DNA of 64,000 nt from Nocardioides panzhihuensis. Lineage in GTDB: Bacteria > Actinomycetota > Actinomycetes > Propionibacteriales > Nocardioidaceae. The stretch lies in contig NZ_JACBZR010000001.1 of the NCBI RefSeq assembly GCF_013408335.1, positions 5,543,501 to 5,607,500 on the forward strand, read 5' to 3'. This document shows, piece after piece, positions 1-64,000 of this stretch (position 1 is its first letter; each line of letters starts with the position of its first letter). The translations under genes and the position numbers were made by a program. Below the pieces are notes generated by a model. It had not been told where the DNA came from and searched no databases. It was given only the letters and a program-made list of their open reading frames with translations.

Positions 1-206
1 TCTACTCCGTACGCAGCCTCATCCGTCCCGGCAACTCCGGCGGTCCCATCGTCGACTCCGAGGGCGACGTCGTCGGCGTCGTCTTCGCCGCCTCGGTCAC
101 CGACTCCGAGACCGGCTACGCCCTCACCACCGACCAGGTCATCGAGATCGCCCGCGAGGCTCGCTCTCAGACCGACGCTGTCGACACCGGAGCCTGCGCC
201 AGCTGA
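1..206 (+). CDS. MarP-like membrane serine protease, C-terminal end (5' truncated)
   Basis: The window opens inside this gene; 67 codons are visible before the TGA. The residues RPGNSGGPIVDSEGDVVGVVF carry the GNSGGP box around the catalytic Ser of trypsin/chymotrypsin-fold proteases. The following FAAS...ETGYALT segment and the Cys near the C-terminus (TGACAS) fit the actinobacterial MarP family, in which an N-terminal CvpA-like membrane domain anchors a periplasmic protease involved in acid and oxidative stress resistance. The membrane part is outside the window, so MarP rather than another S1 protease is inferred from the C-terminal pattern. Confidence 0.8.
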   Translation, partial: YSVRSLIRPGNSGGPIVDSEGDVVGVVFAASVTDSETGYALTTDQVIEIAREARSQTDAVDTGACAS

Positions 207-211
207 CCTCA

Positions 212-346
212 GCCGAGACGTCACTCCCGTCGGCCGAGACGTCACTCCCGTCGTCCGAGTGGGCAATACATTGCCCACTCGGACGACGGGAGTGACGCTT
301 CGGCCTGCGTAGGTGACGTCTTGGCCGACGCAGCTGACGTCTCGAT
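212..346. repeat. 21-bp repeats around a long palindrome
   Basis: The 21-base unit starting GCCGAGACGTCACTCCCGTC occurs twice back to back at 212-232 and 233-253. The complementary motif TGACGYYTYGGC then occurs at 293, 314 and (degenerate) 335, again exactly 21 bases apart. Between the two blocks, 241-266 and 271-296 are perfect 26-bp inverted arms around a 4-base centre, so the stretch can fold into a large hairpin that may terminate both flanking convergent genes. The same units recur at 1385-1438, and their 12-base core borders the palindrome at 47369-47450. Confidence 0.8.
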
Positions 347-1278
347 CAGAAGCGGCGGGAGGAGTACGGCGGGGTGAGGGCGTCCTTGATCTCGCGGAGC
401 CAGGCGTCGAGTCGGTCGCCGGTGAAGTCGCCTTTCCGCACGATGATGATGGTCCAACCGTGATCGATCAGCCACCCTCGACGCTCTTCGTCATAGATTC
501 GTTGATCGGGGTCGTCGTGGTCTTCGCCGTCGTACTCGATCGCGACCTTGGCGAGTCGATAGGCGAAGTCGAGGCGGTAGGTCGGGATTCCCTCGACGTC
601 GACCCAGACCTGTGTCTCGGGAAGCGGGAGACCAGCGTCGCTGATCGCAAGCAGGGTCCAAGACTCACGCTGAGACTCCAGGCGGCGGTTCAGGAGCGGG
701 ACCAGCTCGCGGAGCTGGACGACACCACGACGCCCGCGAAAGCGCGGCAGCTGCTCGTCGAGAGAGCTTCGAGTGATGCCATGACGTCTCGCGAACTCGT
801 TGAGCGCAGCCATCGCCTCGCGCCGGTTCAGGTTGCAGCCGAGATCGAGCGCGGTGCGTAGCGGTGTGGTCACACGTACGCCACCGATGACCGCGATGTC
901 GTCGGGAAGGAGGTCGCGCGAGCGCCCGTCGGTGCCCGGCCGCCGTGTGCGGGTGTGGCCACGGACGGCACACGTCTCCACGGCCGGGAGCTGTGCCATC
1001 TCCATCCGCGAGAAGGTGTCGATGCCATGCACCCAGGCGGCGGATCGGTCACTGATCACCTGATGCTCGGACACCACCTGGGCGAGCGCCTCGGCGCGCT
1101 TCACCGGGTCATCCTCGGCCTGGGCGGCGAGATAGACGCCCCTGAAGGGGCGACGCACGTCACCGTGGCTGATCGCTTGGGTGAGTGCGTACCGATTGGT
1201 CGCGACCGACTCGATGTCAGAGGTGGTGAAGGGACGCTCGGGCAGCTTGCTGTCGGGAGTGACGAGTGAGAGATTCAT
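346..1278 (-). CDS. AbiEi-like / DUF559 domain protein
   Basis: A 310-residue protein. The N-terminal half has the layout of AbiEi-type antitoxin-domain proteins: a short winged-helix-like segment, then the FRGVYL and RTALDLG regions. The C-terminal ~100 residues look like a DUF559 / very-short-patch-repair endonuclease fold: KVAIEYDGEDH followed by a basic/aromatic segment (ERRGWLIDHGW) and IIIVRKGDF. The D/E-rich IEYDG...H core is the expected metal-binding area. Such proteins are numerous in Nocardioides-type genomes; most have no demonstrated role and the AbiEi label does not prove a toxin-antitoxin pair. No cognate AbiEii toxin is adjacent. Repeat blocks flank the gene on both sides. Confidence 0.75.
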   Translation of the reverse strand: MNLSLVTPDSKLPERPFTTSDIESVATNRYALTQAISHGDVRRPFRGVYLAAQAEDDPVKRAEALAQVVSEHQVISDRSAAWVHGIDTFSRMEMAQLPAVETCAVRGHTRTRRPGTDGRSRDLLPDDIAVIGGVRVTTPLRTALDLGCNLNRREAMAALNEFARRHGITRSSLDEQLPRFRGRRGVVQLRELVPLLNRRLESQRESWTLLAISDAGLPLPETQVWVDVEGIPTYRLDFAYRLAKVAIEYDGEDHDDPDQRIYDEERRGWLIDHGWTIIIVRKGDFTGDRLDAWLREIKDALTPPYSSRRF

Positions 1279-1384
1279 GGCCGCAGCGTGCGCCAGGTGG
1301 CGTTACGAAATCATCCACTTACCCGGAGGTTGTGGATAACTCGCGACTCAACTCGCCCTGTGGATGGGAACTGGCCCGCCACGG

Positions 1385-1438
1385 TGACGCTTCGGCCGTC
1401 CGGAGTGACGCCTCGGCCGACGCTAGTGACACCTCGGC
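1385..1438. repeat. Three 21-bp spaced repeats
   Basis: The motif TGACGCTTCGGC / TGACGCCTCGGC / TGACACCTCGGC starts at 1385, 1406 and 1427, exactly 21 bases apart. It is the same family as the block at 212-346, so the DUF559 gene at 346-1278 is bracketed by related repeats. The whole 1279-1447 gap has no other convincing feature. Confidence 0.75.
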
Positions 1439-1447
1439 GGGGAGGGG

Positions 1448-1855
1448 TCAGCGCTGGCCCTTGAGCGCCCGGGGGATCTCCTTGCCCTGGGCGATGGCCT
1501 TCTCGGGGGCCTTGACCTTCTTCACCTTGCGTACGCCGATGAAGCCGAGCAGGGCGGCGAGGAGGACGTAGAAGGCGAAGACGATCAGGAAGGCCCAGTG
1601 GAGCCCGAGGCCGGCCAGGTGGATGAAGTAGGCCGCCGAGACGGAGAGCATGATCACCGCGAGGACCAGCAGGAACGCAGCGGCGGCGAAGAGACCGATG
1701 CCGACACCGGCGTTGGTCGCCGAGATCTTGAGCTCTTGCTTGGCGAGCGTGATCTCCTTGTTGACGAGCTCGGAGATGTCGCGGGTGGCGTCGACGACGA
1801 GCTTTCCGATCGTCGGGTCCTCGTCACCCGGGGACTTCACGATGTCGACTGCCAT
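1448..1855 (-). CDS. Phage holin family protein (actinobacterial Holin-X)
   Basis: I chose the ATG at 1855 (MAVDIVKSPGDEDPTIGKLV) over the longer reading because GAAGGG precedes it and it does not overlap nhaA. The 135-residue protein has an acidic N-terminus, an amphipathic region (DISELVNKEITLAKQELK), two strongly hydrophobic helices (GVGIGLFAAAAFLLVLAVIM and WAFLIVFAFYVLLAALLGFI) and a Lys-rich tail. This is the standard layout of the actinobacterial Holin-X / superfamily III family. Despite the name these chromosomal proteins are not linked to phage lysis; the role is unknown. It lies 43 bp downstream of nhaA on the same strand and may be co-transcribed with it. Confidence 0.85.
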   Translation of the reverse strand: MAVDIVKSPGDEDPTIGKLVVDATRDISELVNKEITLAKQELKISATNAGVGIGLFAAAAFLLVLAVIMLSVSAAYFIHLAGLGLHWAFLIVFAFYVLLAALLGFIGVRKVKKVKAPEKAIAQGKEIPRALKGQR

Positions 1856-1898
1856 GGGAACCCTTCGCTGAAACGTGTGTTGAGGACTGGCCCCGACC

Positions 1899-3197
1899 TT
1901 ACCGGTCCCGACCCCCATCATCCTCGAACACGTCCGGCACGCCGTCCTCGTTGGCGTCGATCTTCTCCAGTTCCTCGATGCCGCGATAGACCTTGTTTCG
2001 GGCGCGCAGCACCACCGTGGCCAGCGCGGCGGCCAGGACGGACCCGAAGAGCACGCCCACCTTCATGTGGTCGTGGGCGCCGGGATCGGAGTGGAAGGCC
2101 AGCTCGCCGATCAGCAGCGAGACCGTGAACCCGATGCCCGCCAGCATCGCCATCCCGATCACGTCCCACCAGGCGAGGTCATCGTCGAGCGACGCCTTGG
2201 TGAACCGGGACAGCAGCCACGTCGAGCCGGCGATGCCGATGGTCTTGCCGACGACCAGGCCGAGGATGATGCCGAGCGTGATCGGGTCGCGCATCGCGCT
2301 GGTCACGCCGTCCCAACCACCGAGAGAGACGCCGGCGGCGAAGAACGCGAAGATCGGCACCGCGACGCCGGCAGAGACCGGCCTGACCAGGTGCTCGAAG
2401 TGCTCGGCGAGGCCGCGCTTGGCCTCAGGGTTGCGGGCGATCACCGGCACCGTGAACCCGAGCAGCACCCCCGCGACGGTGGCGTGGACGCCGCTGGCGT
2501 GCACGAGGGCCCAGGCGATCGCGGCGAGCGGGATGAGGAGCCAGGGGCTGCGGATGCGGCGCTGGACGAGCACCGCGAAGAGGCCGATCGGGACGAGCGC
2601 CAGCAGCAGGTAGCCGATGTGCAGCTCGGAGGTGAAGAAGACCGCGATGATGGTGATGCCGAGCAGGTCGTCGACGACGGCGAGAGTCAGCAGGAACGTA
2701 CGAAGCCCCGCCGGCAGGTGGGTGGAGATGACCGCCAGGATCGCGACCGCGAAGGCGATGTCGGTGGCCACCGGGGTCGCCCAGCCGGCCAGCGACCCGT
2801 TGCCGATCAGGTTGACGACCACATAGACGAGTGCCGGCACGACCATCCCGCCGACCGCGGCGGCGATCGGGAGCGCGGCCCGTCGGGGGTCACGCAGGTC
2901 GCCGGAGACGAACTCCCGCTTGAGCTCCAGACCGGCGACGAAGAAGAAGATCGCCAGCAGTCCGTCAGCAGCCCAGGCGCCGATCGTCAGATCGAGATGG
3001 AGCGAGGCCGGTCCGATGCGGTAGTCGCGGACCGCCTCGTACGCCTCTTGCAAGGGGCTGTTGGCGAGGCCGACCGCGATGATCGCGGCGATGATGAGGA
3101 GCACGCCGCCGGTCGTCTCGGCGCGCAGGATCTCGGCCGTACGCGAGGTCTCCAGCCACGAGCCTCGGGTGAACAGGCGGTTGCGGGTGTCGGTCAC
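1899..3197 (-). CDS. nhaA: Na+/H+ antiporter NhaA
   Basis: A 432-residue, roughly 12-helix membrane protein that exchanges Na+ for H+. Family signatures are present in order: [18 protein letters not shown] near residues 30-47, the GLELKREF segment near 89-96, PVATDIAFA with Asp146 (equivalent of E. coli D133), and AVVDDLLGI with Asp176/Asp177 (equivalents of the ion-binding pair D163/D164). The C-terminal tail is acidic and ends in an EF-hand-like [12 protein letters not shown] stretch, which resembles a Ca2+-binding loop and is not part of E. coli NhaA. It is divergent from the riboswitch-controlled NlpC/P60 gene across a ~480 bp interval. Confidence 0.95.
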
Positions 3198-3439
3198 GGG
3201 TGGGCCTCCAGAGGCTCAGGGGGTCGGGAAAGTCACGCCGACCAGACTTCCCGGCACACCTGATCTCGACCCTAGCAAGCGTCCATGTCATGGTCCGCGA
3301 AGTGGTCGCGATGGGATCGCGACTTCGCCTCGCGAAATTGTTAAACCAACGCAAACAGTAATAAATCGAAGAAACACGGGGTCAGTTTTTGCCGATAGAG
3401 CTTCATCAGCCGCTGATTCCGTTGCATAGTGGATCTCAG

Positions 3440-3660
3440 TCCTCGCCGAAGGGCGAGGCCGCTCCGGTCGCGCCGAAGCCCGTCACAACCGGAGGAGAAC
3501 CGAGCCAAACCAAGGTGGCGGGCGCGGGGGAGCCAAGCAGTACGCCGGAGCCGGAGACAAGGCCGACCGGCTTGGGGTGAAGGCGCACGCGGAACACAGG
3601 GATTCCAGCGCCCGGGCATCAGCAGCCCGAATCCGACAGGTCGACCTTCGCAGGTGTCGC
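3440..3660 (+). promoter_or_regulatory. ydaO/yuaA-type c-di-AMP riboswitch
   Basis: The leader of the NlpC/P60 gene carries the conserved blocks of the ydaO class in order: CGCCGAAGCCCGTCAC near 3471, GCGGGGGAGCCAAG near 3523, CTTGGGGTGAAGGCG near 3570 and CCCGAATCCGACAGG near 3628, with GC-rich helices between. These blocks match the actinobacterial consensus, where the RNA binds cyclic di-AMP and controls cell-wall hydrolase genes; high ligand normally turns expression off. Boundaries are approximate. The reading frame that runs through this region (Arg-rich) is therefore RNA, not coding sequence, which supports the downstream ATG. Confidence 0.88.
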
Positions 3661-3680
3661 TGCATCGGGAGAACCTCGAA

Positions 3681-4313
3681 ATGATCGGATCGTGCATCCG
3701 TGCGCTGTCGCGCGCGCCCAGGAAGATCAGCAGGAAGTTCAGCATCGGCGCGGTCACCGCCCTCGTGGTCGGACTCGCACTCGTCGCCGTACCCACCCAC
3801 TCGGCCACCGCCACCGCCACCGCCACCGCCCCGCCGGGCACGAGCGCTCAGGCCGGCGCCCACCCGGCCTCGACCGTCGAGTCCACATCGTCCACGACCA
3901 CCGAGAAGGCCACCGAGAAGAAGGCCAAGAAAAAGAAGAAGTCGCGCGGCATCAAGGCGCTCCGTCGTGCGAAGAGCCGTGCCGGCGCTCCCTACGCCTA
4001 CGGCGGCGACGGCCCGCACTCCTTCGACTGCTCCGGTCTGACCCAATGGGTCTACAAGAAGCTCGGCCGCAAGCTCCCGCACAGCTCGTCGGGGCAGGTC
4101 GGCCACACGTTCAAGGTCAAGAAGCCTCGCAAGGGCGACCTGGTCTTCTTCTACGGCAGCAGCGGCGTCTACCACGTCGGCATCTACGCCGGTAAGCGCG
4201 ACGGACGCCGCTGGATCTGGCACTCGCCCAGGTCTGGCGAGACGGTCCAGAAGGACCCGATCTGGACCGACAGCCACTTCATCCGCCGGGTGAAGTACGG
4301 CAAGAAGCGCTAG
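3681..4313 (+). CDS. NlpC/P60 family cell-wall peptidase
   Basis: I start this gene at ATG 3681, which has GGAGAA just upstream and gives a clean signal peptide (basic RKISRKFS, hydrophobic IGAVTALVVGLALVAVP, small-residue Ala cleavage region). A disordered Thr/Ala and then Lys-rich linker (AKKKKKS) follows. The C-terminal ~110 residues are an NlpC/P60 domain: Cys in FDCSGLTQWVYK, His in YHVGIYAG and His in IWHSPRSG form the catalytic triad. It should be a secreted D,L-endopeptidase that cuts peptidoglycan stem peptides. The riboswitch upstream ties its expression to c-di-AMP, as in other actinobacteria. A 17-bp stem follows the stop. Confidence 0.9.
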   Translation: MIGSCIRALSRAPRKISRKFSIGAVTALVVGLALVAVPTHSATATATATAPPGTSAQAGAHPASTVESTSSTTTEKATEKKAKKKKKSRGIKALRRAKSRAGAPYAYGGDGPHSFDCSGLTQWVYKKLGRKLPHSSSGQVGHTFKVKKPRKGDLVFFYGSSGVYHVGIYAGKRDGRRWIWHSPRSGETVQKDPIWTDSHFIRRVKYGKKR

Positions 4314-4326
4314 AGGCCGTCGGCAA

Positions 4327-4401
4327 TGCCGAGTCGGCGCATCCGACCCCTCCCGCTCGCTTCGCTTCGCGAGACACGGGGTCAGATGCGCCGACTCGGC
4401 A
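4327..4401. terminator. Long inverted repeat, likely bidirectional terminator
   Basis: Arms at 4327-4343 and 4385-4401 are perfect 17-bp complements (TGCCGAGTCGGCGCATC), extended inward by GACCCC/GGGGTC after one mismatch. The loop contains GCTCGCTTCGCTTCGCGAG, another small hairpin. It lies between two convergent genes and ends 6 bp from the acs stop. Confidence 0.75.
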
Positions 4402-4406
4402 GAGGT

Positions 4407-6389
<1,983 letters not shown>

Positions 6390-6413
6390 AGTGACTCCTA
6401 CATACGAAAATTT

Positions 6414-6429
6414 TGTGGCTCAAGCCACA
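6414..6429. promoter_or_regulatory. 16-bp CRP/GlxR-like palindrome upstream of acs
   Basis: TGTGGCTCAAGCCACA is a near-perfect palindrome 25 bp before the acs start, beside an AT-rich stretch (GAAAATTTT). It matches the actinobacterial CRP/GlxR layout TGTG-N8-CACA except at the fifth and twelfth bases. Acetate genes are known GlxR/Crp targets in corynebacteria and mycobacteria; binding here is inferred. Confidence 0.45.
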
Positions 6430-6516
6430 GGGTAGTGCGAGGGAAAGAAGGATGGCGGGCCGTCGTACGACCGGGGCTGGTTCAGCCTCAGTGGACGACG
6501 ACCCGCCGTTGGTGGA

Positions 6517-8136
6517 TCAGTGCGAGATCGCCTTCTCCGAGCCTGCGCCGGTGAGCGCGCGCACCTCGAGCTCGATGTAGCGCTCGGCGGTCTCCGGCTC
6601 GTTCGACGTCACCGTGCCCAGCCAGCCCAGGAAGAAGCCGAGCGGGATGGAGATGATGCCCGGGTTCTCCAGGGGGAACCAGGAGAAGTCGATGCCGGCC
6701 GGGAACAGCGAGAGGCTTTCGCCGGTGGCGGGGTCGACCTTGCCGGAGACGACCGGGGAGAAGAAGACCAGGCCGACACACGAGAGCAGACCGCCGTAGA
6801 TGGACCAGACGGCGCCGCGGGTGTTGAACCGCTTCCAGAACATGTTGTAGATGATCGCCGGCAGGTTCGCCGAGGCGGCGACCGCGAAGGCCAGCGCCAC
6901 CAGGAACGCGATGTTCAACGACTGCGCCGGGATGGCCAGCAGGATCGCGACCAGACCGATACCTGCCGCGGCCCAGCGCGAGACCTTCATCTCCTCCTTC
7001 TCGGTGGCCTTGCCACGCTTGATCACCGAGTTGTAGATGTCGTGGGCGACGGAGACCGACGAGGTCAGCGTCAGACCCGCGACCACGGCGAGGATCGTGG
7101 CGAAGGCGACCGCTGCGATGAGCGCCAGCAGGACGGCGCCGCCGATGGAGCCTTCACCGCCACCGACCTCCTGGGCGAGCAGTGGTGCCGCCAGGTTGCC
7201 GGCCTTGTCCAGGGTTGTCGGGTCGACCATCGCGGCCGCACCGAAGCCGAGGACCAGGGTGAACAGGTAGAAGACGCCGATCAGGCCGATCGCCCACAGC
7301 ACCGACTTGCGGGCGTCCGCCGAGGTCGGGACGGTGTAGAAGCGGATCAGGATGTGCGGCAGGCCGGCGGTACCGAGCACCAGGGCGAGCCCGAGCGAGA
7401 CGAAATCCAGCTCGCTGGTGAAGCTCAGGCCGTACTTCAGTCCCGGCTGGAGGAAGGCGTCGCCCTTGCCCGAGGCGTCGGCGGCGGAGCCGAGCAGCTC
7501 GGAGAGGTTGAAGCCGAACTGGGCGAGCACCAGGATCACGATCAGCGCCGAACCGGTCATCAGCAGGACGGCCTTGACGATCTGGACCCAGGTGGTGCCC
7601 TTCATCCCGCCGACGGTGACGTAGAAGATCATCAGCGCACCGACGAACAGGATGACGATGTTCTTCACTGCCTGGTCCTCGACGCCGAGCAGCAGGGCCA
7701 CCAAGGCACCCGCGCCGACCATCTGGGCCAGCAGGTAGAAGATCGAGACGACGACCGTGGAGGTCGCCGCAGCCAGGCGGACCGGGCGCTGCTTCATCCG
7801 GTACGCCAGCTGGTCGGCCATCGTGTAGCGACCGGAGTTACGCAGGACCTCCGCGACCAGCAGCAGCGCCACCAGCCAGGCGACGAGGAAGCCGATCGAG
7901 TAGAGGAACCCGTCGTAGCCCGACAGCGCGATGGCGCCGGAGATACCGAGGAAGGACGCCGCCGACATGTAGTCGCCGCCGATCGCGAGACCGTTCTGGA
8001 AACCGGAGAAGCCGCGGCCGCCGGCGTAGTAGTCGGCCGCCGTCTTCGTCTGCCGGCTCGCCCAGAAGGTGATGCCGACCGTGATCGCGACGACCGTGAG
8101 GAAGAGGACTGTGGTGAGGATCTGGCTGCCGTCCAT
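6517..8136 (-). CDS. actP: Cation:acetate (monocarboxylate) symporter, SSS family
   Basis: A 539-residue sodium:solute symporter with about 13 hydrophobic segments. Family marks include the N-terminal ADYYAGGRGFSGFQNGLAIG, GDYMSAASFLGISG (the substrate/Na+ region conserved in ActP/MctC), and GTAGLPHILIRFYTVP. The latter two are typical of acetate/pyruvate/propionate permeases. It overlaps the upstream DUF485 gene by one base, the usual yjcH-actP arrangement, and is followed by acs. The exact monocarboxylate preference cannot be read from the sequence. Confidence 0.9.
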   Translation of the reverse strand: MDGSQILTTVLFLTVVAITVGITFWASRQTKTAADYYAGGRGFSGFQNGLAIGGDYMSAASFLGISGAIALSGYDGFLYSIGFLVAWLVALLLVAEVLRNSGRYTMADQLAYRMKQRPVRLAAATSTVVVSIFYLLAQMVGAGALVALLLGVEDQAVKNIVILFVGALMIFYVTVGGMKGTTWVQIVKAVLLMTGSALIVILVLAQFGFNLSELLGSAADASGKGDAFLQPGLKYGLSFTSELDFVSLGLALVLGTAGLPHILIRFYTVPTSADARKSVLWAIGLIGVFYLFTLVLGFGAAAMVDPTTLDKAGNLAAPLLAQEVGGGEGSIGGAVLLALIAAVAFATILAVVAGLTLTSSVSVAHDIYNSVIKRGKATEKEEMKVSRWAAAGIGLVAILLAIPAQSLNIAFLVALAFAVAASANLPAIIYNMFWKRFNTRGAVWSIYGGLLSCVGLVFFSPVVSGKVDPATGESLSLFPAGIDFSWFPLENPGIISIPLGFFLGWLGTVTSNEPETAERYIELEVRALTGAGSEKAISH

Positions 8137-8486
8137 CAGAGCTGCCTCTTCCCGATCTCGTATTCCTCGTCGAGCTTCCGAGCCAGCGGGTCGAGGTTCT
8201 TGGTGGAGTAGTTGGCGTAGAGGTAGGCGATGCCGAACGTGGTCGCGAACTGGAGGAGCCCGAAGACCAGCGCGACATTGATGTTGCCGATGAGCTTGGT
8301 GTTCATGAAGTCCTCAGCCCAGTTGGAGCAGAAGACGTAGAGGAGGTACCACACCAGGAATGCCACCGTGGCCGGAAATACGAACTTTCGGTACGCCGAC
8401 CGCAGAGCGCGAAACTCCGCCGTGGCGTGCAATCTGTCGTAGACCGGGTCGTGCCGGTGGGCTTGGTCGTGCGCTTCGTCGCTCAC
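8136..8486 (-). CDS. DUF485 (YjcH-like) inner-membrane protein
   Basis: A 116-residue protein: a His/Asp-rich N-terminus, the conserved FRALRSAYRKFVFPATVAF entry into the first helix, a second helix (NVALVFGLLQFATTFGIAYLYANY) and a charged C-terminal helix. DUF485 proteins are almost always encoded directly before an ActP-type symporter, as here, and are thought to assist it; the biochemical role is unknown. Confidence 0.9.
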   Translation of the reverse strand: MSDEAHDQAHRHDPVYDRLHATAEFRALRSAYRKFVFPATVAFLVWYLLYVFCSNWAEDFMNTKLIGNINVALVFGLLQFATTFGIAYLYANYSTKNLDPLARKLDEEYEIGKRQL

Positions 8487-9155
8487 GGTCTAACCCTTTC
8501 GTAGACGAGGCCGTTCTCCGTGGGGGTGAAGGACGGACAACGTGTGATCGCAGTCACATTAGGGGCCGGGAGGGTCGGCCGTCGCGGGGTAGCACCCGGT
8601 CCCTCGGTAGACGGCGCGGTCGCGCGACGAGCGGTCGAAATCGTGCGCCGAGTGGCTGGTCTAGCCGCGCCGCCCGCCGCCGGGCGTGCCACCACCGGTC
8701 TGTTCGCCACCGCCCTCGGGCGGATGGACACACCCCGGCACGGACCGCTGCTGTCGGTCAGATGGTGGTTCTGGCGAGCGAGGATCACCACCTCGGACAG
8801 CTGCGGGGACTCGCCCGGCATCGTGAGACCGAGGCCGTACGCCGCGGTGAACGCCCACACGTCCACACCCGCACGGATCGCCGCTCTGCGGGTCAGGTCG
8901 TAGGCGGCGTCGTAGAGGGCGGGCAGCTCGACGGAGAGGAGGCGCGACATCTCCGGCGCGGCCGCGCCGCCACGTGCCATGCGCCCAGCAGGCCACCGGC
9001 AACGGTCACGTACAGACCCAGATCGGCGCCGACGTCCGAGGTCTCATCCATCGCCGGCTCCCGGATCGAGGTGAAGGGCACAGGCACCGAGATGCCGAGG
9101 AACGGTCCGTCACCCTAGCGAGAACGACGTCACGCCGGGGCGGAGTTCGGCCAGA
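8487..9155. other. 669-bp gap; possible frameshifted remnant gene on the minus strand
   Basis: No intact gene is convincing. On the minus strand, 9087-8961 reads as a protein-like segment (MDETSDVGADLGLYVTVAGG...LLGAWHVA). A change of frame near 8980 continues it as EMSRLLSVELPALYDAAYDL...WAFTAAYGLGL...VVILARQNHHLTD, after which the sequence becomes low-complexity Arg/Ala/Pro. The two pieces look like one small soluble protein broken by a frameshift. I do not recognise a family. The remaining sequence next to the DUF485 start probably carries that operon's promoter; I cannot define it. Confidence 0.35.
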
Positions 9156-10685
9156 TCAGCGCTGCGCGGCGGACCGGGCGACGGTCTCGATCGTGGGCTC
9201 CGGGGAGTGCAGGCGCACCAGCAGCCGGGTGGTGTGGGCGGGGACGTGCGCGGCGGAGGCGAGGCTGACCGCCATCATCACCGCGAAGGAGAGCGGGACG
9301 GCCCAGAGCGCGGGCTGGGTCAGGACGACATCGGCCCAGGTGTCGGTACGCCACCCACTGATCGTGAACACCACGGCTGAGCCGGTGGTGACCAGGCCGG
9401 TGACCAGCCCGGCGGCCGCGCCGTAGGCGGTCAGCCGGCGCCACCAGATGCCGAGCAGGAGCAGCGGACAGAAGGTGGCGGCGGCGAGCGCGAAGGCCAG
9501 CGCGACACCGCGGGCGACGCCGACGCTGGGAGTCAGCAGGGCGCCGACGACCGGGACCGTCACCGCGACCAGGGAGGCGATCCGAAAGGCGGCGACGCCG
9601 CCGAACCTGCTGCCCCGGCGACGCAGCAGGGGCACGACCACGTCCTGGGAGAGCACGCCGGAGACCGCGATCGCCAGGCCCGACGACGTCGACAGGAAGG
9701 CCGCGAAGGCGCCTGCGCACACCAGCCCGGTCAGGGCGTCGCCCGCCCATCCGGGGACCATCAGACGGGGCAGCTCGAGCACGAGGGTGTCGGCGGAGGC
9801 CGGGGTCGCTGCGTACACGCGTCCGAGGACGCCGAGGATCGGCGGCAGCAGGTAGAAGACGCCGAGAAGGGCCAGCACGACCAGGGTGGTGCGACGGGCG
9901 GCGCGGCCGTCGGGGTTGGTGTAGAAGCGGACCCCGACGTGCGGCAGGCCCATCGTGCCGAGGAACGTCGCCGCGATCAGCGAGTAAGTGGCGTAGAGGC
10001 CGGTCACACCGTCCGTGCCCATCGGGAGCGACCACGCCTCGCCGAGGCCGGTCGCGCGCGGTGCGCCGTCGCTGCCCCAGACCGCGACCAGGACCCCGAC
10101 CGGCACCAGCAGCGCGGTCAGCTTGAGCCAGTACTGGAAGGCCTGCACGAAGGTGATCGAGCGCATCCCGCCGGAGAAGACGCTGACCAGCACGACCGTC
10201 CCGACCAGCACCGGTCCCACCCAGCGGGGCGCGTCGGCGACCAGCTCCAGGGTGAGGCCGGCGCCCTGCAGCTGAGGCAGCAGGTAGAGCCAGCCGATGG
10301 ACACGACCAGCAGCGAGCAGAGCCGGCGAACTCCCCGAGAGGCGAGTCTCTCCTCGGCGAAGTCGGGCAGCGTATACGCCCCTGACCTGCGCAGAGGAGC
10401 CGCGACCAGGGTCAGCAGCACGAGATAGCCGGCGGTCCAGCCGATCGGATACCAGAGCATCTCCGCGCCGGAGGTGAACACCAGCCCGGCGATGCCGAGG
10501 AAGGAGGCCGCCGAGAGATACTCCCCGCCGATCGCGCTCGCGTTGAGGCCGGGCCGCACCGACCGCGAGGCGACGTAGAAGTCGCTCGTGGTCCGGCTGA
10601 ACCGCAGCCCCCAGGTGCCGATGGTCAGCGTCGCCAGGGTGACCAAGGTGACCGCGACGATCGCCGGGGCGGAATCGAGCGTCAT
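9156..10685 (-). CDS. Second sodium/solute symporter (ActP-like)
   Basis: A 509-residue SSS-family permease, paralogous to the one at 6517-8136: SDFYVASRSVRPGLNASAIGGEYLSAASFLGIAG at the N-terminus and GTMGLPHVGVRFYTNPDG mid-protein align with its equivalents. It overlaps the small membrane protein gene upstream by ATGA, and that gene overlaps a response regulator, so the permease is the last gene of a four-gene sensor-transport operon. The substrate is likely a short-chain carboxylate such as acetate or pyruvate. Compare E. coli, where a LytS/LytTR-type pair (BtsS/BtsR) controls a pyruvate transporter. Confidence 0.88.
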   Translation of the reverse strand: MTLDSAPAIVAVTLVTLATLTIGTWGLRFSRTTSDFYVASRSVRPGLNASAIGGEYLSAASFLGIAGLVFTSGAEMLWYPIGWTAGYLVLLTLVAAPLRRSGAYTLPDFAEERLASRGVRRLCSLLVVSIGWLYLLPQLQGAGLTLELVADAPRWVGPVLVGTVVLVSVFSGGMRSITFVQAFQYWLKLTALLVPVGVLVAVWGSDGAPRATGLGEAWSLPMGTDGVTGLYATYSLIAATFLGTMGLPHVGVRFYTNPDGRAARRTTLVVLALLGVFYLLPPILGVLGRVYAATPASADTLVLELPRLMVPGWAGDALTGLVCAGAFAAFLSTSSGLAIAVSGVLSQDVVVPLLRRRGSRFGGVAAFRIASLVAVTVPVVGALLTPSVGVARGVALAFALAAATFCPLLLLGIWWRRLTAYGAAAGLVTGLVTTGSAVVFTISGWRTDTWADVVLTQPALWAVPLSFAVMMAVSLASAAHVPAHTTRLLVRLHSPEPTIETVARSAAQR

Positions 10686-11050
10686 CGAGCCTCGTCGTCC
10701 GAACGCAGCAGGTCGGCGTAGCTGGCCTCGTTGCGTTCCGCGCCGCGCAGATACCAGCGGCCGAGGAGGAAGAGGAACGGGTAGACCAGCACCCCGAGGA
10801 GCAGCCAGGGGAGCGGGACGCCGAACGGCGCGGTGTGAACCAGCCCCGGTGCCAGCAGGAAGAGCAGCGGCAGCGAGCCGACGCCGAGGAAGAGCACGGC
10901 CAGGGTGCGTAGGGCGATCGAGAGCTGGGCGCGCATCAGCGAGCCGAGGTAGACCTCGCCGAGTCGGGTGTCCTCGTCGACGTCGACGCGGCGGACGGCC
11001 GGTCGACGTCGGGGCGGTCCGGTGACGCGTACGCGTTGGGGTTCTGTCAT
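10682..11050 (-). CDS. Small membrane protein encoded with SSS symporter (DUF485-like position)
   Basis: ATG 11050 overlaps the stop of the response regulator gene (ATGA), and its own stop overlaps the symporter start. The 122-residue product has a basic Arg/Pro-rich N-terminus, the segment VYLGSLMRAQLSIALRTLAVLF leading into two hydrophobic helices, and RWYLRGAERNEASYADLLR at the end. The size, two-helix layout and position match DUF485-type symporter partners, although I see no close match to the DUF485 at 8136-8486. Confidence 0.75.
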   Translation of the reverse strand: MTEPQRVRVTGPPRRRPAVRRVDVDEDTRLGEVYLGSLMRAQLSIALRTLAVLFLGVGSLPLLFLLAPGLVHTAPFGVPLPWLLLGVLVYPFLFLLGRWYLRGAERNEASYADLLRSDDEAR

Positions 11051-11841
11051 GAGCGCCGGGCGAGCAGATCCTTGAGCTGGCGCGTGTGCCGGCGGCTGAC
11101 CTGCAGCTCGGTGCCGCGGGATGCGCCGCCGACCACGACCGAGCAGCGTCCGGCCTCCGAGCGGACCTCGGTCACGTGGGAGAGGTTGACGAGGAGGGAG
11201 CGGTGGATGCGTACGAACCGGGCCGACGCCCACTCCTGCTCCAACTGGGTCAGCGGGACCCGCACCAGATGGGAGGCGCCGGCGGTGTGCAGGCGGGCGT
11301 AGTCGCCCTGCGCCTCGACGTGGGTGATCTGCGAGCGCCACACGAAGCGGGTGACGCCGCCGAGCTCGACCGGGATCTGCAGGTCGCCGCTCGGCTCCTC
11401 CTCCGGGACGCTGCCCATCAGCCTGGTGACGGTCTCGGCCAGACGCTCCGCGCGCACCGGCTTGAGCACGTAGTCGACCGCGCGCAGGTCGAAGGCCTCC
11501 AGCGCGTGCTCCTCGTGGGCAGTCACGAACACGACCGCAGGCGGCGTCTTGAAGCGCGCCAGCAGCCGGGCCAGCTCGAGCCCGTTCAGACCGGGCATCT
11601 GGATGTCGAGGAAGACCGCGTCCACCCCCGAGCCCTGTAGCTGCTGCAGCCCGTCGGTCGCGTTCAGGCAGGTGCGTACCTCCGCCACCCGCGCGTCCTG
11701 GGTGAGCAGATAGGAGAGCTCGTCGGCCGCCGGCGGCTCGTCGTCGACGACCAGGACTCTCAGGCGTCCGCCGGGGGCTCCCGGACGCGCGGCGAACCCC
11801 TGCGTGGTGATGCCCGTCGCCGTTCGCTGGCGCTCGCTCAT
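11047..11841 (-). CDS. LytTR-family response regulator
   Basis: ATG 11841 overlaps the stop of the kinase gene by ATGA, and gives a 264-residue protein. The receiver domain begins RVLVVDDEPPAADEL; Asp79 in VFLDIQMPGLNG is the phosphoacceptor and VLKPVRAERL holds the conserved Lys. The C-terminal ~100 residues form a LytTR DNA-binding domain (RSQITHVEAQGDYARLHT, RFVRIHRSLLVNLSHV). It should bind promoter direct repeats upon phosphorylation by the adjacent LytS-like kinase, probably controlling the permease genes of this locus. Confidence 0.93.
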   Translation of the reverse strand: MSERQRTATGITTQGFAARPGAPGGRLRVLVVDDEPPAADELSYLLTQDARVAEVRTCLNATDGLQQLQGSGVDAVFLDIQMPGLNGLELARLLARFKTPPAVVFVTAHEEHALEAFDLRAVDYVLKPVRAERLAETVTRLMGSVPEEEPSGDLQIPVELGGVTRFVWRSQITHVEAQGDYARLHTAGASHLVRVPLTQLEQEWASARFVRIHRSLLVNLSHVTEVRSEAGRCSVVVGGASRGTELQVSRRHTRQLKDLLARRS

Positions 11842-12980
11842 GTGTGCACTCCTGGGGCGAACTTCGGGATTCTGAGGATGACCTTCGTGCCGGCGCCGGG
11901 GGCGGTCTCGACCACCAGGCCGTAGTCGTCGCCGTAGGCGTTGCGGAGCCGTGCGTCGACGTTGCCGAGCCCGACGGAGTCGTTGCCGCCCGCCAGTGCG
12001 GTGCGCACCCTCTCCGGGTCCTCGCCCGCGCCGTCGTCCTCGACCTCGATCAGGCACTCGGAGCCTCGGTCGGCGGCCTTGATCGAGATGTGACCCGTCT
12101 CGGCGTCGGCGAGGCCGTGGCGTACGGCGTTCTCGACCAGCGGCTGGAGGCTGAGGAAGGGGACCGCGATCGGCAGGACCTCGGGAGCGACGGAGAGTCT
12201 GACGCTGAGGCGGTCGCCGAAACGGGCCTGCTCGAGGAGCAGGTAGCGCTCGACGGACCGCAGCTCCTCGGACAGCGTCGTGTATTCGCCGTGGGTGCGG
12301 AAGGAGTAGCGGGTGAAGTCGGCGAACTCGAGCAGCAGCTCCCGAGCGCGCTCGGGATCGGTGCGTACGAAGCTGGCGATCGCGCCCAGGGAGTTGTAGA
12401 TGAAGTGGGGGCTGATCTGGGCCCGCAGCGCGCGTACCTCGGCCTCCATCAGCCGCCGTCGCGACGCGTCGAGCTCGGCCAGCTCGAGCTGGCCGGAGAC
12501 CCAGGTCGCCACCTCGTCGGCGGCGCGAACCATCATCGCGGAGGTGTTCGGGGCGTAGACCTGCAACGTGCCGACGAGGTGGTCCTCGACGACCAGCGGG
12601 CTGACGACGGCGGTGTGCAGCGGACAGCCGGCCTGGCCGCACTCCAGGTCGACCCGGTCGTAGAACCGGGTCGCGCCGTGGTCCAGCGTCCCCTCGGCCA
12701 GCTTGGTCACCTGCTCCTGATGGTGGGTGCCGATGCCCTCCCAGGCGAGCAGGCCGTCGGTGTCGGTGATCGCGAGCGCCGGAGCGGCAAGGAGAGCCTG
12801 GAGGTGCGGGGCGGCGCGCTCGGCGCTGTCCACGGTCAGGCCGCCACGCAGGGCCGGGGTCGCCAAGGATGCGTTGTGGAGGGTGCGGAAGGTGGCCCGG
12901 TCGGCCTCTGTGCCCAGATGAGTACGCCTCCAGCGCCGCATCCGTCCCTCCTCGGTGGTCGAGCCTGTCTGGTCGGTCAA
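11838..12980 (-). CDS. LytS-like sensor histidine kinase with GAF-type sensor
   Basis: 380 residues with no membrane segment. Residues ~45-165 look like a GAF-type domain with a Cys pair (DLECGQAGCPLHTAVVSPL) that could bind a ligand or metal. Next come a linker helix and the His_kinase box AQISPHFIYNSLGAIASF with His192, typical of the LytS/YehU (PF06580) class, and a HATPase domain with PLVENAVRHGL and GVGLGNV-like GNDSVGLGNVDARL. Being soluble, it probably reads a cytoplasmic signal. It is the first gene of the four-gene operon. Confidence 0.9.
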   Translation of the reverse strand: MTDQTGSTTEEGRMRRWRRTHLGTEADRATFRTLHNASLATPALRGGLTVDSAERAAPHLQALLAAPALAITDTDGLLAWEGIGTHHQEQVTKLAEGTLDHGATRFYDRVDLECGQAGCPLHTAVVSPLVVEDHLVGTLQVYAPNTSAMMVRAADEVATWVSGQLELAELDASRRRLMEAEVRALRAQISPHFIYNSLGAIASFVRTDPERARELLLEFADFTRYSFRTHGEYTTLSEELRSVERYLLLEQARFGDRLSVRLSVAPEVLPIAVPFLSLQPLVENAVRHGLADAETGHISIKAADRGSECLIEVEDDGAGEDPERVRTALAGGNDSVGLGNVDARLRNAYGDDYGLVVETAPGAGTKVILRIPKFAPGVHT

Positions 12981-13068
12981 CTCTGTCGAGATCCGAGAGC
13001 TCCAGTGTGACGGCGCCCACGGTATCTGTCACCCAGGCCCGCGCTGGGGCGCCAGGTAGGTTTGCGGC

Positions 13069-13542
13069 ATGCGATTGAGTCGAGTGATCCCGGGCCTCCT
13101 GGCCGTCGGTGCGGCCGGTGCGGGCGCCGCCTTCGTGATCGGCATGCGCAACAAGTCGCCGTGGCTTCAGGACCGCATCCGCGCCTTCTCCAAGCGGTTC
13201 GCCTCCGAGGCGCTGAAGACCGCCGGCGGCGAAGGCGCCACCAACGGCGTCATCCTCCACGTCGGTCGCACGAGCGGGCGGGAGTACGCCACCCCGATCA
13301 CGCCGTTCCCGACCCCCGACGGCTTCGTCATCAATCTGCCCTACACCTCGAAGGTCGACTGGGCCCAGAACGTCCTGGCCGCCAACTCGGCCACGATCGT
13401 CCACGACGGTGTCGACCACCGCGTGACGGACCCGCGGATCGTCCCCTACGCCGAGGTCGCACCCATGCTCCCCAAGGGCGCCGGCCTCTTCCGCGCCGTC
13501 TTCGACGTCCAGGAGTTCCTCCGCGTCACCAACGCGGACTGA
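13069..13542 (+). CDS. Deazaflavin (F420)-dependent nitroreductase family protein
   Basis: 157 residues: an N-terminal hydrophobic helix (VIPGLLAVGAAGAGAAFVIG), then the split beta-barrel fold of the Ddn/DUF385 family (GVILHVGRTSGREYATPITPFPTPDGFVINLPY, a conserved run in this family). Such proteins use reduced F420 to reduce quinones or nitro compounds, often at the membrane. The gene stands alone, divergent from the kinase operon with ~90 bp between starts. Confidence 0.82.
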   Translation: MRLSRVIPGLLAVGAAGAGAAFVIGMRNKSPWLQDRIRAFSKRFASEALKTAGGEGATNGVILHVGRTSGREYATPITPFPTPDGFVINLPYTSKVDWAQNVLAANSATIVHDGVDHRVTDPRIVPYAEVAPMLPKGAGLFRAVFDVQEFLRVTNAD

Positions 13543-13554
13543 CGTCTAACCGGG

Positions 13555-13929
13555 TCACCGGTGATGCTGGTCGCGGATGTGCTCCTGGTCCTCCAGGTCG
13601 CGGTCTTCCATGGCGACGACGTTCTCGTCCGCCCCGTCGACGGCCTCGACCAGCTCGTCGAGCTTGAGCAGGATGGCCTTGGTCTGGCGATTGGTCGAGT
13701 GCTGGATGCTGAAGAGCAGCAGCAGGCTGACGATGGAGGCGACCGAGTAGACGAGGTTCTGCCACCACGAGGGGAAACCGTTGACCACACCGACGGTCAG
13801 CAGAGCCGCGACGACGATCATGCTGAACCCACTGGCCCACGCCGACCCGGCCGCCCCGGCGAGCCTATGAGCCGCGGCCGAGAGCTGGTCGCGTACGTGG
13901 TGAGGTGACTCCGGCTCGCGGCGGCTCAT
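13555..13929 (-). CDS. Low-affinity iron permease family protein
   Basis: 124 residues: a polar N-terminus, two hydrophobic helices (FSMIVVAALLTVGVVNGF and LVYSVASIVSLLLLFSI), then QHSTNRQTKAILLKLDELVEAV, the family signature of PF04120 (low affinity iron permease). It starts inside the ATGA of the upstream related, broken gene. Bacterial members are poorly characterised, and iron transport is an extrapolation from the fungal Fet4 name. Confidence 0.82.
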   Translation of the reverse strand: MSRREPESPHHVRDQLSAAAHRLAGAAGSAWASGFSMIVVAALLTVGVVNGFPSWWQNLVYSVASIVSLLLLFSIQHSTNRQTKAILLKLDELVEAVDGADENVVAMEDRDLEDQEHIRDQHHR

Positions 13930-14385
13930 TCGGCGCTTTCCCGTTCCTCCAGACCAACGGCCCGCCGCAGCTCGTCGCGGTCGTGACGCAGCTCAGGATG
14001 GTCGCCGGCAAGTCGTGCCATCAGGTCTGAAAGGCCGTCGGCGATGGCGTTGAGCTTGTGCTGAACTGCGTCGTCGGCGCGCTTCTGGGTGTTCTGCAAC
14101 AGCGCGACCAGCAGGAACGTGACGATCGTCGTGATCGTGTTGATGATCAGCTGCCAGGTGTCGATGTCAGGCAGTACGACGAACGACGGCGCCCAGATCA
14201 CCACCAGCAGCACGCACAGCACTGAAGAACCATGCCCGCGAGACGAACGCGCTTGCGTGGGTGGCGAACCGGTCGAAGACGCCGACGTGGTTCCCGACCT
14301 AGGAGGGCATCGAGGTCTCGTCCGGGTGGCTGGTGACGCCGGACCCCTCCCCGGCGGAATGCTGTTCGCGCTCGCTCGTGGGCAT
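13926..14385 (-). pseudogene. Broken low-affinity iron permease paralogue
   Basis: From ATG 14385 the frame reads MPTSEREQHSAGEGSG...DETSMPS, then an in-frame TAG at ~14299, then VGNHVGVFDRFATHASAFV and SRAWFF. The rest of the family sequence (VLCVLLVVIWAPSF...DTWQLIINTITTIVTFLL and LQNTQKRADDAVQHKLNAI) is in another frame, so a one-base shift lies near 14222. Only the last 98 residues remain as an open frame, with a weak GTG start at 14222. Together with the intact copy at 13555-13929 this looks like a tandem pair in which one copy has decayed. Two sequencing errors would be the alternative. Confidence 0.7.
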
Positions 14386-14464
14386 GACTACCTCCTGTGC
14401 CGACAGGTTCGGTACCCGATTCACGTCGAGTCATGCCGTCACGCCGTCGGTGTCACCCACGAGA

Positions 14465-14498
14465 ACGGACCGGGACGCCGAGTGGCGACCCGGTCCGT
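14465..14498 (-). terminator. Hairpin downstream of the sugar dehydrogenase
   Basis: 10-bp arms ACGGACCGGG / CCCGGTCCGT with an inner CGCC-GAGT-GGCG stem, 12 bp past the stop of the dehydrogenase gene. It has no clear U-tract, as is common in high-GC genomes. Confidence 0.65.
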
Positions 14499-14509
14499 CG
14501 ATGCGTACG

Positions 14510-15955
14510 TCAGTTGCTGACCGGGAACGCGAGCAGCGAGCCCGGGTGGGTGAGATCGGTGGTCGGGGCGTCGCCCTCGCCGCGGACGAGGCCCGCGGTG
14601 TCGGTGATCGCGTAGACCGTCTTGCCGTCAGGGCTGACGATCGTGTCGCGGAACCGGTCCTGGTCGGTGTGGAGCGGCTCGACCGCGACCACGTCGGTCT
14701 CGACCGAGTTGAGGGCCAGGCGGTAGATCGTGCCGTCCTTGAGGCTGGTCATGATCACCGAGTTCTCCCAGCCCGGCATCGCCCGGCCGACGGCCGGCTT
14801 GTAGTAGGTCAGGCTGGACGGGGCGATGGTCGGGTAGCAGATGTAGTAGAGACCGGACTCGTCGCACGGGGCGCCGGTGAAGTCGTGGTCCCAGGCGACC
14901 GAGGTGCCGAAGGTGTCCAGCGGCTCGTGGAGTCGAGCGGTGAACTCCGACTCTTTCGACGTCGGGACGTCCTCGTGGATCTCGAAGTCGGAGTGCGTCA
15001 GCTCCGCGCACGGCGTCGGGGAGGAGGCGCTCCAGTCACCGTAGACGTAGGCGGAGTCGTCGTCCTGGTAGCCGGCGACGTTCGGCCAGCCGTAGTTGCC
15101 GCCGGGGCGGAGCAGGTTGATCTCGTCGTCGGTCTTCGGACCGTGCTCGGCCTCGAGGAGCTGGCCGGAGGGGGTGAAGGCGAAGCCCTGCGGGTTGCGG
15201 TGTCCGTAGGTCCAGATGTGGCTGCGTACGCCGCCGATCGTCGGGTTGTCGGTCGGGATGGAGCCGTCGCGGTTCAGCCGCAGGGTCTTGCCCTGGTAGG
15301 CGAACCAGTCCTTGGCCGCGACCTCGGCCGCGCTCGGGAGGGTCTGGGCCTGGTTCTGGCGGCAGGCCAGGGAGTACTGGTTGGTGCCCTGGTCGCCGAT
15401 CGCGTAGTAGAGCTTCCCGTCGGGCCCGATCAGCAGCCGGCCACCCTGGTGGTCGATGCTGCCCGGCAGACCGGCGATGATCGTGGTCGGGCTGACCAGC
15501 TTCTTCCTGGCATCGTCGTAGCTGTAGCGCACGATCTTGGTGCGGCGGGTCTCGCCCGTGGACTCCTCGGCCGTGCCGGAGTCATAGCTGAACGAGACGT
15601 ACGCATGGCCTCGGCCCTTGCTGACGACCGACGGCTCCAGGGCGAGTCCCAGCACTCCGTCCTGGCCGCTGGAGACGGCCTGGGTCGAGAGGTCCAGAAG
15701 CGTGCTCTTCGCGCCGGTCGCGGGGTCCACGCTGAGGACGGACTTTCCGCTCTTCTCGGTGAGCCACAGCTTGCCGTGGGCTCCCCAGGCGAGCGAGTAG
15801 GGGTTGTGGAGACCGTCGGCGACCACGTTGGGGGTGCCCAGCGCGGGCTCGGGCCCGGACGCCGCGGTCGCCACTGCCGCCGGGACGGTGGTGGCGATCA
15901 GCGCTGCCAGAGCAGCGGATCCGGCGGCGAGACTCAGGCTTCGTTTGATGTTCAT
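14510..15955 (-). CDS. Secreted PQQ-type sugar (glucose/sorbosone) dehydrogenase family protein
   Basis: ATG 15955 has GGAGGAGAA upstream and starts a signal peptide (MNIKRSLSLAAGSAALAALI...ATA). The mature ~450 residues form a beta-propeller of the GSDH family: LHNPYSLAWGAHGKLWLTEKSG, GQDGVLGLALEP, LPGSIDHQGGRLLIGPDGKLYYAIGD, YGHRNPQGFAF and LEAEHGPKTDDEINLLRPGGNYGWP are all characteristic. Known members oxidise aldose sugars using PQQ; many actinobacterial homologues have no proven cofactor or substrate. It is a single gene with a terminator 3' and a divergent 5'-nucleotidase gene upstream. Confidence 0.88.
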   Translation of the reverse strand: MNIKRSLSLAAGSAALAALIATTVPAAVATAASGPEPALGTPNVVADGLHNPYSLAWGAHGKLWLTEKSGKSVLSVDPATGAKSTLLDLSTQAVSSGQDGVLGLALEPSVVSKGRGHAYVSFSYDSGTAEESTGETRRTKIVRYSYDDARKKLVSPTTIIAGLPGSIDHQGGRLLIGPDGKLYYAIGDQGTNQYSLACRQNQAQTLPSAAEVAAKDWFAYQGKTLRLNRDGSIPTDNPTIGGVRSHIWTYGHRNPQGFAFTPSGQLLEAEHGPKTDDEINLLRPGGNYGWPNVAGYQDDDSAYVYGDWSASSPTPCAELTHSDFEIHEDVPTSKESEFTARLHEPLDTFGTSVAWDHDFTGAPCDESGLYYICYPTIAPSSLTYYKPAVGRAMPGWENSVIMTSLKDGTIYRLALNSVETDVVAVEPLHTDQDRFRDTIVSPDGKTVYAITDTAGLVRGEGDAPTTDLTHPGSLLAFPVSN

Positions 15956-16118
15956 GAGACTTACTTCTCCTCCAGAGGAAGGGGGGATCGAAGGAAAATG
16001 CAGCAGCGATCCTCCCCGAGATGTGGCCGGTGCCACGAGGACGCTGGCCGGAACTATGGCGGAAGTGAGTTGATCTGGCAACGACCTTGTTCCGGCGAAG
16101 AGCGGTAGGTTGCCGGGC

Positions 16119-17069
16119 GTGGGATATGAGCTGAGAGACCGGTTGGTGGTCGGGATCGCGTCGAGCGCGCTCTTCGACCTGACCGAGTCGGATGCGTACT
16201 TCCGCGAGCACGGGGAGGAGGCCTACCGCCGCTACCAGGACGAACGCATCGACGAGCCGCTCCGGCCCGGCGTCGCGTTCCCGTTCATCAAGCGGCTGCT
16301 GAGCCTCAACGACCTGGCCGCCGACGTCGACGACGGTCTCGTCGAGGTGATCGTGGTCTCGCGCAACGACCCCAACACCGGGTTGCGGGTGATGCGCTCG
16401 ATCGAGCACCACGGCCTGCCGATGACCCGCGCGGTCTTCACCCAGGGGCGCTCGCCCCACCGTTACATCGGCGCGCTCGAGATGTCGCTGTTCCTCAGCG
16501 GCAACCGCGAGGACGTCATCGCGGCCAACCACGAAGGCTTCCCTGCCGGTCACGTGCTGCCGTCGGCTGCGACGTACGACGAGACCGACCGTTCCGTCGT
16601 CGTCGCCTTCGACTTCGACGGGGTGCTCGCCGACGACGGTTCCGAGCGGGTCTACCGCGAGGAGGGGATCGAGAGGTACCGGGCCTACGAGGCGAGCCGC
16701 AAGGCCGAGCCGCTCGAGCCCGGGCCGCTGCAGCCGCTGCTCCGTGATCTCAACCGGATCCAGCAGATCGAGGAGCAGCGCCGCCTGGAGGAGCCGGACT
16801 ACGAGCCACGGCTGCGGATCGCGCTGGTCACCGCCCGCGGCGCCCCGGCTCACGAGCGCGCGATCCGGTCGTTGCAGTCCTGGGACGTCTACGTCAACGA
16901 GGCCTTCTTCTTGGGTGGGGTGGAGAAGGTGCGCGTGCTCGAGGTGCTGCGCCCGCTGATCTTCTTCGACGACCAGACGACCCACCTGGACCCCGCGGTC
17001 GGGTCGATCGCCGGGGTGCACATCCCCTACGGCGTGGCCAACACCAGCGACGTTTCGGCTGGTCAATAG
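16119..17069 (+). CDS. 5'-nucleotidase (cytosolic NT5C1/PF06189-like)
   Basis: I prefer GTG 16119 (VGYELRDRLVVGIASSALFDL) over TTG 16110. The 316-residue protein has the conserved LVVGIASSALFDLTESD start, VVSRNDPNTGLRVMRSIEHHGL, FTQGRSPHRYI, LSGNREDVIAA and the HAD-like Asp pair in VVVAFDFDGVLADDGSE, with FFLGGVEKVRVLEVLRPLIFFDDQ near the end. This order matches the PF06189 5'-nucleotidase family, which dephosphorylates nucleoside monophosphates. It is a single gene. Confidence 0.85.
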   Translation: MGYELRDRLVVGIASSALFDLTESDAYFREHGEEAYRRYQDERIDEPLRPGVAFPFIKRLLSLNDLAADVDDGLVEVIVVSRNDPNTGLRVMRSIEHHGLPMTRAVFTQGRSPHRYIGALEMSLFLSGNREDVIAANHEGFPAGHVLPSAATYDETDRSVVVAFDFDGVLADDGSERVYREEGIERYRAYEASRKAEPLEPGPLQPLLRDLNRIQQIEEQRRLEEPDYEPRLRIALVTARGAPAHERAIRSLQSWDVYVNEAFFLGGVEKVRVLEVLRPLIFFDDQTTHLDPAVGSIAGVHIPYGVANTSDVSAGQ

Positions 17070-17184
17070 CAGCTTCACAGTTCAGACACAGGTCGTGCTC
17101 AACTGGATGACGGGGCTGTGCCTGTGTCACTCTGGAGGGAGTTGTACGGATTCTGTTCATGTAGAAGTGCGAGGAGTTCACTCG

Positions 17185-17412
17185 ATGGCTTCGGCTATGT
17201 GTGCCAAGTGCACCGAAGACGAGGAGATCCGGGTTCTCTCGCGTACGGCGGGGGGCCGCCGGCGACTGATGTGCTGCAGGTGTGGGTTCGCGTGGGAAGG
17301 CGGGAGCTCCGGCTCCGCCCGGGGTGCTGGCCTGGCCAGCCTGTTCGGCGCTGCCACGGTGGGGGCTGTCGCCCTTGTCGCGTGCAGCGTCCGAGTGACG
17401 GCTCCGGTCTGA
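17185..17412 (+). CDS. Small zinc-ribbon-like protein
   Basis: 75 residues from ATG 17185, chosen because GAGGAG lies 8 bases before it. Two Cys pairs, CAKC (residues 6-9) and CCRC (around 31-34), separated by a basic, Arg-rich segment, look like a zinc ribbon. The C-terminal third is a hydrophobic helix (LASLFGAATVGAVALVACSV). I do not recognise a named family. The coding sequence and ribosome binding site are convincing, the function is unknown. Confidence 0.6.
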   Translation: MASAMCAKCTEDEEIRVLSRTAGGRRRLMCCRCGFAWEGGSSGSARGAGLASLFGAATVGAVALVACSVRVTAPV

Positions 17413-17436
17413 GGGGCCACCAGGTGAGCGACCGCG

Positions 17437-18012
17437 TCAGTTGGTGACGGCGTCGACCGAGATGCCCGCGAGCATGGCGTCGTACGCAGCTTGGGCGGTT
17501 TCCTGGGCGGTGGACCAGTCGGAGTTGTCGAAGTCCGTGTCCGGGTCGCAGTAGTCGTCCCAGATGCAGTCGTTCCAGGTGGTCGAGGACGCCGCATAGA
17601 TGGAGAGGGCCTTGTCGGCTGCGCGATAGGCCGAGTCGCAGGCTGGGCTGAGCTCGTCACGGTCTATTCGGTTTCGAAAGGCGGAAGCGTCGCCAATCGC
17701 AGTTGCGAGGTCGGCCTGGGTGATGCCGACCTCTGCGCGTGAAGAGGCGTCGAGAACGGCTTCTACGAACTCGCCGATCTCGTTGGTGCAGGTCGTGATT
17801 GCCTCGGCTGACTCCTGCTCGGAGCGATAGTCGGCCAGCAGGGTGGTGCCTAGCAGAGCGACGATGGCAAGGACGACGGCTACGACGGCGCCGAGCACCC
17901 AGGGCCACCGCGGCCGAGGAGACTCCGAGGCGGGGACGGGCGTTGCGTACGTGGGGTGTGCAGGCCAGTCGGACTGGTCGTGCCACGTGGGGTCTTCTGG
18001 AGCGTTGGACAT
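17437..18012 (-). CDS. Single-pass membrane protein of unknown function
   Basis: 191 residues: a cytoplasmic, Pro/Trp-containing N-terminus (~35 residues), one helix (WPWVLGAVVAVVLAIVALLGTTLL), then an extracytoplasmic helical domain with four Cys (TTCTNE, SPACDS, NDCIWDDYCDP) likely forming two disulfides. The layout resembles small actinobacterial surface or lipoprotein-like regulators. No family recognised. It lies 3' of the DUF4352 gene with a terminator between them, so it has its own promoter. Confidence 0.7.
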   Translation of the reverse strand: MSNAPEDPTWHDQSDWPAHPTYATPVPASESPRPRWPWVLGAVVAVVLAIVALLGTTLLADYRSEQESAEAITTCTNEIGEFVEAVLDASSRAEVGITQADLATAIGDASAFRNRIDRDELSPACDSAYRAADKALSIYAASSTTWNDCIWDDYCDPDTDFDNSDWSTAQETAQAAYDAMLAGISVDAVTN

Positions 18013-18052
18013 GGGATCTCCTTCTGAGCTGATGTCTGGCGCCCGAGACGGA

Positions 18053-18082
18053 TCAGGGGCAGCGACTCGTCGCTGCCCCTGA
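18053..18082 (-). terminator. 13-bp hairpin after the DUF4352 gene
   Basis: Perfect arms TCAGGGGCAGCGA / TCGCTGCCCCTGA around a CTCG loop, 10 bp beyond the stop at 18092 and 40 bp before the start of the next minus-strand gene. Confidence 0.8.
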
Positions 18083-18091
18083 TGGGATGCG

Positions 18092-18961
18092 CTACTTCAG
18101 GCCGAGTGCGAAGTGGGACTCGCCGCGCCCGAAGAGGTCGGAGACCTGGAGGATGCCGCCGGCGGCCTTTGCCGGGGGTACGTCGAAGACGAGCTTGCCC
18201 TTGGTCGCGAGGTCCGGCTGCATGTCGCGGAGGAAGAGGGACTCGTCGCCGAGGTAGATCGCGGCGTCGGAGCCCTCGTATCTCGTTCCGTCCTTGGCGA
18301 TGAACACCGCAGAGGTGTCCATGAACGTCTTGGTCTCGTCCTTGGTGTTCTCGATGGTGAGGTCGACGACCACGAAGACGCCGTCCGCTCGCTCGCCGAA
18401 CTCGCCGCCGACGTTGTCCTGGGTGCTCGCGCCGGTCACCGTGTAGGCGGTGCCCTCCAGCTTCGCGGTCTGTCCGACCTTGAACGGGCGCTTGGCAGAA
18501 CCTTGCTCGGGCTTGTCAGCCTTCGGCTTGTCGGCCTTCGGCTCGTCGCCGGTGGAAGCACTGGGAGCCGACTCGGTGGTGGCATCGGTCGCGCTGCCGG
18601 TGTCGTCGCCGCCGACTGCGCCGGCGATGGCACCGACTACCAGCACCCCGGCGACCGCACAGGCGCCGATCAGTGCTCCCTTGGAGTCTGTCGTCTGGCG
18701 GCTGAAGTTGCCGTACTCGTCGACGCGGAGCACCAAGCTCTGCCGCCGGTTCAGGTGCGCGATGAGCAGCCAGGCGACCGACCACAACCCGCAGGTGACG
18801 ATGGTGAGGATCAGGTGCAGGACGTGGTTCGTGCGGCCGCCCTTGGCCAGCACCGTGTGGTACTCGGTCTGCGACTCGACCCGCCAGCCGCCGTCGGCGA
18901 CCTCCTTGGCGACGGCCTGAGACATCTGCTGGCGCACGTTCGCCGTGGGCTCGTTGGTCAT
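18092..18961 (-). CDS. DUF4352-type membrane-anchored protein
   Basis: ATG 18961 has GAGGGAAG upstream; the longer reading lacks one. 289 residues: an N-terminal ~85-residue domain with two hydrophobic stretches (HLILTIVTCGLWSVAWLLIA is typical of small two-helix actinobacterial proteins), a further helix (ALIGACAVAGVLVVGAIAGAV), a low-complexity Ser/Thr then KADKPKADKPE linker, and a C-terminal beta-sandwich (KVGQTAKLEGTAYTVTGAS...FVVVDLTIENTKDETKTF) of the DUF4352 / telomeric-repeat-factor-like immunoglobulin type. It is probably surface exposed; the role is unknown. Confidence 0.78.
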   Translation of the reverse strand: MTNEPTANVRQQMSQAVAKEVADGGWRVESQTEYHTVLAKGGRTNHVLHLILTIVTCGLWSVAWLLIAHLNRRQSLVLRVDEYGNFSRQTTDSKGALIGACAVAGVLVVGAIAGAVGGDDTGSATDATTESAPSASTGDEPKADKPKADKPEQGSAKRPFKVGQTAKLEGTAYTVTGASTQDNVGGEFGERADGVFVVVDLTIENTKDETKTFMDTSAVFIAKDGTRYEGSDAAIYLGDESLFLRDMQPDLATKGKLVFDVPPAKAAGGILQVSDLFGRGESHFALGLK

Positions 18962-19144
18962 TGTTCTTCCCTCCCTCTGGCTGCGGGGTTGCAGCTCGTG
19001 ATGAGTGAAGGTTGACGCTGACAGGGTCGATCGACTACGGGGATCGCTGATAAGGGGGTTTAACGGCAATTCCTGCGTTTAGAGACCGCTGCTGGCTCTA
19101 TGGTGAGGCGAAGTATCGGAATCGAGCTGGGAAGGGGTTGCGAT

Positions 19145-21031
19145 GTGAAGCCGGTTGCACCGACGCTGACCATGCAGGACATTGCGGACCTGGCGCATGT
19201 GAGCCGCCCAGCCGTTTCGATGTGGCGCCGGCGGCCCAACGTACGTGGCAGGGTGATCCCCTTTCCGGCGGCGGTCGACACAGTTGCTGGCATCGAGCGG
19301 TTCGACCGCGACGAGATCGTTGCTTGGCTGGCGGAGACGGGTCGTGGGAACAACCCCGATCATGCGTACGACGCCCCGACTCTGTCCGCACCGCTGGACG
19401 TCGACACGGAGACCGTGGTGGCCCTGCTGTGTCTGCGGGCGCTCGGAGTCACCGAACTCGAGCCGCTGACCCCGAGCGGTGTCGCAGCGGCCGCTGCCGA
19501 CCACGATCCGGAGGATCTGCTGGTGAAGCGCGAGATGGCCGGAGCAGTGCTCGACGCCGCGACGCTGCGCTACGTGGACGACCTGGTCGAAGGGTCGTAC
19601 GGCTTCAGTGACGCGTTGGTGCGGATCGGATCCGGGAGGTTGCGCCGGGAGTCTCAGGATGCTGGGTTCGCCCACGAGCTCCTCACGCTGCTTCGTACCG
19701 TCGTCGAGACAGCCCGTCTCCACCTCGGCGACGACGTCGCTCTGGATCCAGGAGGCGACACCCAGCTCGCCATCGAGCTCGCGGATGGGTTCGCAGGTCT
19801 GCTCCTAGGTGAGAACGAGGCCGCACGACAGCTGCGCCGGCGGGCTCTCGTCAAGGGAGTCGAGGTCGTCGACCATGCAGCCAGCTCGGTACGCGTGGTT
19901 TCGCTGATCGGGTTCACGGACTCGGAGGCGCTGATAGCGGTCGACGATGCAGTCCTCGAGCTCGGTCCGTTCGACGCGGCCATTGTTCTCGGGCCGTCGA
20001 CACTACTCTGTGACCGGCTCGCCGGCGACCTGGACGCGCAGCGAGCGCAGACGCTTCGGTCCGGAAACCTGGGTTTCGCTGCGAGGCTCCCACGGGGCAT
20101 GCGCAAAGATGCTGCGCGACAAGGTCTGGGGCTCTGGGTCCTCTCCGGACAGGTCCACACGGATCGAGTCCGCGTGGCCGATCTGACAGGTGCCGATCTC
20201 GACCTCGCCGATCTGGCTTCCGACCTCAGCGGCGCGCTGGCCCAGACCGAAGACCGCGCGTTTCGTTACGCGCTCGCCGTCGATCTGGCGCCGGTCCGAG
20301 CGGGGAAGGCGTCGCTGGTGCCACGTGGTGCGGTCGCGCCGCGGCTGGGCACGTCGCACGAGCGTGATCACCTCGACCGGGTCCATGCCGCGACGCTGAC
20401 GACCAGCACCTCGCTGACGGGCTTCGATGTCGACGTCGACCGGGCGCCGGGTTCGGTCGTGCTCCGCCAGCGATCGCTTGCCGAGCTCTGCGACGGAGGC
20501 CATCTCAAACGTATCCGTGGAGCCCGGATCGACCTCGGTCACGCCGATCCGGATGGGACCGTCCCGGTCCTTGCCGCGGACGGGGCGACAGCCGGCGTAC
20601 GCCTTGATCCTTTCGACGCCGAGCGGCACTACCCTCATGCCGCGAGGACCGAGCCGGGGGACGTCGTCTTCAGAGACAAGGGCACCCCGGCGGCTCTCGT
20701 GGACGAGACCGGCGGCGCCATGGTGCGGTCGCCGTCCAGGATCCTGCGGCTGATGAAGGGTGCGCCGGTCGGCCCGTATGCGCTGGCTGCGATCATCAAC
20801 CGGCAGACCGGCGGCGAGTGGGAGGCCTGGACGGTCCCGGCGCTGGCGGCCGAAGCCGGAGACGCACTCGACCGCACCCTGGCCGGCATCGACGACCACA
20901 TCGATGAGCTGCGCCGTCGCCTGGCGGCAGCCCACGAGCTCCAGAACGCACTCATCGACGGAGTGGCCGCAGGCACGGTCACCCTCGACACCGACCACCA
21001 GTCCGACAGCACCCAGAGGAGAGCAGGCTGA
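19145..21031 (+). CDS. HTH protein with type I specificity-like C-terminus (R-M associated)
   Basis: I favour GTG 19145 (VKPVAPTLTMQDIADLAHV), which follows GGGAAGGGG; ATG 19100 is possible. 628 residues. Residues ~9-70 are a helix-turn-helix (IADLAHVSRPAVSMWRRR) plus FDRDEIVAWLAETGRG, the same N-terminus seen in large actinobacterial N-6 methylases. The middle lacks FxGxG and NPPF/NPPY catalytic motifs (the site reads FDAAIVLGPSTLL). The C-terminal ~130 residues (GDVVFRDKGTPAALVDETGG...LAAIINRQTGGEWEAWTVPAL, then a paired-helix tail) look like a type I S-subunit recognition domain. I infer a methylase relative that has lost catalysis. Its stop overlaps hsdM (TGATG), so it belongs to the R-M operon. 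Confidence 0.7.
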   Translation: MKPVAPTLTMQDIADLAHVSRPAVSMWRRRPNVRGRVIPFPAAVDTVAGIERFDRDEIVAWLAETGRGNNPDHAYDAPTLSAPLDVDTETVVALLCLRALGVTELEPLTPSGVAAAAADHDPEDLLVKREMAGAVLDAATLRYVDDLVEGSYGFSDALVRIGSGRLRRESQDAGFAHELLTLLRTVVETARLHLGDDVALDPGGDTQLAIELADGFAGLLLGENEAARQLRRRALVKGVEVVDHAASSVRVVSLIGFTDSEALIAVDDAVLELGPFDAAIVLGPSTLLCDRLAGDLDAQRAQTLRSGNLGFAARLPRGMRKDAARQGLGLWVLSGQVHTDRVRVADLTGADLDLADLASDLSGALAQTEDRAFRYALAVDLAPVRAGKASLVPRGAVAPRLGTSHERDHLDRVHAATLTTSTSLTGFDVDVDRAPGSVVLRQRSLAELCDGGHLKRIRGARIDLGHADPDGTVPVLAADGATAGVRLDPFDAERHYPHAARTEPGDVVFRDKGTPAALVDETGGAMVRSPSRILRLMKGAPVGPYALAAIINRQTGGEWEAWTVPALAAEAGDALDRTLAGIDDHIDELRRRLAAAHELQNALIDGVAAGTVTLDTDHQSDSTQRRAG

Positions 21032-22734
21032 TGCCACCACGTAAGAAGAAGGATCCGTCGACACCGTCGACGATGGACGAGCTCAAGGACATGCTCTGGA
21101 AGGCCGCCGACAAGCTTCGCGGCTCGCTCTCGGCGGCGCAGTACAAGGACGTCATCCTCGGCCTGGTCTTCCTGAAGTACGTCTCCGACGCCTTCGAGGA
21201 GCGCCGCGAGACCATCCGCACCGATCTGCTCGCGGACGGCTACGACGAGGACCAGATCGCCGACCTGATCGACGACGCCGAGGAGTACCAGGGCTACGGC
21301 GTCTTCCTGGTCCCCGCCCAGGCCCGCTGGCAGCACCTCGCCGAGAACGCCAAGGGCAAGCCCGCGATCGGTGACGAGGCGGGCCGCACGATCGGCTCGC
21401 TCGTCGACGAGGCCATGGACGCGATCATGAACGCCAACGAGTCCCTGCGCGGGACCCTGCCGCGGCTCTACAACAAGGACAACATCGACCAGCGCCGCCT
21501 CGGCGAGCTGATCGACCTGTTCAACTCGATGCGCTTCTCCCGCCAGGGCGAGCATCGTGCGCGCGACCTGATGGGTGAGGTCTACGAGTACTTCCTCGCC
21601 AAGTTCGCCGCTGCCGAGGGCAAGCGCGGCGGCGAGTTCTTCACGCCGCCGGCGGTCGTACGCACCATCGTCGAGGTCCTCGAGCCGACCTCGGGTCGCG
21701 TCTACGACCCCTGCTGCGGCTCGGGTGGCATGTTCGTCCAGGCCGAGAAGTTCATCGAGACCCACGACGGCGACCCGACCGCGATCTCGATCTATGGTCA
21801 GGAGGCCAACGAGGAAACCTGGCGCCTGGCGAAGATGAACCTCGCCATCCACGGCATCAACAACTCCGGCCTCGGCCCCCGCTGGGGCGACACCTTCGCC
21901 CGAGACATCCACCCCGATGTCCAGGTCGACTACGTGATGGCCAACCCGCCTTTCAACATTAAGTCCTGGGCCCGCAACACCGAGGACCCCCGCTGGCGCT
22001 ACGGCGTACCTCCCGCCAACAACGCCAACTACGCCTGGATCCAGCACATCCTCTCCAAGCTCGCGCCCGGCGGTAAGGCCGGCGTGGTCATGGCCAACGG
22101 CTCGATGTCGTCCAACTCCAACGGCGAAGGCGACATCCGAGCCCAGATCGTCGAAGCGGACCTGGTTTCTTGCATGGTGGCATTGCCCACCCAGCTCTTC
22201 CGCTCCACCGGCATCCCCGTCTGCATCTGGTTCTTCGCCAAGAACAAGGGCTCCCGCGCCGGCGAAGTCCTCTTCATCGACGCCCGCAACCTCGGCTACA
22301 TGGTCGACCGCGCCGAGCGCTCGTTGTCCGACGAAGACATCGCCAAGATCGGCGACACCTACCACCGCTGGATGAACGGCCCCTCGACCAGCGACCAGCC
22401 GGCGCTGTTTGAGCCGTCGTCACCGTCGGTCGAGCCCTCGTCCCCGTTGGTTGAGCCGGATTCGCGAGGAACGAGCGAATCCGTGTCGAAACCAACACAG
22501 TCGCCGTACGAAGACATCCCCGGCTTCTGCAAGTCAGCCACGTTGGCCGACATCAAGGCAGCCGACTACGCACTCACCCCCGGCCGCTACGTAGGCGCCC
22601 CCGAAGCAGAAGACGACGGGGAACCCGTCGACGTCAAGATCAACCGCCTCACGACCGAGCTTCTGGAGGCGTTCGACGAGTCAGCCCGCCTCGAGAAGGT
22701 CGTGCGCCAGCAGTTGGAGCGCCTCGATGCGTGA
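21031..22734 (+). CDS. hsdM: Type I restriction-modification methyltransferase subunit HsdM
   Basis: 567 residues, an N-6 adenine DNA methyltransferase. The N-terminal HsdM helical domain (LWKAADKLRGSLSAAQYKDVILGLVFLKYVSDAFEERR) is followed by GEVYEYFLAKFAAAEGKRGGEFFTPP, motif I DPCCGSGG (~226) and catalytic NPPF (~304). It works with HsdS and HsdR to modify the host sequence. Residues ~460-490 (SVEPSSPLVEPDSRGTSESV) are an unusual linker encoded by a REP-like palindrome at 22449-22493. It overlaps hsdS by 8 bases. Confidence 0.96.
   Translation: MPPRKKKDPSTPSTMDELKDMLWKAADKLRGSLSAAQYKDVILGLVFLKYVSDAFEERRETIRTDLLADGYDEDQIADLIDDAEEYQGYGVFLVPAQARWQHLAENAKGKPAIGDEAGRTIGSLVDEAMDAIMNANESLRGTLPRLYNKDNIDQRRLGELIDLFNSMRFSRQGEHRARDLMGEVYEYFLAKFAAAEGKRGGEFFTPPAVVRTIVEVLEPTSGRVYDPCCGSGGMFVQAEKFIETHDGDPTAISIYGQEANEETWRLAKMNLAIHGINNSGLGPRWGDTFARDIHPDVQVDYVMANPPFNIKSWARNTEDPRWRYGVPPANNANYAWIQHILSKLAPGGKAGVVMANGSMSSNSNGEGDIRAQIVEADLVSCMVALPTQLFRSTGIPVCIWFFAKNKGSRAGEVLFIDARNLGYMVDRAERSLSDEDIAKIGDTYHRWMNGPSTSDQPALFEPSSPSVEPSSPLVEPDSRGTSESVSKPTQSPYEDIPGFCKSATLADIKAADYALTPGRYVGAPEAEDDGEPVDVKINRLTTELLEAFDESARLEKVVRQQLERLDA
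22449..22493. repeat. REP-like palindrome inside hsdM
   Basis: GGTTGAGCCGGATTCGCGAG followed by an imperfect complement ending GAATCCGTGTCGAAACC. Arms pair as GGATTCGC/GCGAATCC with outer GGTT/AACC. It is 45 bp long (15 codons) and in frame. The GGTTGAG...CGAAACC ends recall intergenic palindromes common in Nocardioides-type genomes. Confidence 0.65.
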
Positions 22735-23884
22735 TCTGATCCTCGGTGAGTCGCTTGAAGCCTTGATCGATCACCGCGGGAAGACTCCCGCCAAACTTGG
22801 ATCTGACTTCCAAGCTGATGGTGTTCCCGTCGCTTCCGCGATTCTGGTTAAGAACGGGCGCCTCGATCTCAGCGACGCAAGATTTGTCGACAGCAAGACC
22901 TATGCACGGTGGATGGGGGTGCCGACCCGTGCCGGCGATGTCCTACTCACCTCGGAAGCGCCGTTAGGACGTGTTGCCAGGGTGCCCTCGGATGAGCCGC
23001 TGGTCCTCGGTCAGCGCCTATACGGGCTGCGGGGCCGAGAAGGCATACTCGACTCGGGCTATCTCTATTACGCTCTTCAAACCGAACGGGTGCGGTCCGA
23101 CCTTGTCGGCAGATCGACGGGAACGACAGTCTTCGGGATCCGGCAGTCATCGCTCCGCAACATTGTCATCCCGGCGCCATCGTTTGAGGAGCAGCGCTCC
23201 ATCGCCGAGGTCCTAGGCGCCCTCGACGACAAGATCGCCGGCAACGAGCGCGTCATCGCGTCCGCTGATCAGCTGGCTACTGCTCTGATGCAGCAGGCGC
23301 TGGTCGACCGTTCGGTGCCGTTGGTCGAGGTCGCAGCAGTTACCATGGGCTCGTCGCCACCGGGAACGAGCTATAACGAAGACGGCACGGGGATGCCCTT
23401 CTATCAAGGTGTTCGTGACTTCGGCGTGCGGTTCCCGACTCGACGTGTCTGGACGACTGAGCCAGTTCGGACTGCAGCCGAGCGCGATGTGCTGTTGAGC
23501 GTCCGTGCTCCTGTAGGTCGCACCAATGTCGCAAACGAGCAACTCTGTTTGGGGCGCGGCGTTGCCGGACTCCGCCCGCGGGACGGTCGCTCAGCCACTC
23601 TCCTGCATCAGGTCCGTGCGGCCAGTAGCGCCTGGGCCCCTTACGAGGCCGAGGGCACCGTCTTCGGTTCGATCAATAAGAGTCAGCTCGAGTCGATCGA
23701 GATTCCCGCCATCGATCCGGCCGCCGCCGACGTACTTGAGGGCCAACTGCACGCACTCGAAGCACAGATAGCGTCAGCGCTCGCGGAGAACGTCAAACTC
23801 GCCGCATTCCGCGACGAACTCCTCCCCCTCCTGATGTCCGGGAAGCTTCGAGTGAAGGACATCGACGCGACAGTGCTGGCCTGA
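22727..23884 (+). CDS. hsdS: Type I restriction-modification specificity subunit HsdS
   Basis: 385 residues with the duplicated S-subunit layout: a first target-recognition domain (VASAILVKNGRLDLSDARFV...GDVLLTSEAPLGRVA), a conserved helix (PSFEEQRSIAEVLGALDDKIAGNERVI), a second recognition domain (MGSSPPGTSYNEDGTGMPFYQG...RDVLLSVRAPVGRTN) and a terminal helix (QIASALAENVKLAAFRDELLPLLMSGKLRV). The two recognition domains set the bipartite DNA target for both HsdM and HsdR. Codon use is less GC-biased than in hsdM, as is usual for frequently exchanged hsdS genes. Confidence 0.94.
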   Translation: MRDLILGESLEALIDHRGKTPAKLGSDFQADGVPVASAILVKNGRLDLSDARFVDSKTYARWMGVPTRAGDVLLTSEAPLGRVARVPSDEPLVLGQRLYGLRGREGILDSGYLYYALQTERVRSDLVGRSTGTTVFGIRQSSLRNIVIPAPSFEEQRSIAEVLGALDDKIAGNERVIASADQLATALMQQALVDRSVPLVEVAAVTMGSSPPGTSYNEDGTGMPFYQGVRDFGVRFPTRRVWTTEPVRTAAERDVLLSVRAPVGRTNVANEQLCLGRGVAGLRPRDGRSATLLHQVRAASSAWAPYEAEGTVFGSINKSQLESIEIPAIDPAAADVLEGQLHALEAQIASALAENVKLAAFRDELLPLLMSGKLRVKDIDATVLA

Positions 23885-23907
23885 TCAGCGAGCAGCGTGG
23901 TCACTCC

Positions 23908-23965
23908 CCTCACATGTGTGCAAGTGACCACCCGAGCCTCACATGTGTGCAAGTGACCACCCGAG
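23908..23965. repeat. Perfect 29-bp tandem repeat (two copies)
   Basis: Copies at 23908-23936 and 23937-23965 are identical: CCTCACATGTGTGCAAGTGA followed by CCACCCGAG. Each contains the palindrome CACATGTG, and AGTGACC at the end of each unit is the complement of GGTCACT at 23899. It lies between hsdS and the gene at 24086, where an iteron-like operator or recombination scar is possible. The rest of the gap holds a candidate promoter (TTGCCG at 24048, TATTGT at 24073) only 8 bases before GTG 24086, which would give a nearly leaderless mRNA. Confidence 0.8.
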
Positions 23966-24085
23966 AGGTGTCCGCCGAGGACGTCTCCCCGTGCATACGG
24001 GGTTCTGACGATGGGCCGCGGCCGGCGGGGTCCAGAGACTGAGAAAGTTGCCGAGAGCTTGCGAGTGTGAAGTATTGTGTGAAGT

Positions 24086-24898
24086 GTGGCGGCCTTCACT
24101 TCTCTCAGCAGCCCATTCGGTTCCGAGGCGATCGTCGAGGTCCCACTGCCGGATGCGCCGCTAGCGTTGACGCTCGCGCAGATCAGGTTTCCGAGCCTGT
24201 CCGCGTTGGCGGATGAGCACGCGGCGGGCGACGTCGTGAGTCGGCTGAAGGATGCGTACCCGTCCTTTGCGCGTGAGCACGAGGTCGGTTTCCTGCTGAC
24301 TCCCGACGGGGTGACCAGCCAGCAGCAGGGCGAAACCATCTGGAGAGTCCAGTCGGAAGACGGGGGGTGGAAAGTTGGGTTCTCCTCTGGATTTCTCAGC
24401 CTCGAAACCACGGACTACTCGAGCAGGGAAGACTTCTGCGAACGGTTGGGAGAGGCTTGGCGCGCGTTCGTTGAGGTGGTCGGCGAACCAGGGGTCCAGC
24501 GGATCGGCTTTCGCTACGTCAACCGTGTGTCTGAACGGCCGTTTCTTGACCAGCTCGGAACCATGGTGCGCCCCGAGTTGGTAGGAGCAATGTTCGTTGG
24601 GGCCAACGCAGCACCGGTCGCGCAGAGCATGGCTCAGAACCTGTATGCCCGCAGCGAGTCTGACCAGTTGCTGGCTCGATGGGGGATCTTGGCTCCTGGA
24701 GAGACGTTCCTACCGTCGGTTCCCGCCCTGGACCGGCACTCATGGCTTCTTGATCTGGACTCCTTTCGCTCGTTCGAGCAGCCGACCAAGGGCGTAGATG
24801 CAGTCGGGGTGGCCCGCGATCTCGGAGAAGCGGCCTATCGGTTCTTCCGGTGGGCCGTGACCAAGGAGTTTCTGCAGCATTTTGGAGGTGAGGTCTGA
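24086..24898 (+). CDS. TIGR04255 family protein
   Basis: 270 residues starting at GTG 24086. The N-terminal half has VPLPDAPLALTLAQIRFP and the mid-protein run FVEVVGEPGVQRIGFRYVNRV is the hallmark of the TIGR04255 family, followed by conserved C-terminal helices ending FRWAVTKEFLQHFGG. These proteins are often found in defence-gene neighbourhoods, but no activity has been assigned. Its stop overlaps the next start (ATG at 24898), so it is co-translated with the HTH/VbhA-like gene and the Fic gene, forming a three-gene module between hsdS and hsdR. Confidence 0.78.
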   Translation: MAAFTSLSSPFGSEAIVEVPLPDAPLALTLAQIRFPSLSALADEHAAGDVVSRLKDAYPSFAREHEVGFLLTPDGVTSQQQGETIWRVQSEDGGWKVGFSSGFLSLETTDYSSREDFCERLGEAWRAFVEVVGEPGVQRIGFRYVNRVSERPFLDQLGTMVRPELVGAMFVGANAAPVAQSMAQNLYARSESDQLLARWGILAPGETFLPSVPALDRHSWLLDLDSFRSFEQPTKGVDAVGVARDLGEAAYRFFRWAVTKEFLQHFGGEV

Positions 24899-25575
24899 TG
24901 ACGATCGCATACGACGCCGCGGCACCGCTCGGCGACAGCGCGCGGGTTGCCGCTACCTCGGCATCTCCTCTCGCCAGAAAGATCGCCGAGTCGGCGATCG
25001 CCGTCGCTGCCGCGGTGGGGATGACGGCAACGATCTCGGTGGGTCCCGCCTCAGCGGCAACTGAGCATCGGCGTTTCGAGCGATCCGAGCTTCGCGGACC
25101 CGTGGAACGGCCGACGCCGGCGGAGCGTGGGGTGCCAGCTGGTCGCTCGGACCAGGAAACGATCAACTGGATCAAGGATCGGTCCGGACTGACCTGGGAG
25201 CAGCTCGCGCAGGCGTTCAGCGTCTCGCGGCGGGCGGTTCACATGTGGCAGAGCGGAAGCAGGGTCAGTGCAGCCAATGCCGAGGCACTGCACTGGTTCG
25301 CGGATCTGGTCAGAAGCAACCTGCGTGATACCGCTGAACTGACGAGATCGGCCCTGCTCGATGTAGGCCCGAGCGGCGTCAGCGCGGTCGACATGTTCAG
25401 GACGGGGCGCGAGAGGAGGCCGCGGGAGCGTGCTCTCGCGGAGATCGAGGTTGGCCAGCAGGCCGCTGGTCATACACCGACGGCGGAGGACATGCGCCGC
25501 GCTGCGCGTGTCCTGGATGGCGAACTCACACCTGAGGAAGCCCGGGTTGAGCTGATGAAGAAGTACCGCAAGTAG
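24898..25575 (+). CDS. HTH protein with VbhA-like C-terminus, putative Fic antitoxin
   Basis: 225 residues. A hydrophobic stretch occupies ~29-55. Residues ~86-140 form an XRE-like HTH (RSGLTWEQLAQAFSVSRRAVHMWQSG). The last ~45 residues (TPTAEDMRRAARVLDGELTPEEARVELMKKYRK) have the VbhA antitoxin pattern, ending in a G-E-L/I-x-P/S-x-E turn and basic tail. The Fic gene starts 5 bp after the stop. In VbhA the inhibitory helix carries S-x-x-x-E-G; by eye the aligned segment here is GQQAAG (residues 186-191), lacking both Ser and Glu. The HTH could allow autoregulation. Antitoxin role is inferred from position and tail. Confidence 0.65.
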   Translation: MTIAYDAAAPLGDSARVAATSASPLARKIAESAIAVAAAVGMTATISVGPASAATEHRRFERSELRGPVERPTPAERGVPAGRSDQETINWIKDRSGLTWEQLAQAFSVSRRAVHMWQSGSRVSAANAEALHWFADLVRSNLRDTAELTRSALLDVGPSGVSAVDMFRTGRERRPRERALAEIEVGQQAAGHTPTAEDMRRAARVLDGELTPEEARVELMKKYRK

Positions 25576-25580
25576 GTCGG

Positions 25581-26177
25581 ATGCCGGGGGACGATCGCTA
25601 CACCTATCCCAACTCGGGCGGGGTTCTCCGTAATCTCTTGGGGATCACCGACGCGACAGAGTTGGACGAAGCCACGAACGCGTTCGTCTCCGTTGCCTGG
25701 GCGGATCTCGAAACGCAGCCCGCTCCCGATCGGATCGACCGCGCGTATCTGCACGGGGTCCATCGGCATCTCTTCCGGGATCTCTTCTCGTGGGCAGGCA
25801 AGGTCAGAGACGTCGACGTGATGGCGGCAGGTACGTCGGTCGTGTACTGCCCGGTTGCCGAAGTCGAGCAGCGTATTGACGACGCCTTCGACGAGCTTGT
25901 ACAGCATGACTTTCTGCAAGGACTGGACTACCTCGACTTCGCAGCGAAGCTCGCTCGGTTCTGGACCAAGCTCACCGTTGCCCACCCTTTCCGTGATGGG
26001 AACACACGGTCGCAGACCTTTGTCATCGCCAGACTCGCGGAAGCTGCCGGCCACCCGATCGCGTGGGAGCGTGTCGATCACGAGAGTTTGCGTCGACAGC
26101 GGATGGCCGCCGCGCAAGGCCATCCTGAGGCGCTCGCACTCTTCATCGAGAATCGCATCGAAGGTTCCTTGTGGTAG
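25581..26177 (+). CDS. Fic domain protein (putative toxin, AMPylase-like)
   Basis: 198 residues matching the Fic fold: YPNSGGVLRNLLGITDATELDEATNAF at the N-terminus, YLHGVHRHLFRDLFSWAGKVRDVDV, then the active-site loop HPFRDGNTRSQ at ~135-145. The catalytic His and the GN anion hole are present, but the canonical HPFx(D/E)GNGR has Thr in place of the second Gly, a variant also seen in other short Fic proteins. Canonical enzymes transfer AMP to target hydroxyls. GTG/ATG starts are close; ATG 25581 is used. It is paired with the VbhA-like gene upstream. Confidence 0.85.
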   Translation: MPGDDRYTYPNSGGVLRNLLGITDATELDEATNAFVSVAWADLETQPAPDRIDRAYLHGVHRHLFRDLFSWAGKVRDVDVMAAGTSVVYCPVAEVEQRIDDAFDELVQHDFLQGLDYLDFAAKLARFWTKLTVAHPFRDGNTRSQTFVIARLAEAAGHPIAWERVDHESLRRQRMAAAQGHPEALALFIENRIEGSLW

Positions 26178-26362
26178 CGCTCGTTCTGCGATCCGTCAGG
26201 CGGGCTGGTGAAACTTATGCATGTAGCCAGCCTCAGGGTGTAGCCATAACTTAGGACGCTCCCAATTTATGGCAGCGGAGGTCAGGGCGGAATTGCGTAA
26301 GTTGCGGGCATCTTTTCGGGTGCCGTCCCGATGCTCGCTCCTCAGGTCACGGGCCGTCGACT

Positions 26363-26378
26363 GTTAACGGCGCTTAAC
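26363..26378. promoter_or_regulatory. GTTAACGGCGCTTAAC palindrome before hsdR
   Basis: A 5-bp inverted repeat (GTTAA-N6-TTAAC) 76 bp before the hsdR start. The 26178-26454 interval is more AT-rich than its surroundings (AACTTATGCATG, CCATAACTTAGG), consistent with hsdR having its own promoter separate from hsdM-hsdS. No specific regulator can be named. Confidence 0.35.
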
Positions 26379-26454
26379 ACTGCGTTCTGCCCACACGCCC
26401 GGCTTGGCGGCGTACGTTTCCAGTCGAAAGCAAAGGTCGACGACAGGACGGGCG

Positions 26455-29400
26455 ATGGTCAGCGAAGCGGAGTGGGAGCAGATCGCGGTCGAGGCGTTCC
26501 ACGAGCAGGGGTGGGAGGCGCTCCGCGGGTCGGAGGTGCTCCCGGGCATCCACGACGGGCGCAAAGAGTGGTCCGATCTGGTGATGCCCGACCGGACGCT
26601 GGCGGTTATGAAGCGGCTCAACCCCGTGGTGCCGGCGGACTTCCTTGCCCAGGCGCTTGCCGAGATCGTCGCGCCGAAGTCGCAGGACGCGATCGCGGAG
26701 AACTACCGGCTGCACCGGATCCTCGTCGACGGCTACCGCGGGCTGACGTACGTCGATGACGACGGGGTCGAGCAGAGCCCGACGGTCCGGCTGGTAGGTC
26801 ACCGCGTGGCCGACAACGAGTTCAACGTCGTCAACCAGGTCACCATCCGCAACCGGGAGAAGGAGCGGCGGTTCGACTTCGTGCTCTATCTCAACGGCCT
26901 GCCTGTCGGGATCGGGGAGCTCAAGCGGGCCGGGTCGCAGCAGGCGGATCTGTCCAGCGCGCACGCACAGTTGGAGACGTACCTTCGGGAGTTCCCGATG
27001 GCTTTCCGGTTCTGTGTCCTCTCGATCGTCAGCGACGGGATCACGGCCAGGTACGGGACCCCGTTCACGCCGCTGAACCACTACTCGCCGTGGAACGTCG
27101 ACGACGACGGCCGGCCGATCAAGCCGGGAGTCGACGTCGATGACCTCTCGATCGGTGTCGAGCTCGAATACCTGATCGACGGCGTCGGCAACCTCGAGCG
27201 GTTCCTTCAGCTCCAGCGCGACTATGTCGCCTTCGACGAAGGCGCTGGTGGCTATGCCAAGAGGATCGCCAAGCCGCACCAGTACTTCGCGGTGACCAAG
27301 GCGGTCGGGTCGACCGTCACGGCTGTGGAGAGCAACGGCAAGGCCGGCGTCGTGTGGCACACCCAAGGTTCGGGCAAGTCGATGGAGATGGAGCTCTACG
27401 CCCACGCCGTCTCTCAGCAGCCCAAGCTGAAGAACCCGACGATCGTCGTCGTCACCGACCGTAACGAGCTTGACAGCCAGCTCTTCGAGAGCTTCAACAG
27501 CAGCCGCCTCCTGAGCGAAAGGCCGGTCAAGGTTGCCACTCGTGCTCAGCTGCGGGACGAGCTCACCCACCGGATGACCGGTGGTATCTACTTCACGACG
27601 CTGCAGAAGTTCGGGCTCTCACAACGGGAGAAGGAGTCGGGGCTCGATCACCCGCTGCTGTCCGAGCGACGCAACATCGTCGTCGTGGTCGACGAGGCCC
27701 ACCGGAGCCATTACGACGACCTCGACGGGTATGCGCGCCACATCCGGGACGCGCTTCCGCAGGCTGCGTTCATCGCCTTCACTGGGACCCCGATCTCGTT
27801 CGACGACCGCAACACCGAGGAGGTCTTCGGTCGGGTCATCGACACATACGACCTGACCAGGGCCGTCGACGATGGTGCGACCGTGCAGGTCTACTTCGAG
27901 CCTCGCCTGATCCAGGTGAAGCGGGCCGGCGAGATCAGCGAGGACGACCTCAACAATGCCGCCGACGAGGCCACCGCCGGACTCGACGATGTCGAGCGTG
28001 ACCGGATCGAGAAGTCGGTCGCCGTCATCAACGCGGTCTACGGCGCCCCGGCACGGCTCAAAACGCTCGCCGCGGATCTGCTGGCTCACTGGGAGGCGCG
28101 GTCGACCGCGATCACGCCCTTCATCGAGTCGCCCGGCAAGGCGTTCGTCGTCGGTGGGACCCGGGAGATCTGCGCCCACCTCTATGAGGAGATCATCGCG
28201 CTGCGCCCCGACTGGCACGCAGACTCCGAAGCCGAGGGAGTGGTGAAGGTCGTGTACTCCGGATCGGCCTCGGACAGCGGCTTGGTCGGCAAGCACGTCC
28301 GCCGCGAGGCTCAGAACAAGGTCATCCAGAAGCGTCTCAAGGACGCTGAGGATCCGCTGCAGATCGTCATCGTCAAGGACATGATGCTGACCGGCTTCGA
28401 CGCACCCCCGCTGCACACCCTGTACCTGGACCGGCCGCTCAAGGGCGCCCTGCTGATGCAGACGCTGGCGCGGGTCAACCGGACCTTCCGGGGTAAGCCG
28501 AACGGTCTGCTGGTTGCGTACGCACCGCTTGCCGACAACCTCAGCAAGGCTCTGGCTGAGTACACCGAGACCGACCAGAAGGAGCGCCCTGTCGGGCGGG
28601 ACGTCGATGAGGCTGCCAAGCTCGCCAACGACCTGGTCGAGCGGCTCGACGCGCACTGCGCAGGGTTCAACTGGCGTTCCAAGCTCGATGGCCAGCAGCG
28701 GGCGTGGGTGAAGGCTGCGGTCGGGCTGACGAACTACCTGCGCTCACCTGCGACGCCAGGCAATGTCGTAGGTGACGGGGAAGAGACCCTGTCCGACAGC
28801 TTCCGCAAATTGGCCAACCAGCTGTCCCGAGCATGGGCTCTGGCTGCTGGCAAGGAGACGCTGGAGGGACTGCGCCAGACGGTCAGGTTCTACGAAGAGG
28901 TCCGCGTCTGGATGGGGAAGTTCGACGCCCAGGAACGGCAGGCATCCGGCCGGCCGGTGCCCGAGGAGATCCAGCGCCTGCTGTCCTCCCTCGTGGAGAC
29001 CTCGACGGTGACCGGAGAGATCGTCGACATCTACGATGCCGCCGGTCTGCCGAAGCCGTCGCTCAGCGAGCTCGGTCCGGAGTATCTGGCCAAGGCGCAG
29101 AAGGCGGAGAACCCGCACCTGGCGATCGAGGCGCTGCGTGACCTGCTCACCGAGGAGTCGAGCCAGGTGACCCGGTCGAACCTGGTACGCCAGCGAGCCT
29201 TCGCCGAGCGGATCCAGGAGCTGATGAACCGCTACACCAACTCCCAGCTCACCTCGGCCGAAGTCATCGCCGAGCTGATCGAGCTGGCTCACGAGGTCGC
29301 TGCGGAAGCCAACCGCGGGCAGCACTTCTCCCCGCCGCTGGACTCCGACGAGCTCGCCTTCTACGACGCCGTCTCCAGCAACGAGTCGGCTGTGGAACTC

Positions 29401-29634
29401 CAGGGCGAGGACGTACTGGCCCAGATCGCCCGCGATCTTGTCGCGATCATGCAGCGCGACGTCAAGACCGACTGGACGGTCCGCGACGACGTACGGGCGA
29501 AGCTGCGGTCCTCGATCAAGCGGCTGCTGGTGAAGTACAAGTACCCGCCCGACAAGCAGGCGGGCGCCATTCAGCTGGTCATGGACCAGATGGAGTCATT
29601 GGCTCCGCGATACGCCCAGGGCGAAGGGGCGTAG
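26455..29634 (+). CDS. hsdR: Type I restriction endonuclease subunit HsdR
   Basis: ATG 26455 (MVSEAEWEQIAVEAFHEQGW) is preceded by AGGACGG; 1059 residues. The N-terminal nuclease domain shows FDFVLYLNGLPVGIGELKRAG, the D...ExK core of a PD-(D/E)xK site. The motor follows: Walker A HTQGSGKSMEM, DEAH-box VDEAHRSHYDDL, FTGTPI, and ARVNRTFRGKPNGL (motif VI). The C-terminal ~200 residues are the helical HsdM-contact domain. It translocates and cuts unmodified DNA. Separated from hsdS by the TIGR04255/antitoxin/Fic module. Confidence 0.96.
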   Translation: MVSEAEWEQIAVEAFHEQGWEALRGSEVLPGIHDGRKEWSDLVMPDRTLAVMKRLNPVVPADFLAQALAEIVAPKSQDAIAENYRLHRILVDGYRGLTYVDDDGVEQSPTVRLVGHRVADNEFNVVNQVTIRNREKERRFDFVLYLNGLPVGIGELKRAGSQQADLSSAHAQLETYLREFPMAFRFCVLSIVSDGITARYGTPFTPLNHYSPWNVDDDGRPIKPGVDVDDLSIGVELEYLIDGVGNLERFLQLQRDYVAFDEGAGGYAKRIAKPHQYFAVTKAVGSTVTAVESNGKAGVVWHTQGSGKSMEMELYAHAVSQQPKLKNPTIVVVTDRNELDSQLFESFNSSRLLSERPVKVATRAQLRDELTHRMTGGIYFTTLQKFGLSQREKESGLDHPLLSERRNIVVVVDEAHRSHYDDLDGYARHIRDALPQAAFIAFTGTPISFDDRNTEEVFGRVIDTYDLTRAVDDGATVQVYFEPRLIQVKRAGEISEDDLNNAADEATAGLDDVERDRIEKSVAVINAVYGAPARLKTLAADLLAHWEARSTAITPFIESPGKAFVVGGTREICAHLYEEIIALRPDWHADSEAEGVVKVVYSGSASDSGLVGKHVRREAQNKVIQKRLKDAEDPLQIVIVKDMMLTGFDAPPLHTLYLDRPLKGALLMQTLARVNRTFRGKPNGLLVAYAPLADNLSKALAEYTETDQKERPVGRDVDEAAKLANDLVERLDAHCAGFNWRSKLDGQQRAWVKAAVGLTNYLRSPATPGNVVGDGEETLSDSFRKLANQLSRAWALAAGKETLEGLRQTVRFYEEVRVWMGKFDAQERQASGRPVPEEIQRLLSSLVETSTVTGEIVDIYDAAGLPKPSLSELGPEYLAKAQKAENPHLAIEALRDLLTEESSQVTRSNLVRQRAFAERIQELMNRYTNSQLTSAEVIAELIELAHEVAAEANRGQHFSPPLDSDELAFYDAVSSNESAVELQGEDVLAQIARDLVAIMQRDVKTDWTVRDDVRAKLRSSIKRLLVKYKYPPDKQAGAIQLVMDQMESLAPRYAQGEGA

Positions 29635-29863
29635 CGGCGAGGAAGCAGTCTCGTCCCGAGGTGCCCAACCTCGCCCAAAATCATCACGCCTAGTAGTCCG
29701 TATGAACCATCTTCGGTGAACCCGCAGCGCGTGAACGCAGGCGACCAATACGATCTGGCTGCCGTTGACTGCGCCCAACGAATGCCTGAGGCACAGCAGC
29801 GGCTTTGTGACGCTCGGGGTCCGCGTCATCGCATCGACTCGATAACTAGAGAGAAGTACACCT

Positions 29864-31177
29864 ATGAGCAGCGACGCTACGAGCGTGGCCGCCGAGCTGA
29901 CCAAGCTCACGGAAGACCCCCGGTTCAGCCCTCGGAAGGCGGACCTGAAAGAGCTGGTCGTCGACATCGTCGATCCTGATGGTGACGCTTGGGCCGATGT
30001 GAACCTGTTCGCCGCCTTCCCAACGGAGTCGACTGTTAAGGCTGTGTACCGGCGCCCCGCCGAGAACGTCGTCGGCGCCGTCGCCGGTGCGATGGTCTTT
30101 GCCCCGGTCGCGTGGACCTGGTGGGGCTTTCACGACGCGTCGAAAGCGTACGAAGAGCTGATCACTGAAAGCGGCGATCCGGAAGGCTCCACTTTCCTGT
30201 CGTTGTGGGCGCAAGGCTTCGACGGACGTATGGACGGCTTCTGGGGAGGCCTGCACCAGCTCGTGCCGATGGCGATGGGTTCGCTTCTCCTGGTTGCGGC
30301 CGCCGTGGTCGCCGTCATCCTCCACCGTGCGATCGCCACCAGGAACGTACGGCGTGAGGAGGAGGCCGCCGAGGAAGCGCGGATCCTTCTCACGTCCGCT
30401 CTCACCAAGGCGCAGCGGGTCGTCAGCTCGCGCCGGGCGGATCACCCGCTTCGGATCGAGGGGATCATCAAGTCCTCGATGGAGCAGCTGCGGGCAGCTC
30501 ACACAGACACGGCGTCAGCCACCCGCGATCTGGCAGTGACGGCTGCGGACGTGAAGACGAGCATCGCGTCGCTGCTCGACACGGTGAAGTCGGCGGGCGA
30601 GGAAGCGGCATCGATCCTGGCCCGGGCGAACGAGGTCAACCAGACCGTCAGCACCTCGATCGCCAAGGTCGAGTCGTCCATGGCGTCGATGGAGACCGTG
30701 GTCACCGAAGGCGTACGGGGCGTCGAGAGTGCGGTGAAGACCGGATCTGAGGAGATCCGCGCCGCCGCAGCCGACTCGTCGCAACAGTTCGCGGCGGACG
30801 TGACTGCGTCGCTCGGTGGGTTCGGTGAGCAGGTCCAGGAAAGCCTGTCCAGCTTCTCCCAGGGCGCGACCACCGCGATCAAGGACGCCGGTGGGGCTCT
30901 CGTGGAAACTATCGGAACCATCAGCGGAAGCGCCGAACGTACGGCTCAAGCGTCGAGCGAGCTCAGCGAGCAGGTCGGCCTCCTGAACGAGCATCAGGAG
31001 ACGGCGCAGAGTGCGCTCAATGCGGTGATCGCGGATCTACGTGACGCGGTCCTCGAGGTCGAGGCCACCCTGGCCCGCCACGATGGCGCGCTCCAAGGGC
31101 AGGTCTCTGAGCTCACCGGTGTACGCGACGGGCTCGGTCAGATTGCTCGCAGGCTGACCATGACGGCCGTCAACTGA
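29864..31177 (+). CDS. Membrane-anchored long coiled-coil protein (ZorA-like layout)
   Basis: First gene of a five-gene operon; AGAGAGAAG precedes the ATG. 437 residues: a soluble N-terminus (~1-65), helix 1 (~69-90, GAVAGAMVFAPVAWTWWGF), an outside loop of ~40, helix 2 (~133-154, GSLLLVAAAVVAVILH), then ~280 residues of Ala/Ser/Glu-rich heptad-like sequence (ATRDLAVTAADVKTSIASLL...VQESLSSFSQG...LRDAVLEVEATLARH). Two helices plus a long cytoplasmic tail recall ZorA, the TolQ/MotA-like stator of Zorya, but a true MotA_ExbB domain is not evident. The downstream TolR/MotB-like partner supports a stator-type pair. The 29635-29863 gap shows no promoter I can define. Confidence 0.6.
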   Translation: MSSDATSVAAELTKLTEDPRFSPRKADLKELVVDIVDPDGDAWADVNLFAAFPTESTVKAVYRRPAENVVGAVAGAMVFAPVAWTWWGFHDASKAYEELITESGDPEGSTFLSLWAQGFDGRMDGFWGGLHQLVPMAMGSLLLVAAAVVAVILHRAIATRNVRREEEAAEEARILLTSALTKAQRVVSSRRADHPLRIEGIIKSSMEQLRAAHTDTASATRDLAVTAADVKTSIASLLDTVKSAGEEAASILARANEVNQTVSTSIAKVESSMASMETVVTEGVRGVESAVKTGSEEIRAAAADSSQQFAADVTASLGGFGEQVQESLSSFSQGATTAIKDAGGALVETIGTISGSAERTAQASSELSEQVGLLNEHQETAQSALNAVIADLRDAVLEVEATLARHDGALQGQVSELTGVRDGLGQIARRLTMTAVN

Positions 31178-31178
31178 G

Positions 31179-31688
31179 ATGGCCGGCATCGACTCCAATC
31201 GCCGGGGCCGGCTCTTCTCCGTCGAGTCGATCGCGGGCTGGGTCTTCGCGGATCTCCTCCTGGTCCTCTTCATCGTCGGGCTCGGGTCAGCCGTTGCGTA
31301 CACGCCTCCCGAGCCGCCGAAGAAAGAGCCGAAGACCATCGTTGGGATGAAAACAGATCCGACCCCGATCGGGGTGCGGGTTGACGGCGGTCGTCTGGCC
31401 GGCGGCGGAAAGCTGGATGCGACGACGAAGAAGTCCGTGTGCCAAGCGGTGAAGAAGCGTCTCGGGCCGGTCGCGGGACAGCGAGCTGCACTTGTGCTGG
31501 TCTTCGGTGGCGGTCCTGACGTCAGCTCCGGCCAGAACGTGGCCCGCGCGATCACCCCGCAGCTGGGATGCGCCAGCTCGGAGGTCTTTCAGGGAAAGGT
31601 CCCGACGCGCGCGTTCTGGGACGGCTCGCTGCCGCTCGGAGAAGCCCGCCTCGAGGTCTTCCTGTTCCACACCGAGAAGCAAGGCTGA
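31179..31688 (+). CDS. Single-helix TolR/MotB/ZorB-like protein
   Basis: 169 residues. The N-terminal helix (~20-40) reads GWVFADLLLVLFIVGLGS: an Asp (D25) directly before a Leu-rich run, as in TolR/ExbD/MotB plug segments where that Asp carries the proton. A Pro-rich linker (TPPEPPKKEPK) leads to a ~110-residue outside domain with a conserved-looking core (GQRAALVLVFGGGPDVSSGQNVARAI) that may be a reduced OmpA/MotB-like peptidoglycan-binding fold. It starts one base after the previous stop and shares TGATG with the next gene. Confidence 0.6.
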   Translation: MAGIDSNRRGRLFSVESIAGWVFADLLLVLFIVGLGSAVAYTPPEPPKKEPKTIVGMKTDPTPIGVRVDGGRLAGGGKLDATTKKSVCQAVKKRLGPVAGQRAALVLVFGGGPDVSSGQNVARAITPQLGCASSEVFQGKVPTRAFWDGSLPLGEARLEVFLFHTEKQG

Positions 31689-32881
31689 TGAGACGGTTCT
31701 TCGCGCGTCTGACCAAGCTGTTCACGCGCGGTCGATCGCACCGCTCCGCCGACGATGCTCAGACGGAGGCGCCGGCGAAGCTGCCGGAGACGACATCCGA
31801 GCCGCGATCGGTCACGACGCCGGTGTCCCCGATGAAGGCCCCTTTAGAGGCCCCGGACGACGTTGTTCCGGAGGCGCTTCAGGACGCGTCGGAGGTCGTC
31901 CGGGACCTGCCTACGAAGGCGCTTCCGGAGGCCGCGGCTGTCGCGCAATATGCGCCACCCGTTGAGCCCTTTGAGCCCGTTGGGGTGCCGAGGGCTTCGA
32001 CACCCCTCACCGCGCCGCCGATGCGACCTGCTGGACCCGAGGTGGAGCGCGAGCCATACGCCGCTGTTCCGCAGACGGAGCCCGTGCCCGTTCCTGAGCG
32101 GGACCAGATCGTGCGTTACGCCGACTACAGCGACAGCAGGTACGACGCAGTCGACGGCGGATTCCCGGATCCTCCGGGCCTGGCAGCTGAGGCCGATGCG
32201 GCGCCGACCATGACGCCGGCGATGACGAGCCTGACGACGACCCTGCCGCTCGCTCTGCTCGACGAGACCCTCGCAGAGCTGTCGGCCGGTCGCGAACGGG
32301 TCGAGGATGTGATCGGCGCCGAGCCGGTCTCGGTGGGTTGGCCGAGTTCGGCCGCCGACGGTCCCTGGCTCGAGATACCGAGTCCTGACAAGCGGTTCCG
32401 GGACAGCACCGGGGACGTTCGCACTCTGCAGTCCGCCCTCCCCGACGGTGGGCTCACGGACACGCTCGATCGGCTCGAACTGGTCCGTCTCCTCGGTATC
32501 GGGCTGCAGGCCCTGCACACGGCGGAGATGGTCACCGGTGGCGTTTCCCTCGCGGCGTACGCGTTCACTCTGGAGCCACGCCCCGCGCTGTGTCTGCTGA
32601 GGCCGGACCTGCTCCGGCGTATCGGTGGCGAGCAGCTGGTGGCCGACGCGGGGACCTGGGGTCGCCGCTTCGACGAGGACCGATACGAGTTCGCGGTGGT
32701 GACTCACCAGCTGCTGATCAGCGGGCGGCCCGACGCGAGGATCCAGATCATGGACGAGGTTCGGGTTGCCGGGCTCCGGCGCGGCCAGTGCCAGAGGCTG
32801 GAGGGGCTGTGGTCGCGAGCCTCCCGAGAGCCGGGCACCCGGCCGCAGGTGACGGAGTGGATGGAGGTGCTGCTGCCGTGA
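31688..32881 (+). CDS. Protein with disordered N-terminus and degenerate kinase-like C-terminus
   Basis: 397 residues. Residues 1-20 are basic and amphipathic (MRRFFARLTKLFTRGRS), ~25-180 are Pro/Glu/Ala-rich and probably disordered. From ~250 the order of elements follows a protein kinase C-lobe: helix LELVRLLGIGLQALHTAE, catalytic-loop position VTGGVSLAAYAF (active kinases have HxD), LCLLRPDLLRRIG, DRYEFAVVTHQLLISGRPD (like the helix-F region) and GTRPQVTEWMEVLL (like RPTAxEWL). The HRD His/Asp and DFG are absent, so it should be inactive. I infer a pseudokinase adaptor. It overlaps the flanking genes by TGATG on both sides. Confidence 0.55.
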   Translation: MRRFFARLTKLFTRGRSHRSADDAQTEAPAKLPETTSEPRSVTTPVSPMKAPLEAPDDVVPEALQDASEVVRDLPTKALPEAAAVAQYAPPVEPFEPVGVPRASTPLTAPPMRPAGPEVEREPYAAVPQTEPVPVPERDQIVRYADYSDSRYDAVDGGFPDPPGLAAEADAAPTMTPAMTSLTTTLPLALLDETLAELSAGRERVEDVIGAEPVSVGWPSSAADGPWLEIPSPDKRFRDSTGDVRTLQSALPDGGLTDTLDRLELVRLLGIGLQALHTAEMVTGGVSLAAYAFTLEPRPALCLLRPDLLRRIGGEQLVADAGTWGRRFDEDRYEFAVVTHQLLISGRPDARIQIMDEVRVAGLRRGQCQRLEGLWSRASREPGTRPQVTEWMEVLLP

Positions 32882-35800
32882 TGCGACTCGAGGAGCTGGC
32901 CGCTGGTCAGCGAGTCAACGGAATCACCGGCGCCGGTGTTGAGCTCGTTGCCACGAGCTGGATCGGCGGCGACTTTCTCGAGGTGACCTATCGAGACGCT
33001 GCCGGAGGGATCGGAGAGGCGTTTCTCGACCGCACGCACGAGAGCAATCTCGCGCTGGACACCGGTCGTGACGACACGTTCGGTGCAGATGCCGGTGAGT
33101 GGAAGCTTGGCGTAGAGGCGCTTCGTATCAAGCACGCTGCGCTGATCGACCCCATGTTGGCCGTGTCCAACTCGGCCCTCCAGCCGCTGCCACACCAGAT
33201 CACCGCAGTCTATGGGGAGCTGCTTCCGCGTACTCCGCTTCGCTACCTGCTTGCTGACGACCCTGGGGCAGGCAAGACGATCATGTGTGGGCTCTATATC
33301 AAGGAGCTCCTGCTTCGCGGCGAGCTGGAGCGGTGCCTGGTGGTGGCGCCGGGGAGCCTGGTGGACCAGTGGCAGGACGAGCTGTGGGAGAAGTTCGGTC
33401 TGAAGTTCTCCGTGCTTTCCCGCGAAGGTTTGCAAGGCGCTGTCGCCGGCACCTACTTCGATGACAACCCCTTGCTCATTGCCCGGATGGACATGCTCAA
33501 GCGGGACGAAGACCTCCAGGAGGACCTGGACGCCATCGACTGGGATCTGGTGGTCGTCGACGAGGCACACCGGATGTCTGCGAAGTGGGGCCGAGACGGA
33601 TTGGACCGAACCAAGAGGTACGCCCTGGGGCAGTTGTTGGGTCGTCGTGCCCGCAACTTCCTGCTCATGACCGCGACGCCGCACTCGGGAGATCCGGAGG
33701 CATTCCGGATCTTTCTTGCCCTCCTCGACGAGGACAGATTCGGCGGTAGGCCGACGGGATCGACCTTGACGCCCGGTAACGACGTCATGCGCCGGATGCT
33801 GAAGGAGGACCTCCTCACGATGGAGGGCCGTCCGCTCTTCCCTCCGCGAAAGGCCTACACAGTCCGATACCGGCTGTCTTCCGTGGAGCAGGAGCTCTAT
33901 GACGAGGTCGGCGAGTACGTACGGCAAGGGATGGTCAGTGTCGAGCGGATCCGTGAAGGCGACAGACGACGCGCCACCAACCTGGGCTTCGCACTGATCG
34001 TGCTGCAGCGGCGTCTAGCCTCCAGCCCGGAAGCGATCTGGCGTAGCCTGCAGCGTCGTCGCGCCAAGCTGGGTGGGCTGCGTGATGAGCTCGCTGAGCG
34101 GGGGGAAGCGTTCTGGGAACAAGCCACGATCAGGCTCCCCGGCTCGTGGTCAGACGATCCGACGATGGAGGCCACAGCAGAGGAAGAGGCCTTCGCTGAC
34201 GAAGCAGTCGAGCGGATCAGCGCCGCGGAGACACTCGGTGAGCTCGACGTCGAGCTGAGCCAGCTCGACCGTCTGATCCCGTTGGCGCGACGAGCGCGGG
34301 AGTCCGGTACCGACCAGAAGTGGCTGGAGCTCCGCGGCATCCTGGAGAGCGCCCAGATGACCGACGACAGTCAAGGGCACCCACGCAAGATCATCGTCTT
34401 CACCGAGCACAAGGACACCCTCAGCTACCTGCGTGGTCGGATCACCGCGTTGCCGGGTCGCGCCGAGGCTGTCGTGGAGATTCACGGAGCCATGGACATG
34501 CGGGAAAGGCGTCGGGTCCAGCATCGGTTCACTCAGGACCCGAACACGACGGTTCTCTTGGCCACTGACGCTGCCGGCGAGGGACTCAACCTCCAGGCGG
34601 CGCACCTGATGGTCAATTACGACCTTCCCTGGAACCCCAACCGGATCGAGCAGCGCTTCGGTCGAATCCATCGGATCGGTCAGAAGGAGACCTGCCATCT
34701 GTGGAGCCTAGTGGCCGAAGACACGCGTGAGGGCGCTGTCTTCATCCGGCTTTTGGAGAAGATGGAAGAGCAGGCTGCCTCATTGGGAGGCAAGGTCTAT
34801 GACGTCCTCGGTGAGACGTTCGAGGGGGAGCCCCTGGAACGGCTTCTCGCCCGGGCAGTCCGCGAAGGTGAGGGCGCGCGGAGGCATCTGGAGAGGATCA
34901 TCGACGCGCGCGTTGGCGACGAGCTGCCCAGGTTGCTAGAGCAGCGGGCGCTCTACCGAGAAGTGCTATTGCCGGTGGATATCGAGGGTGCGCGCCGACG
35001 AGCGGATCTCGGGCAGCGGACACGGCTCCAGCCGCATTTGGCATCCGCGTGGTTCGCCGAGTCGGTCCACGTTCTCGGAGGCCGCGTGCAGCTGCGCGCT
35101 GACGGCACAGCAGAGGTGCTCCGAGTCCCGGAGGTCGTCCGGGAGCGCGCACGGGCGGGGACCGTATTGAACGCGCGCTACGGGAATGTGCGCTTCGCCC
35201 CCGAGCAGGAACAGCCCGCAACCGCTGGTGGCACTGTGCTGGGCCCGGGGAGCCCGCTCTTCGACGCTCTCGCGGACACGGTGGCAGAGAGGTACGCCAG
35301 CTCGTCTGTGTCCGGAACGTTGTTGATCGACCCGACCGGCCGTGACGACAGCACGCGACTGCTGGCCGCCGTCGGCCACGAGATAGTCGACGGTAGAGCG
35401 GTCTCCACCGCGCTGTCGCGGCGCTTCGAGATCGTGGAGATCGACGAGTCCGCTGCCGGTGCGGCAGCCGGCCTACGTCATCTCGACTACCGAGCCGCAA
35501 CGGACCAAGAGCTCACCCAGCTCCTGGGAATGCGTGGCACGGCATTTGTAGATCCGGTGTCGCTCGCCATGCGATGGGCGGTGAGCCACCTTGTGGCGGA
35601 GCACACCACCGACGTACGCAACAGCCACGGCGCAGCCACCGAACGCAGGCGTGAGGCGATCAACGACCGGCTCCGCAACCTGTCACCTTCCGACCCGGTC
35701 GCTGGCCGTTTGAGGCACCGCCTGGAACGACTCGCCGAGGAGGCACAGATCGTCTCGCGCCGGCCTCGGATCCACGCGGTTGCCCTCGTGGTCCCTGCAT

Positions 35801-36198
35801 CGGTGTTCGGTATCACGCCGCAGGTCGACTCGGTCGCGTCTTTGGAGGTCGCAACGGCACGAACTGTTCGCGACCTCGAGGAGCAGGGCCTGGCGGCGAC
35901 CTCGACCGAAGTGGGTGCCGTTCAGGTCGATCGTGGAGGCGAGACAGTCTGGATCGACGTGCGCGTGGGCGACGGGGCCGGACACCGACTCCGGATGGCG
36001 CGTAGCGATGTCATCCAGGGCGCGAACCTGGGAGGCCGCTATCGACTGGCTCTCGTCGACCGCGGGGACATCCGGTACGTCGCAGCGCCCTATGGCCGAT
36101 TGCGGCTGGACAAGTATCACCAACACGAGTTCGACCTCGTCTGGTCGAGCGTGTGGCGCGATGGTTCGCGCGACCTTGATGGGAAGAAGGCCCTGTGA
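32881..36198 (+). CDS. SNF2-family helicase (DISARM DrmD-like)
   Basis: 1105 residues from ATG 32881. An N-terminal ~100-residue barrel-like domain (LEELAAGQRVNGITGAGVELVATSW) precedes a complete SWI2/SNF2 motor: Walker A DDPGAGKT (~127-133), VVVDEAHRMS (~224-231), LMTATPHSGDPEAF, and QRFGRIHRIGQKETCHLW (motif VI). The C-terminal ~450 residues are helical with a terminal RLRLDKYHQHEFDLVW segment. The sequence order closely follows the large SNF2 helicases typified by DrmD of DISARM and related defence proteins. No DISARM partners (DrmA, DrmB, DrmMII) are nearby. ATP-driven DNA translocation is expected. It overlaps the next gene by GTGA. Confidence 0.85.
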   Translation: MRLEELAAGQRVNGITGAGVELVATSWIGGDFLEVTYRDAAGGIGEAFLDRTHESNLALDTGRDDTFGADAGEWKLGVEALRIKHAALIDPMLAVSNSALQPLPHQITAVYGELLPRTPLRYLLADDPGAGKTIMCGLYIKELLLRGELERCLVVAPGSLVDQWQDELWEKFGLKFSVLSREGLQGAVAGTYFDDNPLLIARMDMLKRDEDLQEDLDAIDWDLVVVDEAHRMSAKWGRDGLDRTKRYALGQLLGRRARNFLLMTATPHSGDPEAFRIFLALLDEDRFGGRPTGSTLTPGNDVMRRMLKEDLLTMEGRPLFPPRKAYTVRYRLSSVEQELYDEVGEYVRQGMVSVERIREGDRRRATNLGFALIVLQRRLASSPEAIWRSLQRRRAKLGGLRDELAERGEAFWEQATIRLPGSWSDDPTMEATAEEEAFADEAVERISAAETLGELDVELSQLDRLIPLARRARESGTDQKWLELRGILESAQMTDDSQGHPRKIIVFTEHKDTLSYLRGRITALPGRAEAVVEIHGAMDMRERRRVQHRFTQDPNTTVLLATDAAGEGLNLQAAHLMVNYDLPWNPNRIEQRFGRIHRIGQKETCHLWSLVAEDTREGAVFIRLLEKMEEQAASLGGKVYDVLGETFEGEPLERLLARAVREGEGARRHLERIIDARVGDELPRLLEQRALYREVLLPVDIEGARRRADLGQRTRLQPHLASAWFAESVHVLGGRVQLRADGTAEVLRVPEVVRERARAGTVLNARYGNVRFAPEQEQPATAGGTVLGPGSPLFDALADTVAERYASSSVSGTLLIDPTGRDDSTRLLAAVGHEIVDGRAVSTALSRRFEIVEIDESAAGAAAGLRHLDYRAATDQELTQLLGMRGTAFVDPVSLAMRWAVSHLVAEHTTDVRNSHGAATERRREAINDRLRNLSPSDPVAGRLRHRLERLAEEAQIVSRRPRIHAVALVVPASVFGITPQVDSVASLEVATARTVRDLEEQGLAATSTEVGAVQVDRGGETVWIDVRVGDGAGHRLRMARSDVIQGANLGGRYRLALVDRGDIRYVAAPYGRLRLDKYHQHEFDLVWSSVWRDGSRDLDGKKAL

Positions 36199-38993
36199 CC
36201 GACCCGAACTACGATCCGCTCAGCATCGCGAAGGACGTGCGGTCATGGGCCAAACGCACCGTCGGTCATCTCGACCGGCTGGTGAGCGAGGTGAATAAGG
36301 CGGAGGCTGAGGCTCGTAAGAGCAGCATCGTCGTGCCTTTCCCTGAGCGTGAAGGGGCGATCCTCGGAGGCACGGTCGCTGTCCCAGGACCTGCCGCCGG
36401 TAAGCCCGTTGACGCGATGTGGAAGGCCGTCGATCACTATGCCCGGCTGCGTGATTCCGCCGGACTGTTCACCATCGATGTCGGTGTGCTGACGTGTGAG
36501 CTGCGCGCACTGGTCACAGCAACGAAGCCACGGCGGCGGCTGTTTCGGCAGCTGCCGCCGGACCCGGCTGTGGTCGACAGACTGTTGGAGCTGCGCGACT
36601 GGGCGGTCAAGACCGGGTACGACCAGGCACTGGCGGGGGTTGCCGAAGGTCGGCTTACCGCCGAGCCCTCGCTGAGCGAGAGGGTGAATGCCTTGGCCAG
36701 CGTTCTCGGGGTCGCTGCTCCGGAGGGAACACCCGGACGCGTCGACGCCGAAGACTCCGAGCTGGTGCACACGGCGCTGCGGCTTCACGCCCAGATCGAT
36801 GCACACCATGAACGTCTGCGCGAGGAGGTACGAGAGGCGTACGCGAAGGCGCAGGACCGCAAGCTGGACATCGAGCTTGCCCGCCTCCCGCTGGACGCGC
36901 TCAAGGCGGTCAGCGACGGAGGGCTGCGGCTGGGGACGTTGGAGAGCGCCGGGATCGACAATGTCGGCGAGGTGCTGCGGATGGGTGGAAGCATCGCCCA
37001 GCTGCCAGGGATCAGCGAAGACGGCGCACGGATGATCCTTGCTGCGGCGGGGAGACTGCGTCGTGCCGCTGCAGAGAATCTCGGGCATCGCATCGACGCC
37101 AAACCAGAGGACCCGCTGCTGACCAGCCTCGTGAGGGCCTTGGCGACAGCGCGTGCCTTTGAGGACGATCTGAGCGAGCACCGTGGGCGACTCTCCGAGC
37201 TGGCCGACGCGGTCGCGGACTGGGGAACCGTCCCGGCATGGGACGGCGAGGTCCTTCTGCTTCACCGCTCGTCTCCGCGTCGCGGCGCGGATCTGGCGAC
37301 GTGGGTGAAGAACTGGGCGGACTGGGCCGGCAACACCGGGCTGGCCAAGCTTCTCTCGAGGACAGAGTCGGTCATCTCTGTGGAAGAGGCGTGGGCGACC
37401 TACAGCCGTCAGGCTGTGGAGTTCTACGGCTCGTTGGCGGAGATCGCCGGTATTCCTGTGGACGAGCAGGGGGCGCAGGGGCACCTGCCGGATCAGATCG
37501 TCGAAGCCGTCAACTCGCTGCACCTGGACAAGGCACAGCTGGCGGTCTCGCTGCGCGGCTACCAAGACTTCGGAGCGCGGTTCGCACTCATGCAGCGCCG
37601 AGTCATCCTCGGTGACGAGATGGGTCTGGGAAAGACGGTGCAGGCGATCGCCGCGATGGCGCATCTGGCAGCGAGCGGAGCGAACCATTTCGTGGTGGTG
37701 TGTCCCCCTGCTGTCGTCTTCAACTGGGTCAAGGAGATCCGGGCGCACAGTCGCCTCGCGGCCTTCCGAATTCACGGTCCTGATCGTGATGCTGAGCTGC
37801 GCCGTTGGCGTCAGCAAGGGGGCGTCGCCGTGGTCTCGTTCGGCATCTCGAACGGAATCGACCTCGGCGGTTTGGATCCGGCGATGCTCGTCGTCGACGA
37901 GGCCCACTACGTCAAGAACCCCGAGGCCAAGCGGTCTCAGGCGGTTGCGCGCCATGCCCAGCGTAGTGACCGTGTGCTCTTCCTATCCGGCACGCCGATG
38001 GAGAACCGGCTCAGCGAGTTTCACGCCCTCGTCTCGCACCTGCAACCCGACGTGCTCGGTGATATCGACCCAGCCGCGGCCGCTGTAGGCGGGAAGCAGT
38101 TCCGGGCGGCGGTGGCCCCGGTCTATCTGCGCCGCAAGTCCGAAGATGTGCTTGCCGAGCTGCCGGAGCTGATCCAGACAGAGGAGTGGACGGATCTCAC
38201 CGCAGTTGAAACCGACGCCTATCTTGATGCGCTGAACGCCAGCGACTTCGCTGCGTTGCGCAGGATCGCCTTGACCGCTGATCCGGATTCGTCCAAGCTC
38301 GCCCGCCTCGAGGAGATCGTCGACGAGGCGCTCGGCGGGGGTCGAAAGGTATTGGTCTTCTCCTACTTCCGAGAGGCGCTCGCGGCGATCTTAGACAGGC
38401 TCGGGGACAGGGCGATCGGCGTGATCAATGGGAGTGTCCCCGTCGCTGCTCGAGAGAAGCTCTGCGAGGAGTTCAACAGCTCGTTGCGCCCAAAGGTGCT
38501 GATCGGCCAGATCGAGGCAATGGGCACCGGTCTCAATCTGCAGGCCGCATCGGTTGTGGTCTTGTGTGAGCCTCAGGTCAAACCCACCATCGAGGCACAG
38601 GCGATCAAGCGTGCGCACCGAATGGGCCAGGTCGAGAACGTCTCGGTCTACCGGCTGCTGACCACGGAGTCGGTCGATGAGCGCATGCTTGCACTCCTTG
38701 ACCTCAAGCGGCGCGTCTTCGACGAGTATGTCGACGAGTCCGCCGTCGCGACGGTGTCTCCCGATGCGGTCGACGCCACCGATGCTGATCTGGCCAAACA
38801 GGTCTTGGCACAGGAGCAGAACCGCTTGATCGAGCAACTGCGTGCCCGCGCGGCTGCGCAGCGGGCGGCTTCCACGCCGCAGCCGGAGTCCCCAGCGGCG
38901 GGTCCCACGGATGCCAAGTCGTCGCGGGTGGAGACATGCCCGTCGTGCGACCGCAGGGTCGACCCCATGTCAGGACGGTGCGCCTGTTCGTGA
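36195..38993 (+). CDS. Second SNF2-family helicase with HhH-like region and C-terminal zinc ribbon
   Basis: 932 residues from GTG 36195. The ~450-residue N-terminus is helical and includes a helix-hairpin-helix-like stretch (~250-290: TLESAGIDNVGEVLRMGGS, LPGISEDGARMILAAAG). The SNF2 motor follows: GDEMGLGKT (~472-480), VVDEAHYVKN (~568), FLSGTPMENRL, and AQAIKRAHRMGQVENVSVYRL. The last 25 residues hold CPSCDRRVD...GRCACS, a possible zinc ribbon. It belongs to a different SNF2 subgroup (HepA/Rad54-like core) from the helicase upstream. Last gene of the operon; the next gene begins after 137 bp. Confidence 0.85.
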   Translation: MTDPNYDPLSIAKDVRSWAKRTVGHLDRLVSEVNKAEAEARKSSIVVPFPEREGAILGGTVAVPGPAAGKPVDAMWKAVDHYARLRDSAGLFTIDVGVLTCELRALVTATKPRRRLFRQLPPDPAVVDRLLELRDWAVKTGYDQALAGVAEGRLTAEPSLSERVNALASVLGVAAPEGTPGRVDAEDSELVHTALRLHAQIDAHHERLREEVREAYAKAQDRKLDIELARLPLDALKAVSDGGLRLGTLESAGIDNVGEVLRMGGSIAQLPGISEDGARMILAAAGRLRRAAAENLGHRIDAKPEDPLLTSLVRALATARAFEDDLSEHRGRLSELADAVADWGTVPAWDGEVLLLHRSSPRRGADLATWVKNWADWAGNTGLAKLLSRTESVISVEEAWATYSRQAVEFYGSLAEIAGIPVDEQGAQGHLPDQIVEAVNSLHLDKAQLAVSLRGYQDFGARFALMQRRVILGDEMGLGKTVQAIAAMAHLAASGANHFVVVCPPAVVFNWVKEIRAHSRLAAFRIHGPDRDAELRRWRQQGGVAVVSFGISNGIDLGGLDPAMLVVDEAHYVKNPEAKRSQAVARHAQRSDRVLFLSGTPMENRLSEFHALVSHLQPDVLGDIDPAAAAVGGKQFRAAVAPVYLRRKSEDVLAELPELIQTEEWTDLTAVETDAYLDALNASDFAALRRIALTADPDSSKLARLEEIVDEALGGGRKVLVFSYFREALAAILDRLGDRAIGVINGSVPVAAREKLCEEFNSSLRPKVLIGQIEAMGTGLNLQAASVVVLCEPQVKPTIEAQAIKRAHRMGQVENVSVYRLLTTESVDERMLALLDLKRRVFDEYVDESAVATVSPDAVDATDADLAKQVLAQEQNRLIEQLRARAAAQRAASTPQPESPAAGPTDAKSSRVETCPSCDRRVDPMSGRCACS

Positions 38994-39130
38994 GAGGACG
39001 CCGGCGTACGTTTCACGCTGCTGTCGCCTGAGGTTCACCACGGTCGGGCCTGCAGGTGTCGCGGACTGGCTTGGGTAGAGGGCTGAGACCTGTCTCGGGA
39101 TCCCCTACCACGCTCCGAGGAGTACCACCC

Positions 39131-40588
39131 ATGTCCGCAACTCGACGCTCCCTGCTCACCGGAGGAGCCGCGGCCGGCGTCGGCCTGGCCGTCGCCGGTG
39201 CCGTTCCCGCTCTGGCCGAGGCGAAGCCCGCCAAGCCCGGCACCCTCGGCCGCAAGCGCGCCCGTGAGCCGTTCCCGCCGCTCGTGGACGACCCCAAGGG
39301 CATCCTCGCGCTGGCCGAGGGGTTCACGTACGCCATCGTCACCTCGGCCGGGGAGACGACCCTGAAGACGGGGGAGAAGACGCCGTCCAACCACGACGGG
39401 ATGATGGTGCTCGGCGGCAGGCGCGGCCGCTACACGCTGATCCAGAATCACGAGATCGAGCCCGGCGAGGGGATCCCGGTGCCTTTGGTCGAGGGGACGG
39501 TCTACGACCCGGGCGCACCGTCGGGCGGCTGCACGGTGATCACCACCGACGCGGGCGGCGCCAACTTCGGTGAGTTCGTCGCGATCTCCGGCACCTCCAC
39601 CAACTGCGCCGGCGGTCCGACGCCGTGGGGGACGTGGCTGACCTGCGAGGAGACGGTCAACGACGCCGGCGAGGAGTGGGAGGGCGAGGACGGGACCAAG
39701 GGCGTCTACGAGAAGGACCACGGCTACGTCTTCGAGGTCTGGGCCGACGGCTCCGCCGACCCGCGCCCGATCAAGGCGTTCGGCCGCTACGACCACGAGG
39801 CGCTCGCGATCGACAAGACTCGGACCCGGGTCTACCTGTCCGAGGACGCCGACGAGCCGAACGGGCTCTTCTACCGCTGGACCGCCCCGGCCGGGACGAG
39901 GCTCGGCCCGGGCGTGCTCACCGAGATGGCCGACGACGCCGGCACGCTGGCCGCGATGCAGATCATCCTTCCCGACGGCTCGGTGCTGCCGGACGTTGCC
40001 TACCTGACCTCCGCGCAGATGGGCCAGCCCTTCCCGGTGAAGTGGAAGACCGTCCCCGAGCGCGACGCCCAGGAAACGCCGTGCCGCGCGCAGTTCGCCG
40101 ACGGTGAGGTCACCCGGGGCCGCAAGTTCGAGGGCGTGTGGGGCACCGACGAGGGCGTCTACGTGGTCAACTCCTACGCCTGGGAGGAAGGCGACATGCC
40201 GGCCGACGCGTCGCCGCACGACGGCATGGTCTGGTTCTACGACTACCAGGCCGAGACGATCCAGCTGGTGACGTACTTCCCTCACCAGACCCAGTCCGAG
40301 GACGATGCCCCGGCCCCTCGGTTCAGTGACCTCACCTTCGACGGCCCCGACAACGTCACCGTCACGCCGTGGGGCTCGCTGGTCCTCGCCGAGGACGGCA
40401 GCGGCGCCTCGCACGTGCTCGGCGCGTTCCCGGGCGGTCCGGCCTACGCCATCGCCCGCAACGACCTCAACGACTCCGAGTTCTGCGGCCCCTGCTTCTC
40501 GCCCGACGGCAAGGTCCTCTTCGTCAACATGCAGGACCCTGGCTACACCCTGGCCATCACCGGACCTTGGGAGCGCTACCTCGGTTGA
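39131..40588 (+). CDS. PhoX family (DUF839) phosphatase, Tat-exported
   Basis: ATG 39131 follows GAGGAG. 485 residues. The N-terminus is a Tat-type signal (TRRSLLTGGAAAGVGLAVAGAVPALA). The body has PhoX family marks: HDGMMVL, LIQNHEIEPGEG, GGCTVI...GTSTNCAGGPTPWGTWLTCEET, YDHEALAIDKTRTRVYLSEDA and a C-terminal FDGPDNVTVTPWGSLVLAEDG. In PhoX the Cys of the NCAGG region and several Glu/Asp bind the Fe/Ca cluster. It likely releases phosphate from organic esters outside the cell. A GC hairpin follows. Confidence 0.9.
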   Translation: MSATRRSLLTGGAAAGVGLAVAGAVPALAEAKPAKPGTLGRKRAREPFPPLVDDPKGILALAEGFTYAIVTSAGETTLKTGEKTPSNHDGMMVLGGRRGRYTLIQNHEIEPGEGIPVPLVEGTVYDPGAPSGGCTVITTDAGGANFGEFVAISGTSTNCAGGPTPWGTWLTCEETVNDAGEEWEGEDGTKGVYEKDHGYVFEVWADGSADPRPIKAFGRYDHEALAIDKTRTRVYLSEDADEPNGLFYRWTAPAGTRLGPGVLTEMADDAGTLAAMQIILPDGSVLPDVAYLTSAQMGQPFPVKWKTVPERDAQETPCRAQFADGEVTRGRKFEGVWGTDEGVYVVNSYAWEEGDMPADASPHDGMVWFYDYQAETIQLVTYFPHQTQSEDDAPAPRFSDLTFDGPDNVTVTPWGSLVLAEDGSGASHVLGAFPGGPAYAIARNDLNDSEFCGPCFSPDGKVLFVNMQDPGYTLAITGPWERYLG

Positions 40589-40613
40589 GGGACGTCGGAT
40601 CGAGAGGACGTAC

Positions 40614-40641
40614 GCGGCGGGCGGCTCGGGCCGCCCGCCGC
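40614..40641 (+). terminator. GC-rich hairpin after the PhoX gene
   Basis: 12-bp perfect arms GCGGCGGGCGGC / GCCGCCCGCCGC around TCGG, 25 bp past the stop at 40588. The rest of the 40589-40780 gap shows no further clear element. Confidence 0.75.
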
Positions 40642-40780
40642 GCACGTCGTGGTGAGGTCGTGAGTCCTGTGAGGCCGTGAGCGGAAGTTGACGGGCTCGC
40701 ACGCGAGGGTCGGAGGCTGTTGAAACCTGGGCTTGTGACCGTGGTTGGCATCTCGTTGACTGCCACCTGAGGAGCCCGCC

Positions 40781-42232
40781 ATGAGCCGCCGCCACTGGAT
40801 CGACGACTGGCGTCCGGAGGACGCCACCTTTTGGGAGGAGACCGGGGCGAAGACCGCCCGCCGCAACCTGATCTGGTCGATCTTCGCCGAGCACCTCGGC
40901 TTCTCGGTCTGGCTGATCTGGTCTGTGTCCTCAGCCTTCCTGGTCGCCCAGGGCTTCGACTTCACCCCGGGGCAGCTCTTCTTCCTGATCGCGATCCCAA
41001 ACCTGGTCGGCGCTCTGCTGCGGGTGCCCTACACCCTGGCGGTGCCGAAGTTCGGCGGCCGCAACTGGACGATGGTCTCGGCCGGTCTGCTGCTCGTGCC
41101 GACCCTGGGGTTCGCGTACGCCGTGACCGAGCCGACCACTCCGTACTGGGTCTTCTGCCTCATCGCCGCCACCGCCGGTCTCGGCGGCGGCAACTTCGCC
41201 TCCTCCATGGCCAACATCAACTTCTTCTATCCCGCGTCCAAGAAGGGCGCGGCACTCGGGCTCAACGCCGCCGGCGGCAACCTCGGGGTCGCGCTCATCC
41301 AGTTCCTGCTGCCGGTCATCGTCGGCGGTGCGGGCATCTTCGGCATGGTGAAGGCCGCGGAGGGCGGGATCCTCCTCGAGCGGGCCGCGTTCGTCTACGC
41401 CGCGCTGGCCGTCGTCGCGATCCTCGCGGCCTTCTTCTTCATGGACAACATCAGCTCCGCGAAGTCGTCCGCGCGTGAGCAGCTCTCGGTCGTGCGGTCG
41501 AAGCAGACCTGGATCATGGCGTTCCTCTACATCGGCACCTTCGGGTCCTTCATCGGCTACTCCGCCGCGATGCCGCTGCTGATCAAGCTCAACTTCTGGG
41601 TGCCCTCGCCCGAGCCTCTCGGTACCGGCATCTACTTCGCCTACTTCGCCTTCCTCGGCGCGCTGATCGGCTCCGCGACCCGTCCGCTCGGCGGTTGGCT
41701 GGCCGACCGCTGGGGCGGCGCGAAGGTCACCCTCGGTGCGTTCGTCGGCATGGTCGTCTTCACCCTCGCCGTGCTGTGGACGCTGATGCAGCTGACCCCG
41801 AACCCGGAGGCCGCGCCCGCGATCGCACTGCAGAACCAGTCGTGGTTCCCGGTCTTCCTCGGCTTCTTCATGCTCGTCTTCGCCGCCACCGGCATCGGCA
41901 ACGGGTCGACCTACAAGATGATCCCGTCGATCTTCCGCCGCGAGGCGGAGCTGGCCACCACGCCGGGCACCGCCGAGCGCGAGACCGCGCTGGTCGGCGC
42001 GACCAAGAAGTCGTCGGCCGCGGTCGGGATCATCGGTGCGGTCGGCGCGATCGGCGGATTCCTCATCCCGATCGCCTTCAACAGCCCCTGGGTCTCCAAC
42101 CCCCTCGACGCCACCAAGTCGGCGTTCATCGCCTTCACGGTCTTCTACGCCGTCTGCGCCCTGGTCACCTTCACGGTCTATCTCCGCCCGCAGCGTGCGC
42201 GGGTCGGTGAGCTGGCCGAGGTGCGAATCTGA
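40781..42232 (+). CDS. narK: NarK-type nitrate/nitrite transporter (MFS)
   Basis: 483 residues, about 12 membrane helices of the major facilitator superfamily. The NarK signature GGGNFASSMANINFFYP is intact, as are GLNAAGGNLGV and, in the second half, GIGNGSTYKMIPSIF, the second nitrate signature. The conserved Arg of the first signature region (LLRVPYTLAVPKFGGRNW) is present. It should import nitrate and/or export nitrite. No nitrate reductase genes are in the window, so its physiological partner is elsewhere. Confidence 0.94.
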   Translation: MSRRHWIDDWRPEDATFWEETGAKTARRNLIWSIFAEHLGFSVWLIWSVSSAFLVAQGFDFTPGQLFFLIAIPNLVGALLRVPYTLAVPKFGGRNWTMVSAGLLLVPTLGFAYAVTEPTTPYWVFCLIAATAGLGGGNFASSMANINFFYPASKKGAALGLNAAGGNLGVALIQFLLPVIVGGAGIFGMVKAAEGGILLERAAFVYAALAVVAILAAFFFMDNISSAKSSAREQLSVVRSKQTWIMAFLYIGTFGSFIGYSAAMPLLIKLNFWVPSPEPLGTGIYFAYFAFLGALIGSATRPLGGWLADRWGGAKVTLGAFVGMVVFTLAVLWTLMQLTPNPEAAPAIALQNQSWFPVFLGFFMLVFAATGIGNGSTYKMIPSIFRREAELATTPGTAERETALVGATKKSSAAVGIIGAVGAIGGFLIPIAFNSPWVSNPLDATKSAFIAFTVFYAVCALVTFTVYLRPQRARVGELAEVRI

Positions 42233-42247
42233 GCCGCGCAGCCTCGC

Positions 42248-42317
42248 TGTAACACGTCGTTCGTAGGACTACTCGCCTTTTAGAACGGGCGATAAGTCCT
42301 ACGAACAGCGTGTTACA
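42248..42317. repeat. 70-bp palindromic element, copy 1
   Basis: Arms TGTAACACG...GTTCGTAGGACT and AGTCCTACGAAC...CGTGTTACA are complementary except for a three-base GAC/AGC bubble. The centre is CTCGCCTTTTAGAACGGGCG, which pairs further. It lies between convergent narK and trpS. Copy 2 is at 57766-57835: the same length, and identical except for about 7 bases in one half of the centre. Confidence 0.9.
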
Positions 42318-42333
42318 GCGGGCGGGGCCGCTC

Positions 42334-43287
<954 letters not shown>

Positions 43288-43340
43288 GATGGACCTTTCG
43301 GGTGGTGAAGCCCACGGGTCAGCGACGATCACAATCAGAA

Positions 43341-43360
43341 AGGCCGCCCGCGGGCGGCCT
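43341..43360 (-). terminator. Attenuator terminator in the trpS leader
   Basis: AGGCCGCCCGCGGGCGGCCT is a perfect 20-bp palindrome followed on the minus strand by TTCTGATT, 53 bp before trpS. The competing upstream hairpin (43383-43408, GGTGGACCGCC/GGCGGACCACC with one mismatch) contains the tandem Trp codons and stop of the leader peptide. Its downstream arm GGCGG can instead pair with CCGCC of the terminator, giving an antiterminator. Confidence 0.75.
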
Positions 43361-43391
43361 GATGTGAGTGCTCAACAATCGGGTGGACCGC

Positions 43392-43451
43392 CTAGGAGGC
43401 GGACCACCACTGAGTGGAACGAATGCTGAACACCCATCCAGTGTCGCACAT
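43392..43451 (-). CDS. trpS leader peptide with tandem Trp codons
   Basis: The open frame ends RSTQWWSAS-stop. It can start at ATG 43451 (MCDTGWVFSIRSTQWWSAS, 19 residues) or GTG 43433 (13 residues); neither has a strong ribosome binding site. Two adjacent TGG codons sit in the first hairpin of the attenuator, the classical position for ribosome stalling under Trp shortage. The frame overlaps nothing but the divergent leader of the deacetylase gene. Confidence 0.7.
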   Translation of the reverse strand: MCDTGWVFSIRSTQWWSAS

Positions 43452-43472
43452 CCCACGGATACCGTGTGGCCC

Positions 43473-44678
43473 ATGACGACTCCGCCGACCACATGGCCGA
43501 ACACCTGCCAGGGGCACTCGACGGTCGTCTTCGATGACAGCCTGGCCGACTACGACTTCGGCCCGACCCACCCGATGGCGCCGATCCGGGTCGACCTGAC
43601 GATGCGGCTGGCCGACGAGCTCGGCATCCTCGACCGTCTGAAGGTCGTCGAGGCGCCGATGGGCACCCCGGAGCAGCTGCTCACCATCCACGACGAGAGC
43701 TACATCGAGGCCGTGATCAGAGCCGGCCGCAGCGGTGACCCGGATCTCGCCCACGGCCTCGGCACGGAGGACGACCCGGTCTTCCCGCACATCCACGACG
43801 CCAGCGCCCACATCGTCGGCGCGAGCATCGAGGCCTGTCGCCAGGTCTACTCCGGGGAGAGCCTGCACAGTGCCAATCTCATGGGTGGTCTGCACCATGC
43901 GATGCGCGGCCGCGCCGCTGGATTCTGCATCTACAACGACGTCGCCGCCGGCATCCAGTGGCTCCTCGACCAAGGGGTGAAGAAGGTCGCCTACATCGAC
44001 GTGGACGTGCACCACGGCGACGGCGTCGAGCGGGCCTTCTGGAACGACCCGCGGGTCCTGACGATCTCCATCCACGAGACCGGGCAGCTGCTCTTCCCGG
44101 GCACAGGATTCGCAGAGGAGGTCGGCGGCCCGGACGCCGAGGGGAGCGCGGTCAACGTCGCGCTCCCGCCCGGCACCGCGGACCACGGCTGGCTGCGTGC
44201 CTTCCACGCCGTCGTGCCCGACCTGGTCCGTGAGTTCCAGCCGGAGATCCTGGTGACCCAGCAGGGCTGCGACTCGCACACCGACGACCCTCTTGCCGAC
44301 CTGGCCCTCAGCGTGGACGGGCAGCGTTCGACGTACGTCGCCCTTCACGACCTCGCCCACGAGGTGTGTGCGGGCAAGTGGGTCGCGTTCGGCGGCGGCG
44401 GTTATGCGGTGGTCGACGTGGTTCCCCGCGCGTGGACGCATCTTCTTGCGCTAGTGTCTGGTAATCCCTTGGAGCCGACGCTCGACGTGCCAGGTGGCTG
44501 GCGCGAGCACGTGCAGACGCGCCTCGGGAGGGTCGCACCGTTGCGCATGACGGACGGGCGTGAACCGGCCTACCGCGACTGGGGGAGCGGATACGACCCC
44601 GGCACGTGGCTGGACCGGCAGGTCCACGCGACTCGCACAGCGGTGTTCCCGCTGCACGGGCTCGACCCGATGCCGTAG
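43473..44678 (+). CDS. acuC: AcuC-type histone deacetylase family protein
   Basis: 401 residues from ATG 43473. Zinc-dependent deacetylase core: GPTHPMAPIRVDLTMRLADELG at the start, GGLHHAMRGRAAGFCIYNDVAAGI, YIDVDVHHGDGVE (catalytic His-Asp and zinc-binding Asp/His), TISIHETG, FPGTGFAEEVGG and TQQGCDSHTDDPLADL. AcuC reverses protein acetylation; in Bacillus it reactivates acetyl-CoA synthetase, so it may act on the Acs at 4407-6389, whose SGK acetylation site is intact. Divergent from the trpS leader. Confidence 0.9.
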   Translation: MTTPPTTWPNTCQGHSTVVFDDSLADYDFGPTHPMAPIRVDLTMRLADELGILDRLKVVEAPMGTPEQLLTIHDESYIEAVIRAGRSGDPDLAHGLGTEDDPVFPHIHDASAHIVGASIEACRQVYSGESLHSANLMGGLHHAMRGRAAGFCIYNDVAAGIQWLLDQGVKKVAYIDVDVHHGDGVERAFWNDPRVLTISIHETGQLLFPGTGFAEEVGGPDAEGSAVNVALPPGTADHGWLRAFHAVVPDLVREFQPEILVTQQGCDSHTDDPLADLALSVDGQRSTYVALHDLAHEVCAGKWVAFGGGGYAVVDVVPRAWTHLLALVSGNPLEPTLDVPGGWREHVQTRLGRVAPLRMTDGREPAYRDWGSGYDPGTWLDRQVHATRTAVFPLHGLDPMP

Positions 44679-44684
44679 TCCCCG

Positions 44685-44705
44685 GTTTCTAGAAGGTCTA
44701 GAAAC
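44685..44705. terminator. GTTTCTAGA hairpin after the deacetylase gene
   Basis: 9-bp arms GTTTCTAGA / TCTAGAAAC around AGG, 6 bp beyond the stop, extended after a mismatch by CC/GG. AT-rich compared with other stems in the window. Confidence 0.5.
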
Positions 44706-44883
44706 GGGTGGTTCGTCGCGCCCAAAAGCAACTCGACACGCCGGTAGTATGTGAGATTCGTAGGGGTGTCCCCTTCCCCACGAGTCACATCAGGCTCTAT
44801 TCTCACTTTGGGATCGCGTTTTTGGACCAGAGGTGGGGAAGCCGCTGGCGTCGCGATCACTCGAGAGAGAACGGTGGAAGCAG

Positions 44884-45087
44884 ATGGTTACTCCTTCTGG
44901 AGACATCTCTGACAGCAAGTTCCTGACCGTTGCCGAGGTTGCGTCGATGATGCGCGTCTCCAAGATGACGGTCTACCGGTTGGTTCACTCGGGCGAGCTG
45001 CCTGCGGTGCGTGTCGGTCGCTCCTTCCGGGTTCGGGAGGACGACGCGAACGAGTACCTCAAGAGCTCGTTCTACAACGCGGGCTAG
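44884..45087 (+). CDS. BldC-like excisionase-family DNA-binding protein
   Basis: 67 residues from ATG 44884 (GGAAG upstream). A short acidic lead, then FLTVAEVASMMRVSKMTVYRLVHSGELPAVRVGRSFRVREDDANEYL, the MerR-like winged helix of BldC and Rv0500A-type proteins, nearly identical to actinobacterial BldC around the recognition helix (MRVSKMTVYRLVHSGELPA). BldC binds DNA head-to-tail on direct repeats and represses developmental genes in Streptomyces. Next to bS22 and the epimerase as in mycobacteria. Confidence 0.92.
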   Translation: MVTPSGDISDSKFLTVAEVASMMRVSKMTVYRLVHSGELPAVRVGRSFRVREDDANEYLKSSFYNAG

Positions 45088-45273
45088 TTGTCGGACCCCG
45101 CGCCCGGGTACGACGGGCGCGGGGGCAACACCCCGTCTCATCAGGTCACCGATTCTCTCTGGGCGCCCTGGCTTCGTTAGTCTTACCCCCTAGGTCTGTT
45201 TGCCGCTCGCTGCGGTGAGTGGCCGCGTCGGCACTGGGCCGGCATTCTCTGCAACGATCGTGAAGGGTTCCCC

Positions 45274-45375
45274 GTGGGTTCTGTCATCAAGAAGCGTCGC
45301 AAGCGCATGGCGAAGAAGAAGCACCGCAAGCTGCTCAAGAAGACTCGCGTCCAGCGCCGCAAGCTCGGCAAGTGA
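45274..45375 (+). CDS. Small ribosomal subunit protein bS22
   Basis: A 33-residue, very basic protein from GTG 45274: [20 protein letters not shown] then [19 protein letters not shown] lies upstream. It matches the AURKAIP1/COX24-domain protein found as bS22 in mycobacterial 30S subunits. The neighbours (BldC-like 5', epimerase 3') are the same as in mycobacteria. Confidence 0.93.
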
Positions 45376-45389
45376 CGTACGTGGCGTAG

Positions 45390-46406
45390 GTGGCGGAACG
45401 CACCGGACCCGGCCGGGTCCTGCTGGTCACCGGGGTCTCACGTGACCTCGGTCGCCGTTTCGCGCGCGCTGCCGCCCGCCACCCCAACGTCGAGCGAGTG
45501 ATCGGCGTCGATGTCGCCCCGCCTCGCGGGGACATCGGCAAGGTCGGATTCGTCCGCGCCGACATCCGCAACCCGGTGATCGCCAAGGTGATCGCCAAGG
45601 AGGAGGTCGACACCGTCGTCCACCTCAGCGTCATCGCGACCCCCGGCACCACCGGGGGTCGTTCGACGATGAAGGAGCTCAACGTCATCGGGACGATGCA
45701 GCTCCTCGCGGCGTGCCAGACCGCGCCGTCCCTGCGCCAGGTCGTGGTCAAGTCGACGACCCAGGTCTACGGGGCGAGCAGCCGTGATCCGGCGATGTTC
45801 ACCGAGTCGATGGAGCCACGGCGCACCCCGTCGTCCGGCTATGCCCGCGACGTGGCCGACATCGAGTCCTACGTACGCGGCTTCGCCCGTCGTCGCCCCG
45901 ACGTGGCCGTCACGGTGCTGCGCTGTGCCAACCTCCTCGGGCCGAACGTGCACAGCCCGATCGCGTCCCACTTCCGGCGCGCCGTCGTGCCCAACGTGCT
46001 CGGCTACGACCCGCGCCTGCAGTTCCTGCACGAGCAGGATCTCTACGGCGTCCTCGAGCATGCCGTACGCACCGGAGTCCCCGGCACGTTCAACGTCGCC
46101 GGCGACGGTGTGCTGACCCATTCTCAGGTCGCCAGGCGGCTGCAGCGGATGACCGTGCCGATCCCTGAGCCGGCCTTCGGTCTGGCGAGGTTCGGTGGTG
46201 GGGAGTACCCCGCCGAGCTGAGAGCGCTGCTGACCTATGGCCGGGGTGTCGACACGACGAGGATGCGCTCCCTGCTGGGCTTCGAACCGCGTTTCACCAC
46301 CGCGGACACGGTCCGGGACTTCGCCGACAGTGTGAGGCCGACCGTCAGTCGTACCGACCGCGCCCTGGCTACATTGGAGAGCCGACTGACAGGAGCGCCC
46401 CGGTGA
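45390..46406 (+). CDS. NAD-dependent epimerase/dehydratase family protein
   Basis: 338 residues from GTG 45390. A Rossmann fold of the extended SDR class: VLLVTGVSRDLGRRFARAAA replaces the usual TGxxGxxG, VIGVDVAPP binds the cofactor ribose, and the YxxxK region reads SGYARDVAD, in which the Lys is not obvious. This suggests altered or lost catalysis, or a structural role. In M. tuberculosis the equivalent gene is galE2 (Rv0501), whose sugar substrate is uncertain. It overlaps the following acyltransferase by 4 bases. Confidence 0.82.
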   Translation: MAERTGPGRVLLVTGVSRDLGRRFARAAARHPNVERVIGVDVAPPRGDIGKVGFVRADIRNPVIAKVIAKEEVDTVVHLSVIATPGTTGGRSTMKELNVIGTMQLLAACQTAPSLRQVVVKSTTQVYGASSRDPAMFTESMEPRRTPSSGYARDVADIESYVRGFARRRPDVAVTVLRCANLLGPNVHSPIASHFRRAVVPNVLGYDPRLQFLHEQDLYGVLEHAVRTGVPGTFNVAGDGVLTHSQVARRLQRMTVPIPEPAFGLARFGGGEYPAELRALLTYGRGVDTTRMRSLLGFEPRFTTADTVRDFADSVRPTVSRTDRALATLESRLTGAPR

Positions 46407-47359
46407 CCGAGTCCGCCGCCCAGGGTTTCACCGGCACCACGACGCGCGATCGCCACCCGCTACGGGCGATCCCGGCGTCCGACTGGGCCGCGGCCCTGGA
46501 GAGCGCCGCCAAAGAGGTCTTCGGCCCCGAGTGGGAAGAGCAGCTCGCTCGGTTCATCGTGTTCTTGCGGCGCCGGATCTCTGGCCAATACTCGGTCGAC
46601 GAATACGGCTTCGACCGCGAGCTCACTCAACGCTTCATGCTTGCCGTGCTGCGGCCGATCAAGGAGAAGTGGTTCCGGGTCGAGGTGCGCGGGATCGAGA
46701 ACATCCCGACCGACGGTGGCGCGCTGATCGTCTCCAACCACTCGGGCACGATTCCGATGGACGGCCTGATGACGATGGTCTCGATCAATGACGAGCTCGG
46801 GCGTGACCTGCGCCCGCTCGGGGCCGACCTAGTCTTCCGGATGCCGATCATCGGCAACATCGCCCGCAAGGCTGGGGCCACCCTTGCCTGCAGCGAGGAC
46901 GCCGAGCGGATGCTGCGCAACGGCGAGCTCGTCGGCGTATGGCCGGAGGGCTTCAAGGGCATCGGCAAGCCCTACAGCGAGCGCTACAAGCTACAGCGCT
47001 TCGGCCGCGGTGGCTTCGTCTCCTCCGCGCTGCGCACCGGCGTCCCGATCGTGCCGCTCTCCGTCGTCGGAGCCGAGGAGATCTACCCGCTGGTCGGCAA
47101 CATCCCGGCCCTCGCCAAGGTCCTCGGCGTCCCTTACCTGCCGATCACGCCCTTCTTCCCGCTTCTCGGGCCGCTGGGTCTCATCCCGCTTCCGTCGAAG
47201 TGGCTCATCGAGTTCGGCGAGCCGATCCGCACCGATGCGTACGACGCGTCAGAGGCCGACGACCCGATGCTGGTCTTCAACGTCACCGACCAGGTGCGCG
47301 AGACGATCCAGCAGACCCTCTACCGCCTGCTGGGCGAGCGCGCCTCCGTCTTCGGCTGA
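46403..47359 (+). CDS. Lysophospholipid acyltransferase family protein
   Basis: 318 residues from GTG 46403. The PlsC-like domain begins VEVRGIENIPTDGGALIVSNHSGTIPMDG, in which NHSG...D is the variant catalytic His/Asp box, followed by PEGFKGIGKPYSERYKLQRFGRGGF (the EGxR-like substrate motif) and TGVPIVPLSVVGAEE. It should acylate a lysophospholipid or glycolipid at the membrane face. It corresponds in position and size to Rv0502. Coupled to the epimerase gene. Confidence 0.85.
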   Translation: MTESAAQGFTGTTTRDRHPLRAIPASDWAAALESAAKEVFGPEWEEQLARFIVFLRRRISGQYSVDEYGFDRELTQRFMLAVLRPIKEKWFRVEVRGIENIPTDGGALIVSNHSGTIPMDGLMTMVSINDELGRDLRPLGADLVFRMPIIGNIARKAGATLACSEDAERMLRNGELVGVWPEGFKGIGKPYSERYKLQRFGRGGFVSSALRTGVPIVPLSVVGAEEIYPLVGNIPALAKVLGVPYLPITPFFPLLGPLGLIPLPSKWLIEFGEPIRTDAYDASEADDPMLVFNVTDQVRETIQQTLYRLLGERASVFG

Positions 47360-47368
47360 CCCAAACCC

Positions 47369-47450
47369 GCCGAGACGTCAGTTTCTGACCGCGAGAGGTC
47401 GGTTTCTGGGATCGAATGGTCCATTCGATCCCAGAAAGTGACGTCTCGGC
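47369..47450. repeat. Compound palindrome with GCCGAGACGTCA ends
   Basis: Outer arms GCCGAGACGTCA (47369-47380) and TGACGTCTCGGC (47439-47450) enclose a perfect 16-bp inner hairpin, TTTCTGGGATCGAATG / CATTCGATCCCAGAAA with a 3-base loop (47403-47437). TTTCTG also appears a third time next to the left outer arm. The outer 12-mer is the core of the 21-bp repeats at 212-346 and 1385-1438. It sits between convergent genes and may terminate both. Confidence 0.8.
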
Positions 47451-47462
47451 GCGGGGGATGGG

Positions 47463-48653
47463 TCAGGGGAGGAGGAGACCGGTGGCGCCGGCGAGAACGT
47501 CGCCCACCAGTCCGGTGACGCCGGTGACCAGGCCGGTGACGGGACCCGTCACGGTGCCGGGGTCGGGCTGAGGCGCGGGGTCCTCGTCGGGACCGTCCTC
47601 GGAGGGGGTCGGGGTCGGCAGGATGCTCCCGTCCTCGCCCGGGTCCTCGGAGGGTCGCTCCGGGTCCTTCTTATCGCCCTTGGGATCGGTCACCGAGCCG
47701 GGACCGATCTTGTCGGGGTCGATGGAGGGAAGGTCGAGGGCGTTCTTGTCCTGGGTGAGCGGCGGCAGCGCCTCGGCCTCGACGACGGTGTCGGCCGGAA
47801 GCAGCCCGTCGATGTCGGAGGTGAGGCTGGAGACCAGCGTCGCCGGAAGCTCGGTGATGCCGCCACCACAGGTGGGGCAGAGCTGCGCTGCGGCCTGGTC
47901 GATCAGCACGAGCGTCTGGGCGGCGTCGGAGACCGCGGGCTCTGCCCGCTCCGGGACCTTCGGGCCCAGGGCGGCGAGCTCCTCGACGCCATCGGCCGCG
48001 AACGTACGCAGCTGGGCGAGCGATGCGTTGTCCTGGGACTGCTCGAAGTCGCTGATCAGCAGGTCGGAGCCACGAGCGGCCTGACGCGAGAAGGTCTCGA
48101 GCGTCGAGGTCACCTGCTCGGTGTCGGTCATCGGCGCCTCGGCGACCAAGGACTCGGCCTCGCGGAGACGGGTGCCGGCGTCCTCGAGGATCCGGATGCC
48201 ACGGGCCTGGGTGCTGACGGTGAAGCCGGCGGAGACGTTCTCCACGGCCCGCTTCACCGGGTAGAGCGAGTCGCCCGGAAGCGCGGTCTGGGATGCGGCC
48301 GCGGCGCCTGCGGTGCCACCGACGATCGCCATCGCGGCGAAGGCGACGGCCAGCTTGCGCTGGCGGCGGGGCCTCACCGGGCTGACGGTGAGCTTGCGCT
48401 CGACGGTCCTCTCGGTCCGCGGCGCCGGCACGAGCTCGGTGTCGGCGGCCTCCATCAGCCGCTCTCGCAGCGAGACGGAGAAGTCGCGACTGGGCACGGT
48501 CGAGTCGCTGAGAGTGGAGAGCGACGAAGCGAAGACTGCCAGATCGCGAAGCTCATCGGCAGACTGCGAGGCACGCCGATCCGTCGCGGCACAGGCCGCG
48601 ACCATTCGGTCGAACTCGTCGGCGCGCTTTCGCGCCGGGAATGCCGGGCTCAT
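47463..48653 (-). CDS. DUF5667 domain membrane protein, sigma-factor partner
   Basis: ATG 48653 (MSPAFPARKRADEFDRMVAACA), 396 residues. A cytoplasmic ~100-residue N-terminus resembling anti-sigma regions, one helix (LAVAFAAMAIVGGTAGAAAA), then the DUF5667 domain (QTALPGDSLYPVKRAVENVSAGF...RGIRILEDAGTRLREAESLV) and a Pro/Asp-rich tail with CPTCGG and ending in a hydrophobic Gly/Val/Thr segment (VTGPVTGLVTGVTGLVGDVL). The gene follows the ECF sigma factor with a 142-bp gap. In Streptomyces a membrane protein in this position (RsbN) is the anti-sigma for BldN; that role is plausible here. Confidence 0.75.
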   Translation of the reverse strand: MSPAFPARKRADEFDRMVAACAATDRRASQSADELRDLAVFASSLSTLSDSTVPSRDFSVSLRERLMEAADTELVPAPRTERTVERKLTVSPVRPRRQRKLAVAFAAMAIVGGTAGAAAASQTALPGDSLYPVKRAVENVSAGFTVSTQARGIRILEDAGTRLREAESLVAEAPMTDTEQVTSTLETFSRQAARGSDLLISDFEQSQDNASLAQLRTFAADGVEELAALGPKVPERAEPAVSDAAQTLVLIDQAAAQLCPTCGGGITELPATLVSSLTSDIDGLLPADTVVEAEALPPLTQDKNALDLPSIDPDKIGPGSVTDPKGDKKDPERPSEDPGEDGSILPTPTPSEDGPDEDPAPQPDPGTVTGPVTGLVTGVTGLVGDVLAGATGLLLP

Positions 48654-48795
48654 CGAAGGGTTCCTACTCGGTATCGGCAGTGAGGGATTCGTCGAAACAG
48701 CTGCGCGCAAGGTGCAGCCATGTCAGACAACGAGTCGCCCCGGCCGCGGGTTACGGCAACCGGTCGAGCATTCAGGGTGGTGCGGAACACAGTCA

Positions 48796-49578
48796 TCAGC
48801 GGATCCCGTCAGGCATCTGCTTGGCGAGGTTTCGGATCCCGCGCAGCTGGAGCTGTTTCACGGCTCCGTCGCTGCGTCCGAGGATAGCGGCTGTCTCGGC
48901 GATCGACAGCCCTTGGAGGAAACGCATGATGATGCAGTCGCGTTGTTCGTCGGGAAGCTTGGAGAGGGCGCCGAGCAGCATCTCGTTGGTGACGCCCGCC
49001 ATCACGATCTTCTCCGGGCCGTCGGCCGAGGAGTCGTGGAGGCCCATGTCCTCGGTGGTCATCTCCAGCCGCGTACGCCCCGCCTTGAAGTGGTCGGTGG
49101 CGAGGTTGCGGGCGATGGTCATCAGCCAGGCGCCGAAGTCCTTGCCCTGCCAGCGGAAGCCGGTCATCGAGCGCAGCGCGCGGAAGAACGTCTCCGAGGT
49201 GAGGTCCTCGGCGACCTGGGTCGAGCGGGTCCGATAGAAGAGGAACCGGTAGACCGCGCCGTGGTAGTGGTCGTAGAGGAGGCCGAAGGCATCCTTGTCG
49301 CCCTTGCGGGCGAGCTCGACCAGCGCGATCAGGCGGGTGCGGTCGGCCTCGCTCTCCTCCGAGGACGTGGCGAGCTCGGTGTCGTCCTCGGGCTCGTTGT
49401 CGGAGCGGGGCTTGATCTCCTGGTTGCCACCTGAGCCGCGTGGCTCGGGCTCGGCGAACGGGCCCGTGGCACCGGCGACGCCGGCGTAGGCCGGTTCATA
49501 GCCCTCGTTCATCAAGAGCTCGACCGCAGCGCGCAGCGCATCCAAGCGACGACGGACGTCATTGGTGCGGCGCGACAT
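48796..49578 (-). CDS. ECF RNA polymerase sigma factor (BldN-like)
   Basis: ATG 49578 has GGGAGGG upstream; 260 residues. An N-terminal extension of ~90 residues (acidic, Gly/Pro-rich) precedes region 2 (DAFGLLYDHYHGAVYRFLFYRTRSTQVAEDLTSETFFRAL) and region 4 (LLGALSKLPDEQRDCIIMRFLQGLSIAETAAILGRSDGAVKQLQLRGIRNL). The N-terminal extension and region 4 are like BldN/SigE-type developmental sigma factors of actinobacteria, some of which are made as proproteins. A DUF5667 gene is adjacent. Confidence 0.9.
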   Translation of the reverse strand: MSRRTNDVRRRLDALRAAVELLMNEGYEPAYAGVAGATGPFAEPEPRGSGGNQEIKPRSDNEPEDDTELATSSEESEADRTRLIALVELARKGDKDAFGLLYDHYHGAVYRFLFYRTRSTQVAEDLTSETFFRALRSMTGFRWQGKDFGAWLMTIARNLATDHFKAGRTRLEMTTEDMGLHDSSADGPEKIVMAGVTNEMLLGALSKLPDEQRDCIIMRFLQGLSIAETAAILGRSDGAVKQLQLRGIRNLAKQMPDGIR

Positions 49579-49702
49579 GTGGGTCCCTCCCGAAGACTCC
49601 CCCTGAGCGAGAGCCACCTTACGGGTTAGCGCGTCCAGATGTCAGGTCCAGAGCCGAACTTCTGTCGGCGTGTGGTGGCAATTTCGTTAACGACCAGGTG
49701 GA

Positions 49703-50602
49703 TCACTGCCGTTTGCCCCGAAGAGCGATCGCCACCGCGATCGCCCCGGTGGCCGCGCCGCCCAGCGCAGCTGTCATCACGCCTGCCCGAGCGGCTTTGC
49801 GTCCGATGCGGTAGTCACGGATCGGCCAGCCCTTCGCGCGCGCGTGGGCGCGCAGGCGCGCGTCCGGGTTGATCGCACACGGATGCCCGACCAGGGAGAG
49901 CATGGGCAGATCGTTGTAGGAGTCCGAGTAGGCCGCACAACGCGACAGGTCGAGGCTCTCCCGGGCGGCGATCGCCTTGACGGCCTCGGCCTTGGCCGGC
50001 CCGTGGAGCATCTCGCCGACGAGGGCGCCGGTGTAGACGCCGTCCTCAGTGGCTGCCACCGTCCCGAGCGCGCCGGTCAGCCCGAGCCGGCGGGCGATGA
50101 CCCGAGCCGCCTCGACAGGTGCCGCGGTCACCAGCCACACGCGCTGGCCCTGATCGATGTGGGTCTGCGCCAGAGCCCTGGTGCCGGGCCAGATCCGATG
50201 GGCCATGCCCTCGTCGAAGATCTCCTCCATCAGGCTCTCGACCTCGTCGGCACGGTGGCCGCGGATGAACGACAGCGCCGAGGAGCGCGCCGACTCCATG
50301 TGAGCGGGGTCCTCGACCCCGGCCACGCGGAAGTACGCCTGCTTGTACGCAGCCGAGGCGATGTCCCGCGTACGGAAGAACTTGCGCCGGTGCATGCCGC
50401 GGGCCAGGTGGAAGATGGTCGCGCCCTGCATGATCGTGTTGTCCACGTCGAAGAACGCTGCCGCCGCCGGGTCTCCGCCCGTCGGATAGAGCCAGGCCTC
50501 GATCTCAGCGGCCGCGGCGGAGGCCTCGCCGGCGAGAGCCGAGCGGCGTTTGAGGTCTTTTCGCCGCAGCTCGGCGCGGCGGCGGTCGCTGGCGCTGCTC
50601 AT
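49703..50602 (-). CDS. HAD-IB family phosphatase (SerB1-like)
   Basis: I use ATG 50602 (MSSASDRRRAELRRKDLKRR); ATG 50623 is an alternative. 299 residues: FFDVDNTIMQGATIFHLARG is HAD motif I with the nucleophile Asp, VWLVTAAPVEAARVIA motif II, and YSDSYNDLPMLSLVG motifs III/IV. A C-terminal hydrophobic helix (AGVMTAALGGAATGAIAVAIAL) may anchor it to the membrane. Phosphoserine phosphatase is the common label (M. tuberculosis SerB1, same position); the true substrate may be a membrane or sugar phosphate. Confidence 0.85.
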   Translation of the reverse strand: MSSASDRRRAELRRKDLKRRSALAGEASAAAAEIEAWLYPTGGDPAAAAFFDVDNTIMQGATIFHLARGMHRRKFFRTRDIASAAYKQAYFRVAGVEDPAHMESARSSALSFIRGHRADEVESLMEEIFDEGMAHRIWPGTRALAQTHIDQGQRVWLVTAAPVEAARVIARRLGLTGALGTVAATEDGVYTGALVGEMLHGPAKAEAVKAIAARESLDLSRCAAYSDSYNDLPMLSLVGHPCAINPDARLRAHARAKGWPIRDYRIGRKAARAGVMTAALGGAATGAIAVAIALRGKRQ

Positions 50603-50659
50603 TTCGCCAACAGTAATGGTCATGACGCCGTCATGGGGGTCAGGTGCCAAGATGGTCGG

Positions 50660-50899
50660 GTGGAACCGCGTGTGACCTTCTACTCCCGTCAGGGCTGCCA
50701 TCTGTGCGACGAGGCTCGGCTCGTGGTCGAAAGTGTGGTCGGGGACGACTACACCGAGGTCGACATCGACACCGACGAGGAGCTGCGCGAGCGCTTCACG
50801 AACGAGGTTCCGGTGACGTACGTCGATGGGAAGCAGCACGACTTCTGGCGTGTCTCCGAGGAGCGGCTGAGGTCAGCGCTGGCGCGCTCCCCAGAATAA
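50660..50899 (+). CDS. Glutaredoxin family protein
   Basis: 79 residues from GTG 50660: VTFYSRQGCHLCDEARLVVE contains the CxxC active site (CHLC), then VDIDTDEELRERFTNEVPVTYVDGK with the cis-Pro, as in the thioredoxin fold. It corresponds to Rv0508, a short glutaredoxin-like protein next to hemA in mycobacteria. Divergent from the phosphatase gene; only 57 bp separate the two starts. Confidence 0.88.
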   Translation: MEPRVTFYSRQGCHLCDEARLVVESVVGDDYTEVDIDTDEELRERFTNEVPVTYVDGKQHDFWRVSEERLRSALARSPE

Positions 50900-50978
50900 C
50901 TGTCGATCGGCCCATTACCCCGAACAACCCCCCTCTGCCAACTCCGCAGGGACGTGTGCTAGCCAACGGGCTGCGAGT

Positions 50979-50996
50979 TTGTTCTCGCGGTCACAA
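50979..50996. promoter_or_regulatory. Rex operator-like site with overlapping promoter
   Basis: TTGTTCTCGCGGTCACAA is 18 bp with a clean TCACAA right half, inside a larger inverted repeat GAGTTTGT-N10-ACAAACTC (50975-51000). It resembles the Rex consensus TTGTGAA-N4-TTCACAA. TTGTTC at 50979 and TATGGT at 51003 are spaced 18 bp and could be the -35/-10 pair. rex-hemACD autoregulation by Rex is known in Streptomyces. Confidence 0.6.
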
Positions 50997-51078
50997 ACTC
51001 CGTATGGTGGCGGAGCCGCAAGGGCGATCCCGGGCTAAAAAGCCCCCGCCTGTGGCGCCGGCATTGAAAGAGCAGAGC

Positions 51079-51813
51079 GTGACGGCACGGAGCACGAATA
51101 CGGGCGAGGGCAGCGGTGCTCACGACCCCCACCGGGACATCCCCGAGGCGACTGTCGCCCGGCTCCCGGTCTACCTCCGGGCCCTGACCTCGCTCGCCGA
51201 GCGCAGCATCGTCTCCTGCTCCTCCGAGGAGCTCGCGACGGCCGCCGGCGTCAACTCCGCCAAGCTGCGCAAGGACCTCTCCTATCTGGGCTCCTACGGC
51301 ACTCGTGGGGTCGGCTACGACGTCGACTACCTGAGCTACCAGATCGCCCGCGAGATCGGCGTGACCCACGACTGGCCCGTCATCATCGTCGGTATCGGAA
51401 ACCTCGGCCAGGCGCTGGCCAACTTCTCCGGCTTCAGCAGCCGTGGCTTCCGCACCGTCGCGCTCCTGGACGCGGCCACGCCGATGCAGGGCCGGGAGGT
51501 CGCGGGGCTCGAGGTCCGCCCGTTCGCCGACCTGGCCCGGATCGTCGCGGCCGAGCAGGTCTCGATCGGGGTCATCTCGGTGCCGGCGACCGCCGCCCAG
51601 GACGTCGCCGACGCGATGGTCGCGGCCGGCATCACCAGCATCCTCAACTTCGCGCCCGCCGTGCTGAACGTGCCGCCGGGTGTCGACGTACGCAAGGTCG
51701 ACCTCTCCATCGAGCTGCAGATCCTCGCCTATCACGAGTCGCGCAAGGCTGCGGAGTCTGCCGAGGCGGCCGTGACGGTGGACAATGGTTCCGAGGAAGG
51801 GATCACGGCATGA
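51079..51813 (+). CDS. rex: Redox-sensing transcriptional repressor Rex
   Basis: 244 residues from GTG 51079. N-terminal winged helix (IPEATVARLPVYLRALTSLAERSIVSCSSEELATAAGVNSAKLRKDLSYLG, YGTRGVGYDV) and a Rossmann domain (VIIVGIGNLGQALANFSGF) that binds NADH/NAD+. Rex releases DNA at high NADH and controls respiratory and haem genes. Its stop overlaps hemA (ATGA), making it the first gene of rex-hemA-hemC-hemD, the same arrangement as in Streptomyces. Confidence 0.96.
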   Translation: MTARSTNTGEGSGAHDPHRDIPEATVARLPVYLRALTSLAERSIVSCSSEELATAAGVNSAKLRKDLSYLGSYGTRGVGYDVDYLSYQIAREIGVTHDWPVIIVGIGNLGQALANFSGFSSRGFRTVALLDAATPMQGREVAGLEVRPFADLARIVAAEQVSIGVISVPATAAQDVADAMVAAGITSILNFAPAVLNVPPGVDVRKVDLSIELQILAYHESRKAAESAEAAVTVDNGSEEGITA

Positions 51814-53105
51814 GTGTTCTGGTAGTCGGAATCTCGCATAACTCTGCGCCGGTCTCGCTGCTCGAGGCGGCCTCGGTGGACACCGAAGGGCTGCAGAAGC
51901 TCCTCACTGACGTGGCTGGTTGTGAACACGTCAGCGAGGCGGCGGTCATCGCGACCTGCAACCGTCTCGAGATCTACACCGAGGTCGAGCGGTTCCACGG
52001 CTCCGTCGAGGAGCTCTCGCGTCGCATCATCGAGGGTGCCGGTCAGACGCTCGAGACGATGCTGCCGCACCTCTACGTCCACTACGACGACGGCGCCGTC
52101 TCCCATCTGTTCAAGGTGGCCGCCGGGCTCGACTCGATGGCGGTGGGCGAGGGGCAGATCCTCGGCCAGGCACGTGCCGCCCTGCAGCTCGGCCAGGAGA
52201 TGGGCACGGTCGGACCGGCGCTCAACAGCCTGTTCCAGCAGGCGCTGCGGGTCGGCAAGCGCTCGCGGGCGGAGACCGACATCGATCGGGCCGCACCGTC
52301 CCTGGTCACCGCATCGCTGGGTCGTGCCGCACGAGCCGTGGGCGACGTACGCGGCAAGCGGGTCGCCGTGGTCGGAGCCGGTGCGATGGCCGGGCTGGCC
52401 ACCGCGACGGTGTCCCGGATGGAGGCGGCCGACGTGGTCGTGGTCAACCGCACCACGGCCAACGCCGAGCGCCTCGCCAACGAGTACGCCGCGCGCTCGG
52501 CCTCCCTCGAGGAGCTGGCCGATGAGATCGCGGCCGCCGACATCGTCATCACGTGTGCGGGCGCCAGCGGGTTGCTCGTGCCGGCCGACATGGTCGGTGA
52601 CCGCAGCAGCCACCCGATCGCTCTGATCGACCTGGCGCTGCCCCACGACATCGACCCTGCCGCGGGCTCGCTCCCGGGCGTGACCCTGATCGACCTGGCC
52701 GCTCTCGCCGACGAGCTGCACGCCTCGCCCGCCGGCAAGGAGGTGCTCGCGGTCCGCGACATCGTCACCCAGGAGGTCGCGGCCTTCCTGAGCGCTCGGC
52801 GCCAGTCCGCGGTCACGCCGACGGTCGTCGCCCTGCGAAGCATGGCCACCGGTGTCGTCGACACCGAGATGGAACGCCTCGACAACAAGCTGCCCGACCT
52901 CGACGAGGCGACTCGTGCCGAGGTCCTCCGGACCGTACGCCGCGTGGCCGACAAGCTCCTCCACGAGCCGACCGTCCGGGTCAAGGAGCTCGCCAACGAG
53001 TCCGGCGTGGTGTCCTACGCCGCGGCCCTCGCCGAGCTCTTCGCGCTCGACCCCGAGGCCGTCTCCGCGGTGACCCGGGCCGACGTCCCAGGAGACCACT
53101 CATGA
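51810..53105 (+). CDS. hemA: Glutamyl-tRNA reductase
   Basis: 431 residues. Catalyses the NADPH-dependent reduction of glutamyl-tRNA to glutamate-1-semialdehyde, the first committed step of C5 haem synthesis. VIATCNRLEIYTEV contains the catalytic Cys, AVGEGQILGQAR the substrate region, KRVAVVGAGAMAGLA the NADPH-binding loop and VVNRTTANAERLA the cofactor specificity segment. C-terminal dimerisation helices are complete. Overlaps rex and hemC by 4 bases each. Confidence 0.97.
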   Translation: MSVLVVGISHNSAPVSLLEAASVDTEGLQKLLTDVAGCEHVSEAAVIATCNRLEIYTEVERFHGSVEELSRRIIEGAGQTLETMLPHLYVHYDDGAVSHLFKVAAGLDSMAVGEGQILGQARAALQLGQEMGTVGPALNSLFQQALRVGKRSRAETDIDRAAPSLVTASLGRAARAVGDVRGKRVAVVGAGAMAGLATATVSRMEAADVVVVNRTTANAERLANEYAARSASLEELADEIAAADIVITCAGASGLLVPADMVGDRSSHPIALIDLALPHDIDPAAGSLPGVTLIDLAALADELHASPAGKEVLAVRDIVTQEVAAFLSARRQSAVTPTVVALRSMATGVVDTEMERLDNKLPDLDEATRAEVLRTVRRVADKLLHEPTVRVKELANESGVVSYAAALAELFALDPEAVSAVTRADVPGDHS

Positions 53106-54112
53106 GAACCCTTCGTCTCGGCACCCGCCGTTCCCAGCTCGCCGTCACCCAGTCGACCCTCGTCGCGGAGATGCTCCGCGCCCAGGGGCACGTCGTCGAG
53201 CTGGTCGAGATCGTCTCCGACGGCGATCGCACCCAGGCGGCGAACACCCCGCTGACCAGCGCGAGCTCGACCGGCGTCTTCGTCAGCGCGCTGCGCGACG
53301 CGCTCCACGCCAAGGAGATCGACCTCGCGGTCCACTCGCTCAAGGATCTGCCGACCTACCCCGAAGAGGGCATCGAGCTGGTCGCGGTCCCGCCGCGGGA
53401 GGACCCGCGCGACGTGATCGTCGCCCGCGACGGCCTGACCCTCGGTGAGCTCCCGCCGGGCTCGCGGGTGGGCACCGGCTCCCCTCGGCGGGTCGCCCAG
53501 ATCAAGGCCCTCGGCCTCGGCCTCGAGCTGGCCGGCATCCGCGGCAACGTGGACACCCGCATCGGCAAGGTCCGCTCGGGCGAGTTCGACGCGGTCGTCC
53601 TCGCGCGCGCCGGCCTGGCCCGCATCGGCCGCCTCGACGAGGTCACCGAGGTCCTCGACCCGATCCAGGTGCTGCCCGCTCCCGGCCAGGGCGCCCTGGC
53701 GGTCGAGTGCCGTGCAGGTGACGCCGATGCCGACGTACGCAAGATTCTGACCTCCCTCGACGATTCGCCCACCCGAGCGGCCGTCGAGGCAGAACGCGCG
53801 GTTCTCGCCACCCTCGAAGGTGGCTGTGCTGCGCCCATCGGGACCCTCGCCGACGTGGTTGAGGGTGAGGAAGGACCAGAGCTGTGGGTGCGGGCAGTCG
53901 CGCTCTCACTCGACGGCTCGCTCTCGGTTCGACTCTCCGCATCCGGCCCGGTCGACGACGCCGCAGGCGTCGGGCGCCGGCTCGCCGAGGAGATGCTCGC
54001 CGAGGGTGCAGCAGACCTGACCGACGATCCCGCGGACCCAGGCCAGGCTGTCATGGACACGGGCGGTTCCCCCCAGACCGCTCCCGAGCAGGACAAGGTG
54101 CGCAACGCATGA
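53102..54112 (+). CDS. hemC: Hydroxymethylbilane synthase (porphobilinogen deaminase)
   Basis: 336 residues. Joins four porphobilinogen units into hydroxymethylbilane. RLGTRRSQLAVTQS at the N-terminus, DLAVHSLKDLPTY, RVGTGSPRRVAQI, GIRGNVDTRI and the cofactor Cys region LEGGCAAPIG are all present. The C-terminus has ~40 extra residues (acidic, ending VMDTGGSPQTAPEQDKVRNA), a common actinobacterial extension. Coupled to the next gene by ATGA. Confidence 0.97.
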   Translation: MRTLRLGTRRSQLAVTQSTLVAEMLRAQGHVVELVEIVSDGDRTQAANTPLTSASSTGVFVSALRDALHAKEIDLAVHSLKDLPTYPEEGIELVAVPPREDPRDVIVARDGLTLGELPPGSRVGTGSPRRVAQIKALGLGLELAGIRGNVDTRIGKVRSGEFDAVVLARAGLARIGRLDEVTEVLDPIQVLPAPGQGALAVECRAGDADADVRKILTSLDDSPTRAAVEAERAVLATLEGGCAAPIGTLADVVEGEEGPELWVRAVALSLDGSLSVRLSASGPVDDAAGVGRRLAEEMLAEGAADLTDDPADPGQAVMDTGGSPQTAPEQDKVRNA

Positions 54113-55794
54113 CCCGAGCAAAGATCACCGAGCAGACGGCCGAGCACAGCTCGGCCACCCCACTGGGCTGGGTGTCCTTCGTCGGCAGCGGTCCCGGTGA
54201 CCCTGAGCTGCTGACGGTACGGGCGATCGACCTGTTGAAGCAGGCCGATGTCGTCGTGACCGAGGCCCCCGAGCACCCAGCACTGGTGCGCGGCGTACTC
54301 GGCATCCCCGAGCCGGTCGAGCCGGCCGAGGGTGAGGAGAGCCCAGAACCGGTCGGACCCGAGTTCATCGACGGCGGGTTCGGCGTGGACGGCCAGCCCC
54401 TGGCCAACGCCGCCCGTGCCAAGGCCGTCGTCAAGCAGGCCAAGCTGGGCAAGCGCGTCGTGCGCCTGATGACCGGCGACCCCTTCCTCTACGCCTCGGG
54501 CCCCGAGGAGGCGCAGTCCTGCGCCAAGGCGGGCATCGGCTTCGAGATCGTCCCCGGCGTCTCGTCGGTGTCGGCGGTTCCCGCTTACGCCGGCATCCCG
54601 CTGACGACCAAGGACCACCAAGAGGTCGCCGTGGTCACCTGCAACGAGAAGATCGACTGGAGCCAGTACGCGGACCACCGCACGCTCGTGCTCCTCTCCG
54701 GTGTCGGCATGATCGGCGACATCGCCAAGGAGCTCATCGCGGCGGGTCGATCGGCCAAGACCCCGGTCGCGATCACCCGCGTGGGCACCACGACCGAGCA
54801 GTCGACGATAGAGTCGACGCTGGAGAACATCGGCGCCGACGCTCGTGCCGCACGAATGGCGCCGCCGGCGATCGTGGTGATCGGCAAGGTGGTCAACCTG
54901 CGTGAGACGCTCTCGTGGTTCGAGACGAAGCCGCTCTTCGGGTGGCGCGTCCTCGTGCCGCGCACCAAGGAGCAGGCGCCGGCGCTGTCGCTGAAGCTGA
55001 AGGGCTTCGGCGCCGTGCCCGAGGAGGTCCCCACGATCTCCGTGGAGCCGCCGCGCAACCCGCAGCAGATGGACAAGGCCGTACGCGGCCTGGTCGAGGG
55101 CCGCTACAACTGGATCGCCTTCACCTCGATCAACGCGGTGCGCGCCGTGCGCGAGAAGTTCGACGAGTACGGCCTGGACTGCCGTGCCTTCTCCGGGCTG
55201 AAGATCGCCGCCGTCGGCGAGAAGACCGGGCAGGCGCTCGAGGCCTGGGGCCTGCGCCCCGACCTGGTGCCGAACACCGACAACCAGTCGGCCGCCGGCC
55301 TGCTCGAGGTGTGGCCTGAGTACGACGCGGACCTCGACCCGATCAACCGGGTCTTCCTGCCGCGTGCCGACATCGCCACCGAGAACCTCATCGCCGGCCT
55401 GGTCGACCTCGGCTGGGAGTGCGACGACGTGACCGCCTACCGCACGGTCCGGGCGGCCCCGCCGCCCGCGCCGACCCGCGACGCGATCAAGACGGGCAAG
55501 TTCGACGCGGTGGTCTTCACCTCCTCGTCGACGGTCCGCAACCTGGTCGGCATCGCAGGCAAGCCGCACACCTCCACTGTGATCGCGGCGATCGGTCCGG
55601 CCACCGCCAAGACCGCCGAGGAGCACGGCCTGCGCGTCGACGTGATCTCGCCCGAGCCGTCGATCGAGGCGCTCACCGAGGCGCTCGCCGACTTCGGCGC
55701 CGCGCGTCGTGCCGCGCTGGTCGAGCAGGGCCTGCCGGTCACCAAGCCGTCCGACCGTCGTCCCGCCTCGCGCCGCCGTTCACGCACGAGCTGA
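54109..55794 (+). CDS. hemD: Fused uroporphyrinogen-III C-methyltransferase / uroporphyrinogen-III synthase (CobA-HemD)
   Basis: 561 residues from ATG 54109. The N-terminal ~260 residues are a SAM-dependent tetrapyrrole methylase (VSFVGSGPGDPELLTVRAIDLL, VRLMTGDPFLYASG, IVPGVSSVSAVPAYAGIPLT). The C-terminal ~280 are HemD (FGWRVLVPRTKEQAPALS, WIAFTSINAVRAV, VGEKTGQALEAWG, VVFTSSSTVRNLVG), which closes the ring to uroporphyrinogen III. The fusion serves both haem and sirohaem/cobalamin branches. The end is Arg-rich (RRPASRRRSRTS), a low-complexity tail. Confidence 0.95.
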   Translation: MTRAKITEQTAEHSSATPLGWVSFVGSGPGDPELLTVRAIDLLKQADVVVTEAPEHPALVRGVLGIPEPVEPAEGEESPEPVGPEFIDGGFGVDGQPLANAARAKAVVKQAKLGKRVVRLMTGDPFLYASGPEEAQSCAKAGIGFEIVPGVSSVSAVPAYAGIPLTTKDHQEVAVVTCNEKIDWSQYADHRTLVLLSGVGMIGDIAKELIAAGRSAKTPVAITRVGTTTEQSTIESTLENIGADARAARMAPPAIVVIGKVVNLRETLSWFETKPLFGWRVLVPRTKEQAPALSLKLKGFGAVPEEVPTISVEPPRNPQQMDKAVRGLVEGRYNWIAFTSINAVRAVREKFDEYGLDCRAFSGLKIAAVGEKTGQALEAWGLRPDLVPNTDNQSAAGLLEVWPEYDADLDPINRVFLPRADIATENLIAGLVDLGWECDDVTAYRTVRAAPPPAPTRDAIKTGKFDAVVFTSSSTVRNLVGIAGKPHTSTVIAAIGPATAKTAEEHGLRVDVISPEPSIEALTEALADFGAARRAALVEQGLPVTKPSDRRPASRRRSRTS

Positions 55795-55804
55795 CCCGCC
55801 GCGT

Positions 55805-55841
55805 CCCTTCGTCAAGGCGATGTCCTGAGCTTGTCGAAGGG
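55805..55841. repeat. REP-like palindrome after hemD
   Basis: CCCTTCGTCAAG...CTTGTCGAAGGG has 12-bp arms with one mismatch. On the minus strand it reads CCCTTCGACAAGCTCAGGAC, and 23 of 25 bases match the fragment at 63446-63470 in the resB coding sequence. Confidence 0.8.
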
Positions 55842-55857
55842 TATGCAGATCAAGGCA

Positions 55858-55889
55858 CACATCCCCAGCGGAGTTCCGCTGGGGATGTG
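55858..55889 (+). terminator. 15-bp hairpin between hemD and hemB
   Basis: Perfect arms CACATCCCCAGCGGA / TCCGCTGGGGATGTG with a 2-base turn, then GTCTTT. It suggests that hemB is transcribed mainly from its own promoter. Confidence 0.7.
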
Positions 55890-55942
55890 GTCTTTCGGCT
55901 GCATATCTTGACGAAGGAACCACGCGCTAACCTGGAGATCTG

Positions 55943-56926
55943 ATGAGCATCGAGAAGCCTGTGATCCGTCCCCGTCGGCTGCGCCGCACGCCGATCATGC
56001 GTCGGATGGTCGCGGAGACCGCCGTACGCCCCGCCAACCTGGTCCTGCCCGCGTTCGTGCGCGAGGGGATCGACGAGCCCGTCCCGATCTCGACCATGCC
56101 CGGGGTCGTCCAGCACAGCCGGGAGTCGCTGCGGAAGGCCGCGGCGGAGGCTGCCGCCGCCGGTATCGGCGGGATCATGCTCTTCGGCGTCCCCGAGACG
56201 AAGGACGCCGTGGGCTCGGGCGCGCTGGACCCCGACGGCATCCTCAACGTGGCGATCGCCGACGTGGTCTCGGAGGTCGGCGACGCGCTCACGGTGATGA
56301 GCGACCTGTGCCTGGATGAGTTCACCGACCACGGCCACTGTGGCGTCCTGGCCAAGGACGGCTCCGTCGACAACGACGCCACCCTTGAGATCTACGCCCA
56401 GATGGCGATCGCCCACGCCGAGGCCGGCGTCCACATGGTCGGGCCGTCCGGGATGATGGACGGTCAGGTCGCGGTGACCCGTGATGCTCTCGACGGCGCC
56501 GGCCACACCGACGTCTCGATCCTCGCCTACTCCGCGAAGTACGCCTCGGCCTTCTACGGTCCGTTCCGGGAGGCGGTCGACTCCGCGCTCAAGGGAGACC
56601 GGCGCACCTATCAGCAGGATCCGGCCAATGCACTCGAGGGCGTCCGCGAGGCGCTCCTTGACGTGGCCGAGGGCGCCGATATCGTGATGGTCAAGCCCGG
56701 ACTTCCGTATCTCGACGTGCTCCAGCGAGTGCGTGAGTCTGTCGATGTTCCCGTGGCGGCGTACAACATCTCGGGGGAGTACGCGATGTTGGAAGCTGCC
56801 GCTGCGAACGGTTGGATCGACCGCGAACCGGCGATCCTCGAGACACTCACCGCCTTCAAGAGGGCGGGCGCGGACGTCATCCTGACCTACTGGGCCACCG
56901 AGGCAGCAGGCTGGCTGCGAGGCTGA
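55943..56926 (+). CDS. hemB: Delta-aminolevulinic acid dehydratase (porphobilinogen synthase)
   Basis: 327 residues. Condenses two 5-aminolevulinates into porphobilinogen. The Schiff-base lysines lie in [16 protein letters not shown] and [10 protein letters not shown]. The metal segment reads [16 protein letters not shown], with Asp rather than the Cys triad of zinc enzymes, so it should be a Mg2+-dependent form. [18 protein letters not shown] is the conserved N-terminal region. Separated from hemD by a hairpin, so not simply the last gene of the rex operon. Confidence 0.97.
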
Positions 56927-56993
56927 CTTCTTCGCCCGATCAGCCCGAGCAGCTCTGTGACGTGGAACACCTCCTGAGAGTAGACTCGAGACC

Positions 56994-57713
56994 GTGACCA
57001 ATCGAGAGTTGGGCAGCCCGAAGCGCACCGGACGGCCGCGCAACAGCGGGCGTGATTCGGCGAATCCCCGGGAAGAGATCCTCAAAGAGGCCTCCCGGCT
57101 TTTCACTGCCCAAGGGGTCGCGGCGACGACGATCAGCCAGATCGCCGAGAGCGTAGGGCTGCGGCAATCCTCGATGTACTACTACTACAAGTCCAAGGAG
57201 GGGATCCTCTCCGCCTTGATGGAGAAGAACCGCGAGTCGCTCACGCTCGCGGAGAAGCTTCTCGAGGAGGACGGTCCGGTCGCTCCCAGGCTCTACGCCT
57301 TCCTCTACACCGATGTCCGCCAGCTGTGCACCGCCCCGCTCGACTTCTACGAGCTGGAGATCGCCGCTCTGGCGCAGCCTCAGGTCTTCGAGGGTTTCGA
57401 GGAGGACGGCGACAAGCTGTGCGCCGTGGCCGCCCGGCTCCTCGAGCTCGGCGTCGACAGCGGTGAGCTGCGCCAGACCGACCCCGCAGCCACCGCGCCG
57501 ATGCTGCTCTCGCTCAACGAGGGCGCCCAGCACCGGCTGTGGCACGGACGTCGTGAAGACGAGAAGCCGACGGCCAGCAGTCACGCCATCGCGGAGTCGG
57601 TCGCCGACTACCACCTCAACTCCCTGCTGGCCGACGTGTCGGCCCTGGTCGCGGTCCGCGAGGCCGGCCGCGGCTTCGTCACCGAGTACGCGGACGACGA
57701 ACCAGCCGCCTGA
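56994..57713 (+). CDS. TetR/AcrR family transcriptional regulator
   Basis: 239 residues from GTG 56994. A basic lead (GSPKRTGRPRNSGRDSANPREEI), then EILKEASRLFTAQGVAATTISQIAESVGLRQSSMYYYYKSKEGILSALMEKN, a typical TetR HTH with the YYYKSKEG turn. The C-terminal ligand domain is not assignable to a subfamily. No neighbouring gene is an obvious target; the closest divergent gene is absent, so it may act elsewhere. Confidence 0.9.
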   Translation: MTNRELGSPKRTGRPRNSGRDSANPREEILKEASRLFTAQGVAATTISQIAESVGLRQSSMYYYYKSKEGILSALMEKNRESLTLAEKLLEEDGPVAPRLYAFLYTDVRQLCTAPLDFYELEIAALAQPQVFEGFEEDGDKLCAVAARLLELGVDSGELRQTDPAATAPMLLSLNEGAQHRLWHGRREDEKPTASSHAIAESVADYHLNSLLADVSALVAVREAGRGFVTEYADDEPAA

Positions 57714-57765
57714 TCGGCCGTCCGTCCCGCTGGCTCGATGGGGCTGTGGCGCGCCTCCGAGCAGC

Positions 57766-57835
57766 TGTAACACGTCGTTCGTAGGACTACTCGCCTTTTA
57801 GAACGACCGGATAGTCCTACGAACAGCGTGTTACA
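57766..57835. repeat. 70-bp palindromic element, copy 2
   Basis: Starts TGTAACACGTCGTTCGTAGG and ends CCTACGAACAGCGTGTTACA exactly as copy 1 at 42248-42317. Only part of the centre differs (GAACGACCGGATAG versus GAACGGGCGATAAG). Located between convergent genes, followed closely by a terminator hairpin. Confidence 0.9.
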
Positions 57836-57857
57836 CGTCCGCTGAGCGCGCCAGACA

Positions 57858-57893
57858 CACGAAGGGCCCCGCCGGATGGCGGGGCCCTTCGTG
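57858..57893. terminator. 16-bp hairpin, bidirectional terminator
   Basis: Perfect arms CACGAAGGGCCCCGCC / GGCGGGGCCCTTCGTG around GGAT, located between the TetR gene (+) and the transglycosylase gene (-), 8 bp from the latter's stop. Confidence 0.85.
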
Positions 57894-57901
57894 GTTCAGA
57901 G

Positions 57902-59182
57902 TCAGTTCGGCTTGGCGCCGACGAGGCCGCCGAGGATCTGGGTGATCACCGTGAGGAGGCCGCCGATGACGCCACCGACGGCGCCGAGGGCCTCGGGGAC
58001 GGTCTTTCCGGCGAGCTGGCTGACGCAGGTCTGGATCGGCCCGCTGAGCTTCCCGACGAGACCCGGGTACCTCTTGGCGAAGGCGTCGGTGCAGATCTTG
58101 AGCAGCTCGTCGGTGGAAGCGGCGAGGTCCTCGACCGGCTTGGTCACCGGCGCCAGCGGCTTCGCGGGGTCGACGGTGCCGCCGCCTCCGTTACCGCCGC
58201 CGGTGCCGCCTCCGTTACCGCCGCCCGGTGTCTGGCCGGCCGGGGTCTCTGACGAGGGGCTGGAAGGACCCTGCGAGGAGCCACCACGCGGTCCGGCCTG
58301 CTGCTTGCCGCCGGCCCGGAAATCGCGGTCCTTCTGCTTCAAAGGCTTGGGAGCATCCATCCGCGGGATCGCGTAGTCGACCGGGACCGTGCTGTTCGGG
58401 ATCGAGGTGAAGTCGCCGGAACGGTAGGCCTCGGCGACACCGAGCACCGTCGTGACGTACGCCTGGCTGTGGTTGTAGCGGAAGACCGCTGCCCGTGCGC
58501 CCTGGTCGGTGGAGAGATCGTCGTTGCCGGAGCAGAGGTAGACGGCAGAGGCGAGGGCGGAGTCGTTGATGTCCTGCGGGTTGCGCTTGCCGTCGCCGTC
58601 GGCGTCCACGCCGACCATCGCCCAGGTGGAGGGGATGAACTGCATCGGGCCGACCGCGCGGTCGTAGCTGGTGTCGCCGTCGTACTGTCCACCGTCGGTG
58701 TCGGTGATCTGGGAGACGTTGCCCTTGCCGTTGAGCGGCACCCCGAAGATGCCAGGGGTGGAGACGCCGTCGGCGGTGAGACGGTTGTCGTTGGCGCGTC
58801 CATGGTTGGACTCGACCCGCCCGATCGCGGCGATCAGTGGCCAGTCGATCTTGCAGGCCGGGTCGGCGGCGTTGATGACCGTGGCGGCACGCTGATAGGC
58901 GGCGAGCGCAGCGGAGGGGATGCCGGCCGTGCTGGCCGTCCCGGGCAGCGACTTGTCGCCCTTGTTGGTCGAGGCGGACACGCTGGCCGGCGCCTCGATC
59001 GCCTCGGACGGAACCGAGGTGCCGTCAGGCAGGCTGAAGGCGTCGTCGTAGCTGGCCGGACCAGAAGCTGTGGCACTCGACTGCGTCAGACCGGTGACGT
59101 TGACCGTCCAGGCCGCGCTGAGCAGCGCGAGCGGAACGAGCGCGGTCGCCTTCTGAAGGCGGCTGTAGCGCGTAGCGGACAT
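57902..59182 (-). CDS. Secreted lytic murein transglycosylase
   Basis: 426 residues. N-terminal signal sequence (KATALVPLALLSAAWTVNV), a Ser/Ala-rich linker, then an SLT-type domain: WPLIAAIGRVESNHGR with the catalytic Glu, GVSTPGIFG, RAVGPMQFIPSTWAMVGVDADGDGKRNPQDINDSALASAVYLC and NHSQAYVTTVLGVAEAY. The C-terminus has a Gly/Pro-rich linker and a ~100-residue hydrophobic/helical segment. It should cleave glycan strands with 1,6-anhydro product formation. The 59183-59443 gap upstream holds its promoter region; nothing specific is recognisable. Confidence 0.9.
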   Translation of the reverse strand: MSATRYSRLQKATALVPLALLSAAWTVNVTGLTQSSATASGPASYDDAFSLPDGTSVPSEAIEAPASVSASTNKGDKSLPGTASTAGIPSAALAAYQRAATVINAADPACKIDWPLIAAIGRVESNHGRANDNRLTADGVSTPGIFGVPLNGKGNVSQITDTDGGQYDGDTSYDRAVGPMQFIPSTWAMVGVDADGDGKRNPQDINDSALASAVYLCSGNDDLSTDQGARAAVFRYNHSQAYVTTVLGVAEAYRSGDFTSIPNSTVPVDYAIPRMDAPKPLKQKDRDFRAGGKQQAGPRGGSSQGPSSPSSETPAGQTPGGGNGGGTGGGNGGGGTVDPAKPLAPVTKPVEDLAASTDELLKICTDAFAKRYPGLVGKLSGPIQTCVSQLAGKTVPEALGAVGGVIGGLLTVITQILGGLVGAKPN

Positions 59183-59443
59183 CGAATCTCCCTTTCAATC
59201 CCCGGACCTGAAAGCTCCGGGTCTTGCTCCCCATTCGCAACGTTCTAAACGAACCGTCTCACGTCAAAGTTACGCACGTCACGTTTTACTGGCACATTGC
59301 GTTCCAGTTAACGAGACGCACATGAGACGCAGGTTGGTGCAGGTCGTGACGGCGAACCCCGATTTTCGTACGCACGGGTAACCCTGGCCGGGCGGTGGCA
59401 TGCGTGTGGAATCGGCCCGAAATGCGGATTGCGGGTTGGGTTG

Positions 59444-60811
59444 ATGAAGAATGAGCCGGTGCCTCACGACATCTCACCTCTGTCCGCAGCGGCATCCGAA
59501 GCCCTCTTCGCCCGCGCGAAGGCGGTGACGCCGGGCGGTGTGAACTCGCCCGTGCGCGCCTTCAACGCGGTGGGCGGGACGCCGCGGTTCATCCGGGAGG
59601 CGAAGGGAGCGTGGCTGACCGACGTCGACGGGAACGAGTACGTCGACCTGATCTGCTCCTGGGGCCCGATGCTGCTGGGTCATGCCCATCCGGAGGTCCA
59701 GGCGGCGGTCCTGGAGGCAGTCACGCGGGGCACGTCCTACGGGACGCCGACGACCCCCGAGGTCGAGCTCGCCGAGGAGATCGTGCGTAGGGCGCCGGTC
59801 GAGAAGGTGCGGTTCGTCAGCAGCGGCACCGAGGCGACGATGTCGGCGATTCGCCTGGCGAGAGGTTTCACCGGGCGCGATGTGATCCTGAAGTTCGCCG
59901 GCAACTACCACGGCCATGTCGACTCGCTGCTGGCCAGCGCCGGCTCCGGGCTGGTCACCCACGCGATCCCCGGCACCCCGGGCGTTCCCGAGAGCAGCAC
60001 CGAGCTCACCGTCGTGCTGCCCTACAACGACCGCGCCGCGGTCACCGCGGCCTTCGCGGAATATCAGGGCCGGGTGGCCTGCCTGATCACCGAGGCCTCG
60101 CCGGGCAACATGGGCGTCGTCCCGCCGGAGCCGGGCTTCAACCAGTTCCTGAGCGAGATCTGCACGAGCAATGGCGCCCTGTTCATCTCCGACGAGGTGA
60201 TGACCGGGTTCCGGGCGAGCAACCAGGGTCAGTGGGGCCTGGACGGCAAGCACGAGGGCTGGACTCCCGACCTGGTCACCTTCGGCAAGGTGATGGGCGG
60301 TGGCTTCCCGGCAGCGGCGTTCGGTGGCCGCGCCGACGTGATGGCCTCGCTCAGCCCCGAAGGGCCGGTCTACCAGGCCGGGACGCTCTCGGGGAACCCG
60401 GTCGCGACCACCGCCGGCCTGACCACGCTGCGGCTGGCCACCGACGAGGTCTACGACCACATCACCAAGGCCGCCGACGTCGTGAAGGCGGCGGTCGAGG
60501 AGAGCTTCACCAAGGCCGGTCTCCCGCACGTCATCCAGTCCACCGGCACGATGTTCTCGGTCTTCTTCACCGACAGGCCGGTGCGCGACTTCGACGAGGC
60601 CAAGACCACCGACGAGGCGGCGTACAAGGCCTTCTTCCACGCGATGCTCGACCAGGGCGTCTACCTGCCGCCGAGCGCGTACGAGGCCTGGTTCCTCTCA
60701 TCTGCGCACGACGAGCGAGCCGTCTCCCAGATCGTCGAGGCGCTTCCGTACGCTGCTGATGTCGCTGCAAAGGCGGTCATCTCGACAGGCACGCCCACCG
60801 GAGGGGAATGA
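59444..60811 (+). CDS. hemL: Glutamate-1-semialdehyde 2,1-aminomutase
   Basis: 455 residues from ATG 59444 (TTG 59429 is possible). A PLP enzyme converting glutamate-1-semialdehyde to 5-aminolevulinate, the step after Hem[79 protein letters not shown] and the PLP-Lys in [19 protein letters not shown] are all in place. Overlaps the phosphatase gene by ATGA. Haem genes here are split between 51.8-57 kb and this locus. Confidence 0.96.
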
Positions 60812-61479
60812 GTATGGAGACCACGGTCCACCTGTTGCGTCATGGTGAGGTGCACAACCCGGAGGGCATCCTCTACGGGCGCAGAGCCGGGTACAACCTC
60901 TCCGAGCTCGGCGTCCAGATGGCCGAACGGGTCGCCGACCGGATCGCGGGGCAGGACATCACCCACGTCATCTCCAGCCCCCTCGAGCGGGCGCAGCAGA
61001 CCGCCGGCCCGCTGGCGAAGGCGCTCGGCGTCGACGTCTCGCTGGACGAGCGGGTGCTCGAGTCGGAGAACCTCTTCGTCGGCAAGAGCTTCAAGGACGG
61101 CCTGGGACCGCTGAAGGACCCCAAGGTCTGGCCGAAGCTGATCAACCCGTTCAAGCCGTCGTGGGGCGAGCCCTACCTGGAGATCGTGGCGAGGATGATG
61201 GCCGCGATCCACGACGCCCGAGACCTGGCCCGGGGTCATGAGGTGGTCATCGTCTCCCACCAGCTGCCGATCTGGACCACCCGGCTGCACGTCGAGGGCC
61301 GCAGCTTCCTGCACGATCCGCGCCACCGCCAGTGCGCACTGTGCTCGCTGACCTCGCTCCACTTCGTCGACGACGAGTTCGTCGCGCTCTCCTACAGCGA
61401 GCCCGCCGGCGACATGCTGCCCGCCAAGGACAAGTACGCGCCGTTCTCGGCCGGCGACGCGGAAGACTCGGAAGATTAA
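60808..61479 (+). CDS. Histidine phosphatase superfamily protein
   Basis: 223 residues. [19 protein letters not shown] holds the catalytic [18 protein letters not shown] and [17 protein letters not shown] supply the second His. Member of the phosphoglycerate-mutase-like family. It always lies between hemL and the ResA-like gene in many actinobacteria (M. tuberculosis Rv0525 equivalent); the substrate is unknown. Its stop is 35 bp before the next start. Confidence 0.92.
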
Positions 61480-61514
61480 CGAGGCTCTCAGGTTTGTCAG
61501 GAAACATCCTGCGT

Positions 61515-62081
61515 GTGCGTAAGAAGCTGGGTGGCCTCCTCCTCACGGTGGTGATGGTGGGGCTGCTGGCCGCGTGCGGGCAGACGGGCACCAACGAGGC
61601 CGGCTACATCTCCGGTGACGGCCGCACCCGGGAGATCCCGGCCGCCGAACGAGGCGAGCCGATCGAGCTCGCCGGCGAGACTCTCGACGGCAAGCCCTTC
61701 GACCTCGCCGACACCCGTGGCAAGGTCACCGTGCTCAACGTGTGGTGGACCGGCTGTGCGCCGTGCCGCAAGGAGATGCCGATGCTCCAGGCCGCCTACG
61801 AGGAGCTGGGTGACGAGGTCGCCTTCGTCGGGATCAACACCCGCGACGCCTCGGCCGCCCAGGGGCAGGCGTTCGAGCGGCACTACGGCGTGGAGTACCC
61901 GTCGGTCTACTCGCCCGACGGCGCCGCCGTCCTGGCGCTGAAGGGATCCTTGGCGCCCCGCGCCATCCCGGCGACCGCGATCCTCGACCCCGAGGGGCGC
62001 GTGGCCGCGCTGATCCGCGGCGAGATCCCCTCCGCACGTACGCTCGACGAGCTCATCTCCTCGGCGGGGAAGTCCGCATGA
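61515..62081 (+). CDS. TlpA/ResA-like thiol-disulfide lipoprotein
   Basis: 188 residues from GTG 61515 (AGGAAA upstream). A lipoprotein signal with lipobox LLAAC leads to a thioredoxin fold with the WTGCAPCRKEMP CxxC site, GINTRDASAAQGQAFERHYG and the cis-Pro in PRAIPATAILDPEG. As in other System II loci it should keep apocytochrome c haem-binding Cys reduced, fed by CcdA. Overlaps ccdA by ATGA. Confidence 0.92.
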   Translation: MRKKLGGLLLTVVMVGLLAACGQTGTNEAGYISGDGRTREIPAAERGEPIELAGETLDGKPFDLADTRGKVTVLNVWWTGCAPCRKEMPMLQAAYEELGDEVAFVGINTRDASAAQGQAFERHYGVEYPSVYSPDGAAVLALKGSLAPRAIPATAILDPEGRVAALIRGEIPSARTLDELISSAGKSA

Positions 62082-62836
62082 CGGATTGGTTCGCGAGCAC
62101 CGCCGGGAGCGGGTCGCTGCTGCTGGCGGTGCCGATCGCGCTGCTGGCCGGGTTTCTCTCGTTCATCTCGCCCTGCACGCTGCCGATGCTCCCCGGATAT
62201 CTCTCCTACGCCACCGGCCTGTCCGGCACCGACCTCGCCTCCGGCGACGTACGCCGCGGCCGCATGCTCGCGGGAGCTCTGCTCTTCGTCGCCGGCTTCT
62301 CGGTGGTCTTCGTGCTGTTGGGCGTCACCGTGGGCGGGATCGCCTACAAGCTGCTCGCGTTCCAAGAGACCGGCACCAAAGTCCTCGGGGTGCTCTCGAT
62401 CATCATGGGGATCGCGTTCATGGGCTTCATCCCGCTGCTCCAGCGGGACCTGAAGTTCCACAAGGTGCCGGCGGTCGGGCTGGCCGCGGCGCCTCTGCTC
62501 GGCTTCCTCTTCGGGCTCGCCTGGACCCCGTGCACCGGGCCGACGCTCGGCGTCATCGCCGGGCTCGCCTGGGACCAGGGCACCGCCGCGCGCGGCGGTC
62601 TCCTGCTCGCGGTCTACGCGCTCGGGCTCGGCATCCCGTTCGTGCTGGTCGCGGTGATGTGGCGCCGGGCCACCGTCGCGCTGAGCTGGTTCCGCCGCCA
62701 CACCCGCGCGGTCACGATCATCGGCGGCGTCGTGATGATCCTGATCGGGATCGCCATGCTCACCGGCTGGTGGGACAACGGCATGCAATGGCTGCAGGTC
62801 CAGGTCGTGCAACGCTGGGAGGGCATCGCGCTATGA
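62078..62836 (+). CDS. ccdA: Cytochrome c biogenesis protein CcdA
   Basis: 252 residues, six membrane helices. ALLAGFLSFISPCTLPMLPGYLSYATG and LFGLAWTPCTGPTLGVIAGLAWDQGTA hold the two redox Cys in the SPCxLP and TPCxGP loops typical of DsbD/CcdA. It passes electrons from thioredoxin across the membrane to the ResA-like protein. Followed by resB, so the cluster is resA-ccdA-resB, completed by resC/ccsA outside the window. Confidence 0.95.
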   Translation: MTDWFASTAGSGSLLLAVPIALLAGFLSFISPCTLPMLPGYLSYATGLSGTDLASGDVRRGRMLAGALLFVAGFSVVFVLLGVTVGGIAYKLLAFQETGTKVLGVLSIIMGIAFMGFIPLLQRDLKFHKVPAVGLAAAPLLGFLFGLAWTPCTGPTLGVIAGLAWDQGTAARGGLLLAVYALGLGIPFVLVAVMWRRATVALSWFRRHTRAVTIIGGVVMILIGIAMLTGWWDNGMQWLQVQVVQRWEGIAL

Positions 62837-62912
62837 GCGAGCGACAGCGAGCGACGATCAGTCTCAGGCCGCCACTTCCGTACTCTTCGCGTTGCACTAC
62901 GGAGGTGGCGGC

Positions 62913-64000
62913 ATGAGCACCCCGACGACCGACACGGACCCTGCTGACCAGCAGAAACAAGCGAACGTACGCCGCTCGGGCGAGCTGAACGCCCGCGAGC
63001 TGGCGCGCTGGGGCTGGCGCCAGCTGACCTCGATGCGTACGGCGCTGATCCTGCTGCTGCTGCTCGCGCTGGCCGCCGTCCCGGGCTCGCTGATCCCGCA
63101 GGACGGGGTCGACTCGCTCAAGGCCGACCAGTGGCGCGCGGCGCACACGACGCTCACCCCGATCTACGAGAAGCTCGGCCTCTTCAACGTCTACTCCGCG
63201 CCGTGGTTCGCGGCCATCTACCTGCTGCTGATGGTCTCGCTGGTGGGCTGCATCATCCCGCGTTGCCTGGTCTACGCGCGCGCCATGCGGGCCGAGCCGC
63301 CGGCGACGCCGGCCAAGCTGACGAGGCTGCCCGACTCCGCGACGTACGTCACCGACGAGGAGCCCGAGGAGGTGCTCGCCGCGGCGCGGAAGCAGCTGCG
63401 CGGCTACCGGATCCGGAAGGACGGGTCGACCGGAGGCGACAGCGACCCTTCGACAGGCTCAGGACACCGCTCCGTCTCGGCGGAGAAGGGCTACCTGCGT
63501 GAGGCCGGCAACCTGGTCTTCCATGTGTCGCTGATCATCGTCCTGGTCGCGTTCGCGCTCGGGAGCCTGTTCGGCTACAAGGGCGGCGTGATCGTGCTGG
63601 TGGGGGAGGAGTACGGCTTCGCCAACGAGCTGTCGCAGTACGACGACTTCAAGTCCGGCTCGCTCTTCACCCCCGAGGACCTCGACGACTTCTCGTTCAA
63701 GATCGACGACTTCAAGGCCGAGTGGCTGACCACGGGACCGGGCGCTGGGACGGCGCGCGGGTTCGAGTCGAACCTCCGCTACACCGCGGGGACGAGCGAC
63801 GAGAAGAAGTACGACCTCAAGGTCAACCACCCGCTGACCGTCGGCAGCACCGACATCTTCCTGCTCGCCCACGGCTACGCGCCGGTGATCACGGTGCGCG
63901 ACGGCGAGGGCAACGTGGCCTACTCCGGCCCGACCGTCTTCCTCCCGCAGAGCCAGAACCTGCTCTCCTTCGGCGTCGTGAAGGCGCCGTACGCCTCGCC
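62913..64000 (+). CDS. resB: Cytochrome c biogenesis protein ResB (3' truncated by window end)
   Basis: ATG 62913 follows GGAGG. 362 codons are visible with no stop. ELARWGWRQLTSMRTALILLLLLALAAVPGSLIPQ is the ResB N-terminal helix, GLFNVYSAPWFAAIYLLLMVSLVGCIIPR the second and GYLREAGNLVFHVSLIIVLVAFALGSLFGYKG the third, followed by the large extracytoplasmic domain. ResB works with ResC/CcsA to deliver haem to apocytochromes. Residues ~170-185 (GSTGGDSDPSTGSGHR) are an insert encoded by a REP-like fragment at 63446-63466. Confidence 0.94.
   Translation, partial: MSTPTTDTDPADQQKQANVRRSGELNARELARWGWRQLTSMRTALILLLLLALAAVPGSLIPQDGVDSLKADQWRAAHTTLTPIYEKLGLFNVYSAPWFAAIYLLLMVSLVGCIIPRCLVYARAMRAEPPATPAKLTRLPDSATYVTDEEPEEVLAAARKQLRGYRIRKDGSTGGDSDPSTGSGHRSVSAEKGYLREAGNLVFHVSLIIVLVAFALGSLFGYKGGVIVLVGEEYGFANELSQYDDFKSGSLFTPEDLDDFSFKIDDFKAEWLTTGPGAGTARGFESNLRYTAGTSDEKKYDLKVNHPLTVGSTDIFLLAHGYAPVITVRDGEGNVAYSGPTVFLPQSQNLLSFGVVKAPYAS
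63446..63466. repeat. REP-like fragment inside resB
   Basis: CCCTTCGACAGGCTCAGGAC plus A, continuing ACCGC, matches the palindromic intergenic repeat at 55805-55841 (minus strand) at 23 of 25 positions. It is in frame and encodes part of a Gly/Ser linker before the third helix. Confidence 0.75.

Follow-up and report, generated by a model that had tools for sequence, protein, structure and literature searches.

A five-gene operon of Nocardioides panzhihuensis joins a stator-like membrane pair to a pseudokinase and two SNF2 ATPases, and belongs to a modular family of candidate phage-defence systems

Five co-directional genes, A to E, occupy positions 29864-38993 of the + strand of the window, by which we mean the whole stretch of 64,000 nucleotides of Nocardioides panzhihuensis DNA that was analysed. 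They share with a type I restriction-modification (R-M) locus an insertion that is missing in all four relatives fetched, where the flanks meet within about 20 bases. The features are:

17356..39002, no strand, 21.6-kb insertion in which the five-gene operon lies together with the R-M locus, delimited by comparison with relatives
21031..22734, + strand, HsdM of the type I R-M locus, in the same insertion as the operon
22727..23884, + strand, HsdS of the type I R-M locus
25581..26177, + strand, Fic-domain protein inside the R-M locus, PDC-S04 profile
26404..29634, + strand, HsdR of the type I R-M locus
29864..31177, + strand, gene A, 437 aa, an N-terminal domain followed by two hydrophobic helices, at about 65-92 and 131-155, and a long helical tail
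31179..31688, + strand, gene B, 169 aa, one membrane helix, a proline-rich linker and an outer domain
31688..32881, + strand, gene C, 397 aa, a kinase-fold pseudokinase
32881..36198, + strand, gene D, 1105 aa, an HmaA-like SNF2 ATPase with a degenerate C-terminal PD-(D/E)XK motif
36195..38993, + strand, gene E, 932 aa, another SNF2 ATPase, its C-terminal part bearing a Cys cluster

The junctions were read directly from the sequence: A and B are separated by a 1-bp gap (TGA-g-ATG), B/C and C/D both join at TGATG, and D/E at GTGA. An ORF caller that scores codons, with four of the five operon genes among the window genes used to train it, chose the identical five frames. The sequence-only reading of this DNA had described five tightly joined genes on one strand directly after a type I R-M locus; coordinates and junctions agree with it, the R-M locus ending 229 bp upstream of the operon. 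Rfam gave no match in the window at gathering scores, and promoter and terminator patterns in 29500-39300 were no more numerous than in shuffled sequences.

Hydrophobicity confirmed the shapes that had been ascribed to A and B. In A a long coiled-coil-like tail follows two hydrophobic stretches, of which the first is barely above threshold, and P81 (38/38), T85 (37/38) and S140 (36/38) are nearly invariant among aligned A members. B has a single hydrophobic stretch, a membrane helix with the motif AGW[VI]FAD[LM]L, whose Asp25 is invariant in 47 of 47 aligned sequences; the outer domain that follows the linker is modelled with an OmpA/MotB-like arrangement. In 13 loci the distances of A and B are correlated (r 0.76, a value attained by none of 5000 permutations; short B calls were used for L033, L063 and L068 here and in the trees). 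Furthermore, the sole testable A without a B, that of L069, has lost both T85 and S140. From these observations we infer that the two proteins assemble into a membrane complex.

The suggestion that this pair is stator-like stands as to architecture, the invariant membrane Asp and the model of B, and falls as to homology, since profile-profile comparison (hhalign) of A with MotA and of B with MotB gave 0.8% and 1.3%, that is, no detectable homology. PF01618 was missing from the matches of window A, and for 24 A members it was not among the 25 families listed out of a total of 156. The ZorA profile matched A weakly (21 bits, residues 218-435), in the coiled coil only, and so by all three measures a MotA/ExbB-type membrane core like that of ZorA was not found in A. 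B matched nothing among PADLOC or NCBIfam profiles. Against the PDB, by profile and fold, A returned mostly helical bundles and coiled coils, ZorA being matched by the rod (14.6 bits, E 0.11), and B returned CutA by profile (E 0.04); neither match was credited. A ZorA scan of 198 genomes of the phylum was uninformative, because the controls also gave no match.

These results bear on the idea that the operon is a very divergent Zorya type, in which A and B would be ZorA and ZorB beyond detection and C-D-E would replace ZorC-ZorD. The A subunits of solved 5:2 motors have at least three helices, against the two hydrophobic helices of A, and the unmatched MotA, MotB, PADLOC and NCBIfam profiles tell in the same direction. 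On the other side are the same layout, with a coiled-coil-tailed A, a one-helix B and SNF2 proteins, the predicted OmpA/MotB-like fold of B, the weak ZorA match, and the position of Asp25, the Asp of ZorB being D24 or D21 according to PMC11890865. We consider a divergent Zorya somewhat unlikely.

Gene C had been called dead-kinase-like, and it does have a kinase fold with the catalytic residues missing. The group of window C scored 98 and 99.7% against the C1 and C2 profiles of sibling loci, which in turn scored 97% against twelve host kinases, with controls at or below 0.6%; C had no match to PADLOC up to E 10. In window C the Lys, the catalytic Asp, the Asn and the first Asp of the DFG-like site are all lost. 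The catalytic D, N and D are kept in 14 of 14 C1/C2 proteins and lost in the window, L033 and L034.

Both SNF2 ATPase cores look intact, with GxGKT and DEAH present in D and E. D matched the HmaA profile with 993 bits over residues 1-932, compared with 381 bits at best for DrmD-named profiles and 230 bits for a DrmA-named profile; E matched a DrmD-named profile with 469 bits. Among the best 25 of 55 matches of D and the best 25 of 33 of E, HmaA and DrmD/DpdE ranked highest, and ZorD profiles aligned to the helicase core with no more than 85 and 152 bits. The far stronger HmaA match led us to drop DrmD as a name for D, which departs from the composition first proposed; the two-helix, coiled-coil A, the one-helix B, the dead kinase and an E that is a second, different SNF2 protein all hold. 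The C-terminal nuclease motif of D is degenerate, reading IDVR where Hma copies carry [IL]EVK: none of the three members of the window clade retains it, whereas all 17 of the full-length HmaA copies from other places do, the truncated copy L114 being left out. By eye, the Cys cluster of E resembles a zinc ribbon. E was rejected as a marker gene for the system, because E-like genes without A or B nearby are common (L022-L032) and the host genome holds a second copy, 39% identical.

All five genes recur in the same order in N. currus (L033) and Nocardioides sp. TRM66260-LWL (L034), with 34-64% identity per protein, so that the set is not a chance assembly and occurs outside the source genome, as a check of the sequence-only reading demanded. 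No single system model matched all five at full length, and D alone matched a component already known, HmaA, along most of its sequence. The three loci form a single clade in the A tree (97/98) and the B tree (99/98). A D-like and E-like pair also occurs in an Hma-type locus of another genome (L022, in G036) where A and B were not found, which, with the degenerate nuclease motif of D, would suit two units that only happen to be neighbours, with A-B-C as a membrane module and D-E as the remnant of an Hma-type locus that has decayed. Conservation of order in loci so diverged, the single clade, window genes that overlap or adjoin, and ATPase motifs intact despite long divergence make this explanation very unlikely.

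Fifteen A-B-type loci were found. Of the 14 that could be tested, 13 have B next to A, and all 14 then continue with a kinase-fold gene; among 293 genomes of the order, B adjoins A in 10 of 10 that bear B. When L036, L063, L067 and L068 were left out of the C profile, it still recovered all four with E 9e-16 or better. The B of L061, the C of L063 and the full start of the L033 B come from frame inspection or a six-frame profile check rather than from the ORF caller. Partners differ among the 14: a vWA/PP2C/two-kinase set in seven, the SNF2 pair in three, McrBC in one (L068, in the equivalent place of the operon) and nothing obvious in three. In the seven sibling loci the vWA/PP2C/kinase set follows A, B also being present in six; vWA, PP2C and Ser/Thr kinase were recognised by Pfam in L037, L060, L061, L066 and L069 and by motifs in all seven (vWA DxSxS 7/7, PP2C DGxG 7/7). 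The window operon is a single version of a modular family whose partners can be exchanged on an A-B-C core. Such swaps, in which other signalling or DNA-cutting parts appear, suggest a family of phage-defence-like systems that has yet to be described. Among defence neighbours, R-M genes lie by the operons of the window, L061 and L067, and a PbeA-profile gene by L038.

A was present in 12 of 391 genomes of the order, down from 14 on removal of two weak matches (G302 and G033). These and the A1 match in G682 were dropped as confined to the coiled-coil part; a second A1 match in G021 (38 residues near the first helix, E 9e-4) was dropped too. Such a patchy distribution argues against a regulatory system, in which an envelope sensor would use RapA-like SNF2 proteins to steer transcription or the state of the chromosome, and so do the insertion held in common with R-M, the McrBC of L068 and the HmaA kinship of D. 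D does match the RapA profile (177 bits), and no nuclease was recognised in the operon; BREX-type helicases have the architecture of RapA according to PMC12839542, and TerY-P sets are signalling modules according to PMC11090510. We judge a regulatory role unlikely.

Building on gene order, conservation, the lost kinase and nuclease motifs, the intact ATPase motifs, module swapping and the insertion, as they stand in the sequences, we propose with moderate confidence that the operon is a variant of an undescribed, modular and patchy membrane-to-DNA system, most likely anti-phage. In the A-B complex, B would contribute the Asp in the membrane and, outside, a domain that may bind and sense the cell wall, and A would supply polar helix residues and a rod reaching into the cytoplasm, where the kinase-fold C would be placed. 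The form with two catalytically intact kinases, a PP2C phosphatase and a vWA protein, taken as ancestral, would be a TerY-P-like phospho-switch. In the window form phosphorylation would have been lost, and pseudokinase C would be a scaffold linking the A-B complex to the two SNF2 ATPases. On invading DNA, D and E would be motors or roadblocks rather than nucleases, given that D has a degenerate nuclease motif and that no further nuclease domain could be recognised; any cutting would fall to enzymes of the host or to the neighbouring type I R-M locus. It is possible, if doubtful, that the relay from membrane to chromosome has lost its catalytic steps between sensor and motor, a stator-like pair with a phospho-switch having become a purely mechanical or allosteric link with a dead-kinase scaffold and a nuclease-dead helicase. 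The two translocases would then stop the invader themselves, and the system would form a separate class alongside Zorya.

How a stator-like membrane complex passes a signal to DNA-acting effectors is a question shared with Zorya. On one conserved membrane pair, the family offers natural swaps of both the link (kinases and phosphatase versus dead kinase) and the effector (SNF2 pair versus McrBC), so that the passing of the signal can be put to the test. A helicase effector without a nuclease is a further suggestion from this family, which brings TerY-P, Hma/BREX and Zorya-type logic together in one lineage.

Among the results listed by searches of the open-access PMC literature, none dealt with the gene combination A-E. 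Like DISARM, the operon has proteins that match DrmD-named (D and E) and DrmA-named (D) profiles; unlike it, D is much nearer HmaA, and no DISARM methylase, DrmB or DrmC was listed among the matches of operon and island genes. With Hma, the DUF499-centred, BREX-related system, it shares a helicase, D being an HmaA relative over 932 residues, and an E-like SNF2 protein adjoins one Hma-type locus (L022). In contrast to Hma, window D is coupled to A-B-C and lacks the PD-(D/E)XK motif, like the rest of its clade, a C-terminal nuclease of this kind being present in 79% of type 1 systems according to PMC12839542; HmaB methylase and HmaC DUF499 ATPase were not found among A-E and the other island genes scanned. 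The TerY-P triad of vWA, PP2C and kinase is complete in the seven sibling loci, with kinases catalytically intact by sequence, but the siblings have two kinases and join the triad to a membrane pair, and Pfam showed neither a zinc ribbon nor an OB fusion in L060 and L037. The window operon lacks the vWA, PP2C and Ser/Thr kinase set and has the dead kinase only. Zorya differs in ZorA homology, here undetectable beyond the coiled coil, in ZorB homology, here undetected, and in partners: a PADLOC profile search agreed with the earlier claim that ZorC, ZorE and ZorF/ZorG are lacking, and among the best matches listed C-D-E yielded none of the sets ZorC+ZorD, ZorE or ZorF+ZorG, the operon having two SNF2 proteins and a pseudokinase, and its family TerY-P-like and McrBC versions besides. 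With no homology detected between A and MotA or B and MotB, and the ZorA match limited to the coiled coil, the operon may work like Zorya, but homology does not identify it as Zorya. What it shares with Zorya types I-III is a membrane pair in which one partner has a coiled-coil tail and the other a single helix bearing an Asp, and the coupling of this pair to DNA-acting effectors that can be exchanged and that include an SNF2 protein.

The five genes, A to E, lie at the positions and with the junctions that the sequence-only reading had given them, as direct reading of the sequence bore out: the last base of the preceding stop codon is the first base of C, and likewise of D, and the D-E junction is a 4-bp overlap, GTGA. 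A scan of genome contigs gave six loci; the census of the order matched 14 of 391 genomes, 12 being accepted, and a phylum sample matched 2 of 396, the accepted one being the own genome. Merging duplicates left 15 loci with the window (L033-L038, L060-L063, L066-L069; L035 and L062 are near-copies), 14 of them testable since L038 stops within A. When all six frames were searched using the B profile, B adjoined A in 12 of 13 testable fetched loci (13/14 with the window), and a kinase-fold gene follows the A-B region in all 14. A C profile made without L036, L063, L067 and L068 recovers all four (weakest E 9e-16). The family spans phyla on the word of a single contig, since L037 is a Lysobacteraceae MAG. 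No PF01618 match was present in the host genome, and A-B therefore stands there outside any recognisable flagellar motor. The A-B-C system is real, conserved, modular and patchy, and restriction genes adjoin part of its loci.

At L069 (G161, 11087-15798), where the six-frame search found no B, a degenerate A that has lost the T85 and S140 membrane residues precedes genes for vWA, PP2C and a pair of kinases.

Partner modules of A-B-C
SNF2 pair: window, L033 (N. currus), L034 (Nocardioides sp. TRM66260-LWL)
vWA-PP2C-kinase-kinase: L035, L037, L060, L061, L062, L066, L069
McrB-like AAA and McrC (AAA_5 90 bits, McrBC 69 bits): L068
Without clear effector: L036, L063, L067

Among the seven vWA-PP2C-kinase-kinase loci, Pfam matches confirm both vWA and PP2C at five (L037, L060, L061, L066, L069), and the DxSxS (vWA) and DGxG (PP2C) motifs are present in all seven. 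At L068 (G036, 7123-13530), A, B and a pseudokinase precede the McrB-like protein, which has a PDC-S02-type N terminus, and McrC.

The two kinases of the vWA/PP2C loci keep the catalytic D, N and D in 14/14 copies, and the Lys in all 12 whose called protein extends that far. The C proteins of the window, L033 and L034, like four homologues from databases, have lost the Lys, catalytic Asp, Asn and first DxD Asp and retain the second DxD Asp. C of L036 has both Asp residues without Lys and Asn, that of L063 retains Asn and the first DxD Asp, and those of L067 and L068 retain none of these. An N-terminal hydrophobic helix on C in L036, L063 and L067 suggests a membrane location there. The intact-kinase loci do not group as a single clade in the tree of A or in that of B, a pattern that fits an older phosphorylating form that gave rise to dead-kinase forms, perhaps twice, with the root of the tree provisional.

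Strong matches to HmaA, the Hma component that D resembles, occur in 19 of 196 genomes of the order; 16 remained once L114, which is truncated, was set aside along with the window and N. currus, and L022 made 17. All 17 copies retain G[YF]D[IV] and [IL]EVK. The nuclease-motif position reads IDVR in the window and VDVA in L033; in L034 it reads TDVA in an uncertain alignment, PVDR in an alternative one. According to PMC12839542, the nuclease is active in 79% of type 1 systems. Of the 16 HmaA loci, 12 have HmaB in the flank that was fetched (11 strong matches, one short); it also lies beside L022, which makes 13/17, the other four being labelled Hma-type on HmaA alone.

At L022 (G036:C1:1656000-1675000, 7202-19001), an E-like SNF2 gene is divergent from an adjoining HmaA-HmaB-Orf5-HmaC locus, so both SNF2 types occur together; neither A nor B was found there.

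Window positions 17356-39002 are absent from the four relatives fetched (L092-L095; right-flank protein 91-96% identical), where both flanks join within about 20 bases. Besides the operon and the type I R-M locus, the insertion encodes a Fic protein and a DUF4352 protein and has a few genes without an above-cut-off Pfam match; no integrase was recognised, and the longest repeat common to both borders is 10 bases. Defence matches were surveyed among 18 chosen neighbours, a subset of all; those chosen at L034, L036, L037, L062 and L066 gave none.

Neighbouring genes
18092-18961 (window): DUF4352 protein, left edge of insertion
25581-26177 (window): Fic-domain gene, flanked by HsdS and HsdR in the type I R-M locus; matches PDC-S04 at 188 bits
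L067: type I R-M (BLAST to the window's genes)
L061: type I/IIG R-M, 1461 bits
L038: PbeA, 193 bits
L060: HEC-06, weak partial match, 85 bits
L033: HEC-05, weak partial match, 100 bits over 53 residues

A defence role for the A-B-C system is likely. By the features tested, the operon belongs to none of Zorya, Hma, TerY-P and DISARM. PMC11090510 associates TerY-P sets with restriction systems, and TerY-P-like modules with stand-alone phage defence. Zorya, as described in PMC11890865 and PMC8565338, is a 5:2 membrane motor whose rod is proposed to recruit nucleases after cell-wall sensing. Zorya-type logic also fits the A-B systems, and we hypothesise a relay from the membrane in which the kinase-fold protein C would be the hand-over step.
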